Source of the DNA: Artemia franciscana
Lineage: Eukaryota > Arthropoda > Branchiopoda > Anostraca > Artemiidae
DNA: 64,000 bases
Direction: 5' to 3'
NCBI RefSeq assembly: GCF_032884065.1
Contig: NC_088873.1
Location: forward strand, 39,429,577-39,493,576
In this document: one piece after another, positions 1 through 64,000 of the stretch
How the letters are laid out: every line of letters starts with the position of its first letter
How positions within the stretch are numbered: position 1 is the first letter of the stretch
Made by a program: the position numbers and the translations under genes
Notes under the pieces: model-generated
Told to the model about the DNA's origin: nothing
Seen by the model: only the letters and a program-made list of their open reading frames with translations
Databases searched by the model: none

Positions 1-2045
1 CTGCAACATGAGGGTCGGATATGTGATACTTTTTAATGAGGATTGAGTTTCTGTACCAGGGAGGAAAACGTAGGAGGTATTTAGCAAAACGGAAGAAAAG
101 CGCACGGATTTTAGACAGTTCAGCCTTCGAGAATAGTTTCCAAAATGGTGCCATGTACAGAATATGAGGTAAAACAGTAGCGTTGTATAGGCTGGCAAGG
201 AGGGGGCGGCTAAAACGGAATTTAGCAGAAACTATGGAAGCATACGAGCCGGAGATTCGTCGATTGAGGTGTTTGATCAGTAGAAGACGTGTATGCCTTA
301 GAGACGATCCAATAGGGACTCCGAGGTAATTTATGTGGTCAGCAGTATTCACGAGATTTTCACCAAAAAGCAGTGAAGGTACGTGTGGTGTTTTTTGCCA
401 ATTGAAGAGAACTATCTCGGTTTCTCAGTGTTAAAACTGAGGCTAAGTTTTAGATGTTCGGTTTTAAGCGTTTCAAAAATATCAGAAGCTTTTTGCAATG
501 TTCTACTTAAGTTCAAGACGTCGTCGGCGTAGCATACTAAGGAGGTGTCTATAGAGGAAAGAATGCATGAGGTTGGGCATTTATTTTGTGCTTGAAGAAC
601 ATAATTATTGAACAAATGAGGGGAGGAGATAGCTCCCTGGCGGGCACCTTTCAAAACGGGGATCAATTTTTCATGAGGCCGGGGAGGCAAATTTTTGTCG
701 GGAGGAAGCTTTAGGCGAATGGACAGCCTCGAGTACATATCACGTAGGGATCGAACTATGCAGGGATTCAGACCTCGTTGTGAAGCTTTTAATAACATTG
801 CAGCGTGTATGAGTGAATCGAATGCACGGCTGATGTCATGACTAGCTAAGGCTATGCTCTCTCCAGAAAAATCCCCATCGAGTAGCACACTCACTACAGC
901 CGTCAAGGCATCGGCACAACCAGTGCGGCGCTTAAATCCGAATTGACGTGGCGGGGTGTAGCATTTAGTTTCCAGTTCATTAATGAATAGATGCTCGAAT
1001 AGTTTACATAAAGATGTGGCGACTGTAATGGGGCGGAAAGACGAGCATTTGATGTCATTTTTCCCTTTCTTCGGAATGGGGTTAAGATCCCCTACGCAGA
1101 AGGAGGAGGGAACAACACCTTGCGTGAAGACCATCTGCATAAAAAGCGAAAGATGCATAGCGAGAACCGAACCACCATGTTTAATATGGATAGCGCTAAC
1201 CAGGTCAATTCCGCAAGAAGACTTATTTTTCAACCGACGAATTGCTTGAATAACCGACTCTAAACTGACAACAAAATCACCTTGCGGAAGCTTATCAAGG
1301 AACTCATCCAATTCTCTCTCGTACATGTCTTCAAGTTGGGGGTTAGGAGCAGCAAATTCACTCGCATAATAAGAATACCAGTCCTCGACAGGGATTTCAG
1401 GCGGCGACAACAGAGGGGTAGGCTTTGCCAAAGATACAGACTTGAAAAGAAAATTTCGATCCTGTTTTGCACGGGCGGAATAGCTATCAACGAGAGATTT
1501 GCGGTGGAGGGAGAGCTTCTTCGAGAATCTACGCTTCGTAGTCAGTCTGATGCTATTAATGATACCAGATCTTGGGCGCCCACAGTCTTTCCATACCGAA
1601 AACCAGAATTTTGCTCGATGACAAGCGGCTACCAGCAAATGATTTTCGGGCCATTTTTGCACCATCCCTTTACGAACTTTTACTTTAGGTACCGCTAACC
1701 TCTCAGCATGAAGGAGAGCGTGACAAATTTCAGTACAATAAATATTGAGACAAATTCGGACTTCGGTTTTTGGAGGAGATTAAAGGGAATACGGATTTTA
1801 TTAAGAATTTCTTCTGTCGCCAGAGCAAATAGTTGCTTATCAGCCTTAAGCCAATCAAGACGAAATTTAGGCTGTTGAGTTTCCTGGCGGGTTTGGTGAC
1901 AATTCGAAGAGACAATATGTACATTTTAGTTGACACAACAAGTTCATTTCATCTTCCTTCTTTTCTTCATGGGATTCAACAATGGTTTTTTGTATATGCT
2001 CAACTTCAACTTCGCCGGGGGTTTCACCTGACGACCAGAACGACT
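1..2045 (-). mobile_element. LINE family C, 3' two thirds (linker and reverse transcriptase)
   Basis: Non-LTR retrotransposon remnant running off the left edge of the window. On the minus strand the part from about 1950 down encodes the linker between endonuclease and RT. It resembles the linker of the plus-strand LINE at 28.9-31.2 kb: both have a basic residue followed by a W-L/N-K/R-A pattern, then an I-K/R-I/V-P stretch. The RT follows at 412-1665, and the thumb/C-terminal part occupies 1-411. The endonuclease is not seen upstream; beyond 2045 lies a 50-bp T tract. LINE clade is not assigned. Broken by at least two frameshifts (near 412-420 and near 1735). Confidence 0.8.
412..1665 (-). 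pseudogene. Reverse transcriptase of LINE family C, frameshifted
   Basis: An open stretch of 417 codons with RT blocks in canonical order: LNPIPKKGK, FRPITVATSLCKLFEHL, QFGFKRRTGCADAL, the first catalytic Asp block SHDISRAFDS, KGARQGAISSPHLFN, and the catalytic YADD in CYADDVLNLS. The polymerase copies element RNA during target-primed integration. The frame closes at a stop just after NTEK. The same protein continues below position 412 in another frame, with a W-Q-K-T stretch and then a thumb-like region, so a one-base loss near 415 is the simplest explanation. The upstream frame also extends past the listed Met, so that Met is probably internal. The chance that it is functional is low. Confidence 0.85.
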
Positions 2046-2050
2046 TGCCG

Positions 2051-2051
2051 T

Positions 2052-2102
<51 letters not shown>
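2051..2102. repeat. Poly(T) tract of about 50 bp
   Basis: An almost pure T run on the plus strand, followed by a short T/A-rich stretch. It could be the poly(A) tail of a minus-strand retroposon, but no body could be recognised beyond it. Confidence 0.9.
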
Positions 2103-2104
<2 letters not shown>

Positions 2105-2280
2105 TATTATAATAATCTTCCCTTTTTTTCATTACAATAACTTCATTTCATCATCCTTTTTAGTTAAGTTTTTTTTTTTAGTTGTATCGCTTGAACTCTC
2201 TTCTCCCTTATCATGTCTCAAATTAGGTATTTTTCCCTCATTTACTTGTATCTTACTTTTTTTCCCCTTGCAACTGGGAC

Positions 2281-2395
2281 TAATACTGCTACTACTCTTA
2301 CTACTGCGACAGTGAGTGTGACTGCTACTTCTTCTACTGCGACTACTGTTACTGCTACTGCTCCAACCTCTGCTACTACAACTAATATTATTTAA
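2281..2395. repeat. CTACTG/CTACTA-type imperfect microsatellite
   Basis: Interleaved ACTGCT, ACTACT and GCGACT triplet pairs. The apparent Thr/Ala-rich reading frame is a by-product of the repeat. It abuts the left side of the Helitron. Confidence 0.75.
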
Positions 2396-2400
2396 ATAAA

Positions 2401-2506
2401 AGTTGTCGTCATTTTTGCTATGACGGTGACGTCATTAAAGATATTTAATCATGAAGTTAGTTGTCGTCATTTTTGCTATGACGGTGACGTCATTAAAGAT
2501 ATTTAA
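2401..2506. repeat. Two direct copies of a 46-bp motif near the Helitron 5' end
   Basis: The block starting GTTGTCGTCATTTTTGC and ending GTCATTAAAGATATTTAA occurs twice, about 58 bp apart. Each contains the palindrome TGACGTCA-like core. Similar GACGTCA motifs sit just inside the 5' ends of the minus-strand Helitrons at 8.6-8.7 kb and 10.2 kb, so this is probably subterminal Helitron sequence. Confidence 0.7.
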
Positions 2507-2552
2507 GACATATATGTTCACGTAGAAATCTATTAATGTTTTTAAGTTTAAA

Positions 2553-3320
2553 ATGACTGATGAACTTACAATGGCAAAAGCCGATGAAGATGCTCAAAGA
2601 GTCTATGCCAAAAAACTTGCTGCTGATAGAGAAAGTCAGAAAAGAAAGCGTGCCGAGGAATCAAAAGAACAGCAAGGAAACAGGCTTGAGGCTGATAGAG
2701 AAAGAAAGAACAGAAAGCGTGCCGAGGAATCAAAAGAACAGCAAGGAAACAGGCTTGAGGCTGATAGAGAAAGAAAGAACAGAAAGCGTGCCGAGGAACT
2801 ACCAGAGCAACGCGAAAGCAGACTTGCTGCTAAAAGAGAAAGTGAAAAAAGAAGGAGTGCCGAGGAATCACAAGAACAGCAAGAAATCAGGCTTGCTGCT
2901 GATAGAGAAAGTAAGAAAAGAAAGCGTGCCGAGGAATCACAAGAACAGCAAGAAATCAGGCTTGCTGCTGATAGAGAAAGTAAGAAAAGAAAGCGTGCCG
3001 AGGAATCAGAGCAACCTGAATGTTATCGCCTGGCATTCAGGTACAGCCCAGTCGATGATTATAGCTTGAGTAGACGTGTTCAAATCGGGACAATGTCTAA
3101 AATTTGTCCCTATTGCAAGGCCTTGAAATTCAATGGTGAAACAATGGGAATGTGTTGCGCCTCAGGAAAAGTTAAACTTCCTCTATTGGCTGCACCACCA
3201 GAGCCATTGAAGACTTTCCTTACTGGAACTACGTCAGAATCTAAGCGTTTTTTGTCAAAAATCCGAAAATCCAGATCAATTTATGTCTACTTTCAAAGTA
3301 AAAGGGCAAATTTATCATAG
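2553..3320 (+). pseudogene. Helitron RepHel N-terminus with 23-residue repeats and CxxC finger
   Basis: The first 255 codons start at ATG 2553. Residues about 30-150 are six copies of a 23-residue, 69-bp unit of the form ADRESKKRKRAEESQEQQ, highly charged and predicted to be helical or coiled. A Helitron-typical cysteine region follows (CPYCKALKFNGE, then GMCCASGKVKLP) and then the PEPLKTFLTG segment seen in arthropod Helitrons. The frame then leaves the family pattern near codon 240, where a short piece between SKIRK and the next conserved block is missing. The 69-bp repeats are nearly identical to one another, suggesting recent expansion. Confidence 0.8.
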
Positions 3321-5019
3321 AGCAGGGTCCCTTCTACCATTCTCAGGCGAGAATCATAAATTTTTACAATTGTACTTCATCAGTGATAGAAATTCTGAAT
3401 TGAATGCACGTTGCGAAATTTCTCCCAACGTTGAAAGGACAATCGTTTCCCAATTGCAACATCTTTTCCACGAAAATAATAATTTAGTGCGTCTGTTCAA
3501 AACATCCATCGATTTGATGCCTACTGATACGCATAAAATTGTTATTTTCGCTGACAAAACGCCTCCTGGCCAACATGTGCGTAGATACAATGCTCCAACT
3601 ATCGACGAAGTGGCAATCGTTATGGTCGGTGATCAGTTTTTACCTCGAGATTTTATTCTTCATAAGCGAAACGCTCAGTTGTTAAGAATTGCTGAAACTC
3701 ATCGATGCTACGATGCCCTACAATATCCTATCATTTTTTGGGATGGAGCCGACGGCTATCACTTTAATATTAAATTGATGAATCCAGCCACTAACAAAGA
3801 AATGAATAAGAAATGCAGTGCAATGCATTATTATTCCTATAGACTAATGATTCGGCAGGATGAAGAAAATTATATTTTAAAATGCCGTGAATTGTTTCAC
3901 CAATTTGTCGTTGATATGTATGCTAAAATTGAATCAGAACGTTTGCTATATATCCGCCTGAATCAGACCAAGCTCCGCTCTGAACATTACATTCATTTGC
4001 GAGATGCAGTTATAAATGACGGTAATACCACAAACGTTGGAAGATTAACAATTTTACCTTCGTCATATGCTGGCAGTCCCCGTCATATGCATGAATATGC
4101 TCAAGATGCTATTGCGTATGTTCGTCTCTATGGTCGTCCAGATTTATTTATTACATTTACATGTAATCAATCTTGGGACGAGATACTGCAGCTTTTACTT
4201 CAAGGACAATCGGCGGTTCATAGGCATGACATTACGGCCCGTGTCTTCCGGCAAAAGTTGAAATCACTGATAAACTACATAGTAAAACTTGAAGTGTTTG
4301 GGTCAGTGCGATGCTGGATGTACTCAGTTGAATGGCAAAAACGAGGTTTGCCACACGCACATATACTAATCTGGCTACATAAAAAAATTACTTCGAACGA
4401 AATTGATGATGTGATTTCCGCTGAAATACCTGATAAAAATGTCGATAAGGGGTTACATGATATTATTATAAAAAATATGATACATGGACCTTGAGGTGCA
4501 CTGAACGAAAATTCACCATGCATGGCCAAAGGAAGGTGCACAAAGCAATATCCTCGACTTTTAGTATCAAACACAATTACTGGCAATGATGGTTACCCAC
4601 AATATAGAAGAACATCTACTGAAGATGGCGGTAAAACAGCAATAATAAAGAATCGTAACGGTACCACCATCGAAGTAGATAACCAGTGGGTTGTTCCATA
4701 TTCCCCATTATTATCAAAAACATTTAATGCACACATAAACGTTGAATACTGTAACTTCGTAAAGGCAATCAAATACATATGTAAATACGTCAACAAAGGC
4801 AGTGACATGGCAGTTTTTGGCTTGCAGCCCGAAATCAAAGATTTCGACGAAATCGTACAATATCAGGCTGGAAGATACATAAGCAGTAATGAAGCTGTTT
4901 GGCGAATTCTTTCATTTCCGATACATGAACGTAGTCCAGCTGTTGTTCACTTAGCGTACATTTACAGAATGGTCAACGTGTTTATTTCACGGAAACCAAC
5001 GTGCAACAAAGAGCCCTGA
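3283..5019 (+). pseudogene. Helitron Rep (HUH endonuclease) domain, broken
   Basis: Two open stretches (3283-4494 and 4522-5019) form the Helitron Rep region. It begins with IYHRAGSLLPFSGE and contains the helitron-like block YVRLYGRPDLFITFTCN, the metal-binding HUH motif as PHAHIL (about 4350-4367), and the two-tyrosine motif YICKYVNKG (about 4771-4797). The Rep domain nicks and joins single-stranded DNA during rolling-circle transposition. A TGA at 4492-4494 stands where relatives have Cys, and downstream coding resumes in the same frame. Near 4958 one base appears to be missing, after which the family sequence continues in the frame of the next ORF. Both catalytic motifs are otherwise intact, so inactivation looks recent. 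Confidence 0.85.
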
Positions 5020-7134
5020 ATCCACCGGATACAACATTAACAGCTTTTTTTTCGCTTTGCAAAAATGATTCTTTTGCAAAAAAACTGCTGTATACTGAAG
5101 TGCCTTCGTATTACACGTGGAATACTAAAAATAAAGTATTTGAACGTCGAAAACAGGGTAAGTCAGTCGACGGCCAACCTACCATCTTCAAAGATACCAC
5201 GATAGGAAGACTCTACACCGTTCACCCCAATCAACATGAATGCTTCTTTCTACGCCTGCTTTTGGTGAATGTACCCGGTCCGACATCCTTTGAGTATTTG
5301 AGAACTGTAAACGGTACTATACATGACACTTACCGTAGTGCATGCCAAGCTCTGAATTTATTGGAGAATGATCAACACTGGGATAACTGCATCAATGACG
5401 CGTGCGAAACGTCAACCCCAAGTCAAATTCGTGCATTGTTTGGCATCATTTTAACAACTTGCTCTCCATCAGCTCCTACAGAGTTATGGGAAAAATATAA
5501 GTCAAAAATGTCCGAAGATATACTCCATCGAAAACAGTTAGAGACGTCAGATATGACTTTTGATTTTACATCAGAAATTTATAACTACACTTTAGTTATG
5601 ATAGAAGATTTGTGCGTACGTATGGCAAACAAACCTCTTCAGGATTTGGGAATGCCTTCACCTAACCGTATCGCTGCTGTTTCGACATGTGTAGAATTGG
5701 ATCGTGAACAAAGTTACAGTACGAGTGATCTATTGTCGTATGTACAAAATAACATTTCCAAGTTAACGTCGGAACAAAAAGACATTTATGATACGATAAT
5801 GCATTGTGTCGATAACAACGTTGGAGAAATTTTCTTTTTGGATGCGCCAGGAGGTACTGGTAAAACGTTTGTGATAAAACTGATTCTGGCATCAATTCGA
5901 TCAAAAAATGATATAGCGTTGGCAATTGCGTCGTCTGGAATAGCCGCAACATTGCTGCCTGGTGGAAGAACTGCTCATTCCGCTTTGAAATTGCCTCTGA
6001 ATTTGTATTCTACAGAAACTCCCACGTGCAATATTTCCAAATCATCTGGGATGGGTAAAGTATTGCAGCAATGCAAACTTATTATTTGGGATGAGTGCAC
6101 AATGGCAGACAAAAAATCGCTCGAGGCTCTGGATCAATGCTTGAAAGATTTGAGAGGGAAGTCGAAACCCTTTGGCAGCACATTAATATTGCTTGCGGGA
6201 GATTTCAGGCAAACATTACCTATAATACCTAGATCAACTCCTGCAGACGAAATGAATGCTTGCCTGAAAAATTCTAATTTATGGGCACACGTAAAAATAT
6301 TAAAATTAACTACAAATATGCGTGTCCGATTGCAAAACGATGACTCTGGTCAAACATTTTCAGATCAATTGCTGGCAATTGGAAACGGAAAGCTCCCAGT
6401 AGACTCAATTTCAGGACGTATACAACTACCTGCTGATTTCTGTAATTTAGTGACGTCCAAAAATGAATTGATTGAAAAAGTATTTCCGAATATTCTAAAA
6501 AATTATAAAAATAATAAATGGCTAAGTGAAAGAGCGATTCTCGCACCCAAAAATATAGACGTCCACGAAATCAACAATATTGTTTTGACCAAGATTCGAG
6601 ACCAGGCAGTCCTTTACAAGTCAGTCGACACAGTTTTGGAACCAAATGAAGCGGTTAATTATCCATCTGAATTTTTAAATTCCATAGATCTTTCAGGGTT
6701 TCCACCACACGTGCTACAACTAAAAATAGGTGTACCAATAATACTTTTAAGAAATATCAACCCACCAAAGCTTTGCAATGGCACGCGACTTGCCGTAAAA
6801 AAAAACAATGGAAAACCTAATAGAGGCCACAATCTTGACAGGGCCTTTTGAGGGTGAGGCTGTTCTTATTCCTCGTATTCCCATGATTCCAACGGATCTG
6901 CCTTTTCAATTTAAAAGATTGCAATTCCCAATTCGATTAGCATTTGCAATCACCATTAACAAAGCTCAAGGTCAATCATTAGAAAAATGTGGTATAGATC
7001 TTAATACTGATTGTTTTTCCCATGGACAATTGTACGTTGCATGTTCGAGGGTCGGTAAACCTGACAATCTATTTATATGCAGCGACAATTGGACAGCGAA
7101 GAATGTTGTATATTCGCAAGTTTTACGCAGTTAA
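5001..7134 (+). pseudogene. Helitron Pif1-like helicase domain, one frameshift
   Basis: A 616-codon stretch (5001-6851) followed by 6808-7134 in another frame. It is a superfamily 1B (Pif1/RecD2-like) helicase: Walker A in APGGTGKTF (about 5847-5873), Walker B in IIWDECTMAD (about 6083-6112), LLAGDFRQTLP (motif III region), then after the frame change ITINKAQGQS and [10 protein letters not shown] (motifs V/VI). The helicase unwinds DNA during strand displacement. The frame break lies in the A9 run near 6800, a typical slippage site. The protein ends with VLRS at 7134, the usual Helitron C-terminus, so this end of the gene is complete. Confidence 0.88.
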
Positions 7135-7159
7135 TTTCTATTGTATCTATCTATCTATC

Positions 7160-7447
7160 TATCTATATAAAAACGAGTTGTGTGTATGCATGTTTGTTTG
7201 TTTGTAAAAAGAGCGTTTGCATATGACGTCATTATTAGTACATACGGCTTTGTATATGCACAGACAATGGGAAAGCCAAGAATGTTGTATATTCGCAATT
7301 TTTACGTAGTTTGAAACACATATATAAATCTATCTATATTCACAGGTGGGACACAGGGACACAACTACAATGGCGCGTAACTAATATGGCGCGTTACGAC
7401 TTACGCGTGCGGGGGGGCTTGGGGGGGCGCGAAGCGTCCCACCAAAC
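7160..7447 (+). mobile_element. Non-autonomous Helitron remnant, plus strand, 3' truncated
   Basis: After a TCTA microsatellite comes TATATAAAAACGAGTTGTG, which resembles the 5' end of the minus-strand Helitrons at 8.7 and 10.3 kb. It is followed by a degraded helicase C-terminus (GTATATGCACAGACAATGGG) and the shared 3' block (ACAGGTGGGACACAGGGACA, then GGCGCGTAAC). Homology to the complete 3' ends at 8049 and 8757 stops at CCCACCAA near 7447, before the last hairpin and CTAG. I read it as an internally deleted Helitron that lost its terminus. Confidence 0.6.
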
Positions 7448-8048
7448 GTCATTTACACTTTCCTAAAGCAAATTTTCTGAAAGGTCACTTGCACCATAGC
7501 TGAAAACAAGATATAAGTTAAGGGTTTTCCCTTTTATAACCTTAATGACTACAAAATTGCTGATACTTTCAGGAATTGCTAAGTGTTAAACTGTAAATCT
7601 GCATTAAATATTTTCAGTTTATTAATTGCATGAATATTTTCTTTCGGTTTTTTGTTGTTGATGTTGAGCCCTTAACCAGAGTGAACTTTTTTCTGGATGT
7701 TTTTAGATCAATCATAAACTTTAAACATATGTTTACTTTAAACCTCAGCCAATTCGCAAAGTATAAAATTTATCTTCAATTCTCTCCCAATTTCAAACCT
7801 ACACCAATTTTAAATATATATTAAGCTAAATCTTGCGACATGACAACAAGCAGCTCTTGGTGTTTATTAAGTAGAGTTTTTTAAGTAATTAATTTGTATT
7901 GTTCTTTACGTAGATTCTATTCCTTTGTTTCAAGTTTGAGAAGGGGGTTGGGGATAAACCTATCCTTCAATGTGTTTGTTTCTTATAGCTGTGTTGTTCC
8001 CAAGCAACTAACCCTGCGTCTATTCTTCGATCTTATAATTATTAAATA
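7448..8048. other. Intergenic, no recognisable feature
   Basis: AT-rich single-copy-looking sequence between the plus-strand and minus-strand Helitron pieces. A 64-codon open frame at 7630 has no recognisable family. Confidence 0.6.
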
Positions 8049-8756
8049 CTAGCTGTTGGGATGGCGCTTCGCGCCACCCAAACACCTAGTTGGTGGGAGC
8101 ACTTTGCGCCCCCACCAAAGCCCCCCCTCGCGCGTAAGTCTTTAAGCGCCATATTAGTTACGCACCATTGTAGTTGTGTCCCTGTGTCCCACCTATGAAT
8201 ATAGATAGATATGTTTTTAACTACGTAAAACTTGCGAACATTCAACATTCTTCGCTGTCCCATTGTCTGTGCATATAAATAGATTGTTAGGTTTACCGAC
8301 TCTTGAGCATGCAACATATAATTGTCCATGGGAAAAACAATCCGTATTCAGATCTATACCTCATTATTCTAATGATTGCCCTTGAGCTTTGTTGATGGTG
8401 ATTGCTAATCGAACATTCCCTGTGTCCCGGTCGTCATTTATATATCCCCCCTGTGCCCCCCGGCGTCCCCGTTGTAGTTGTGTCCCTGTGTCCCGGTCGT
8501 CATTTATATTCCCTGTGTCCCGGTCGATATTTGTGTCCCGGTGTCCCAGTCTGTAATTTCTCTTTGAGTGTCCCGGTCGTCATTTGTGTCCCGGTCTGTA
8601 ATTTCGTCAGTCGACAAACATGACGTCAGTCGACAAACAACTTCATGACGGAATAATGCTCAATCCTTATAATGACGTCAGTCGACAAACATGACGTCAG
8701 TCGACACACAAACATGACGTCAGTCAACAGACAAACAACTTATTTTTATATATATA
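8049..8756 (-). mobile_element. Non-autonomous Helitron A with complete 3' end
   Basis: Read on the minus strand, the element ends in CTAG (8049-8052) followed by T. Just before it is a GC-rich hairpin (GGCGC/GCGCC arms, 8058-8079), the classical Helitron 3' terminus (hairpin, CTRR, insertion before T). Inside are a degraded helicase C-terminus (8230-8420, including ITINKAQGQS), then several copies of CCCTGTGTCCCGGTCGTCAT (8420-8600), then five copies of ATGACGTCAGTCGACAAAC (8600-8735), and an AT-rich 5' end TATATATAAAAATAAGTTG. It directly abuts the 3' end of Helitron B. Confidence 0.78.
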
Positions 8757-8904
8757 CTAGCTGTTGGGGTGGTGCTTCGCGCCACCCCAACACCTAGTTG
8801 GTGGGGGCGCTTCGCCCCCCCCCAAGCCCCCCCGCGCGCGTAAGTCGTTACGCGCCATAATAGTTACGCGCCATTGTAGTTGTGTCCCTATGTCCCACCT
8901 GTGA

Positions 8905-9008
<104 letters not shown>

Positions 9009-9354
9009 TTTTAACTACGTAAAACTTGCGAATATACAACATTCTTTGCTGTCCCATTGTCTTTGCATATAAATAGATTGTCAGGTTTACCGACTCTTGA
9101 ACATGCAACATATAATGGTCCATGGGAAAACAATCTGTATTCAGATCTATACCTCATGATTCTAATGATTGCCCTTGAGCTTTGTTGATGGTGATTGCTA
9201 ATCGACCATTCCCTGTCCCGGTGTCCCAGTCGTCATTTATATCCCCCTGTTTCCCCCGGTGTCCCCGTTGTAGTTGTGTCCCTGTGTCCCGGTCGTCATT
9301 TATATTCCCTGTGTCCCGGTCGTCATTTGTGTCCCGGTCTGTATATACATTCGT

Positions 9355-10195
9355 TTTTTAGTTTTGTTTTTCTCCTTTATTTTTTTCCTTTTTTTTTCTT
9401 TTTTAGTTTATTTAGATTTTTAGATTTTTTAGTTTTTTTATTAGTTTTTATTTTTTTTTCTTTTTAGTTTTTTTGTAGTTTTTACCTTCTTTTTAGTTTT
9501 GTTAGTTTTTTTTTTACTTATGTCCTGGTCGTCATTTATACTCCCTGTGTCCCGGTGCTTTGTTGATTGCTAATCGAACATTCCTTTTGTCCTGGTCGCT
9601 TTCTCTTTGAGTGTCGTCATTTATTTTTTTCTTTTTTAGTTCTTTTAGTTTTTACCTTTTTTAGTTTTTTTTAGTTTTTTAGATGAAAATTTTTTTTAGT
9701 TTTTTCCTTTTTTTCTTTTTAGTTTTTTATTAGTTTTTACCTTTATTTTAGCTTATTTTTCAGTTTTTTCCTTTTTTTTAGTTTTTTTTTATTTTTTATT
9801 TTTTTTAGTTTTTTACCTTTTTTTAGTTTTTTTTAGTTTTTTAGCTTTTTTACTTTTTTTATTAGTTTTTAGTTTTTTTTGTAGTTTTTGCCTTTTTTTA
9901 GTTTTTTCAGTTTTTTTTTTAGTTTTTTATTGGTTTTTACCTTTATTTTAGCTTATTTTTCAGTTTTTTCCTTTTTTTAGTTTTTTTTAGTTTTTAGTTT
10001 TTTTAGTTTTTTACCTTTTTTTAGTTTTTTTAGTTTTTTTAGTTTTTTAGCTTTTTTATTTTTTTTATTAGTTTTTAGTTTTTTTTGTAGTTTTTGCCTT
10101 TTTTTTAGTTTTTTTTAGTTTTTTAGCTTTTTTATTTTTTTTATTAGTTTTTAGTTTTTTTTGTAGTTTTTGCCTTTTTTTAGTTTTTTCAGTTT
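9355..10195. repeat. T-rich TTTTTTAG low-complexity block
   Basis: Long run of TTTTTAG, TTTTTTAGTTTT and TTACCTTTTT units. Larger internal duplications are visible: the segment around 9860-9960 recurs near 10065-10165. No coding potential. Confidence 0.85.
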
Positions 10196-10271
10196 TGACG
10201 TCACCTGATCCAGTTTTTTCAGGTGACGTCACCTGATCCACGATCCACAGATCCACAGACAACTTATTTTT

Positions 10272-10279
10272 ATATATAT

Positions 10280-10347
<68 letters not shown>
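10272..10347. repeat. (TA)n microsatellite between Helitron B and family R copy I
   Basis: About 75 bp of TA interrupted by one GATA. It sits at the Helitron 5' end. Confidence 0.93.
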
Positions 10348-10349
<2 letters not shown>

Positions 10350-10353
10350 AAGA

Positions 10354-11955
10354 ACAAGTTTTTTTAACTGAAAGTAAGGAAAAAACGAAAAGAAATTACT
10401 CCGTATATGAAAAGGGCTTTTCCTCCTCAACGCCCCGCTCTTTACGCTAAAGTTTGACTCTTTCTCTTAACTCCACTTTTTAAAACAGTAAAAAAAAAAA
10501 TTAGCATAAAGAGCGGGGCGTTGAGGAGGAAAAGCCCCTTTCATTTATGGAGTAATTTCTGTTCGTTTTAAGTTTTAATGTCGCTCCTTACTTTCAGTTG
10601 AAAAAACTTGTTTTTTTATTTAATTTCTAGACGTTTTTGAATTAATGCATGTTTTGATCTTGGCTCTCCGCACATAAATAATTAAAACGAAACTTGCATA
10701 TTAATTTTTTTTTGGATAAATGGCTTTCTGAAAGTTTTAATCGGAAGATTTTGAGAAAAAAGGAACGAGGGAGGAGGCATAGTTGCCCTCCAGTTTTTTG
10801 ATTACTTAAAAAGGCAACTAGAACTTTTAATTTTTTTAAGAACGTTTTCATTAGTAAAAAAATATACGTAACTTACCAATTAACTTACGTAACGAACTTC
10901 TATATTCGTATGTTTTTATTGCGTATATGATGGGGTTCATGCCTCGTCGATACCTCGCTCTTTGCACTAAAGCTTAAATTTTGTCCCAATTCCTTAATAA
11001 TGACCCCTGAATCACGAAGACCATAGAATTTCCGTTCGTTTTAAGTTTTAATGCTGCTCCTTAGTTTGAGTAGAGAAAACTTTTCATATTTATTTTTTCA
11101 TTGTTTTTTTTTAAATAATGCTAGAAAATCCTGCACCCCCTTCATTGAAATTCTCTTCCCCCATGAGAAATTCCTCCAAGGAAAGATCTTCTTACATAAC
11201 CCCCCCCCTCAACTCCCCCACAAACCAAAAAAATCCCCCTGAAAACGCCTGTACACTTCCCAGTAACCATTACTATATTAAACACAGGTCAAAGTTTGTA
11301 ACTTGCAGCCCCTCCCACGGGGACTGTGGGGGAGTAAGTCGTCCCCAAAGACATAGTTATTAGGTTTTTCGATTAAGGTGAATAAAATGGCTATCTCAGA
11401 ATTTTGATCCGGTGAATTTGGGGGAAAATGAGTGTGGGAGGGGGCCTAGGTGCCCTCCAATTTTTGGTCCCTTAAAAGGGAACTAGAACTTTTAATTTCC
11501 GTTAGAATGAGCCCTCTCGCGACATTCTAGGACCACTGAGTCGATACGATCACCCCTTGGAAAAAAAAAAAACAAATAAACACGCATCCGTGATCTGTCT
11601 TCTGGCAACAAATGCGAAATTCCACATTTTTGTATATAGGAGCTTGAACTTCTACAATAAGATTCTCTGATACGCTGAATCTGATGATGTGAATTTTGTT
11701 AAGATTGTATGAACTTTAGGATTTGTTTCTCCCTATTTTCTAAAAATGAGGCAAATTTTCTCAGGCTCGTAACTTTGAATGGGTATATTTAATTTTGATG
11801 AAATATATATATTTAAAATCAGCGTTAAAATGCAGTCCTTTTGATGTAACTATTGGTATCAAAACTCCATTTTTTAGAGTTTTGGTTACTATTGAGCCGG
11901 GTCGCTCCATACTACAGATCGTTACCACGAACTGTTTGATACTTGTTAATATTCA
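10354..11955 (+). repeat. Repeat family R, copy I, non-coding with hairpin modules
   Basis: The element starts with an inverted repeat of about 100 bp per arm (10354-10453 and 10503-10610; key strings CAACGCCCCGCTCTTTACGC and its complement). A second, weaker inverted module lies near 10900-11060. A unique body follows (AGGTGCCCTCCAATTTTTGG, CACGCATCCGTGATCTGTC), and it ends in GGTCGCTCCATAC and a terminal palindrome around CGTTACCACGAACTG. The same order is found on the minus strand at 25917-27875. No long reading frame or known protein domain is present. The class is unknown; the long inverted repeats suggest a fold-back or MITE-like DNA element. Confidence 0.7.
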
Positions 11956-11979
11956 AACCAGTTTCTGGATGGCTATAAA

Positions 11980-11985
11980 TTTATT
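11980..11985 (-). promoter_or_regulatory. Polyadenylation signal AATAAA of the minus-strand peptide gene
   Basis: AATAAA on the minus strand, 27 bp past the stop codon. The 3' UTR string TTTATCTTTAAAATAAAT is shared with the paralogue at 23.4 kb. Confidence 0.7.
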
Positions 11986-12011
11986 TTAAAGATAAAAATT
12001 ACAAAATAAGT

Positions 12012-12245
12012 TCACCAGTAGCCAAGTCCACGGCCATAGCCATAACCGCCGTAAAAGGGGTTATAAATGCCTCTGTACAATCCAGCCCCGTAAGCTCCAT
12101 AGAGTCCACCGTAACCAAAGCCAAGTCCGGTGCCATAGCCAAAACCATAGCTTGGAAGGAATGATTCACTTCCTTGAATGTCTGTGGCCTCTTTTTTCTC
12201 TTCAGCTGGTGCGCAGAAAGCAATTGCAAAAAGGGCAAGGATAAC
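12012..12245 (-). CDS. Gly/Tyr-rich secreted peptide, exon 2 (paralogue 1)
   Basis: A terminal exon of 77 codons plus stop. It is preceded by a polypyrimidine tract and AG acceptor (CTTTTTTAG) and starts with the second half of a signal peptide (VILALFAIAFCAPA). An acidic/basic spacer EEKKEATDIQGSESFLPSYG follows, then a Gly/Tyr-rich tail with FGYGGLYGAYG and the ending PFYGGYGYGRGLGYW. The mature product is probably a small secreted peptide; Gly/Tyr-rich peptides of this style occur among cuticle and antimicrobial peptides, but I cannot assign a function. It is a clear paralogue of the gene at 21991-23401. No in-frame first exon was found. The best candidate, ATGATGAA at about 12313-12320 with a 52-bp intron, gives the wrong phase, so this copy may be broken or may use a distant first exon. 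Confidence 0.8.
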   Translation of the reverse strand, partial: VILALFAIAFCAPAEEKKEATDIQGSESFLPSYGFGYGTGLGFGYGGLYGAYGAGLYRGIYNPFYGGYGYGRGLGYW

Positions 12246-13015
12246 CTAAAAAAGAGAGATTGATTAGCATTAATATAGATTTTGCCAGATTTTTTACAAT
12301 AAATAAATAAATTCATCATTTTTGCATACACACACATTCATTATATTTTGTTTTCATTCTGTGTCCCTCAATTTTTCATTGTCTTATTGTAGTGGGCAGC
12401 ATAGCAAATAAAACAAACCTGTTCGTTTCCCGAGTAAATACTGTTAGAAAATATCTCATACAACGAAATGGTGAAGTGGGAAACAACTCACATAAATTGT
12501 GGTGTTTATAAGTTGACAATTGCAAGCGTTTTATTTTGGTAGCAATTGTCTTAATGTGAATAAAAAGGTAGATCAGGCTTTAAATCTAAAGGTGTGCTAA
12601 TGGCGTCCTGACCTTTAGCAGACGTTATGGTCTCTACATTTCTTTTTGATTGGCTACTCCTCAGTTTTCCCTGATGTCAATTTGGTTATTTCTAAGCCAA
12701 AGTGATTTTTGTGTTGAGAATTTTGATGTGACACTGTCTCTTTCGCAACGTAAAAAAGGATTTAGAACTAAGAATATCTAATAGTAGTACCCAGATCTTA
12801 CTAAAATTCGGTCTTCAGCGCAGAGCCAGTGATGTTTGGGTTGCGAGATCAGGGTAGCAGCTAGCTAATTTTGGGACCCAAAGGAATATAAATCAGCATA
12901 GCAACTCGGTAGTTATGTTACCGTTTGGAATCCAGTAAGTTTGATTTGAGTCCTGACATTTTTTAAATTGAGCTCTAAGCCGTGGGACAAAATGTTCTCC
13001 AGCACTTTCCTTCGT
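12246..13015. other. Upstream region or intron of paralogue 1, no clear element
   Basis: Lies between exon 2 of the minus-strand peptide gene and the piggyBac insertion. Strong-looking minus-strand donors occur (TTATGTGAGTTG near 12490, TTTTAGTAAGATC near 12800), but neither follows an in-frame ATG. Confidence 0.5.
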
Positions 13016-13019
13016 TTAA

Positions 13020-15658
13020 CCCTTGACAGGCCACTATAAGAACGAATACCAGGAAAAATCTCCAACGTTTCCCATGTGATGTCTAGGTCAGACTATTGAC
13101 AAAAAAGCTTTTGTTTGCATGATTTATTCAAAATTGTCAATTTTAGACCATGTTGTAAAAATACAACAGTAGCCTCTCAAATATATAAAAAAGGGGCTCT
13201 TTCACTTGGTGTGAAAGGCTTTAAAACAATTGCTTTTGGCAGTAAGGCACAGTGGAAGGTCACATTTTTCGCATTCAAAGGTGGTATATCCTGATTTGCA
13301 CTCTTTGCAGCGGCTCTGCTTGTCAGTCTTTTTTGGCCAGTGATCAAGTCCATCAGCTTGAGCAGATATTGCCGGTCGGATTCGGTTACGACTTCGAATG
13401 GGGCTGGGACTTGCTTCGACATCTGCGGATGGTCTACCACGTTTTAGTTGGGGCATCACACGCGCCAAGGCATACAACCCTGCAGCAACTTCAGACCTGA
13501 AGGTTCTCAAGTTCATCGGTTCGTCTCTCCTTAATGTCAGCGCTTTGACGTCTGACCTGAAAAGAAGCCAGCTATTGCAGACTGCTGTGTCAATAAGCCA
13601 CCAGAAGATTCTCATATACCATTTTCGTGTCCGAAGATGAGTTCGGCACATCTCCACCAGCATGTCCGCTAAATCTACGCCACCCATATGACGGTTGTAC
13701 TCATAAACAATGGCTGGCCTTGAAAATTCAACCCTGGATTTATCCTTGACGCTCCAGCGTCTGCACGTATCCTGTGGTGTTATTCCTGCATACGTCGAAG
13801 CCAAGTAAACCATGTTGTTATCTAACCATTTCACTACAATAACGCCGGAATGAATGTCAGTCCTGTAATCTGAAGTTCCTCTCTCTTGTTTCTTCATTTC
13901 ACCATCTGTGAGGGGCGGGCAGCCCTTCAGTCGTGCTTTGTTCAACATACAAATACAAGGAAATCCTTTGATTTTGAGCAAACTCATTAGTTTCAAGCTT
14001 GAAAACCAGTTGTCAAAATAAATCTTGTAGTTCATTTTCTCTGGCAAGGTACTTATCAGACGTAAAACTATGTTGCCTCCAACTCCAAGATCTGGCTCTA
14101 TGTCATCTTCACCAAGAGTGCCCTTCCCTTGATAAACTTCAAAATCATGTACAAAATCTGACACACCAGCTCTTGTGAAAACTTTTATTCCCCACTTCGT
14201 CGGCTTTTTCGGCAGATATTGTCTCAAGCTGCTTCGCCCCTTGAGAGAATCATTTGCTCGTCAATTGAATGGTTTTCTTCGGGAGTGACTTCAAGAAACT
14301 TGGAACGGATATGACCCAGGACAGGTCGAATCTTGTATAGCTTGTCAAATCCTTGTTCTCCAGATTTCTTAGCTTTACTGTTGTCGTTGAAGTGAAGAAA
14401 ACGTTTGATTTTAGCAAATCTTTGTCGGCCCATCTTGTCGGAAATTTTTGGGTATCTGGTAGCTGCTTCCCAGTGCATTCGATAATAGGGAACTTTTATC
14501 ACCCCCAATAATAGAATAATGCTCATGAAAACTTTTAGCTCTTCGACAGTGAGGCAGAGGTTGCATCCCTCAGTTTGAAGTGCAAAGAGGTTACTTTGTT
14601 CAACTATCAGCTCAAGAAGTTCATCGTCAAAGAATTTTTGGAAGTATTTCAGTGGAGTCTCCAAGATGCCTGGAACTTGGCGAGGCTCTCCTTTCCAAGA
14701 CAGATCGACTTTTTTTATTTCTACTTTTCTCCAGCCGAATTTTTCTTGGACTTTCAATTTCTTCTTTGATTTTCCAGTACTTGCTGTTGGTTCTGGTTGC
14801 TGCTGGTGACTGGAGGGTGGAGTTTCCACCGAGTAATCGTCGCTGGGTTCAGTGTTAGCGTCCACGTCATCCTGTTCCAAAAAGAAGTGGGGATTGTCCA
14901 GTAGAGGCAATAAGTCTTCATCAGAATCATCGCAAGATCTTCTGGAGACAGGAAATCTGGATCATTGTCATCATCATCGTCGGACAAGTCCGACAACATG
15001 TCTTCTGGAATGTCAAAAATATACTTGGCGGCCTCTTCTGCATCACTTCGGCGATTTTGAGCTCGTTTTTTCAGTCTGTCGTAAGATTCCGCCATCTAGA
15101 AAGAAAACAAAAATTATTTAACTTCTAAAATATAACATAGATTATTCCTATGGATTCGCTGGTCTATAATAGTAACAACCACAAGCCTAAGAAAAACAAT
15201 ATGTTTTGTTTATTATCGCATAAGCATTTTTGGTACGCGTTATTCGTTTCACAATTTTGAGCTACGATCGTCCGATGTTGTAGTTTTACAACATGAGGAA
15301 ATGTATCTTGCTACTCATCCAAATTCTTGCACACTTTGTGAATTTCAACTACAGTAATTTTAAATTGTATATATTTTATACACATATGACATACAAGGAA
15401 TTTCCCACCTTTTCATTTTATTTCCAGTTTCTGGCTTTAAAAATTGCTCACCTTTTCATTCGTTTTTCTTATCCTTTGGTTTAGTGACTAACTGCGTAGG
15501 CCAGGCGTCACACAGCAGCTCCCCGAAGGCATCAATCGACTGCCATCTTTCAGCAAAATCGAAAGATGTTCCTAAAAACAATATTTTTTTACGGCAAGAT
15601 GTCAGTCTAAGCTCAAAGAGTATAGTTTTGTTTTTCTACAACAATTGTCTCTATAGGG
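13020..15658 (-). mobile_element. piggyBac-like DNA transposon with TTAA borders
   Basis: The element is bounded by TTAA on both sides (13016-13019 and 15659-15662). Its ends read CCCT inward from each border, as in the piggyBac superfamily. Inside the ends lies an inverted pair of 20-bp subterminal palindromes, CATGTTGTAAAAATACAAC near 13149 and its counterpart near 15273-15294. The transposase lies on the minus strand between them. Total length 2.64 kb, normal for the family. The precise ends suggest insertion by the element's own transposase. Confidence 0.85.
13202..15095 (-). pseudogene. piggyBac transposase, two frameshifts
   Basis: The transposase is read in three frames. The N-terminus starts at MAESYDRLKKRAQ (15095), with an acidic stretch of Asp residues as in many piggyBac proteins. 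The frame changes near 14940 and continues through the core (YYRMHWEAATRYPKISD) to SIDEQM, which carries the first catalytic Asp. A second one-base loss near 14247 breaks the frame. The rest (13202-14227) has YFDNWF (second Asp), GGVDLAD (third Asp) and the C-terminal cysteine-rich zinc domain CKECKSGYTTFECEKCDLPLC ending CFKAFHTK at 13202. All DDD residues and the zinc ligands survive, so only the two small frameshifts keep it from reading through. This indicates a fairly recent insertion. Confidence 0.88.
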
Positions 15659-15662
15659 TTAA

Positions 15663-17480
15663 AGAAACCATAGGTAAATTTTATTTTTATGATCTTATAT
15701 TTTGGGTTCTTGGATTTAATGGTATGATGGAGCTTCATTAACGTTGGTGTTCCCAGTTTTATTTCATCATTTTAAACATGCTACTCGATTCCTAGCATGT
15801 TTGTTTTAGCATATAATGATCTCATTTGTGAATATACTGTAATATTACCAATATCACTTTATCGATTTTTTATTGATTTTCCCGAAGACTGTAATGATAA
15901 AAATTTTATTGGGATTACCCTTATTTCTCGGGACGATACCTTCCTTTTAATATATATTATAAGTTTTCTTAATTTCTTAACCTATCGCGGAGAAAAATAT
16001 TGTCACCGTTTGAATCAGAGAATGAAGCGTTTTAATAATAAGATTTAGGACGGGAATCAAATCCTTTGTCTTTATTTCAGGACTGACTTGGTTTGCTGTC
16101 TATATCCTCAGCCTTAATCAGTTGTGCAATGTAAAAAGCTTTCAGTCCTCTGAGTAAGAATTCATCAAGAAAGACATAAATTCCTATAGACATAACTCAT
16201 CATTATATAAAATTTCTATCGACTTAAATTCATCAAGAAAGACATAAGATAGAACCAAGAAGGTATATAGATAGGAGACATATAGACACGTAATAGAGGA
16301 GATGTTATCAGGGGCAGTGGCGTCGATTGAGGCAGGGGCCCAGGGTATATACCCTCAGTAATTTATTCTCTCCCTCGGGCTATTGAAAATCTCTCTTTGT
16401 TTGTAGTTTTGTAAAAAAAAAAAACCTTTTCATGGTATCTCACTGAAAAAATATAGAATACGCCACCCCTTTAGTTTTGGAAGAATACTTACCACTCCTA
16501 AATTCTCTTAAATTGACTTTATTAGTCAAGGGTACCAATTCCCGGAAAGGAGGCAGGGCAGGGGCAAAGATTTGTTTCGTTTTTTAATGAAAATAAAAAA
16601 AAATCGTATTTGTAAATAGAACTTGAGAAGAAGACAAAATAAAAGCAATTTTATCACTCAGGAATTCATATTCAATGTTTTATTCGTCGAGACCTTGAAG
16701 TGCACTCAGATTTTGCATCTAATGGTCAAAGGACTTGAAACACAAAATGTTTTTATCGTGTCCAATAGTTTCATTAAAAATGTAGAAAATGTTCTTCCGG
16801 ATTGCTCAATATGCCTATTGTATTCATTAACAATTCTGGATTGTCTCGGGATTCAAGACGAAACGATTGACAGTTAGTTAATTTGAAAGAGGATGATGTT
16901 CATTCGGAATATTTGAAAAAAAGGAACAACTTAAGGGAAATTAACTAGTAACTTCAATTATCGAACAAGCTTCCCTCCCCTCGCCCTCTAATTTAAGAAT
17001 GTCGGCAAAGATTCTGTCCAATGAAACCAAACATAAATGGTGACCATGTAAGTACAGGCAGAAGACTCGAGGCTTGATCACTTTAACAGTAATGTCAATT
17101 AATGGTGGGAAAAATTTTTGTCCATCCCCTAGATTTTGAAAAATACCTTTTTATTTTGGTATATTCACTTAAAAATGGCTTTGCCTGCTCTTTTCATAGA
17201 ATATTTTGTACTTTCTCTGTGGCTGCTCAATTCTGAATGTAGGAGAATTTTCCGTGGGATGAGTTTTTCGGGTGGAATTTATTCGGGGGGAATATTTTCG
17301 AGGGGGGATTTCTCGGAAGAATTTTCTGAGGGGAACGCTGGCTCCCAGATTGATGTGCGAAAGCTTGTCGACGGCAATGTTTTCATCGTTTCCTTGTTTC
17401 CGCCGGTTGTTTATTAATAAATAACACTTAAGGCTCTTGGCTTTTAGGAAGTTGATATTTTAATCATTGGCTTTTAATCA
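15663..17480. other. Intergenic, mostly unrecognised
   Basis: AT-rich sequence with only short open frames of no recognisable family. One possible MITE lies at 16311-16474. The 93-codon frame at 17136 has a short GGIYSGG-like run, but nothing supports it as a gene. Confidence 0.5.
16311..16474. mobile_element. Possible hAT-like MITE
   Basis: The left end GGGGCAGTGGCGTCGATT and the reverse complement of the right end AAAGGGGTGGCGTATTCT share the GTGGCGT core typical of hAT-type MITE ends. No convincing target duplication was seen. Confidence 0.3.
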
Positions 17481-17562
17481 TTGGCCAATTTAATCATTGG
17501 CCAGTACTTTGACAAATTTATTTTGCCTTAATTCTACCATATCTTTGTTCTGTGTGTTCACA

Positions 17563-18010
17563 TGCAGATCACATAATTTTGATTGCTCAAATCTATTTTG
17601 GTCTTATACTGTGAATATTGTGTGTCTTACCATTGATATATATTTGTATTTGTTTGTGTTCCTATCACCTTCATGTATGCTATTTTCTATCACACTTTTA
17701 TCATGTCAGCACACTTACAGCTCACATAAATTTTACTGGTCCCATATTGTAAATTTAGCCTATTCTTCAAATATTATGAGCCATCTTACTAATGTCTCTT
17801 TATATTTGTTTGAGATCCTATTGCCTTTATGTAGCCTAATTTCTGTCATTGTTTGTCATGCCTTAACACTCACAGCTCATCTTTTCCTGATTGGTGCCAC
17901 ATTATTTGACCCCTTTCTTTGGTTAATATCTGCCATCCCACTGATATTTCTTTTTCTTTGTTTATGATTCCATTACCTTCAAGTGTACTATGGATAGTGT
18001 GTCATTTGTG
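17563..18010 (+). repeat. Three diverged tandem monomers of about 150 bp upstream of LINE A ORF2
   Basis: Units begin near 17563, 17707 and 17861. Each has a CACA..CAGCTCAC-like start and a CCTAT/CATCACCTTCATGTA-like end with a GTCAT close. They immediately precede the ATG of ORF2 and look like 5' UTR monomers. Confidence 0.55.
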
Positions 18011-18020
18011 AAGGTTTTAT

Positions 18021-21000
18021 ATGTCTGAGATAAATATGGGTGATTTCTCTTTCCTTATGAATTCTTCTATTCTTAATTCAGTTATATTTGATCAACCAAG
18101 TAGTGCTGGTAAACAAGAGGCACACATTTTTGACCCTCTCCTTGAATCTATGGTTAGTTCTAGCTGTAATTATCACACCACCATTGATTATTGTGATAAT
18201 ATTATGCCCTCACTCTCTTCAAACAGTTGCTTTAATGTTTTTTGTTTGAATGTGCGTGGGATAAGAGATAAGTGGGACACTCTTAAATCGTATCTGTGGT
18301 CTGATAATTCTTGCCCTTTTGATGTCATAGGCTTGACGGAAACATGGTTATCTGACAGTGATAATTTTACAGCTTATGACATGCATGGTTATATTGCTAT
18401 TCATGTCCCTAGAATGGTAACAAAGTGTTCTGGGGGTATTTCTTTGTTCATAAAATCTAGTATTGAATTTTGTAGAAGATCTGATCTTGAATCCTTGTTT
18501 ACATCGGTGGTGTCTAATAGTAGGACAGTTTATTCTCTTGTTATTGATCTGAAAAGCCAGGTTGCATGTGATACTGTTTGTTTGTTTTATAAGCCCCCTC
18601 CTTTTCCAACACATCTGTTCTGTGATTTGCTTGATCAGCTTTCTGGTGTGGGGACTTTCTCTAAAAAACGGATTTGTGTTTTGGGAGACTTTAATTGTAA
18701 TATGTTAAATGTTGGATCAAATGATGAATGTGACCATCTTTTTGATGTATTTTCTTCTTCTGGGCTACTTCCTTCAATTTTTTTTCCTTCACGCGTTGAC
18801 CCTTCAAGAAATTCTGCCACTTTAATAGATAATATTTTCACTTCTCTTTCTCCTAATTTGAAGTTCTCGTCTGGTCTTGTTTTCACTGATCTTTCTGATC
18901 ACTTCCCTATTTATCTATCACTATCTGTGCCTAAAACAGAGATTACTGTGGATGAGAAAGGCAAGTCTTCTTTTAGAACTTTTACAGATAGAGAAATTTC
19001 TAATTTAATACATAGTCTTCAGAGTAATGATTGGTCTAGTGTTCTTGAAGCTAATGATGCTGATTGTGCAACTAGATTATTTTTGTGTCGTATGGGCACT
19101 CTGTTGGATAAGCATTTTCCTCTTAGAAAGAGGCCAAGGAATTTTACACCTAAATGCCCATGGATGTCTAGAGGTCTGATCAATGCAACCCATATGAAGG
19201 CGTCTTTGTTCAAGGCTGCATGTAAAAGTAAGACACAGGAAGATCTTCTGAAGTATAAACATTACAAAAATGTGCTCACTTCTTCAGTTCGCTTAGCAAA
19301 AAAGCTGTATTTTTCACGTCGAATTAATGAGTGTAAAGGGAATTTGCGCAAGGTTTGGACTGTAATTAATGAAGCTCTCTCCCGTAAGAAACTCAAACAA
19401 TCTTCCCCATCTCTTTATAGGAAAGCTGATGGATCTGTTGTGGATAAAAAATCCTTAGCAAGTGCCTTCAATTCGTATTTCACCACACTTCCCTCAGTTC
19501 TCATTCCACCCCTGAGTAGAGTAAGTTGTTTTCCTATGACAGAGAAGTCTTTTTTCCTTTCCCCATGTAGTACTACTGAGATTTCTATTATTATTTCTCA
19601 ACTTCCAAGTAGTTGTTCAGTTGATAGTTTTGGTTTGAGTAATAATGTCCTTAAAAAAATCAGTCAGTTTGTTTCTCATCCCATCTCACATATAACTAAC
19701 CTCTCTCTTTCTTCTGGTATTTTTCCTCATTTATTTAAAGTTGCTACCGTTGTACCCTTGCATAAAAAAGGTGATTCTTCTCTAATTTCAAATTACAGAC
19801 CTATTTCTCTTCTTCCCGTCATCTCAAAGGTTGTTGAAAAAGTAGTGTATCGTCGACTCTCTTCATTTGTATTTAGTACTAATTCGACTGCTGGAAATCC
19901 TCTCATCACTAACCATCAGTATGGTTTTTGTCCCTCATTCTCTACCTTGCACGCACTTTCTGATGCAACTGAGTTTGTGCGTGTTAATCTGGACAAGGGC
20001 TTGTGTGTTTTGGGTCTATTTCTCGACTTTTCTAAGGCCTTTGATATGGTTGACCACAATGTTCTTCTGTCTAAACTATCTTTATTTGGAGTGCATGGAG
20101 TCCCACTAGAATGGTTTAGGTCCTACCTCTCAGAGAGATCTCAGTATGTTTTGGTTAACTGTACTTCTTCCTCTACTTTGCCTGTATTGAAAGGTGTCCC
20201 ACAAGGCTCTGTGCTTGGTCCACTTTTATTTCTAATTTACATCAATGATCTTGTTGATGGTCTTCATCCCCATGTTCACCCTGTTCTTTTTGCTGATGAC
20301 AGTAACTTTTTCATTGCTGCGGTGGACCTGCCATCTGCCACTTCTATGGCTCAAGGTCTTCTTGATAAAATAAAGGATTGGTGCTGGTCAAATGGTATGG
20401 CTCTTAACAGCCGAAAGAGTGCCATTGTCAACTTCAGGACCCCTTACCGTATGCGAGACGTACAGGAGCCAATCACCCTGACTTTTGGGAATGATATTAT
20501 ACCACAAGCTACTGTGGTGAAATTTCTTGGTGTGTATCTTGACTGTTTTCTTTCTTTCAAACCGCATATAACTCACACCCGTTCCTTAATCCTCCGCCAG
20601 TCTTCAATGTTGCACCGGATTAACTCATTTCTTCCTCCTGATATTATGGTTTCTCTTTATTATGCTTTTATTTATCCTTACCTTTCTTATTGCTGCTCTG
20701 TCTGGGGTAATAATAATAAATCTCTTCTCTGCTCACTTCAAAGAGCCCAAAATAGGGCAGTGAAGGCTACTTTTCTTCTCCCTCGGCTTTACCCTTCCTC
20801 TGATCTTTATAATGATACTGGAATAGCTCCGCTGGATCATATTATAGGTAAAAGTACCCTTTATTTTGCGCATTCTGCTTTTCTAGGTACTCTCCCACCG
20901 CCCCTACAGCAGTTTTTCTCACGGACAGGCTCAGGTAGGTACTTTTCTTCTTTACGTAATTCTCCTCGACGATTTATTTTACCAAAACGATCTTCTACAG

Positions 21001-21116
21001 CAAGCCAGAGGTCTCCAGTATATCAATCAATTCTATTATGGAACTCCATCCCTTCGGATGTCCCTCTTTTTCTTTCTGCAAAGGCATTATTTCGTCGGGT
21101 ATTTCCAATTCAATAA
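18021..21116 (+). CDS. LINE A ORF2: endonuclease and reverse transcriptase, intact
   Basis: An uninterrupted frame of 1031 codons. Residues about 70-310 are an APE-type endonuclease: the Asn in FCLNVRGIRDKW, the Glu in IGLTETWLSD, LFYKPPPFPT, GDFNCNML, and the terminal SDHFPIYL with its catalytic Asp/His. The RT follows from about residue 560: VPLHKKGDSS, NYRPISLLPVISKV, FLDFSKAFDMVDH (first catalytic Asp), GVPQGSVLGPLLF, LFADDSNFF (catalytic DD). The C-terminal part (LPPDIMVSLYY, YCCSVWGN, RAQNRAVKATFLL) is conserved in family B. The product nicks target DNA and reverse-transcribes element RNA. All key residues visible are present, so this copy may still be competent or very young. Confidence 0.92.
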   Translation: MSEINMGDFSFLMNSSILNSVIFDQPSSAGKQEAHIFDPLLESMVSSSCNYHTTIDYCDNIMPSLSSNSCFNVFCLNVRGIRDKWDTLKSYLWSDNSCPFDVIGLTETWLSDSDNFTAYDMHGYIAIHVPRMVTKCSGGISLFIKSSIEFCRRSDLESLFTSVVSNSRTVYSLVIDLKSQVACDTVCLFYKPPPFPTHLFCDLLDQLSGVGTFSKKRICVLGDFNCNMLNVGSNDECDHLFDVFSSSGLLPSIFFPSRVDPSRNSATLIDNIFTSLSPNLKFSSGLVFTDLSDHFPIYLSLSVPKTEITVDEKGKSSFRTFTDREISNLIHSLQSNDWSSVLEANDADCATRLFLCRMGTLLDKHFPLRKRPRNFTPKCPWMSRGLINATHMKASLFKAACKSKTQEDLLKYKHYKNVLTSSVRLAKKLYFSRRINECKGNLRKVWTVINEALSRKKLKQSSPSLYRKADGSVVDKKSLASAFNSYFTTLPSVLIPPLSRVSCFPMTEKSFFLSPCSTTEISIIISQLPSSCSVDSFGLSNNVLKKISQFVSHPISHITNLSLSSGIFPHLFKVATVVPLHKKGDSSLISNYRPISLLPVISKVVEKVVYRRLSSFVFSTNSTAGNPLITNHQYGFCPSFSTLHALSDATEFVRVNLDKGLCVLGLFLDFSKAFDMVDHNVLLSKLSLFGVHGVPLEWFRSYLSERSQYVLVNCTSSSTLPVLKGVPQGSVLGPLLFLIYINDLVDGLHPHVHPVLFADDSNFFIAAVDLPSATSMAQGLLDKIKDWCWSNGMALNSRKSAIVNFRTPYRMRDVQEPITLTFGNDIIPQATVVKFLGVYLDCFLSFKPHITHTRSLILRQSSMLHRINSFLPPDIMVSLYYAFIYPYLSYCCSVWGNNNKSLLCSLQRAQNRAVKATFLLPRLYPSSDLYNDTGIAPLDHIIGKSTLYFAHSAFLGTLPPPLQQFFSRTGSGRYFSSLRNSPRRFILPKRSSTASQRSPVYQSILLWNSIPSDVPLFLSAKALFRRVFPIQ

Positions 21117-21257
21117 TTTTTCTCTCTTTATTAATCCTTTCCTAATTTGTATGTCTATTCTCTTCTTTTAAAATCATTTTCAGCTATATGTTAATCTCCT
21201 TCTAAATCTTCTATCTGTTAAATATCCTATCTATTCAATGTCCTTGTCTTGTTCCAG

Positions 21258-21307
21258 TATTTTTTTTTTCTTGTTTTTTTTTTTGTTTTTTTTTTGTTTT
21301 TTTTTGT
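21258..21307. repeat. T-rich tract in LINE A 3' UTR
   Basis: T runs separated by C and G. In the truncated copy at 57007 the same site is a pure T run of about 50 bp. Confidence 0.85.
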
Positions 21308-21438
21308 ATATATTTTATAGTAGTGTTTTATTCTTGTTCTCTGTGGTCCATTACAAGCAAAGCTTCTTGGGCCTAGTAACCACTTTACTTTTGTAATAGT
21401 TTTTTCTTTTAGTATCAATAAATTGATTGATTGATTGA

Positions 21439-21908
21439 ACTGCCAATTCAAAATATAATTGCCTAAAAGTCTTTAAAAGCCAATGCGGCAAAGTCAATAC
21501 TAGAATGTACGTTAAATTTATTGCTATTGGTTTATAGGCTAAGACATTAATTAACATTAAATTAGTTTCTAAATTGTTTTGTCTACATGGACAAGTAAGG
21601 ACTCGAACTAGATTCTAAAACAAGGAAGACCCTGAAAAGCCAATTCTTTTTGTTCCGTATAATCATTCGGTATTTCATCATTACTAATCTCACGGTTAAT
21701 TAATTAACTGTTCTTATATTTAATTACCAAGACAATCCACATTTTTATTTAAAACAAAAGACTGATTAAGCAATCCTGAAGATTTTCCAAATCCTGAAAA
21801 TACAATTGAATGCAATAATGGACATTTTTTTCTCAAGTTCTTTAACCCTTTTGGTAAACAAATTAACGTTGCGTATGCCTCAAGGTCTCAAAGAATTAGC
21901 ATTTTTGA
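21439..21908. other. Upstream region of Gly/Tyr-rich peptide gene 2
   Basis: Non-repetitive AT-rich sequence between the LINE A tail and the TATA-like box. It probably contains the promoter of the peptide gene; no specific motifs were recognised. Confidence 0.45.
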
Positions 21909-21915
21909 ATATAAG
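21909..21915 (+). promoter_or_regulatory. Putative TATA-like box of peptide gene 2
   Basis: ATATAAG, 76 bp before the start codon. An initiator-like TTCATCA about 28 bp downstream would give a 5' UTR of about 50 bases. Confidence 0.4.
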
Positions 21916-21990
21916 CACCTGCGAAATACTATTTCTTCATCAAAACTAAATAAGTTTACTAAGAAGCTCGGTCATCTAAAACAGCCCAAA

Positions 21991-23401
21991 ATGATGAAAA
22001 TTTTTGTAAGTCTTTCTTTTTTCGATCCTACTGCGAATGCAATTTTGAATTCCTGACTTTGAAAGTTGCTTCAGTTTCCTTTTTCTTCTCTGAATATATC
22101 AAATTCATACGTTGAATGTTTTCCTTTCCAAAATTTTTCACAGAAGGACTAAGTGCTTTTCAAATTGCTGCTTTGATTAAACCAAAGGATGTAGACAACG
22201 GGCAAAGGCAATTGATGAAAAAGCTACATTTCATTGCCATCTGTCGTCTTACAGCTAACATTGTTCATGCTCCGGTTCAAACTATCAAAAGGTATATACT
22301 CAAACAATGGTTGATGCAACGAAACTTGAATGACTCTACTGAAGCTGAGAAATTTTTTCTAAAATTGGGGCAACGGCAACGAAACCCATTTCCCGAAATT
22401 TAATATACCTAATTTAGATTAAACGCAAACGAATGCAACTATCCTTAGAAACATAATAATTGGGATTGGGGCTTTGTAGGGCAGGGATGACTATATTTAG
22501 CTTATGGTGACAAGAAGCGGTAGAAGGGTAATAATACCAGAAATTCCGAGTTTTAGTGTCCCCTTAAAATGATGAAGGAGTGCCACCTTAGAATGATCTG
22601 AATTTTTTTCTCAAAAACGATCAAATGACATTGGAAAAACCTCCAAGATTGTCAATCACTAAAAAAGTTTAAATAAAATGTCGTACTTAAAGTGTTACTG
22701 ATATCACTTTGTACACTTCTGTCTGGTTTTTGTTTGAAGCTGCTCTTCATTATGAATTAGAAAATTTAGACAGCTATTTAAAAATTTGCAAAAAAATTTA
22801 TTCCTCAGAAATCTTCCATTGCTTCGACTGATGAAATTGGAAGTTCAAACGTGTTCTACTGAACTAGATGAGATAATCGCTACCAAATGAAGCCCTTTTT
22901 ATATCAATCTACAGTAGCACATGTGGACTATTTCCCACATAACCATGTATTTTTACGTGATTAATTTAATTAATATTTATTTAGAAAACATAAAACTTTC
23001 TTTTGTCTAGGGGTTATTTTCGAATTTTTTTTTTAGAAACAATGGAACAAACAGTAGGACTGTTTCCAGTTAAACGGTGTTAATTTATACATGAAAAGAT
23101 AATTATGTTAGTAATTTATTGCAAAAAAACTTGTAATATTTAAGTCTTTATTAATTTATTTTTGTTTTTTTAGGTTTTCCTTGCCCTTTTAGCAGTTGCT
23201 TTCTGCGCACAAGCAGAAGAAAAAAAGGAGGCCACAGACATCCAAGGAAGTGAATCATTCCTTCCAAGCTATGGTTTTGGCTATGGCGCTGGACTTGGCT
23301 TTGGTGGACTCTATGGATCTTACGGGGTTGGATTATATAGAGGCATTTATAGTCCATTTTACGGTGGCTACGGCTATGGCCGTGGACTTGGCTACTGGTG
23401 A
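21991..23401 (+). CDS. Gly/Tyr-rich secreted peptide (paralogue 2), two exons
   Basis: Exon 1 is 21991-22005 (ATGATGAAAATTTTT, MMKIF), followed by a perfect donor GTAAGT. The intron is 22006-23173, with acceptor GTTTTTTTTAG. Exon 2 is 23174-23401 and ends with TGA. The joined product is 80 residues: a signal peptide of about 18-20 residues (MMKIFVFLALLAVAFCAQA), a spacer with EEKKEATDIQGSE, then a Gly/Tyr-rich tail (FGYGAGLGFGGLYGSYG) ending PFYGGYGYGRGLGYW. The intron is phase 0 and splits the signal peptide, a common arrangement in arthropod secreted-peptide and cuticle genes. Identity with paralogue 1 (12012-12245, opposite strand) is high across spacer and tail. The function is not recognised; a structural or antimicrobial secreted peptide is possible. 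Confidence 0.82.
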
Positions 23402-23435
23402 ACTTTTTAAAGCACTTTGTAATTTTTATCTTTAA

Positions 23436-23441
23436 AATAAA
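23436..23441 (+). promoter_or_regulatory. Polyadenylation signal AATAAA of peptide gene 2
   Basis: AATAAA 35 bp after the stop codon, in a 3' UTR string shared with paralogue 1. Confidence 0.75.
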
Positions 23442-23689
23442 TATCGATATCCGAAGTATCTGAATTCTAGTTGATAGGGAACGAGACAGATATAAAAACC
23501 ATACCTTGAAAGCAACTCTACCCCCCTAACCTTCTCAAAAAGGAACAGAAGCATTATGAAACACAAGTTGCATCCTATTAAAGAGTGAGCCCCAGCCCAT
23601 AGTAACAAAAAGTTAAAAGTTACGATTTATCTTAAAAGCAAAAGTTTATTACGAAAAGAAATGTATGTTAATTTTAAAAAAGCCTGAAA

Positions 23690-24310
23690 CTTCTTAAAAA
23701 TTGCGTCAGATTGAAACAAAAACTGCACCATTACAATCAAAATTGTTGATAACCTTTAATAGGGAAATTGCAGTCTTTTACCATGGACAACAAGGAATAT
23801 CACTTGTTTGCATCGGTAGCGCTGAGGTGTCTCTTTTATTTAGGGCTAGCAGGTTACCAAAACATCATATAGAGATGTTTAACAACTTATTTCAAGGCTA
23901 TTTCCCATATCTACGGGTTAACTTTATAAATTCCACTATCTGCAAGTTCCATATGGCACTTAACATGGCAATTTTAGCGCCATGTCTTAAGTGGAAAAGC
24001 TAGCGGTAGTGACCTACCAAGACTTCTTAGAAAGATGTTCAGTGGCTTATTTGAAAGCTATCCCATTAATCTAGGAGCTTTTTGTCAATTCTACCTTTCT
24101 TGAGTGCAATAGAGCCCCAAAAACAACATTTTTGGTGCCATTTCCTAACTAGAAAAGCTTAGAAGTATAAAACAGTACCATTGTAATAATAATGGTCCAA
24201 AACCCTTTACTGGAGGATACTGTACCAGCAGGCTACAGCAACATTAGCAGGACTAGCAGGCTACCAGAACATCAAAGAGAGATGTCTAATGGCTCATTCG
24301 AGTGGAAATT
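23690..24310. repeat. Diverged tandem copies, period about 165-245 bp
   Basis: The string CTAGCAGGTTACCAAAACATC (near 23845) recurs, diverged, as GACCTACCAAGACTTC (near 24011) and CTAGCAGGCTACCAGAACATC (near 24257). Each is followed by GAGATGT..AATGGCT-like sequence. No coding potential is evident. Confidence 0.45.
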
Positions 24311-24504
24311 AAAATTGCTAGTGCCCTTTTTAAGTGACCAAAAAGATCGTAAGGCAGCTAGCCCCCCTCTCTCTGTGTCCCCTCCTCCGAAGTCGTTCAA
24401 ACAAAATTTTGAGACGGCCCGATTGCTCGAGATAGTTCAAAAGTCAATAAATATGCTTTTAGTGATGAGATGACCCTCCATAGCTCCTGGAGAAAGACCT
24501 GTAT

Positions 24505-24590
24505 GAGGTATCGAGCGCATCGGTGTTGGTCGTATCGGTATCGTGCGTGTCGGTATCGGGCATATTTGGTATCGCTGGTATCGGTATCAA
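24505..24590. repeat. GGTATCG-type minisatellite
   Basis: Irregular repeats of GGTATCG, CGTATCG and GCATCGG over about 85 bp. Confidence 0.6.
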
Positions 24591-24709
24591 GTGTTGTATT
24601 TTTTCAATCATGAATTTGTACCTTCTTTGTAATTTTTGTTCAAAACCGGCAAAGATTTATTTAAAAAAAAAGATTTTCCTTAGGGAAGTACGTAGCAAAG
24701 TTGAAACTT

Positions 24710-25705
24710 AAAACGAAAAAAATTACTTCCCAGCTTATCTAACATATATCGATAAAACTGGTGCAAATAAACCAACTATATACGAAATAATTTGAAATTA
24801 TTTCTGTTTTTTATTAGTTTTTCATGTTACTCCTTACTTTCAGTTGAATTTTTTTTAATTTAATTTCTGATCGTTTTTTAAATAATATCAGTAAATCCCT
24901 CTTTTTGAAAAATTCCCTCCCGTCACGAGAAACTCCTCCGTAGAAAGTTACTCCCACGCAAGAAACCTCTCCTTCCCTATAGAATCCCTTTCTGACAATT
25001 CCATCGTCGCAAAAATTTTATACTTAAACAATGAGTAAATTTTTTGGCGTACAACTCTTTCCCCAGGGCCTGTGAGGGTCAAATGTTTCCCAAAGAGACG
25101 GCTGCTGAATTTTTAAACTATGCTGAGCGAAATGGCCACCCCAAAATTTTGACCAGTCGTCTTTGAACAAAAAAGGGACGTAGGAGCTGCCATGAGGCTA
25201 CCTGCCCTCCAGTTTCTTGGTCACTTAATAAGTACACAAGAAAGTTTGATTTCTGATCAAATGATGCCTCTCCTGATCTTCTAGGAGTTGATTTGATATG
25301 ATTATCAATGGGGAAAAACAAACGAAAAAAAGACAATAGACACGCATCCGGGATCTTTCTTCGGGTAAAAAATGCAAAATTCCTCGTATTTGTATATAGG
25401 AGCTTGAAACATTTACAGTAGAATTCTCTGATAAGCTGATCTGATGGTGTAATTTTCATGAAGGAATTCTTGAGCTTTAGAGGATGATTCTCCCCTTTCT
25501 CGAAAATCAGGCAATTTTTTTTAGGCTCGTAGCTTTTGATGGGTAACACTAAACTTGATGAATCTAATATATTTGAAATCAGCATAATAAGTTGATTCTT
25601 TCGTTTTGTCTATTGACATCAAAATAGTGCTTTTTTTTAGTTTCAGCTACTTCTGAGTCGCGTCACTCCTTACTTACAGCTCAGTACGACGGACTGTTTG
25701 AAACG
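24710..25705 (+). repeat. Repeat family R, copy II (diverged)
   Basis: It follows family R order in the plus direction: AACTTAAAACGAAAAAAATT and TACTCCTTACTTTCAGTTGAA at the left, the CCTGCCCTCCAGTTTCTTGG block, ACACGCATCCGGGATCTTTC, GGAGCTTGAAACATTTACAG, and the end GTCACTCCTTACTT with CGACGGACTGTTTGA. It is more diverged than copies I and III and lacks the long inverted repeat at the start. Confidence 0.65.
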
Positions 25706-26109
25706 AGTTATATTACAAATAATCGCTTTTGCATTTATCACAACATTGAAAATAAATGAAAATTAAAGCAAAATAAATTCTTGAAGTGGTGAGGTTTCAG
25801 CAACAAATATCTTAATACATCAAATATTCAGTTTAATTTTATTAGTTCTTTCCAAGGCAGTTCAAAACACATATAATTTTCATTAAAGCGCCAATGACGC
25901 AGTAGGCCTTAGAGTTTCAAACAGTTCGTGGTAACGAACTGTAGTAAGGAGCGACCCGGCTCAATAGTAACCAAAACTCTAAAAAATAGAATTTCGGTAC
26001 CAATGGCTACATCAAAAGAATCGCATTTTAATGCTGATTTTAAATATATAGTTTCATCACGTTTAGTCTTACCCATCAAAAGTTAAGAGCCTGAGAAAAT
26101 TTGCGTTAT

Positions 26110-26372
<263 letters not shown>

Positions 26373-28274
26373 ATAGAATCTTAACGAAAATCACACCATC
26401 AGATTCAGCGTATCAGAGAACCCTACTGTAGAAGTTTCAAGATCCTATCTACAAAAATGTGGAATTTTATATTTTTTGCCAGAAGGCAGATCACGGATGC
26501 GTGTTTATTTGTTTGTTTGTTTTTTTTTGTTGTTTTTTTTCCCCAGGGGTGATCGTATCGACCCAGTTGTCCTAGAATGTTGCAAGAGGGCTCATTCTAA
26601 CGGAATGAAAAGTTCTACTTCCCTTTTTAAGTGACCGAAAAATTGGAGGGCACCTAGGCCCCCTCCCACGCTAATTATTTTCCCAAAGTCAACGGATCAA
26701 TTCTGAATTCAAAGTCAAAGTGAACGGATTCAAAGTCAAATTCTGAGATAGCCATTTTATTCAGCGTAATCGAAAAACCTTATAACTATGTCTTTGGGGA
26801 CGACTTACTCCCCCACAGTCCCCGTGAGATGGGTTACAAGTTCAAAACTTTGACCAGTGCTTACATATAGTAATGGTTATTGGGAAGTGTACAGGCGTTT
26901 TCAGGAGGGTTTTTTGGTTGGAGGCAGGGTTGAGAAGAGGGGAATATGCTGGGAGAACTTTCCATCGAGGAATTTGTCATGGGGGAAGAAGATTTCCATG
27001 AAGAGAGCGCAGGATTTACTAGCATTACTTAAAAAAAAATCAATGAAAAAATAAATATGAAAAAGCTTTTTTTCAGCTGGAAGTAAGCAGCAGCATTAAA
27101 ACTTAAAGCGAACAGAAATTATTATCCATATAAGAGGCTCACCTCCTCCTAATACCTCGCTCTTTACGCTAAAGTATTTTTAGTAATTTCAACTATTTAT
27201 TCTGCAGCTTTTGTGATTCAGGGGTCATTCTTAATGAATTGGGACAAAATTTAAGCTTTAGTGTAAAGAGTGAGGTACTGACGAGGGGGCGAACCCCCTC
27301 ATATATGTAATAAAAACATGAGAATACAAAAGTTCTTTACGTAAGCTAATTTATAAGTTACGTATATCTTTTGCTTATAAAAAGATTCGTAAAAATTAAA
27401 AGTTCTAGTTGCCTTTTTAATTAACCGAAAATCGGAGGGCAACTAGGCTTCCTCCCCCGCTCTTTTTTTCTCAAAATCATTCGAGCAAAGTTATGAGAAA
27501 GCCATATAGCCAAAAAAAATAAATATACAAATTTCGTTTTAATTATTCCTCTGCGGATAGCCAAAATCAAAACATGCATTGATTCAAAAACGTTCAGAAA
27601 TTAAATAAAAAAAAACAAGTTTTTTAAATGAAAGTAAGGAGCGACATTAAAACTTAAAACGAACAGAAATTACTCCGTATATGAAAGGGGCTTTTCCTTC
27701 TCAACGCCCCGCTCTTTACGCTAAAGTATTTTACTGTTTTAAAATGTAGAGTTAAGAGAAAGAGTCAAACTTTAGCGTAAAGAGCGGGGCGTTGAGAAGG
27801 AAAAGCCCCTTTCATATACGGAGTAATTTCTGTTCGTTTTAATGTCGCTCCTTACTTTCATTTAATAAACTTGTTTTTTTTTATTTAACTACAGTTAGGG
27901 AAGGGGGCAGTAGTCAAACTCTTGTCTGCAATGATTTTTGTTTGTCTTCATCTTGAGTTGCATATTTAATTCAAGTTTTACTCGTTTTAAGATTTATTTA
28001 TTCATTTATATTAGTATCCGTTCTATGTTTGTTTGCTATAATTGCTTATTTAATTTCTGTTCGTTCTGGGTTTCATTTGTTTTTTAATAGTAATTTCTGG
28101 TCCTATCGAGTTGTAACTGTTACAGGAATTTCCTCTGCTGTTCTTAATTCTAATGTGACCTTTGCTTTTCTTTGCAAATTTCTTTTTCGGAAAATTAATT
28201 TCTGTTCGATTTGATTGCAAAAGTTTCAAGTTTTTCAAAATACCCCATTTTAAAATCAATTTTATTTTCGACAT

Positions 28275-28500
28275 CGAAGTTTCATCAAAGTATCAAAACT
28301 AGTATCAAAGTAACAATATCGAAGTAACAAGGTATCAAAATAAAGAAAGTATCAACGTAAACAAAGCATCAAAGTAAAGGAAGTATCAAAGTATTAATAA
28401 GCAGCTTGCATAACTTACAGACCTTGCCCCGTAAATCAACGCGTTGCAAGTCAGTAAATCAAATTATCAAAGTAGAGACAGTATCAAAGTAACAGTAAGT
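28275..28500 (+). repeat. Cluster of short AGTATCAAAGTAA repeats
   Basis: At least eight degenerate copies of (A)GTATCAAAGTAA(N). They precede LINE C ORF1 and may belong to its 5' UTR. Confidence 0.6.
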
Positions 28501-28921
28501 TCACACAGTTCTCTTTTGGTATTTGACCAGTGAACAACTAATTGAATTTAAGCCGGATTAACTCTGTACCTGTTCGGAATAAATAACGAGTGAAATACTT
28601 TTGAACTTGTAATTGAAACTTGTTAGACAAATTTATAAACCTATATGTGATTATTGCTTAAGGATTATTTATGGATTGTGGCTCTGAGTTAGTATTCAGC
28701 ACTACTGTCATCTGAGTCGTGCATTGAAATACTTGGATTACTTGCAAATTACTGGATTACTTGCCCCACACAAAGATAAGTTATTATTTCTTCCCATTTT
28801 ATTCATTCAGCCAGTGCGGATCATTTCATAATTGTGTTTATCGAGAACTTCTCTGTGGATATACCTTTTTTTCTTAGTTGTTTTTGGACTGATGCCCAGT
28901 CGTGAGTGAAATTTGCTTATC

Positions 28922-29980
28922 ATGGACAATTGGAATACCAGTACTGTTTATTATTGCCCAGTTTTGAACTTTGTTCAGCACAATCTCGATGAGGGGCTAG
29001 ACCATCAGTTGATTGTGAAATACGCTAGTGATTTTTTCCCTTATGATGACGTTCTTGGCGCTAAGAAACTTTTATATAGCAATTGCTTCCCAAATGAGCC
29101 TATACCTCGTCGTTCGGGACCCAGTGCTAAGAATAGTTCATTCGGACGTTGTCGCCACTCTTTCTCGCTGTTCTGCAGAAAATATCGGTATTCCAAAGTT
29201 CGTGATTAAATATCCCTATGAAGTCCCCAGTATTCCGGCGTCAGTTTATTCTATCCTTACCGACAAAGTCAGCCAGTGCCTTGATCAGCTAAAATCCCTT
29301 GCTCACCTCAATAGTCTAGCAACGTCTATAAATAGTTCTTTGGTCTCAGATAGTAAGGCTACCAATCGCAAACCCTCGTGCGCCATCCTTCTTAAACATC
29401 CGTCTCCAGAACTAAGAGACCCCGTTTCTCACAAGGAAAAGCTTGATTCTGTCGCCGGTCATGACGGAATTATGTCGGTAAAGTCCGATACGATAAGGAA
29501 AAAATGGGTTGTTGTCATGCGGGATAAAGCTTCCGCCAATTCTCTTGCCACATCTGCTGTTGCGAGCAGACAAATATTCTTGCTAAAGTGATCGATCGTA
29601 AACCTCTTGGAGTAATTAGAGGAATTCCCGATAGTGTTTCCAGCAGTATACTCATCTCCGCTATTCATGGTCTTGTTGAAGCCACGCAGGTCGGCTCTTC
29701 TCATACATTCCGTTTAGAGTTCCTTGATTCCGCTGGACTAAAACCTGCCATCGCTACAAGTCTGCGCATTGGTTACGAGTCATTTAAAATATCGGAATAC
29801 AAAGAACTGCCCAGACGGTGTCTTAGATGCCAAAGTATCCATCATTCGTTAGCTCACTGCCCATGTGCCCCAAATGAGATGAAGTGCTCTAAATGTTCTG
29901 GATGCCATTCCAATACTAAAAACAATCCTTGCCTAGAGGCTCCGAAATGTGCCAACTGCGGCGAAGCTCATGTTTCCTAG
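28922..29980 (+). pseudogene. LINE C ORF1 with CCHC-like zinc knuckles, frameshifted
   Basis: Three overlapping frames (28922-29209, 29028-29591, 29588-29980) form one ORF1-like protein. It starts MDNWNTSTVYYC and has a middle part that passes through VVATLSRCSAENIG. The end carries cysteine motifs CLRCQSIHHSLAHC, CSKCSGCHSN and CANCGEAHVS, the type of nucleic-acid-binding knuckles found in LINE ORF1. It packages element RNA. At least two frame changes (near 29090 and 29585) break it, and it closes with a TAG after HVS. Confidence 0.7.
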
Positions 29981-30039
29981 AGTATGAATTGCCTAGTGAT
30001 CAAACGCGCTCTGAACTCTGCTCCAAAATGCCACTATTT

Positions 30040-31002
30040 TAAGTTTTCCTTCCCTCAACATTAACGGCACAAAAGACAAAGACTTGTTAATTCATGAATT
30101 ATTAGTCCATGACATAGTGTTCCTGCAAGAACATCTTTTGCCTAAAGCGATCTTCTGTCCACCATTTTGTTTTGCAAGAGGCCAAGAAAACTAGAGGCCG
30201 CCCTTCCGGTGGTCTAGCAATTTTCTTCCGTTCCCAATCAAAGCCCTCTGTGATTCATTGTAATCATAACATCTTAGCGATTCAATGTGACAGTACTGCC
30301 TTTATAAACGCTTACTTACCTTGCGATCGACGTTCTATATCATCGTTCACATCTTTCGCTAAATGTTGCTCCAGCTTAAAGTCTCTATTTAAAAGTCTAC
30401 GTTTAAAGAAAACCTAAATTGGGTTTTAGCTGGCGACCTTAACTGTGACATTCTTGGTACCTCCGACAGGTCAACCATCTTGCTAGAGTCACTTCCAAGC
30501 AGATTTCACATTGCAGATAAGAGCCTCCCATTCACGTATATTCATAACAGAGGCTGTTAAAAATCGAATCGGGATCACTTCCAGTTCCAACTTATTACCA
30601 TCGACTGTCAGAGCGGACGAAGAGTAGATTGATGACGATCACCTTATTCTTAGCTGTAATTTGTCCTGGGAGCTATCTGGCAAAACACTTTCGGCTCAGC
30701 CGAAGGGGCATACGAAATTGAACTGGAATCGTGCTAATGTTCCCCTATACCTTGCTACGCTAACTGCTTTACTGTCGACCATAAAAGTGCCATATCACCT
30801 GCTGCAAACTTCGGTTTCCTCGCCTTCAAGTGGAGTTGACCTAAATTGCTATTATTATCAAATTGTCCATCGCCTTAAATCAGCTTCCAAAGCTGCAGTG
30901 CCTGTGGATAAAGTTCGGATTGGTACTAGGAAGCCTAATTGGAACGTTGATCCTGAAGTAAAACGTGCTAAGCAAAAAGCCAAATTTTGGCTACGTATGT
31001 AG
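30040..31002 (+). pseudogene. LINE C endonuclease and linker, decayed
   Basis: An APE-like endonuclease is recognisable from LNINGTKDKDLLIHEL (about 30052-30099) and DIVFLQEHLLP. RPSGGLAIFF follows (30199-30228), then AGDLNCDIL (30431-30457), which carries a catalytic Asp/Asn pair. The linker (TKLNWNRANVPLYLATL, then PVDKVRIGTRKPNW) ends at 31002. Stops and frame changes separate the pieces. The linker aligns with the minus-strand LINE at 1-2045, linking the two as one family. Confidence 0.65.
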
Positions 31003-31835
31003 ATATCATGTGACCGACCATCGTCCGGAGCTGTGTTCTCTGTAAAAATAAAAGTGTAAACTTGAATATAAGGCCAGTCTGAAGAGAGCACGCTTAAATG
31101 TATGGCCCGGCCCCACCGATAAGGGCTCCTGGAATAAGGTTATTAATAGTGAGAAATATTCCCCCTCTGCCTTATCTTGTCTCCAGCTAGCTAATTTTGT
31201 TGATCATTATAAGCGTGTCTTTTTAATATAAGTATCATTCTTTTTAGAATAGAATCATTCTTTTAAAACTTTGACCTCGTGACTACCAAACGAAGCAACA
31301 ACACGGTCTAAGTTAGAAGTTGAGGAAAGCGGCTCAATGTATGAAAAGTTGTCAATCTTAGGCCCTTCATTGCTAACAATTATAAGCTGATTGATAAAAT
31401 TCTGTTTGATCCATCCCAAAAATCTCAACTAAATTTAAAAAAGCAAATATTAAAGATTGTTTGCTAAAATTTTGATTATTCGCCATTGATGATGGAAATT
31501 TAGATTATTTGATCTTCTTATTTGTGTGTTTTGTTTTCGTGTCCCTGTGTCTGGGATGGCCTCCCACGCCCCTTCTGCCCGATATTTATTTATTTACCTA
31601 TCCTTGTTACTTCTCTTTTATGAGTTTTTTCTATTTTGTTTGTCTTTTGCCGTGTTAAATTTTCGAATCATTATTACGATGAGATGTTGATGTTTTTGCA
31701 CTGTCCCAGCCTTACGAGCTCTGCTCTCTGTTGGGGCATAATATTGTTTTTGTCTTTTTAAATTGAATAAAGAAAAGTTGAAGTTGAAGGTCATACACAA
31801 TAGTCGGGAGGAACGCAGCTCCAAAAGATTTGTGG

Positions 31836-32700
31836 TCAGGGAGACACTGTGTTAATTATATCTACATTAAAATCTCCACTGATGATAACAGGTTTAGGGA
31901 CAAACTTTTTGAGAAAACTGCCTAGATGCTTGCAAGTGGACGCAAACCGTGAATCAGACTGTTCGTTGCTATAATTTGTAGGCAGATAAACATTTCTTAC
32001 TACATGATGTTCAAGCTTAGCGACAATAAAGTAATCAGTCTCTGTTAACACCTTGCAGCGGAATCGGGATAGCTTGGCGAGACCACCAGATGGTCTTTCC
32101 CTCTCGGTCTCACAATTGCACTCCGAAAGAGAAGATAAAAATAGTGGTAACCGGTCTTGGCAGTCTTCTGAAAAGAAATGCTCCTTAATCAGAACTTGCT
32201 CATGGGACTGCCAGAACTGCGAAACAATTTGGATTCGATCGAACTTTTCCATTAGTGTTCCACGACAAAATTCGGCATCTGAATCTCATTTTGAATTAGA
32301 TTTACCTTTCAGCAGAGCCTGTGCAATACGGCATTTGTAACTGTAACATGGAAGGCTGTCTGATTTGCAAAGAGCAGATTTTGGCGGTTTCTGGCAGGGG
32401 GCTTTTTTAGAGCTTCCGTGACCTTTTTCTCCAAAGACGGAACAACAAATTTCGTTTATGTATGTACTTGAAATATGTCCGTAAGATTGGCCATTATAGC
32501 ATCGAAGGGGTAGAAACGAAAACTGTTGAATGGGGAATCGTTCGACACCGATCACTAATAAGAACTCCATTGCTCGTAATAAATATCCTTTCGTTTCAAA
32601 TTTCAGCCTCAAAGATCTGGTTGAGACACTTTACTTTGCTTCACTATAATTTGGCACAAGAAACTCGGCGTCATCAGAAGCCATATCATTTGAAACACGT
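31836..32700 (-). mobile_element. LINE C endonuclease fragment, minus strand
   Basis: Minus-strand frame 31836-32252 encodes the central endonuclease: FRCKVLTETDYFIVAKLEH, VRNVYLPTNYSNEQSD and ISGDFNVDIINT, with PSGGLAKLSRF matching PSGGLAIFF of the plus-strand copy. Upstream (32286-32612) is a degraded Cys-containing stretch, possibly the ORF1/ORF2 boundary. It is cut at 31835, right next to the tail of the plus-strand LINE C, so that element probably inserted into it. Confidence 0.65.
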
Positions 32701-32866
32701 TTAATTATTCCAAAGTGAGACGGACTTTTAACCTTAGCGCTAATGGAGCTGTTAGAGCTACGAAGCGCATTCTCTAGTGCGTGAGCATCATATTTGGATG
32801 CAGTGAAAACTTTCCAGTCACCTCGGGTGCAATTTAGCTCAACAATTTTTGAGCTAAAACGAAGTG

Positions 32867-33415
32867 GTTCAAACAGTATTGTGTATTTTTTTTTCTATAA
32901 ATACTGAATGGTGTTTAAACTGAAGGACTTCAACAATCTTTCTGAGAAGCAGACACCGTGTTAAAGATTAGAATTAGTATAATATCAAGATTACTAAAAC
33001 GTATTGGTTGAAACAGTATTAATGTATTTTTTCTAGAAAGACTAAACGGTGTTTAAATTATATGGCTTCTATAATCTTTCTGAGAAGCAGCCATGGTCCT
33101 AAAAAGAGTAAAATCAACATAATATCAAGTTTATTCAAACCATTAAATGCTGAAAATTTTCTACGATTTTTTCGAGAATTAGCCACTACTAGTGGATCCA
33201 GGGAAGGGGGGCCCCGGGCCCTAAGATTTTTCAGGCGCCGTTCTTTTTCTGTGTTTTCACTTTTTTATATACTTGTCAATTTCGTCAATTATTGGCGCCC
33301 TTGTCATATTCCCCCCCCCGCAAGATTTTGCTTTAGATCCGCCCTTGGCAGTTATGGTCTTAAAAAAAAATTAGCATTATATCAAGTTTAGTAAAACATC
33401 TTGGTTGGAACAGCA
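32867..33415. repeat. Tandem repeat of about 138 bp, two full units and an interrupted third
   Basis: Unit 1 is 32867-33006 and unit 2 is 33007-33144; both contain CAATCTTTCTGAGAAGCAG or TAATCTTTCTGAGAAGCAG and ATAATATCAAG. Part of a third unit resumes at 33347 (TTATGGTCTTAAAA, TATATCAAGTTTAG). Between them (about 33150-33345) is a GC-richer insert containing GGATCCAGGGAAGGGGGGCC. Confidence 0.6.
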
Positions 33416-34507
33416 TTTATGCTAACTTTCTATAAGGATGAGCTTTGTATATGTAATCAAGAGTTGGATAGAGACTGTTTACCTTTTGTTAACAATGAAG
33501 GTATAGGGGATGGGTGGGAGTTTATATGTGAATTTCTGGGCTCAAGAAAAAGGCCTGAGCTATTGAAAATGTGAGAATTTTATCTGCTATAGTATACAAC
33601 CGAAAAATTTAATCACAGAGAAGGGGCAGGAGAATATAGATTGCAGTTTACAGCTTCAATACACATAGCCACGGCAATAACCTATTATATTTATAACTAT
33701 TGGTACTGTACTGCTTAAGATAAAAACTGAAAAAGAGAGCGAGGGAGGATAGGAAGAAATCTAGCCCTTGGTCCAATCTTGGCTCTCATTAGCCCTGCAT
33801 ATGCCCAAGGTAACTACCGTGTAAATCGATTTGCCACCCCCTGTAATGCTGGCAGCCAAGGAAGAAATTAAGTTAATAAACCGTTTTTTTTTTTTTTTTT
33901 TTTTACTAAACATAGGGTTCTGGTCTCAAAATCATCCATTCGTGGGGAAGCAATTTTGCATCACATGACAACAAAAGTATCAATTCTATTTGATCAGTAC
34001 AATTATTGTGTATGACATTGAAATATATACGGTAATGTACGAACACATTTATAAAACATTTAATTTTGTATTATTCAATTTCAATATAGCCTACATAACA
34101 ATTAACGGAATGCGAATATTCAAAAACAAAGCTGCACTGGAAAAAGCTCAAACTGGCAATACTTTAAAATTGCATAAAGAACTAGACAATTTCCTTTCCT
34201 TTTTGACCCAAAAATATCAATAAGTAAAATAGTAGAATCAATCTGTATAATGTATTCACGTCGAAATGCTTGGCTACTGAGCAAACACCTACCAAAATTA
34301 ACCATGAATAAAATTAATCAAATAATGGTTATTGGAAGACTTCTTGACAATTTTTCTTCTAATAAAGCAGGGCAAAATAACTTAACGGTTAAAAGTGGAA
34401 AACAGGGGAATGTGAATGTTTTCATAAAGTAAATTGTCTAAAAATGTGCATATGTCAAACTTTTTTTTTGAATCTAAACAAAGTAGACTCTAGGAATATA
34501 CTATTGC
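33416..34507. other. Intergenic, no recognisable feature
   Basis: AT-rich sequence with a T22 run at 33883-33904 and two short open frames (33990, 34250) of no recognisable family. Confidence 0.5.
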
Positions 34508-34643
34508 CAAGGGGGGTTACGGAGTTTGAACCTCCACTTGAAATTTAGATGACTCGTAAAAATGTAATAAATGCATAAAAACAATTTTCTGATTTTTTTT
34601 GGAACCCCCTCCCCCCAGAACAAAAATCCTGGATACACCCTTG
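34508..34643. mobile_element. hAT-like MITE, 136 bp
   Basis: The ends are imperfect inverted repeats (left CAAGGGGGGTTACGGAGTTT, right reverse complement CAAGGGTGTATCCAGGATTT). The flanking octamers ACTATTGC and ACTATTAG match at six of eight positions, consistent with the 8-bp target duplication of hAT elements. Confidence 0.6.
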
Positions 34644-35379
34644 ACTATTAGTTAGAGAAAAGATCTAAAAACAGTAAACGTTCTATAAAAAAAGCAAATT
34701 CAAACTTGCCGTTTCTTAAACAATTGAGAAACTCCTTACTCTGTTCGCAAAGTAGGCACGAGCGGATTGATAAATGACTAAACTTGTAAATGGCTGAATT
34801 TCCTGAATTGAAAGCCATACATTCGATATATCAACACAAAAGGAATATTTATTTTCAGTTGCACCTATTTGCATCTTCCGTTCCAAATTTTAATTAAACC
34901 TAGGTTATATATGATTATTTCCTAACAAAAGGAAAGTGTGCACATATGCACATAACAGACAAAATCTTTCCATGAAAAAAAAAATGTTTAAAAAAAACAT
35001 TCAGCAATAAAATCCCTTACTATTAATCAGCCAGTAGATAACAATTGAAATCTATAAAGGTGTTTACAACCGACATATTTTTCAATTATTATTTCTAATC
35101 TAAGAAATTTCAAAAGAAGAAATTTCAAAAGAATAAATACAGCTGAAAGAATGAACTATTATGTCTGCAATGTTAGTGAGATAAATCAATAGGTATATTA
35201 CTTGAAAAATCTCGAAAGATCAGAAAACTAAGTAATGACGGTGCACAACTAATTGTTCTCAAGACTTCTGTTAATATCAATAATTCCTTTGATTTTCATC
35301 AAATATTTAAAAGCGTAAATAGAGTAGGGATGATAGTATACAATCAATTCTTACTCTAAGGTAAATACCAAAGGCGACA

Positions 35380-36300
35380 ATCCCTAGATTTTGAATAACG
35401 CCCTTTTTTAGTTTTTTCCTTTTAAGAATAAAAAAAGAAGAGAAAATCGCTCAGCAAACATTTCCTTGGATTGGCACCCCAAGTAAATAGCCGCCAAGTT
35501 AAATGCTAAGCTTAACGAGTAGTTTTTACTTTACGATTCCTGACCCCCCACCCCCACCGGATTATGAAAAAGAAAAGTGTGTATCTTCATTAAAAAGTTG
35601 AAATCCCCCCCACATTTTCCTGGGTCGGTGACCCCTGGTAAATAGCTGCCCAATTAGTAAATGAGCAAAAATTGTTACACAGCATATATAGCATAGGCAC
35701 TTTAAACCGCCAAAAAATATAAGGGATGTGTTTGAAAAATAACAATTTTAACTAAGAGTTTTCACTTCAGGATTCCTAACCAAAAATGGAAAAAATCATA
35801 AATATCCCCCTCCCCCATCAGATTCTGAAAAACAATCATTGTTTATCTTCATTAAAAACTGAATATTCCCACACCATTTCCTTAAATTGGCACCCAGGAT
35901 AAATAGCTGTCCAATAAGCAAATACACTAGAAACATTGCACAGCGTATATAAGACAGGCACTTTAAAACAACACAAAAAAAATTAAAGAATGTGCTTGAA
36001 AGATACTAATATTTTTCATTTTAGGATTCCTATACAAAAATGGAAAAAAAAATAATAAATATCCCCTCCCTCCATCAGATTCTGAAAAACAAAATTTTTT
36101 TATCTTCATTAAAAACTGAATATTCCCACACCATTTTCTTAGATTGGCACCCCTGATAAATAGCTGTCCAATAAGCAAATACACAAGGAACATTGCACAG
36201 CCTATATAAGACAGACACCTTAACACAACCAAAAAAATTCAAAGAATGTGCTCGAAAAATGCTAATATTTTTCATTTCAGGATTCCTGAAGAAAAAATGA
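35380..36300. repeat. Tandem repeat, period about 235-257 bp, 3.5 units
   Basis: The string GGATTCCT(G/A) marks unit ends at about 35537, 35772, 36024 and 36281. Each unit contains ATCTTCATTAAAAA, a TTGGCACCC-like block, AAATAGCTG and a GCATATATA-like block. The third and fourth units are the most alike. Confidence 0.75.
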
Positions 36301-38556
36301 AAAGGTCAATCTGAATAATTTTTATAAATGCAACCATCACTTCTGTCATATTTGCAGTCAACCCCCCCCCACCCCCCTAAGTCCAGAGATCACCCTATGC
36401 TAAATAAAAACGTTTAGTGATATGTTATCTAAGACTGCACATAAATCAGAATCAATTACTGAACTCAATGTGAAAACAGTATTGAATTTTACGACATAAA
36501 AAAGGAAACGTCAGTGACATCAGTATTGCAAATTTATTATAATTCAAAAGAAAAAGGCTTCTGTTAACCCTTTCTGTTTCTCTAGAGTAAGTTATTTTTC
36601 GCAACACCATCAAAGCATCATTGCCCTTTTCTTCTCCTTTCTATTCTCCTATGAAATCTGAAAAGCCACATATTTCCTCTTCTTTTAGATATCTGAATTT
36701 TTAACAGCAAACTACATTTTCAAATAAAAAATCTGCTATTCCAAGATGATACCGTTGAAAACACAAATTTTCACTACTCCTTTCCTTTTTTAGATTAGAA
36801 AATTTATTTGGCAGAAACTAAAATGCTTCATGGACAATGTTAAAAATCCAAATATGATTTTAACTATTAAACCGAGAAAGTATAAACAAAAGAATTTCAA
36901 AATAATCTCAAAATAGCATTTAATGACGTTCATCTCACAAAAATTGCTAACAAATAAGATTATTTTATCAGCACATCTTTTTTTTTTACCGAAAAATATC
37001 TTTCAATTACCATTAAAAATATTAAAAAGCGACACATTTGCTTCTCCTTTGGATTTATATATACATTTTACCCCTCCCCCATACAATTATGTGAGTTGAC
37101 GCCACTGACGAACTGAAAAAGAATGAAAAAACTGTATTGCAAAAAATAAAGAATGAATAGAAATTCGGATCAAAATAATCCATTCAAATATTTAACTGAA
37201 AGAATACTTTTCCATCAATTGCGTTGCGGATGGAAAGGAGTAGCTCAATCACATATTTGGATTGCCATCATTGTTGCTGTTATTTTTAGATTTCCCTTCT
37301 TTTTATTATTCTTATTAGATTAAGGAAGTCTTGAGCTATGTACCAGCAACATACGCATTTTCTCTCAACTTAACCAGTCTAAATTCCCATTTTCCAGGTA
37401 TATTTTTTATTTTGTCATGTTCGGCACAAGACCTTGAAATAAACCTGAAAGCTTACTCACAGTTCTTAGCTTGACGGATGTTTCATACAGATTAATAAAT
37501 TTCAAGGTATTTAATAAATACTTTCAACAAAGGAATTCAGCAAAAAACGTCTTTTTAATCCTTGACGACATACTTGCATCCACTGGGACTCCTCCTTCCC
37601 TCCTTTCCCCTAAATCCTTCTGGAGTATCTACAGAAGATTAAAAAACGTAGATATAAAGCTTATTTGATTTCGTACTTTAACACCCCTACCAAAAACAAT
37701 TCTTTAACCCAACATTTACGCACCTATGTGTTATACGTTGCATTTTCGTGCATCACCGAGCACTTTCGTATATCTGATGCATCCGACACCCAGCCATGAT
37801 TAAATTGAGTCAACATCAAAATTTTGATTTTTAGCTAACCAGAGCAACAGGATTGAATTTATTGTTATGTCAAGGAAGGTAGTCTGTACTGTAATATATA
37901 AAGGTGCTCGGTCTTATTTCTCAATGCTATCTGGAAGTAAAAACAGCGTTTGTCGCGTTTAAACAGAAAATCAAAATTATTTTAAGTGATCCCGGAGCAA
38001 TAGGTATCGATACACTTTTTTTCCCAGTTATGAGCGGTCTTCCCTACATCCTGCGGATGCAAATGTGACTATTTGCTAAAAACTGAAAAAAAAAATCCTC
38101 AATAAAGTGAACCGAAACAAGCCTATACATAAAAGTACCAACATAGCATTTACTAATTCACTAAAGCTAATAGTCTTATTTAAACGTACACTTGTTGTTA
38201 CTCTGTCAGGCCCAGCACAACAGTACAAAATTTCAAAATTTTCTTAAAAAAATAAATATCCCACTGAACGTATGTCTTTTCTGTCACTTCGTAAACTCCT
38301 CACAAATACCTTTTCATTCCAACCAAGATGAGATGTGGCCACTAATATGCAAAATTGCAATCAGCAGATAAAGCCTCATTCATAATCCGGAATCAAGTGC
38401 AAAAGCTTATTTCCCCCAAAAGTGAAACCGAACAATTTCATGCATAACTACATGAACGTAGCATTAATCAGTACAATATAGACAATAACCCTATCATTAA
38501 TATGAACCAATACAAATAAGCCCTTTATCATATAACTCTCATTCCAGTGACTTTCA
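36301..38556. other. Region 3' of the amidase gene, no clear element
   Basis: AT-rich sequence without recognisable coding or mobile sequence. Short frames (37471) have no family. No strong polyadenylation signal for the amidase gene was identified just below 38557. Confidence 0.45.
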
Positions 38557-38679
38557 TTAAGACTGTAGATTTTTAACTCGATTTTCTATCTCTTTCATTC
38601 CTCTGAGGACTAGCTCCTCTTGCCAAGGCAGTCCGACTACTTGAACGCACAGGGGAAGTCCAATTGCACCCTCCGTTGT
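38557..38679 (-). CDS. FAAH: Fatty-acid amide hydrolase-like, last exon
   Basis: Minus-strand exon of 40 codons plus TAA, after acceptor TTTTTAATTGTAG. It encodes TTEGAIGLPLCVQVVGLPW followed by QEELVLRGMKEIENRV and NLQS. This matches the C-terminus of FAAH-type amidases, where VGLPVAVQCVALPWQEEL is highly conserved. These enzymes hydrolyse fatty-acid amides with a Ser-Ser-Lys triad that lies upstream, outside the exons seen here. The exon begins in phase 0, exactly as the donor of the exon at 52442-52581 requires. The intron between them is 13.76 kb and contains the 211-bp satellite array. FAAH proteins are usually membrane-associated; no membrane segment lies in this exon. Confidence 0.85.
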   Translation of the reverse strand, partial: TTEGAIGLPLCVQVVGLPWQEELVLRGMKEIENRVKNLQS

Positions 38680-40999
38680 CTACAATTAAAAAGTAGGGTT
38701 ACTGTTGCAATTCAATATAAATAAAACAGGAGACGAACTGGCTTTTAGATTGTTTGCTCAACTAATATTAGTGGTAATTTCTTTTCGTTTCGAAATTCAT
38801 TTGTTTATCTACAGCATAGTATTTTATCTTTTTGTTTGGTGTAATAATTATTTTGATTTTGATTTCAGAGAAAAATTGAAAATTCAGTTCAAAATTTTCG
38901 ATCAGTAGTAGTTTATTTGGATAATTTTTTAATTTACAGTTTCACTATAGAATTTTGGGTTGAGACACAGGGGAATTATCATTAATTTAAATTGAAAATT
39001 CGCGTTTTTTCTCGTCTTCTATACGGCTTGACCCATTCTGACTACCAGCCCCTAGTTACCCTTAAACATACGTATATGTTAATTCACCATTTTATTAAAA
39101 GAATGTTTTCATTTTATTTTATTATAGCTCTTTCTTTGTTTAAATAAACGCGGGTCAAGGTCATTTATTTAAAAAAGGTCATATTTTGCTGTCCAGGAAA
39201 AAAATAAGGTTACAAATTGATACAACCAAATTTCTTTAATTTTTTGTCTTACTTGAGGTTTTCTTGCTACTAGAATTTTGATCGATGTGTTTACATCACT
39301 TGAAATGTTAAAGCAGATCAGCGTAAACTAATTTTTTTTATCCTAAGAATCAATATAATTACATTAATTGTTAAAAACTATAAAGAAAAAGGAAGCATGT
39401 CTGGAAATGCTAATTTTATAATAGGACAAAGAAACATTATGACCAAAAATCTCATTAAAACATAAATAGAACACCATTCTGGACCCTATAACATTAGTGC
39501 TGTTCACCTATTCCCGTCTCTAAACAGAGCATAGCGCCAAAGATGTTGAGGTGGGTGATTACTAAAAATGTCTCAGAAATGCTTTATCTACGCATCAAAA
39601 ATATATCGAATTTTTCAATGAAAATGCTAAAAAAAGACATTTTTCAATGAGAATACCCCAAAAACGTTATGATAAATATAAACTCGATTCCAGTCATAGC
39701 TGACATAGGAACAAGGTGAACAAACTAATCGATTCTAACTTTTTATAGTTTATCCAAATTTAATAATAAATTCACTCGCGAATGCACCAAACATCCCAAC
39801 TCCCCTCCTGATGGTTCTTATAATGTATTCCTCCATTACTTCAATCTAGTCCTACGTTATGGCTCCCATATTAAACCGGTTATATTCTTAGTCTGGAATT
39901 TAAATCCTTGAGGGATTGAGTGAGCAATCTATCAAAATATTATTGGAAATGATTTCAGAAAATGGATAATAATGAAGAAAAAAACTTGATAAAATGATTA
40001 ATAGAAACATCCCGCATATAATAAAAATAAGAAACTCTTTTTTTCGGGTTTTCTTTTAGTTCGTATATATCCTATGGGCTATATACGGGACCATTAGGGG
40101 GGGGGGGAGTCCAATTGTGTGATCATTATATTTGGAAATGGCATTAAAAAGGAAATGAATAGTGTGCTCATCTTGTCCCTATGTCAGTTATGGAATTTCA
40201 TAGATATCTAACAAAAGGCTTTTTTTTAATCTGGTGGGAAGAGGAAAATGGCGCATTTAATCAGCACTATATAAAGGCAGTGCAGCTTCACACTTGCGCA
40301 GATTGTGCTGAAGTTGTGATAACTTCAAAATTGAAGTTATAATTAAAACAACCACAATTTTCCGCGACTACTTGATAGACCATGAAAAAATTTTATGACA
40401 AAATGCTGAAATTTCCGCAACTGCTTGATAATATTTGTACCATGATTCTTTAGCCCTTGGCTATATTTCGTTATCTTTTGGAGTTTTCTAGACTAATTAT
40501 GGAAAGACAGTTTGGTCTTAGAAGTGATTTATGACTGTAAGTAAGAACTTTCTTGAAGGCCGACACTAGCTAAACAGGCAATAATTTAGTTAAAACACTT
40601 AGCTAAACCTGATTACTGATTTACCAAAACATAACTACTGCAACACATCAAATATTTTTATGCTACAAGACGAAGAAGAAGATAATTTTTATGTGTCTCT
40701 GAAGAGCCCATTTCTACAAGAAGAGTAAAGTATAAATGAGAATACAACAAATAAAAATGAAAAATGCGACGCATACAAAATTGAAAATTTGGACATTTTG
40801 TATAGATACAAAATATTTAGCTTTAGTTTTCCTATAGATACACACTAAAACATAATTTTTTCATAAATTAATTGTCGTAAATGTCACACTGATGTCATCA
40901 AAGCAATGAATGGTTTCAATCACTGAATGAACAAACCCTGGAAGATTATGTGGTTTACAAGGGAATCTATAAGGTTTTTAAATGCAAATTTCATCAATA
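38680..40999. other. Amidase intron, left part, no recognisable element
   Basis: AT-rich intronic sequence. A TATAAAG box in a GC-richer context (40270-40300) is not followed by a gene. A G11 run lies near 40098. Confidence 0.45.
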
Positions 41000-41350
41000 A
41001 AAATATCATATACTACTACTACTACTGACAACTCACTACCGAACCAAACCGCCTGAGGCCAACACAGCTACACAAACTACTCCTCCATCCCAATTTATTT
41101 AAAGCCTTCCTCTTTATACCTCCCCAGGAATTTCCCATCTCCCTTAAATCAATCCTTGCAACATTTTCCCGTCCCATTCAGGACTGACTAACGGTTGGAG
41201 CTGTGACATGGTTTGGGGTCTCCGCTCTGTCATACGTTCATACATCCGTCCCCATCCCCGACAGGGAAATTCTGCTTGCGTGGTCTCATAGTGGCATCAG
41301 GATGGACCATTCATGAGTTTTCCTAACCAAAACTGTAACTGCTAACAGTG
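41000..41350 (-). mobile_element. RTE-like LINE, 3' end fragment with TAG tail
   Basis: On the minus strand, a frame from about 41190 down to 41038 reads INDIVIDUAL blocks DLREMGNSWGGIKRKALNKL and GWRSSLCSCVGLRRFGS, then VVSC and a stop. This is the characteristic C-terminus of an RTE-like LINE common in invertebrates. It is followed by a (TAG)n tail (41013-41030 on the plus strand as TACTACTAC). Truncated at 41350, where the satellite begins. Confidence 0.7.
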
Positions 41351-41354
41351 CTAA

Positions 41355-44300
41355 GTCGCTAAGACTAAGTCGCTAAGATCGGAAATAAGTGAAGGTGAAA
41401 AAGTGGCCCATGGCCCATGGTATTTTTTCAAGGTCAAAAAAGTTTGAAAGATTAGGAAGATAAGTCTATGCACCAAGTAAGAATATGCTGCAGGATGACC
41501 TTGAGGAGTAGCGGCTCTAGAGGAAATTATAGCCTAGTAAATAAAATTATTTCTAAGAAAACTAAGTCGCTAAGATCGGAAATAAGTGAAGGTGAAAAAG
41601 TGGCCCATGGCCCATGGTATTTTTCCACGGTCAAAAAAGTTTGAAAGATTAGGAAGATAAGTCTATGCACCAAGTAAGTATATGCTGCAGGATGACCTTG
41701 AGGAGTAGCGGCTCTAGAGGAAATTTTAGCCTAGTAAAGTTACGATAAATTTGAAAATTATTTCTAAGAAAACTAAGTCGCTAAGATCGGAAATAAGTGA
41801 AGGTGAAAAAGTGGCCCATGGCCCATGGTATTTTTTCAAGGTCAAAAAAGTTTGAAAGATTAGGAAGATAAGTCTATGCACCAAGTAAGTATATGCTGCA
41901 GGATGACCTTGAGGAGTAGCGGCTCTAGAGGAAATTATAGCCTAGTAAAGTTACGATAAATTTGAAAATTATTTCTAAGAAAACTAAGTCGCTAAGATCG
42001 GAAATAAGTGAAGGTGAAAAAGTGGCCCATGGCCCATGGTATTTTTTCAAGGTCAACAAAGTTTGAAAGATTAGGAAGATAAGTCTATGCACCAAGTAAG
42101 TATATGCTGCAGGGTGACCTTGAGGAGTAGCGGCTCTAGAGGAAATTATAGCCTAGTAAAGTTATGATAACTTTGAAAATTATTTCTAAGAAGACTAAGT
42201 CGCTAAGATCGGAAATAAGTGAAGGTGAAAAAGTGGCCCATGGCCCATGGTATTTTTTCACGGTCAAAAAAGTTTGAAAGATTAGGAAGATAAGTCTTTG
42301 CACCAAGTAAGTATATGCTGCAGGATGACCTTGAGGAGTAGCGGCTCTAGAGGAAATTGTAGCCTAGTAAAGTTACGATAAGTATGAAAATTATTTTTAA
42401 GAAGACTAAGTCGCTAAGATCGGAAATAAGTGAAGGTGAAAAAGTGGCCCATGGCCCATGGTATGTTTTCACGGTCAAAAAAGTTTGAAAGATTAGGAAG
42501 ATAAGTCTATGCACCAAGTAAGTATATGCTGCAGGATGACCTTGAGGAGTAGCCGCTCTAGAGGAAATTATAGCCTAATAAAGTTACGATAAGTTTGAAA
42601 ATTATTTCTAAGAAGACTAAGTCGCTAAGATCGGAAATAAGTGAAGGTGAAAAAGTGACCCATGGCCCATGGTATTTTTTCACGATCAAAAAAGTTTGAA
42701 AGATTAGGAAGATAAGTCTATGCACCAAGTAAGTATATGCTGCAGGATGACCTTGAGGAGTAGCGGCTCTAGAGGAAATTGTAGCCTAGTAAAGTTACGA
42801 TAAGTATGAAAATTATTTTTAAGAAAACTAAGTCGCTAAGATCGGAAATAAGTGAAGGTGAAAAAGTGGCCCATGGCCCATGGTATTTTTTCAAGGTCAA
42901 AAAAGTTTGAAAGATTAGGAAGATAAGTCTATGCACCAAGTAAGTATATGCTGCAGGATGACCTTGAGGAGTAGCGGCTCTAGAGGAAATTATAGCCTAG
43001 TAAAGTTACAATAAGTTTGAAAATTATTTCTAAGAAGACTAAGTCGCTAAGATCGGAAATAAGTGAAGGTGAAAAAGTGGCCCATGGCCCATGGTATTTT
43101 TTCACGATCAAAAAAGGTTGAAAGATTAGGAAGATAAGTCTATGCACCAAGTAAGTATATGCTGCAGGATGACCTTGAGGAGTAGCGGCTCTAGAGGAAA
43201 TTGTAGCCTAGTAAAGTTACGATAAGTATGAAAATTATTTTTAAGAAAACTAAGTCGCTAAGATCGGAAATAAGTGAAGGTGAAAAGGTGGCCCATGGCC
43301 CATGGTATTTTTTCAAGGTCAAAAAAGTTTGAAAGATTAGGAAGATAAGTCTATGCACCAAGTAAGTATATGCTGCAGGATAACCTTGAGGAGTAGCGGC
43401 TCTAGAGGAAATTATAGCCTAGTAAAGTTACGATAAATTTGAAAATTATTTCTAAGAAAACTAAGTCGCTAAGATCGGAAATAAGTGAAGGTGAAAAAGT
43501 GGCCCATGGCCCATGGTATTTTTCCACGGTCAAAAAAGTTTGAAAGATTAGGAAGATAAGTCTATGAACCAAGTAAGTATATGCTGCAGGATGACCTTGA
43601 GGAGTAGCGGCTCTAGAGGAAATTATAGCCTAGTAAAGTTACGATAAATTTGAAAATTATTTCTAAGAAAACTAAGTCGCTAAGATCGGAAATAAGTGAA
43701 GGTGAAAAAGTGGCCCATGGCCCATGGTAATTTTTCAAGGTCAAAAAAGTTTGAAAGATTAGGAAGATAAGTCTATGCACCAAGTAAGTATATGCTGCAG
43801 GATGACCTTGAGGAGTAGCGGCTCGAGAGGAAATTATAGCCTAGTAAAGTTACGATAAATTTGAAAATTATTTCTAAGAAAACTAAGTCGCTAAGATCGG
43901 AAATAAGTGACGGTGAAAAAGTGGCCCATGGCCCATGGTATTTTTTCAAGGTCAAAAAAGTTTGAAAGATTAGGAAGATAAGTCTATGCACCAAGTAAGT
44001 ATATGCTGCAGGATGACCTTGAGGAGTAGCGGCTCTAGAGGAAATTATAGCCTAGTAAAGTTACGATAAGTTTGAAAATTATTTCTAAGAAGACTAAGTC
44101 GCTAAGATCGGAAATAAGTGAAGGTGAAAAAGTGGCCCATGGCCCATGGTATGTTTTCACGGTCAAAAAAGTTTGAAAGATTAGGAAGATAAGTCTATGC
44201 ACCAAGTAAGTATATGCTGCAGGATGACCTTGAGGAGTAGCCGCTCTAGAGGAAATTATAGCCTAGTAAAGTTACGACAAATTTGAAAATTATTTCTAAG

Positions 44301-47300
44301 AAAACTAAGTCGCTAAGATCGGAAATAAGTGAAGGTGAAAAAGTGACCCATGGCCCATGGTATTTTTTCATAGTTAAAAAGTTTGGAAGAATAGGAAGAT
44401 AAATCTATGCACCAAGTAAGTATATGCTGCAGGATGATCTTGAGGAGTAGCGGCTCTAGAGGAAATTATAGCCTAGTAAAGTTACGATAAATTTGAAAAT
44501 TATTTCGAAGAAAACTAAGCCGCTAAGATCGGAAATAAGTGAAGGTGAAAAAGTGGCCCATGGCCCATGGTATTTTTCCACGGTAAAAAAAGTTTGAAAG
44601 ATTAGGAAGATAAGTCTATGCACCAAGTAAGTATATGCTGCAGGATGACCTTGAGGAGTAGCGGCTCTAGAGGAAATTATAGCCTAGTAAAGTTACGATA
44701 AATTTGAAAATTATTTCTAAGAAAACTAAGTCGCTAAGATCGGAAATAAGTGAAGGTGAAAAAGTGGCCCATGGCCCATGGTATTTTTTCAAGGTCAAAA
44801 AAGTTTGAAAGATTAGGAAGATAAGTCTATGCACCAAGTAAGTATATGCTGCAGGATGACCTTGAGGAGTAGGGGCTCTAGAGGAAATTAGGAAATTATA
44901 GCCTAGTAAAGTTACGATAAGTTTGAAAATTATTTCTAAGAAGACTAAGTCGCTAAGATCGGAAATAAGTGAAGGTGAAAAAGTGGCCCATGGCCCATGG
45001 TATTTTTTCACGATCAAAAAAGTTTGAAAGATTAGGAAGATAAGTCTATGCACCAAGTAAGTATATGCTGCAGGATGACCTTGAGGAGTAGCGGCTCTAG
45101 AGGAAATTGTAGCCTAGTAAAGTTACGATAAGTATGAAAATTATTTTTAAGAAAACTAAGTCGCTAAGATCGGAAATAAGTGAAGGTGAAAAAGTGGCCC
45201 ATGGCCCATGGTATTTTTTCAAGGTCAAAAAAGTTTGAAAGATTAGGAAGATAAGTCTATGCACCAAGTAAGTATATGCTGCAGGATAACCTTGAGGAGT
45301 AGCGGCTCTAGAGGAAATTATAGCCTAGTAAAGTTACGATAAATTTGAAAATTATTTCTAAGAAAACTAAGTCGCTAAGATCGGAAATAAGTGAAGGTGA
45401 AAAAGTGGCCCATGGCCCATGGTATTTTTCCACGGTCAAAAAAGTTTGAAAGATTAGGAAGATAAGTCTATGAACCAAGTAAGTATATGCTGCAGGATGA
45501 CCTTGAGGAGTAGCGGCTCTAGAGGAAATTATAGCCTAGTAAAGTTACGATAAATTTGAAAATTATTTCTAAGAAAACTAAGTCGCTAAGATCGGAAATA
45601 AGTGAAGGTGAAAAAGTGGCCCATGGCCCATGGTAATTTTTCAAGGTCAAAAAATTTGAAAGATTAGGAAGATAAGTCTATGCACCAAGTAAGTATATGC
45701 TGCAGGATGACCTTGAGGAGTAGCGGCTCGAGAGGAAATTATAGCCTAGTAAAGTTACGATAAATTTGAAAATTATTTCTAAGAAAACTAAGTCGCTAAG
45801 ATCGGAAATAAGTGAAGGTGAAAAAGTGGCCCATGGCCCATGGTATTTTTTCAAGGTCAAAAAAGTTTGAAAGATTAGGAAGATAAGTCTATGCACCAAG
45901 TAAGTATATGCTGCAGGATGACCTTGAGGAGTAGCGGCTCTAGAGGAAATTATAGCCTAGTAAAGTTACGATAAGTTTGAAAATTATTTCTAAGAAGACT
46001 AAGTCGCTAAGATCGGAAATAAGTGAAGGTGAAAAAGTGGCCCATGGCCCATGGTATTTTTTCACGGTCAAAAAAGTTTGAAAGATTAGGAAGATAAGTC
46101 TATGCACCAAGTAAGTATATGCTGCAGAATGACCTTGAGGAGTAGCGGCTCTAGAGGAAATTGTAGCCTAGTAAAGTTACGATAAGTATGAAAATTATTT
46201 TAAGAAGACCAAGTCGCTAAGATCGGAAATAAGTGAAGGTGAAAAAGTGGCCCATGGCCCATGGTATGTTTTCACGGTCAAAAAAGTTTGAAAGATTATG
46301 AAGATAAGTCTATGCACCAAGTAAGTATATGCTGCACGATGACCTTGAGGAGTAGCCGCTCTAGAGGAAATTATAGCCTAGTAAAGTTACGATAAATTTG
46401 AAAATTATTTCTAAGAAAACTAAGTCGCTAAGATCGGAAATAAGTGAAGGTGAAAAAGTGACCCATGGCCCATGGTATTTTTTCATAGTTAAAAAAGTTT
46501 GGAAGAATAGGAAGATAAGTCTATGCACCAAGTAAGTATATGCTGCAGGATGATCTTGAGGAGTAGCGGCTCTAGAGGAAATTATAGCCTAGTAAAGTTA
46601 CGATAAATTTGAAAATTATTTCGAAGAAAACTAAGTCGCTAAGATCGGAAATAAGTGAAGGTGAAAAAGTGGCCCATGGCCCATGGTATTTTTCCACGGT
46701 CAAAAAAGTTTGAAAGATTAGGAAGATAAGTCTATGCACCAAGTAAGTATATGCTGCAGGATGACCTTGAGGAGTAGCGGCTCTAGAGGAAATTATAGCC
46801 TAGTAAAGTTACGATAAATTTGAAAATTATTTCTAAGAAAACTAAGTCGCTAAGATCGGAAATAAGTGAAGGTGAAAAAGTGGCCCATGGCCCATGGTAT
46901 TTTTTCAAGGTCAAAAAAGTTTGAAAGATTAGGAAGATAAGTCTATGCACCAAGTAAGTATATGCTGCAGGATGACCTTGAGGAGTAGGGACTCTAGAGG
47001 AAATTATAGCCTAGTAAAGTTACGATAAGTTTGAAAATTATTTCTAAGAAGACTAAGTCGCTAAGATCGGAAATAAGTGAAGGTGAAAAAGTGGCCCATG
47101 GCCCATGGTATTTTTTCACGATCAAAAAAGTTTGAAAGATTAGGAAGATAAGTCTATGCACCAAGTAAGTATATGCTGCAGGATGACCTTGAGGAGTAGC
47201 GGCTCTAGAGGAAATTGTAGCCTAGTAAAGTTACGATAAGTATGAAAATTATTTTTAAGAAAACTAAGTCGCTAGGATCGGAAATAAGTGAAGGTGAAAA

Positions 47301-50300
47301 AGTGGCCCATGGCCCATGGTATTTTTTCAAGGTCAAAAAAGTTTGAAAGATTAGGAAGATAAGTCTATGCACCAAGTAAGTATATGCTGCAGGATAACCT
47401 TGAGGAGTAGCGGCTCTAGAGGAAATTATAGCCTAGTAAAGTTACGATAAATTTGAAAATTATTTCTAAGAAAACTAAGTCGCTAAGATCGGAAATAAGT
47501 GAAGGTGAAAAAGTGGCCCATGGCCCATGGTATTTTTTCAAGGTCAAAAAAGTTTGAAAGATTAGGAAGATAAGTCTATGCACCAAGTAAGAATATGCAG
47601 CAGGATGACCTTGAGGAGTAGCGGCTCTAGAGGAAATTATAGCCTAGTAAAGTTACAATAAATTTGAAAATTATTTCTAAGAAAACTAAGTCGCTAAGAT
47701 CGGAAATAAGTGAAGGTGAAAAAGTGGCCCATGGCCCATGGTATTTTTCCACGGTCAAAAAAGTTTGAAAGATTAGGAAGATAAGTCTATGTACCAAGTA
47801 AGTATATGCTGCAGGATGACCTTGAGGAGTAGCGGCTCTAGAGGAAATTATAGCCTAGTAAAGTTACGATAAATTTGAAAATTATTTCTAAGAAAACTAA
47901 GTCGCTAAGATCGGAAATAAGTGAAGGTGAAAAAGTGGCCCATGGCCCATGGTATTTTTTCAAGGTCAAAAAAGTTTGAAAGATTAGGAAGATAAGTCTA
48001 TGCACCAAGTAAGTATATGCTGCAGGATGACCTTGAGGAGTAGCGGCTCTAGAGGAAATTATAGCCTAGTAAAGTTACGATAAATTTGAAAATTATTTCT
48101 AAGAAAACTAAGTCGCTAAGATCGGAAATAAGTGAAGGTGAAAAAGTGGCCCATGGCCCATGGTATTTTTTCTAGGTCAATAAAGTTTGAAAGATTAGGA
48201 AGATAAGTCTATGCACCAAGTAAGTATATGCTGCAGGATGACCTTGAGGAGTAGCGGCTCTAGAGAAAATTATAGCCTAGTAAAGTTATGATAACTTTGA
48301 AAATTATTTCTAAGAAGACTAAGTCGCTAAGATCGGAAATAAGTGAAGGTGAAAAAGTGGCCCATGGCCCATGGTATTTTTTCACGGTCAAAAAAGTTTG
48401 AAAGATTAGGAAGATAAGTCTATGCACCAAGTAAGTATATGCTGCAGGATGACCTTGAGGAGTAGCGGCTCTAGAGGAAATTGTAGCCTAGTAAAGTTAC
48501 GATAAGTATGAAAATTATTTTAAGAAGACTAAGTCGCTAAGATCGGAAATAAGTGAAGGTGAAAAAGTGGCCCATGGCCCATGGTATTTTTCACGGTCAA
48601 AAAAGTTTGAAAGATTAGGAAGATAAGCCTATGCACCAAGTAAGTATATGCTGCAGGATGACCTTGAGGAGTAGCGGCTCTAGAGGAAATTATAGCCTAG
48701 TAAAGTTACGATAAGTTTGAAAATTATTTCTAAGAAGACTAAGTCGCTAAGATCGGAAATAAGTGAAGGTGAAAAAGTGGCCCATGGCCCATGGTATTTT
48801 TTCAAGGTCAAAAAAGTTTGAAAGATTAGGAAGATAAGTCTATGCACCAAGTAAGTATATGCTGCAGGATGACCTTGAGGAGTAGCGGCTCTAGAGGAAA
48901 TTATAGCCTAGTAAAGTTACGATAAATTTGAAAATTATTTCTAAGAAAACTAAGTCGCTAAGATCGGAAATAAGTGAAGGTGAAAAAGTGGCCCATGGCC
49001 CATGGTATTTTTTCAAGGTCAAAAAAGTTTGAAAGATTAGGAAGATAAGTCTATGCACCAAGTAAGTATATGCTGCAGGATGACCTTGAGGAGTAGCGGC
49101 TCTAGAGGAAATTATAGCCTAGTAAAGTTACGATAAATTTGAAAATTATTTCTAAGAAACTAAGTCGCTAAGATCGGAAATAAGTGAAGGTGAAAAAGTG
49201 GCCCATGGCCCATGGTATTTTTTCACGGTCAAAAAAGTTTGAAAGATTAGGAAGATAAGTCTATGCACCAAGTAAGTATATGCTGCAGGAATGACCTTGA
49301 GGAGTAGCGGCTCTAGAGGAAATTATAGCCTAGTAAAGTTACGATAAGTATGAAAATTATTTCTAAGAAGACTAAGTCGCTAAGATCGGAAATAAGTGAA
49401 GGTGAAAAAGTGGCCCATGGCCCATGGTATTTTTCACGGTCAAAAAAGTTTGAAAGATTAGGAAGATAAGTCTATGCACCAAGTAAGTATATGCTGCAGG
49501 ATGACCTTGAGGAGTAGCGGCTCTAGAGGAAATTATAGCCTAGTAAAGTTACGATAAGTATGAAAATTATTTCTAAGAAAACTAAGTCGCTAAGATCGGA
49601 AATAAGTGAAGGTGAAAAAGTGGCCCATGGCCCATGGTATTTTTTCAAGGTCAAAAAAGTTTGAAAGATTAGGAAGATAAGTCTATGCACCAAGTAAGTA
49701 TATGCTGCAGGATGACCTTGAGGAGTAGCGGCTCTAGAGGAAATTATAGCCTAGTAAAGTTACGATAAGTTTGAAAATTATTTCTAAGAAGACTAAGTCG
49801 CTAAGATCGGAAATAAGTGAAGGTGAAAAAGTGGCCCATGGCCCATGGTATTTTTCCACGGTCAAAAAAGTTTGAAAGATTAGGAAGATAAGTCTATGCA
49901 CCAAGTAAGTATATGCTGCAGGATGACCTTGAGGAGTAGCGGCTCTAGAGGAAATTATAGCCTAGTAAAGTTACGATAAATTTGAAAATTATTTCTAAGA
50001 AAACTAAGTCGCTAAGATCGGAAATAAGTGAAGGTGAAAAAGTGGCCCATGGCCCATGGTATTTTTTCAAGGTCAAAAAAGTTTGAAAGATTAGGAAGAT
50101 AAGTCTATGCACCAAGTAAGTATATGCTGCAGGATGACCTTGAGGAGTAGCGGCTCTAGAGGAAATTATAGCCTAGTAAAGTTACGATAAGTATTGAAAA
50201 TTATTTCTAAGAAGACTAAGTCGCTAAGATCGGAAATAAGTGAAGGTGAAAAAGTGGCCCATGGCCCATGGTATTTTTCACGGTCAAAAAAGTTTGAAAG

Positions 50301-51297
50301 ATTAGGAAGATAAGTCTATGCACCAAGTAAGTATATGCTGCAGGATGACCTTGAGGAGTAGCGGCTCTAGAGGAAATTATAGCCTAGTAAAGTTACGATA
50401 AGTTTGAAAATTATTTCTAAGAAGACTAAGTCGCTAAGATCGGAAATAAGTGAAGGTGAAAAAGTGGCCCATGGCCCATGGTATTTTTCCACGGTCAAAA
50501 AAGTTTGAAAGATTAGGAAGATAAGTCTATGCACCAAGTAAGTATATGCTGCAGGATGACCTTGAGGAGTAGCGGCTCTAGAGGAAATTATAGCCTAGTA
50601 AAGTTACGATAAGTTTGAAAATTATTTCTAAGAAGACTAAGTCGCTAAGATCGGAAATAAGTGAAGGTGAAAAAGTGGCCCATGGCCCATGGTATTTTTC
50701 ACGGTCAAAAAAGTTTGAAAGATTAGGAAGATAAGCCTATGCACCAAGTAAGTATATGCTGCAGGATGACCTTGAGGAGTAGCGGCTCTAGAGGAAATTA
50801 TAGCCTAGTAAAGTTACGATAAGTTTGAAAATTATTTCTAAGAAGACTAAGTCGCTAAGATCGGAAATAAGTGAAGGTGAAAAAGTGGCCCATGGCCCAT
50901 GGTATTTTTCACGGTCAAAAAAGTTTGAAAGATTAGGAAGATAAGCCTATGCACCAAGTAAGTATATGCTGCAGGATGACCTTGAGGAGTAGCGGCTCTA
51001 GAGGAAATTATAGCCTAGTAAAGTTACGATAAGTTTGAAAATTATTTCTAAGAAGACTAAGTCGCTAAGATCGGAAATAAGTGAAGGTGAAAAAGTGGCC
51101 ATGGCCCATGTATTTTTCCGCGGTCAAAAAAGTTTGAAAGATTAGGAAGATAAGTCTATGCACCAAGTAAGTATATGCTGCAGGATGACCTTGAGGAGTA
51201 GCGGCTCTAGAGGAAATTATAGCCTAGTAAAGTTACGATAGGTTTGAAAATTATAGTTAAGAAGACTAAGTCGCAAAGATTGGAAATAAGTGAAGGT
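41355..51297 (+). repeat. Satellite/minisatellite array, 211-bp monomer, about 47 copies
   Basis: Head-to-tail units start, for example, with CTAAGTCGCTAAGATCGG at 41365, 41562, 41773, 41984, 42195 and 42406. The period is 211 bp, with the first interval 197 bp. Monomers are very similar (a few differences each) and carry a doubled GCCCATGGCCCATGG, a CTGCAG and a TCTAGA site. Translated in the plus direction, a monomer retains pieces of an LINE RT (KKTKSLRSEISEGEKV and, further on, KKV-KIRKISL-TK), so it derives from the RTE-like LINE whose remnants flank the array. Open frames on the minus strand (MVHRLIFLIFQTF...) are antisense artefacts. It lies in the last intron of the amidase gene. Confidence 0.95.
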
Positions 51298-52100
51298 GAA
51301 AGTGATATTGGGTGACGAGAAGATTGATGCTGTGGACAGCTTCACCAACCTAGGTAGAATTATTAGTAAAAACGGTGGGTGCAGTGAAGATGTTGAAAGT
51401 AGAATAGCTAAGGCCCAGGGTGTTTTTTTCTAAGTTAAAAGTTTGAAAGTTAAAAAAATATATATTCAAGAGAAATTGCTTACGGATTATTTTGGGTACC
51501 CGACTGACGGACCGTATATCCAAAATATCATATGATAGAGAAAAAAAAGAAGAAAACCAATCTAAGGGAAGTAAAGAAGGATTTAAAGTGTACATTAAGG
51601 AAATGTCAGACAAAGGATAAAATTGCAAGATCTTGAAAATGCTACTGTCTTGGGATGCTGAGAAATTGTGAGAAAATTATCAGTCTTGACTTGTACCAGC
51701 TAAAAATAGGAACAGGGCCACTTTTAGTGATAAAGGGAGCGTTTAAGAGAGATATATAGAACATTTTGAGAATGTCTTAAAAAGAAACAAAGTTACAGGA
51801 AATGATATAGAAAATTTTTGGCAATTTGGAGGCAAAGGAAGATTTATTTTGGGAAAAAGAATTAGAGATAGTTCTAAAAAGTATTAAAAAATAACTAGAT
51901 CCCAGACACTAATAGCGTGGTAAGTAAATTTTTAAATATACTGGTTGTAAAATTAGAGATAAATTACTACGGGATAAAAGGACTTAAACAATTAGAACTT
52001 CATGGAAGAAGGTAAAGATTCATGGAAAGCTTTGAAGAGGCTGGAGTTGAGGAGCTTAGCTGTATTGGCTTCTGACAGAAGTTATTAGGAGTAGCAGCAT
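51250..52100 (+). mobile_element. RTE-like LINE fragments, rearranged
   Basis: 51250-51490 is the RT C-terminal side: KKTKSQRLEISEGE, then GDEKIDAVDSFTNLGRIISK, then GGCSEDVESRIAKAQGVFF. 51700-51990 is the region N-terminal to the RT: KGAFKRDI, VKEDLF-like and ELEIVLKSIKK, then KIRDKLL-like. A weak C-terminal match lies near 52010-52095 (AGCTGTATTGGCTTC). The order is scrambled relative to an intact element and every part carries stops or frame changes. The first fragment merges without a gap into the last satellite monomer. Confidence 0.65.
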
Positions 52101-52204
52101 ATACTTTAGCCAATCAAAACTAAGGTCACATCATCCGAATCTTTACATTTATTTGATCATGCTTATAAAACCAGTTAAATTCAAACACAAGGCTATAGAA
52201 TTGC

Positions 52205-52330
52205 GCCTCTGGTGGCACAATGAGTTAATCTCTGCTTGGCAGTATGAGACGAAGGGTTCAATCTCACCAGTCATAGGGTTGACGCAAGGAACTTTATGGT
52301 CAAGAAGAAACTTATAGACTAGTCTAGACA
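52205..52330 (+). mobile_element. Possible tRNA-derived SINE
   Basis: Polymerase III-like A box TGGCACAATGAG (52214-52225) and B box GGGTTCAATCTC about 30 bp downstream, in the spacing of a tRNA-derived SINE head. No clear tail. Confidence 0.45.
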
Positions 52331-52441
52331 ATATTTGAGAATCTAAATGAAGTTCCAGGATTCGGCTCACATACCAGAATTTGCCACGAAATGGAAGGTA
52401 AGAACTACTTTATGTGCTGCTTATTTATTAGTATTTCCTAC

Positions 52442-52581
52442 CTTGGCAATTTCGCTGAGAAGCTTGTCATCCCTAGGGTATTGTTTCAATTCCTCCTGAT
52501 CTTCTTGTGATTCTTTGGAGACTGGCAAAATGCCACAGGGGAAATTTAAAATGTTGTACGTGAGAGTGTAGCTGACACAAG
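52442..52581 (-). CDS. FAAH: Fatty-acid amide hydrolase-like, penultimate exon
   Basis: Minus-strand exon of 140 bp between acceptor TTTTTGTTCTTCTAG and donor AAG|GTAGGA. After two bases completing a split codon it encodes CVSYTLTYNILNFPCGILPV, then SKESQEDQEELKQYPRDD and KLLSEIAK. FAAH proteins have a matching segment here (xxSYTxLYNxLDFPAGVxPV). It starts in phase 2 remainder and ends in phase 0, matching both neighbouring exons. Its mammalian counterpart lies close to the substrate channel. One Cys (FPCG) replaces the Ala usual in FPAG. Confidence 0.85.
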
Positions 52582-52885
52582 CTAGAAGAACAAAAATGAC
52601 AGCAATACATACAAATAAATAAAGAAAACACTATCAAGTTTCTAAAAATAATAATTTCATATTGCATAAAAAGGAAATAAAAAGCATATAACACATTATT
52701 TATTTTAAAATGATTGCCAAGAATTGAAAAAAAAGTGCAATATACACAAAATAAAAACCAAACATAGCCGGAGAACCAACCAAATATTAGACCTAACCTG
52801 AAGTATGAAACCTAACCTGGGAACTAACGGAAAAAGGGTCAGACATTTTTAACAGAAGGACATGAATCTGAAAAAGAAAAGAACT

Positions 52886-53043
52886 AATTCCTTTATTGGT
52901 ACTTACAATGAGGACTTACATGAGGGTGTACACTTACTCGATTGCAGAGAATCACTGAAAAGCATACATGATAAAAAAGCAACCAATTCCTTTATTTGTA
53001 CTGCAATGAGGACTTGAATGAGAGTGTAAACTTACACGATTGC
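52886..53043. repeat. Two tandem copies of a ~99-bp unit
   Basis: AATTCCTTTATTGGTACTTAC (52886) and AATTCCTTTATTTGTACTGC (52985) each lead into ATGAGGACTT, GAGGGTGT or GAGAGTGT, and CGATTGC. Confidence 0.7.
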
Positions 53044-53049
53044 TCAAAA

Positions 53050-54249
53050 TCAAGCAAAAACAGCCAAAAGCCAATATTATGCCCATAGAATCGGCGCAGA
53101 AAAGACCGATCGTGATTAACAAGTGAAAATATCGAAACAATAATATAGCAGACATATACAAGAAAATTTTTTATTTATTAGAATATTAATAGACAATGAG
53201 AAAATTTATAATTCCATATTTCTATATGATAAAAAATATACATTAATTCTTTCTGCTGTCTAACTGGTCATTAAATTGTTAAGGCCGGACACGAACTTTT
53301 TTCCCACCTTTTGACACTGGTAGGTCAATTATGTTAGGTACGACATAGCTATCCAAAAAAAGAAGTCATTTACTGCTCCATGTTGAACAGAGGATCCCTT
53401 GCCAACAATCTCAATGACGATTTTAAAACAGCTCTTGTGTCGCCTCTCTTTGCTGCTTCCTCTGCCTCGACTGTCTTCCACTCAAAAAAGTTTCTCCGGT
53501 TTTTTTCTGGCGTTCTTCCTTATCGCCTTATCTGCAGCTCTGTATTCTCCGTTATTGAGCATCTGGCAACCGGAAACTTGCCTTCGAATAGTGATGCTTT
53601 TAAATTTTTTTTCTTTTCTCAATGAGATCTCATGTTTGGCCAGACAACCAACTGGTCCTATGGGGTCTTACCATATTATCTAAACTTTTTCATTGTCTAA
53701 ATTATCCTTCTAATTATCATTCTGGATTCAGATCTATTTGGCCTAAAGTCAAGCACGCCAGTTAGGGGAGGGGCCAATTCCTCCCCTCCCCCCTAGTCTT
53801 TGAAAAATGCATTCTTGTTTCTATTTTCATTACTATTTTCTATTTTAGCTATGTGCTATATTAAAACAGAGAGATTGGTTAACTGGTCGTTTTTGTTTGT
53901 CACCCCTGTGCTTCGTTTTTCACAGAAATTAAGTAGCACCGTAAACATAAAACTCCTAAAAATGGTATCAGATCAAAGCACAAAGTACACCATTAGAACT
54001 GCCTTGTCTGAAAATCCTAAAAACGGAACTTACAGTCCCTTGACTTGAACAACAAGAAAATCCATAGGCTTGAAAAACAAGGGAAGTGGCTGTAACCACG
54101 ATATTCTGCATCAAAAGCATCTTTTTTCCCATTTCCCCTTCTCCTAAGCTAACTGGGCTCAGAAACATCATTGAGAGCTGTTTAATGACTTATTTTAAAG
54201 CAAATAGCTACATTTAGTTCCTTTTACAAAAACTTTTTTTTAGAAAGAC
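53050..54249. other. Amidase intron, no recognisable element
   Basis: AT-rich sequence; short frames near 53380 and 53800 have no recognisable family. Confidence 0.45.
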
Positions 54250-54539
54250 TTTTCTTTTTTTTTTAGACTTTTTTTCAGTATGAGTTTAGTATCTGAACAG
54301 TATGAGTTTAGTATCTGAACTAAAAGGAACTAGCTTATGAACCTAATCGGATTACTTTTTGTGCTGTATTGTGTTAGATTGCGCAATTAACTTGCGGACA
54401 TAATTGTGAGGGATTGCTCACTTCATGCAAAGTGAGTTATTATTAGTGTATAATTGAATATATTGGTGTTATCACTGATTAAAAACTGTGATTAAGACTG
54501 ATTAACAGTTTGTGAATCTGCAGTATCTCGTCGGAATAA

Positions 54540-56208
54540 ATGACGGGAAAAAAGCCCCTAAGGCTACCACCCGAGAAGGATACTCCCACTGAAACCCTTA
54601 GCCGGTCGCCATTCCAACCAACCTATAAAACTCTTCCTAGAACCCCCCCCCCCCCAACTACGCGATCCAAAACTGTTAGCCACTTGTCAGGAATTCAGGC
54701 CTTAGCCGAAACTAACTCTAATGAAAGAGGTGAGACGCCTGGCAAAAAGAGGAAAAAGGATGAAACTCGTTCACCAACGATAGTGCAACCCCTCTCTTCA
54801 AGTGTCCCAGAAACAAGTGCTAACGATCACCCCAATTATTATACTGTCTCAATCAAGAAAACCAATGGCCAACCCTTTTCGAAAGATCGAATAATGCAAA
54901 TTAGGAAAGCTGTCTTTCTGATCACCAAGGTGAATTTTGAACTTGTTTTCAAGCAGGACGAGTCTATTGATATTTACTTTACGTCTTCTCAGGCGGCAGA
55001 CCATGTCCTGTCAAAATCCAAAGAAATAACTCTTGATGGCTCAAAAATTTTAACCACAAAAAAAGATGTGGAAAAGTTACACAAGTATGTGCTGTATGGT
55101 GTTGATACCAGTGTAAAAGTGGAGGAAATACAGACTGAACTAATAGATTCTTATTGTCCTGACTGCCACATCAAAAGTGTAAGTCGTCTGATCAATCCTT
55201 CAACTGCTATAAGGCTAAGTTTAAACAAAGAAGGTTTTCTTCACCCTAGCCGTTCAATCCTCATTTCCTGCAAAGTTGAGCTAAGTGGAGAAATATTCTT
55301 GTACGGTATGTCTCTTTTTTTACAAGATGTATAAGCCTAAGCCCCTACAATGCTCCACTTGTCTGGCCCACGGCCACAGCAAAAAACACTGCAAACAGTC
55401 CCATCCGTCTTGCCTTAAGTGTGGGAAAACAGGCCACGCAATTAGTGAATGCCCTGAGTCAGACCCTTTCTGCAGAAATTGTAACCGTAAGGGACACACA
55501 GCCCTCCAAAAACAATCTTGCCCAGCTCACCAAAAGCGAGTTGTAATCCTTAGAACATCTGATAAAATGAACCTACCCTACTCAGTTGTAGCTGCAAGAA
55601 TCCCTTGGCAACCCACACCCCATCGACCCAGTAGAAGCCAAGCAACAGTTGCTGTAGCAGATGCAAAGACAGTATCATTTCCAAAAGAGGCAAATAATGT
55701 TCATACTCAAGGTTCTAGTCATTCCCCCCATCCCTTACCTGAGTTTACTTCAACATCCTGCCCTCCAAAAGATTCATCTAAAAATAGCCAAGAATGGCAA
55801 AGGCTTGCAACTTATTTCACAGTCAGTCACTTAATTGAGGTTAGTAATGAAGCTGAGGAAACCAAAAATATTCTCAAGAAGAAAGCTATCACTAAACTCC
55901 TAGGTGATGACATATTAGAAACAGCTATGGCTCAATTATCCTCCATGAAAAAGGACATAGATTCCACATCAAAGCTAGTTAGGCCTGTAGACTCAACTGC
56001 AAATCAAATCAAAGGCTCTGAAATTGCCACAACCCCCAAGACGGTAGTCGATGCCACTGCCCTAGTCAAAGGCAAGAAATCTAAGAAAAAAACGGCAAAC
56101 TTTCCATCCCAGTCCAAAATTACCACCAATGATATTTCGTCGGCTGAAGAAGATTTCCAATATTCTAATCAAGGAGATGATGAAACTCAGACCACAATGG
56201 ATGTTTAA
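54540..56208 (+). pseudogene. LINE B ORF1, CCHC zinc-knuckle protein, one frameshift
   Basis: The start is MTGKKPLRLPPEKD. A basic/proline-rich N-terminus is followed by a region resembling LINE ORF1 RNA-recognition folds (YYTVSIKKTNGQPF, TKKDVEKLHKYVLYGVD). An extra T in the T8 run near 55315 shifts the frame; the protein continues as MYKPKPLQCSTCLAHGHS. Three CCHC knuckles follow (CSTCLAHGHSKKHC, CLKCGKTGHAISEC, CRNCNRKGHTALQKQSC). A long Lys-rich tail ends at TAA 56206-56208. ORF1 binds element RNA. The stop is directly followed by the ATG of ORF2. Confidence 0.82.
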
Positions 56209-56386
56209 ATGTACACCGTACAAGATTTTACGTTTCTCACGAATTTATCACTGTGTAATAATGTTGTTTTTAACTATTACGATGACCAAAATAATTTGCC
56301 CACCAGCCCCTTAGCTACCCCGATAGCCCTTTAAACCAAATTAACTGTGAATATGTCGATACTTTTGATTTTGTGAAAAATGTTAA

Positions 56387-57004
56387 ACCACACCCGTTCC
56401 TTAATCCTCCGCCAGTCTTCAAGTTGCACCGGATTAATTCATTTCTTCCTCCTGATATTATGGTTTCTCTTTATCATGCTTTTATTCATCCTTACCTTTC
56501 TTATTGCTGCTCTGTCTGGGGCAATACTAATAAATCTCTTCTCTGCTCACTTCAAAGAGCCCAAAATAGGGCAGTGAAGGCTACTTTTCTTCTCCCTCGG
56601 CTTTACCCTTCCTCTGATCTTTATAATGATACTGGAATAGCTCCGCTGGATCATATTATAGGTAAAAGTACTCTTTATTTAGCGCATTCTGCTTTTCTAG
56701 GTACTCTTCCACCGACCCTGCAGCAGTTTTTCTCAAGGACAGGCTCAGGTAGGTACTTTTCTTCTTTGCGTAATTCTTCTCGACGATTTATTTTACCAAA
56801 ACGATCCTCTACAGCAGCTCAGAGGTCTCCTGTATATCAATCAATTCTATTATGGAACTCCATCCCTTTGGATGTCCCTCTTTTTCTTTCTGCAAAGGCA
56901 TTATTTCGTCGGGTCTTTCCAGTTAAATAATTTTTGTCTCTCTTTTAATTCTATCCCAATTTGTATGTCACTTCTCTTCTTTTAAAATCTTGTCTTGTTC
57001 CAGT

Positions 57005-57059
<55 letters not shown>

Positions 57060-57181
57060 TATATATTTTATAAGTGTTTTATTTTTGTTCTCTGTGGCCC
57101 ATTACAAGCATAGCTTCTTGGGCCTATTAATTGATTTCTTTTGTAATAGTTTTCTTTAGTATTAATAAATTGATTGATTGA
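56387..57181 (+). mobile_element. LINE family A, 5'-truncated copy inserted in LINE B
   Basis: Matches 20573-21438 of LINE A from CACACCCGTTCCTTAATCC through the last about 180 codons of ORF2, the 3' UTR and the (TTGA)n tail. The copy has a one-base loss near its start, then an open frame of 185 codons to 56930. A pure T run (57007-57057) replaces the interrupted T tract of the other copy. TTAA occurs on both sides (56383-56386 and 57182-57185) as a possible short target duplication. Confidence 0.88.
57007..57057. repeat. Poly(T) tract within LINE A copy
   Basis: A pure run of about 50 T in the 3' UTR of the truncated LINE A. Confidence 0.95.
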
Positions 57182-58964
57182 TTAAGCTAATGGAAGAGAC
57201 CAAACTTAATATAATTTGCTTTAATATCAGAAGTATGCGGGACAAGTGGGCTAATTTTAAAGACTTAATTTTAATTAATGGTTACTGCCTTTTCGACGTA
57301 ATCGGAATAACGGAAACGTGGCTTTCAGAAATTGATGATAAGAATGAATTTTCCCTCCCTGGTTTTCAAGCTATTCATATTAAAAGAAAATTAACCAAGT
57401 CCTCTGGCGGCATTTCTCTTTACATCCGGTCAAGTCTGAAATTCACCAGGCTATTAGACTGTGAATCCTTATTCTCGCAACCTATAAATAATAGATGCAT
57501 TTATTCAATAATCGTAGACATAAGTGTTGACGAGAATTCTTTTATTTTTTCATTATTTTATAAGCCCCCCTCATTTCCGACCCCTTTCTTTTGTAACCTG
57601 TTTGATGATTTTTCTAGTTTTATTAATTTACCACAGAAGAAGGCAATAGTTATTGGGGACTTCAATTGTAATTTACTAAATGTTAGCAATAATAATGATT
57701 GTGACAGCTTTTTTGAAACATTCACCTCAAGTGGTCTTCTTCCCACAATCCTTTTTCCTACTAGAGTTGATCCTGTGAGGTCTACAGCTACTGTAATTGA
57801 CAACATTTTTGTATCCACTTCCCTGGGAAACCACCTGTCCTCCAAAATAATATTTTCTGACCTGTCAGATCACTTTCCAATCTATCTCTCGCTACCCTCC
57901 CTACCAACTACTCAGCCCTCTAGAACTAAAACCCCTACGTATAATAGAATATATAATACTGTGAATATGAACAGGTTCACGGATCGTTTGAAATCCTTCG
58001 ACTGGTCCAAGGTTTTGGATACTCAGGATGTTAATTCAGCCACAAATGGTTTTACACAGGAATTGAGTGATCTTATCAGTTCAACCTTTCCAGTTCGTAA
58101 ATCAAACCGAAAAACTACCCATATACGCCCCTGGATGTCTAATAGCCTGATAATCTCTTCATACCGAAAAAATGACCTATATAAGTTATCTTGCAAAACC
58201 AGTAACGTTATTGACCTGACTAATTATAAAAAATACAAAAATTTATATACCAAACTTGTCCGGGAAGCAAAAAAAAATTATTATTATTCAAAAATCTCTC
58301 ATTGCAAAGGGAACTTGCAAAAAATTTGGTCAACAATAAATGAAATTCTTTCAAAAAAAAGAAATTCAAGATCTGTACCTCTTAACCTTAAGGACATCAG
58401 TGGTAGATTAATTGACCCAAGTTCAGTACCGGATGCTTTTAATAATTATTTCACTAATATTCCAAATGCTAACTCCTGTTCCTTCTCCCAGTCAGTACAA
58501 CCTAGAGAGAATCCTGGATCCATGTTTTTCTCTCCAACTGATCGTAAAGAGGTGCTTCAAGTTATCAAATGTCTCTCTAATAGTAGTACACCTGACTGCT
58601 TTGGCATAAGTAATAAGCTTCTTAGGACCGTATCTTCCTATGTTTGTGAACCCATTGTGCACATAGCAAACCTGTCTATGACCAATGGAGTCTTTCCAGA
58701 AATATTTAAATCAGCAATTGTTGTCCCGATTCATAAAAAAGGCGATCCGTCTGAGATAAGTAATTATCGTCCAATCTCACTTCTCCCAGTTATATCTAAA
58801 GTGCTCGAGATAATTATATTCCGACGTCTTTCTCCCTTTTTATTTGGGATTCATTCTTCAGATTCGTTGATTTCTCCTCATCAATATGGCTTCCGTTCCA
58901 AATTTTCAACTGCTCATGCACTAATAGACGCCACACAGTTTATACGTTCCCAAAAAATACTGTA

Positions 58965-60062
58965 TTGGGCTTAATTCTGGACTTTTCTAAGGCCTTTGAT
59001 ATGGTTGATCACAGTGTTCTATTAAGTAAACTCAACAACTTAGGGATTCGTGGAGTTTCTTTCTCATGGTTTGGCTCTTATCTCTCTGGTAGAGTACAGA
59101 GTGTGAGTCTGGGCGGGTTGACTTCAAATCCCCTACCTGTCCGAAGGGGCGTCCCACAAGGCTCTGTTCTTGGTCCAATACTTTTTCTCCTTTATATTAA
59201 TGATTTGGTTACGGACCTGGGTCCATCAGTGCACCCAGTACTTTTTGCTGACGATAGCAACTTTTTCATCACCGGTCCTAATTTACCATCCGTCGTCGCC
59301 TCTACTCAAACCCTTCTGAATAGAGTACAGGAGTGGTGTCTAGTTAACTGCATGACCATTAACATCAAGAAAAGTCAGGTTGTATTATTTCGAACCCCTT
59401 ACAAGAAAAATGAAGCTCAGCAAGCACTTGGCCTAAAATATTCTACCAATCTCCTCCCACAGGTCGAAGTTGCCAAGTTTCTTGGTGTCCACATAGACTC
59501 CTCCCTATCATTTGCAACACACGTGTCCTACATCAGAGCCATAATTTTGCGACAGGTAAGTATGATTAATCGTGCGAATTATTTTCTTCCTCCCGATATC
59601 CTTGTCACCCTTTATTACTCTTGTATTTACCCATATATCTCATACTGTGGATCTGTTTGGGGCAAAACTTTTCCTTCAGTTACCAATAAATTGAAATCTG
59701 CCCAAAACCGTGCCATCAAAGCAGTTTTTCGGCTGCCCCGACTATATCCCACCCAGGACTTGTACTCCGATTTTGGTATTACCCCTTTTGAACAAATCAT
59801 CAAAAAATTAAATCTATACATTGCATACTCCGCTTACCATAAAAATCTTCCTCCTCAATTATTATCTTATTTTAATATTAATAATTCTGAAGGCCTCTGT
59901 CTCCGTTCATCCAACCGTTCCTTAATTGTCCCCAAATGTGTCTCTAGTTCCGCCCAGCGATCCCCCATTTATAAATCTATACTCCAATGGAATATAATAC
60001 CCTCCAGTGTCGAGCTATCCACAAGTTTTCGCACGCTGTATAACAATGTACTAAAATTTTGA
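58965..60062 (+). pseudogene. LINE B ORF2, second part (RT catalytic core and C-terminus)
   Basis: After a one-base frame change at an A run near 58955 the RT continues: GLILDFSKAFDMVDHSVLL (first catalytic Asp), GVPQGSVLGPILFLLYIND, LFADDSNFFITG (catalytic DD), AKFLGVHIDSSLSF, then the C-terminal region LPPDILVTLYYSC, YCGSVWG and RAQNRAIKAVFRLPRLYP-like, ending at TGA 60062. All catalytic residues are present; this part alone is undamaged. Confidence 0.85.
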
Positions 60063-60253
60063 TATTATAACTCTCTAAATTCTTATTCAATTTGCTTTAG
60101 TTACCCATGTTTTCTCTTTTCTTTTTTTTTCTCTCTTCTTCATTTTCAATTTTTTGTGGTTATGGTCCTCAACAAGTTCGCTTCCAGGATCTTTATTGTT
60201 ATTGGTGTTATATTCTAGTTTTAGTTGAATAAATTGAATTGAATTGAATTGAA

Positions 60254-60921
60254 ACAATTATAATCTTTGTTGCAGCGGAAGGTGAAACCTAGTAAATCAT
60301 GGTTGTCGCGGAGGCTGCTAATTAAGAGAAATAGGCTTTATGGTTACCGTATGTTTTAGGTATACTTGCTCAAGGATGTTTAGTTTTTATATCTTTATTA
60401 AAAAAATACCGAAAAATTCTTGCCCCTCTCCCTTCATTTTCGTAAATCAGCGCTACTGTTTAACGTCTTGGTTAGATTATCTCCGCCGAAATTTCTTCAC
60501 CTCGAAGACCGGGTCAGCACCCGGTCTTCCAGGTTTTTTGTTTTACTTAGCAGCCTGATGTCATTCACAGCTCCATTCTTCCTAGTTTGTTAACAAGAGC
60601 ATTCATAGATGATTTGAATTCTTAGGATATTAATTTTAACATTCATTCATGTCTTTGTTCGGGACGTTTAATCTGCAATAAATCTTACAGTGATTCTGTG
60701 AGATTGGAACATGGAAGGCAAAATATTTTACTAGCTGCTGGCTAACGATATTTTTATCACCTCTTATTTATTTTTAAGTATAATAATAATAATTTACCTT
60801 TATGCTTCTCGGACATGTTTCAGGTTAGGTCTGATTGCGACAATTACTATACTTGAACAAGCAAGGCGCTGTCTGACCTAATTATCATCACTGCAAGGTC
60901 TAATTATTACTAAACAGAAAG

Positions 60922-60927
<6 letters not shown>
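60254..60927. other. Amidase intron, no recognisable element
   Basis: AT-rich sequence with no recognisable feature apart from the beginning of the TA tract. Confidence 0.45.

Positions 60928-61015
<88 letters not shown>
60928..61015. repeat. (TA)n microsatellite
   Basis: About 88 bp of pure TA at the head of the SINE. Confidence 0.96.
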
Positions 61016-61016
<1 letters not shown>

Positions 61017-61019
<3 letters not shown>

Positions 61020-61332
61020 GAATCGATTGATGCGCTGGATTCAAGATCCTTTCTCTGAGAGGACGCGGGTTCGAGTCCCAGTGTACTCGATTGTTTAGTT
61101 TGGGACGAGGGCCAGTGGCATGACTCTGTAAGCTTAGCCAGAGTCGACCCAGCTCTAAATGGGTACCTGGAGAAATCTGGGGGAGGTAAAGGTAAACAGG
61201 AAGGGTGTGCGAAAGCAAAGGTGGTTGATCCCCAGCCCCCGTTGCAGTTCCTGGCTGAAGGGCCAAGAAACGGAGATCAGTGCCGCCAGTAAGGACTGTA
61301 AAGTCTAATGTCGCATCCTTTACCTTTTTTTA
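61017..61332 (+). mobile_element. tRNA-derived SINE, about 315 bp
   Basis: The head has a perfect polymerase III B box GGTTCGAGTCC (61070-61080) and a degenerate A box about 40 bp upstream (GATGCGCTGGATTC). The body contains CGACCCAGCTCTAAATGGG and TACCTGGAG, a segment I recall from invertebrate SINEs, then TGGTTGATCCCCAGCCC. The end is a CCTTTACCTTTTTTT tract. The antisense frame with WDSNPRP is the usual artefact of such SINEs. Probably intronic in the amidase gene. Confidence 0.75.
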
Positions 61333-61593
61333 TATACATATTTCGATAGTATTAATTTCTTTTTCTATTCCTGGTACGCCCCTAGGACGATTTTTCTTTG
61401 CAAGTTCATGGGCAGTCTAGAAGATTCAGTTAAAAGACCTCGTTTTTCCATGAATCATATATGCATATGTAAAAAATTATTACTTTTGATCAAAATTTAA
61501 GGATTGAGATTAAGAATAAAATAATAATTAAGAGGACTTAATGATAGGGTTAAAGAAGAATTTATGAAAGTTAATTACAAAGAGAGAACTTAC
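61333..61593. other. Amidase intron next to exon 61594-61767
   Basis: AT-rich, no feature except the donor of the exon at its right side. Confidence 0.5.
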
Positions 61594-61767
61594 GAGTAAA
61601 GCGACCTTCCAGTCCAATTTCCGGTGCTGGACAAGCAAAAGCTGGACAAATGAGAAGATCTAAACCTTCTCTCTTCCAAGCATCAGAGACTATTCTAACG
61701 TAGTCGTCTTTGAGATGAACCGCTGCCCATAACTCTCTTGAGGAATTGGTGCAAGTTCCACCAGAAG
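61594..61767 (-). CDS. FAAH: Fatty-acid amide hydrolase-like, antepenultimate exon
   Basis: Minus-strand exon of 174 bp between acceptor TTCTTTTTTTACAG and donor CTC|GTAAGT. It encodes SGGTCTNSSRELWAAVHLKD, then DYVRIVSDAWKREGLDLLIC and PAFACPAPEIGLEGRFT. In FAAH the matching stretch (LW-x-L-Q..YRQ..I.QWK..NLDVLL.P....) precedes the GRATGAVSYT segment, which here starts the next exon at 52581. It begins with two bases and ends with one base of split codons, in phase with the exon at 52442-52581. Upstream exons with the amidase signature were not found in the window and probably lie beyond 64000. Confidence 0.82.
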
Positions 61768-62589
61768 CTGTAAAAAAAGAAAAGAAATATAAAGATGCCA
61801 ATAATTGGGAGCTGCTCTTTCAGCAGCTCTTTGCTTCTCAGAAACAGCTCTTTAAGCGAGTCAGAAGCATCGTTCATTGCTGCCATCTCCTTATACAAAG
61901 CGCCTGCCTACCCAAAGCAAGAACAAAATCAAACTGTGAAAAACTTTGAGGTGCCTGCACCAATCGTTTTATGAACTCTTTTGTTCCCTTTCTTGTCAGT
62001 ACATTTAATAATTCATAATAAATTGACCTGATGTTTAAAAAAAGCGTAGACTTTTGCTACAGGTAAAAAGAAATCATTTGCCTTTAACCCTCTCAGCACA
62101 AGGGTAAACCAGTGTTGTTCTATTATTAGTTGTTTCTTCAAGGTACTTAAATGACCCATAACTGAATGGCCGAGGTATACATCTGCTGTCAAATATCTCT
62201 TTTTTCTCGGGGTCAATGGTTTGAAGCATGGAAAAGGTAAGAAATGAAAATTCTAATTCGATATAAAGATCAAGAGATGGAGAAGAAACGTTACAAAAGA
62301 TTCACAAATGTTTAAAAGATCTTTTTTTTCTAACCTAGCATTTCCTATAAAGACACAAACAAAAGGAAACTCCTATTTTGAAAGCTAAACTTCTTAGGAC
62401 TCAAGCAATCTCCGACTCATTTCTAGTATGGAATTATTTCTTCAAGAACCCAATATTGAAATTATGAGCCTCTTCAAGATTTTTAATAGAGATTTCAATC
62501 CTGAAATTCTAATTTAAAATTTCCCGGACTTCGAAAAAAAATTTTGAATTCAATTGCATATAGAGTTTGGGATCAGAACCTGAACTGAA
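61768..62589. other. Amidase upstream intron, no confirmed exon
   Basis: Contains a minus-strand frame at 62075-62216 (IDPEKKEIFDSRCIPRPFSY) with protein-like composition, but no acceptor and no recognisable amidase match, so it is not called. Confidence 0.4.
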
Positions 62590-62825
62590 TGATCTAAAAT
62601 CTGGGAAAACATAAAACAAATAAACTCGCATCCGTGATCTTTCTTCTGGAAATTTGCATAATTCCATAGTTTTGTAGTTAAGATCATGAAACCTATACAG
62701 TAGGGTTCTCTAATATGCTGAATCTGACGGTGATTTTTATAATGATCACTTGCCTTTTTAGTGTGTTTCCCCCCTTTATCAAAAATGGATGAGTATTCTC
62801 AGGCTCGTAACTTTTATCATTCAGT
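62590..62825 (+). repeat. Repeat family R, copy IV (fragment)
   Basis: Shares AAACTCGCATCCGTGATCTT, then GTAGGGTTCTCTAATATGCT and CTCAGGCTCGTAACTTTT with copies I-III, in the plus direction. Both ends truncated. Confidence 0.6.
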
Positions 62826-62929
62826 CAATTAAACTGAATGATATTATATATTTGGAAACTTACAAATTTATATATTTGTACGTATATATACATATATATT
62901 TTCTGAAACTTCATGTACATTAAGAAATT

Positions 62930-63352
62930 GGGAATAGAGCTTTGGCTTTTGGACTTTCGGACGCTTGGACCATAATCAAAGGATCTAAGATCTGAAATGA
63001 GAATGTTAGATGATATTATGTTAGATAAGTCTTTTCATTGCTATAGATTCATACATTATAGACTCATAGATTAGTCCATTCACATGTTATGTTAGATATG
63101 TGAGAATGTTAGATAAGTTCTTTCATTCTCGAAGCTTAGTAACAAAATATCTGGAATTTTGGACTTCGAACGTTCAGATTTTGGACAATAATCAAAGGAT
63201 CTAAGATAGCCCTTTCATTCTCGAAGCTTAGTAATAAAATAGTAGGACTTTTGGACTTTCAGCTGTTGGACTTTCAACGTTTGGACTTTAGCCCAGAACC
63301 AAAGGACCCAAGATAGCTCTTTCATTCTCAAAGTTTAGTAATAAAATAGGTA
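62930..63352. repeat. Tandem repeat of about 95-110 bp, three units, one expanded
   Basis: Each unit contains TTTTGGACTT, a CATAATCAAAGGATCTAAGA-like block, TCTTTCATTCTCGAAGCTTAG and TAATAAAATAG. The first unit (62930-63149) is lengthened by an insert with repeated GTTAGAT words; units two and three are 63150-63243 and 63244-63352. Confidence 0.7.
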
Positions 63353-64000
63353 AATTGATTACCGCAGTTCTCTTTGTGAGATTCAGTTTTTTTGCCCATT
63401 CATTCTTAAGAAAATTGAGATTAAGGGGCTGGAAATCTCAGCGAAATAAATCTTTTAATGGTACTGCTGGTATCAGAGGATATGAGATTGCTCAGAAAGG
63501 TCCGGGAGGAATCAAGATTAGAAAAGACGTTTCTGGTAATATTCTACTGTCTTTTCCAAGGGGATCTTTTGAAAGATTCCCGCTCCCCTCCTGTACGCAC
63601 GGGCATGTTTACAGATTTCGTTTTATGTTTGAATTTTGTGTGTTTGGTGTGAGCATTATTTTCAAACTTTTTTTGTTTAGAGTTTTATTTATCATTGACA
63701 AGGGTTATTCTTTAGTTAGCATTCACTTCCAGGAACAATTTGACAAAATATATTTTAAATCCAGAATTGAATGAGCGATCGTAGGTAATTATAATATGGA
63801 ACAAATGAAAAATTTCTCATACAAAGTCAGGCAGTCGCGAGAAATGAAAAATCAGTACACTTCAGCAAGAATACAAGAATTTTTAATCGTATATTATTAT
63901 TTAAAACACAAGATCCCGCTTCGTCGGCTTTTTGTTACTTTTTCTACCCACTTTGGTCTTTGAACTAAGCTGATTTCACCTCGTTTGACTCAAGCCCTTG
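63353..64000. other. Unassigned end of window with a 139-codon frame
   Basis: A plus-strand open frame at 63355-63774 (NGTAGIRGYEIAQKGPGG near its middle) has no recognisable family, no convincing start context and no splice evidence. I do not call it a gene. Confidence 0.35.

Follow-up and report, generated by a model that had tools for sequence, protein, structure and literature searches.

A homogeneous array of 211-bp units in Artemia franciscana, made mostly from a piece of a LINE

Satellite sequences evolve so rapidly that in many cases their source can no longer be recognized. In this study, we analyzed a stretch of 64,000 nucleotides from contig NC_088873.1 of Artemia franciscana (the window), in which a tandem array of 211-bp units runs directly into a LINE-like sequence, and asked whether the units derive from an element of this kind and by which steps a piece of it could have become an array. 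Our analyses suggested that the feature is a local satellite array with homogeneous units, most of whose sequence comes from a LINE of this species. A probability of roughly 0.8 is given to the reading that the unit originated from a LINE and was amplified by exchange, the parentage of the neighboring LINE copy being left aside. The positions of the features are collected in Table 1.

The array consists of many near-identical head-to-tail units, the arrangement by which satellites are recognized. TRF reported a period of 211, 46.3 copies and 96% matches at 41543-51301, and a search with a 14-base anchor (at most 2 errors) found 48 sites between 41385 and 51286. The last anchor belongs to the flanking LINE-like copy, so that 47 units remain, and the 211-bp array of about 47 copies proposed in the earlier note was thereby upheld from two sides. 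One anchor spacing is 197 bp and the other 46 are 209-219 bp. The truncated first unit accounts for 197 bp and opens with a 14-bp duplication; one unit of 219 bp carries an 8-bp duplication, and the remaining units are 209-212 bp long. With the truncated unit left out, the 46 others showed a mean pairwise difference of 6.1 substitutions, or 2.9%.

Table 1. Positions in the window of the array, the adjoining LINE pieces and the short direct repeat.
Feature	Position	Strand	Basis or remark
Array, 47 units of 211 bp, first truncated	41346..51246	+ (orientation of source LINE)	TRF, anchor search
One whole unit (unit 1)	41543..41753	+	Columns 1-62 and 63-154 LINE; 155-198 outside profile match; 199-211 LINE
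LINE stretch in array register, carrying the segment that units lack (51302-51411)	51238..51449	+	Alignment, profile
10-bp direct repeat, first copy in flanking LINE	51289..51298	+	10-mer search
10-bp direct repeat, second copy in flanking LINE, 94 bp further on	51383..51392	+	10-mer search
LINE piece resuming beyond a gap of ~115 LINE positions	51460..51523	+	Match to LINE copies
LINE piece belonging further upstream in the element (some 1150 to 690 bases ahead of where the 51238 piece starts), out of order	51550..51968	+	14 of 25 copies match all or part
Probable LINE 3' end	51974..52123	+	Pairwise alignment to 3 copies, no significance test
3' end of same LINE family, opposite orientation, left of array	41008..41184	-	21 of 25 copies match all or part

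At the right end of the array, the flank resembles the unit on two sides of an additional segment. Positions 51247-51301 matched the unit consensus at 89% over 55 bp (E=2e-15), and positions 51412-51449 at 77.5% over 40 columns, a match that with E=0.27 is not significant alone. The 110 bp at 51302-51411 have no counterpart in the unit. A segment absent from every monomer had been described before at 51305-51411, with a length of 107 bp; its presence in the flank only was confirmed, and its limits were revised.

The dispersed copies of the element carry the case for a LINE origin. Region 50800-51500 was searched against the assembly of the same genome (1,270,528,402 bases in 6468 contigs), which gave 4473 first-look candidates, 39 of which were scored, and at least 50 matches. 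Among the matches listed, the 39 main ones showed 79-85% identity and started at about window position 51234-51242, and 10 of the 11 minor ones landed in array units, several of them adjoining a main match. This was a first hint that the right half of the unit is also LINE. The window's own locus is absent from the match list, so the list is compatible with further arrays elsewhere. When the unit consensus was compared with the first 8 LINE loci, both sides of the gap were matched in the right order at seven, and the left side only at one. We then aligned 25 distinct LINE copies, picked by their likeness to the flank carrying the segment, and built a profile from 22 of them. This profile covers 167 of the 211 bp of the unit in two collinear blocks. 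Unit columns 199-211 plus 1-62 correspond to profile positions of about 117-191 (E about 1e-13), and columns 63-154 to 293-393 (E about 2e-14), both values being for the consensus against a small target of ~2.3 kb; the posterior is low over the final ~25 bp of the right block. Between the two blocks, the match jumps over about 101-102 LINE positions.

The unit was also cut into four pieces, each of which was shuffled 200 times (mononucleotide). The two core pieces reached median scores of 78 and 72, where their shuffles did not exceed 35 and 30. The two outer pieces stayed at shuffle level, with medians of 12 and 19, the shuffles having means of 13.3 and 15.3. The first impression from the alignment, that the entire unit is LINE, was dropped because the end pieces score at shuffle level. 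A total of 44 bp (columns 155-198) fall outside the profile match, and the pieces holding them are those at shuffle level; they may be decayed LINE, or may stem from DNA next to a LINE truncated at its 5' end. Chance could in principle account for the resemblance of the unit to the LINE, as the E-value of 0.27 for the right side against the flank alone would allow, but both sides are significant and collinear against dispersed copies, and the 22-copy profile refutes this explanation, whose probability we regard as negligible. Since both sides of the unit match dispersed copies, in order and in two collinear profile blocks, the LINE origin holds, and the homology to a dispersed element of its own genome places the array among the satellites derived from transposable elements. 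The two-sided nucleotide alignment that the earlier note had named as its check was therefore obtained.

The element itself encodes a reverse transcriptase, as is required of a LINE. LINE copy L023 contains a 674-aa open frame with an RVT_1 match (E=1.5e-30); its upstream 207-aa piece, in which an endonuclease was looked for, was without a Pfam match at 1e-3. In the unit, the LINE part begins about 24 residues past the YADD motif of the reverse transcriptase frame. Copy L016 reads GLKINVKKTKSLRLGISEDEQV there and, beyond the segment absent from units, KKVWKNRKISLQTK, near the strings first noticed in the monomers. A derivation from the C-terminal side of the reverse transcriptase thus stands for the 167 bp, which lie after the catalytic motif, and was not detected for the other 44 bp. 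In comparison with the dispersed LINE (RTE-like in the wording of the earlier note), with which it shares these 167 of 211 bp, the unit does not form an open frame of the element, is missing the ~101-102 LINE positions and includes the 44 bp unrecognized as LINE.

The anatomy of the missing segment points to how it was probably lost. Judged by the dispersed copies and the profile, ~100 bp are gone from within the source LINE piece, in agreement with the internal loss suggested previously. The 10-mer AGTGAAGATG, with one mismatch allowed, occupies both places around the missing stretch in 22 of the 25 LINE copies, at a spacing of 96 bp in 21 of these and of 95 bp in the other; the remaining three copies carry one 10-mer only. 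In six of the 25, a third match with one mismatch lies 18 bp ahead of the second. Of this direct repeat, the unit retains a single copy. By way of background, one match was found in 26,500 bases of LINE surroundings. In addition, GGCCCAT stands twice in tandem beside the deletion junction of the unit. A loss of ~100 bp between short direct repeats, with one repeat kept, makes slippage or repeat-mediated repair the likely origin of the deletion, with some further change at the junction; this mechanism is inferred from the anatomy. An alternative would be that a LINE subfamily already without the segment had spread by retrotransposition and that one of its copies turned tandem later. Internal gaps do occur in copies of this family, two of which (L009 and L012) are gapped elsewhere in the element, but none of the 25 aligned copies, sampled with a query that itself held the segment, has the deletion of the unit, and we consider such a history improbable.

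Traces of how the array grew are found in the order of its units. Units 8-12 reappear as units 17-21, a run of five that arose in 1 of 1000 shuffles of unit order. In the distance table, units 14-18 resemble units 24-28 (0-2 differences) and units 1-4 resemble units 30-33 (0-4 differences); neither likeness passed when runs were tested strictly, with the 8-bp insertion of unit 16 counted. A higher-order period over the whole array was not significant, 385 of 1000 permutations being as low. The units are therefore homogenized in the manner of a satellite, with a 2.9% mean difference, a repeated block of five units and no whole-array period. As read from the sequence, this pattern fits unequal exchange with block copying. 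Units 23 (46190) and 34 (48510) have a common cluster of four substitutions near the unit start, found in no other full unit.

The same variants bear on whether the array, or its copy number, might have been produced by the assembly. Forty-seven units at about 97% identity are difficult to assemble, and the available text of PMC11492255 presents the assembly as a mosaic of several technologies. Against this, the window is without any N, shared variants distinguish the units and follow a mosaic order, and the context at both array ends is unique, which makes an artefact very unlikely.

Which LINE copy gave rise to the array is a separate question, for which the right flank is the obvious candidate. 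The array register passes from unit 46 unbroken into the LINE at about 51238. In a tree, unit and flank together split from the 25 LINE copies with SH-aLRT 94.8 and bootstrap 97 on the left part, and 92.8 and 96 on both parts; when the first seven columns, possibly part of unit 46, were removed, the support was 73/80 and 84.3/76. The left part has states common to unit and flank that are rare among the 25 copies, for example at sites 50, 52 and 64 (in 1, 3 and 2 copies, respectively). A tree of the right part alone did not pair the two: with low support, the flank joined the main LINE group, and the unit came close to L012 and L011. The right part accordingly did not uphold the flank as a certain parent. 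Over 106 sites, the closest sequence to the unit among the 25 copies and the flank is the flank (91 sites, 0.858), followed by L012 (89 sites, 0.840) and L011 (0.830).

The units nearest to the flank gave a weak answer. The earlier note had asked whether the rightmost units are closest to the LINE, and units 42-46 are indeed richer in LINE states (0.768 v 0.685 at 17 sites, permutation p=0.0017, for a cut chosen post hoc and units that are not independent), but no gradient of LINE states along the array was detected (rho 0.17, p=0.26). The flank itself, described earlier as the undeleted relative of the units, does keep the segment missing from them, yet another ~115 LINE positions (about +217 to +332), which are partly present in the units, are missing from it. 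Nearly the same stretch is absent from copies L009 and L012, whose gaps stand at about LINE +213 to +217, close to the place of the gap in the right flank, and this coincidence reflects either a deletion-prone site or a shared lineage.

At odds just short of even, the flank is the founder of the array, that is, the surviving partner of a first duplication, with a later loss of its own. It is also possible, if somewhat less likely, that the flank is another LINE copy joined by recombination, the array having arisen elsewhere from a different LINE copy and met the flanking LINE through homologous recombination, for example of a circle of units. The absence from the flank of ~115 LINE positions that are partly in the units, the placement of the flank in the main LINE group and of the unit near L012 and L011 on the right part (low support), and the match of the unit to these two copies, close behind that to the flank, would all suit such a junction, whereas the left-part states common to unit and flank, rare among the 25 copies, speak for a closer tie between the two.

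The position of the flank also constrains the order of events. Deletion followed by amplification, as first proposed, would leave no segment-bearing copy in register at the edge of the array, and by itself it fails to explain the one that is there; either duplication preceded the deletion or recombination with a second LINE took place. With duplication first, a LINE segment would have been duplicated in tandem, slippage or repeat-mediated repair would have removed the sequence between the direct repeats from one duplicate, and the shortened unit would have been multiplied to 47 copies by unequal exchange, partly via the copying of unit blocks. The order of duplication, deletion and expansion explains the in-register edge copy without a second LINE, and recombination with a second LINE also explains it. 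Tentatively, and at somewhat under even odds, the locus may preserve the birth of a satellite in place, with the founder holding the segment in register at the edge, a deletion between direct repeats and block amplification. If this is true, the order 'duplicate, delete, expand' would be readable from one sequence.

The surroundings of the array are rich in pieces of mobile elements. The right flank continues as LINE pieces to about 52123, and in the 161 bp between the left LINE piece and the array (41185-41345), no LINE match was better than E=2. The locus has the look of a graveyard of LINEs. Farther away in the window, a LINE-like piece at 412-1779 (-) has a 455-aa frame (RVT_1, E=7e-21), and a Helitron at 2526-7134 (+) has matches to Helitron_like_N (E=6e-58) and PIF1 helicase (E=3e-67) in neighboring frames; a 69-bp sequence is repeated 5.7 times within a frame of that region at 2616-3008. 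Transposase frames at 13202-14961 (-), which we take to be of piggyBac type, include a DDE_Tnp_1_7 match (E=3e-39) in 13202-14260. A further LINE at 18012-21116 (+) has an open 1034-aa frame with Exo_endo_phos and RVT_1 (E=4.5e-32), and a second LINE lies in pieces at 54540-60062 (+), including an RVT_1 piece; as 56389-57183 is 86% identical to 20574-21436 of the former, the tail of one LINE seems to be nested inside the other. Inverted repeats at 10341-11729 and 26354-27888 (80-86% identity) adjoin AT or TA runs, and a 257-bp tandem repeat is present in two to three copies at 35545-36303.

The array showed no sign of a coding or known RNA role. Rfam gave no match at gathering in the 64-kb window and none at E<=1 in 41300-42400, and tRNAs were not found in the window. 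The likeliest function of the array is none.

Satellites from retrotransposons have reportedly been described in plants, and one search of the open-licence literature found no paper that, by its title, deals with satellites of Artemia. The available part of PMC10702118, on SINE-derived satellites, states that satellites amplified from transposon segments are on record for LTR elements, LINEs, SINEs and DNA transposons, and the available part of the review PMC12628747 names untranslated regions as the source of LINE-derived satellites. As in the cases that these sections describe, a subsegment of a transposable element was here made tandem and homogenized. In contrast to the LINE satellites in that portion of PMC12628747, the source in Artemia is a reverse transcriptase-coding region with an internal deletion. 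The route from a transposable element piece to a satellite is thus already known, and the array is a clear example of it, not a new kind; a satellite drawn mostly from the coding part of a reverse transcriptase, with an internal deletion, is a modest extension of the known cases. What this one locus shows is the source element, the deletion that shortened it, the likely cause of the end points of that deletion and an in-register copy that holds the segment. The array can be used to illustrate, step by step, the way in which a fragment of transposon coding sequence turns into a satellite, and its most useful feature is that the source and the segment-bearing copy stand side by side.
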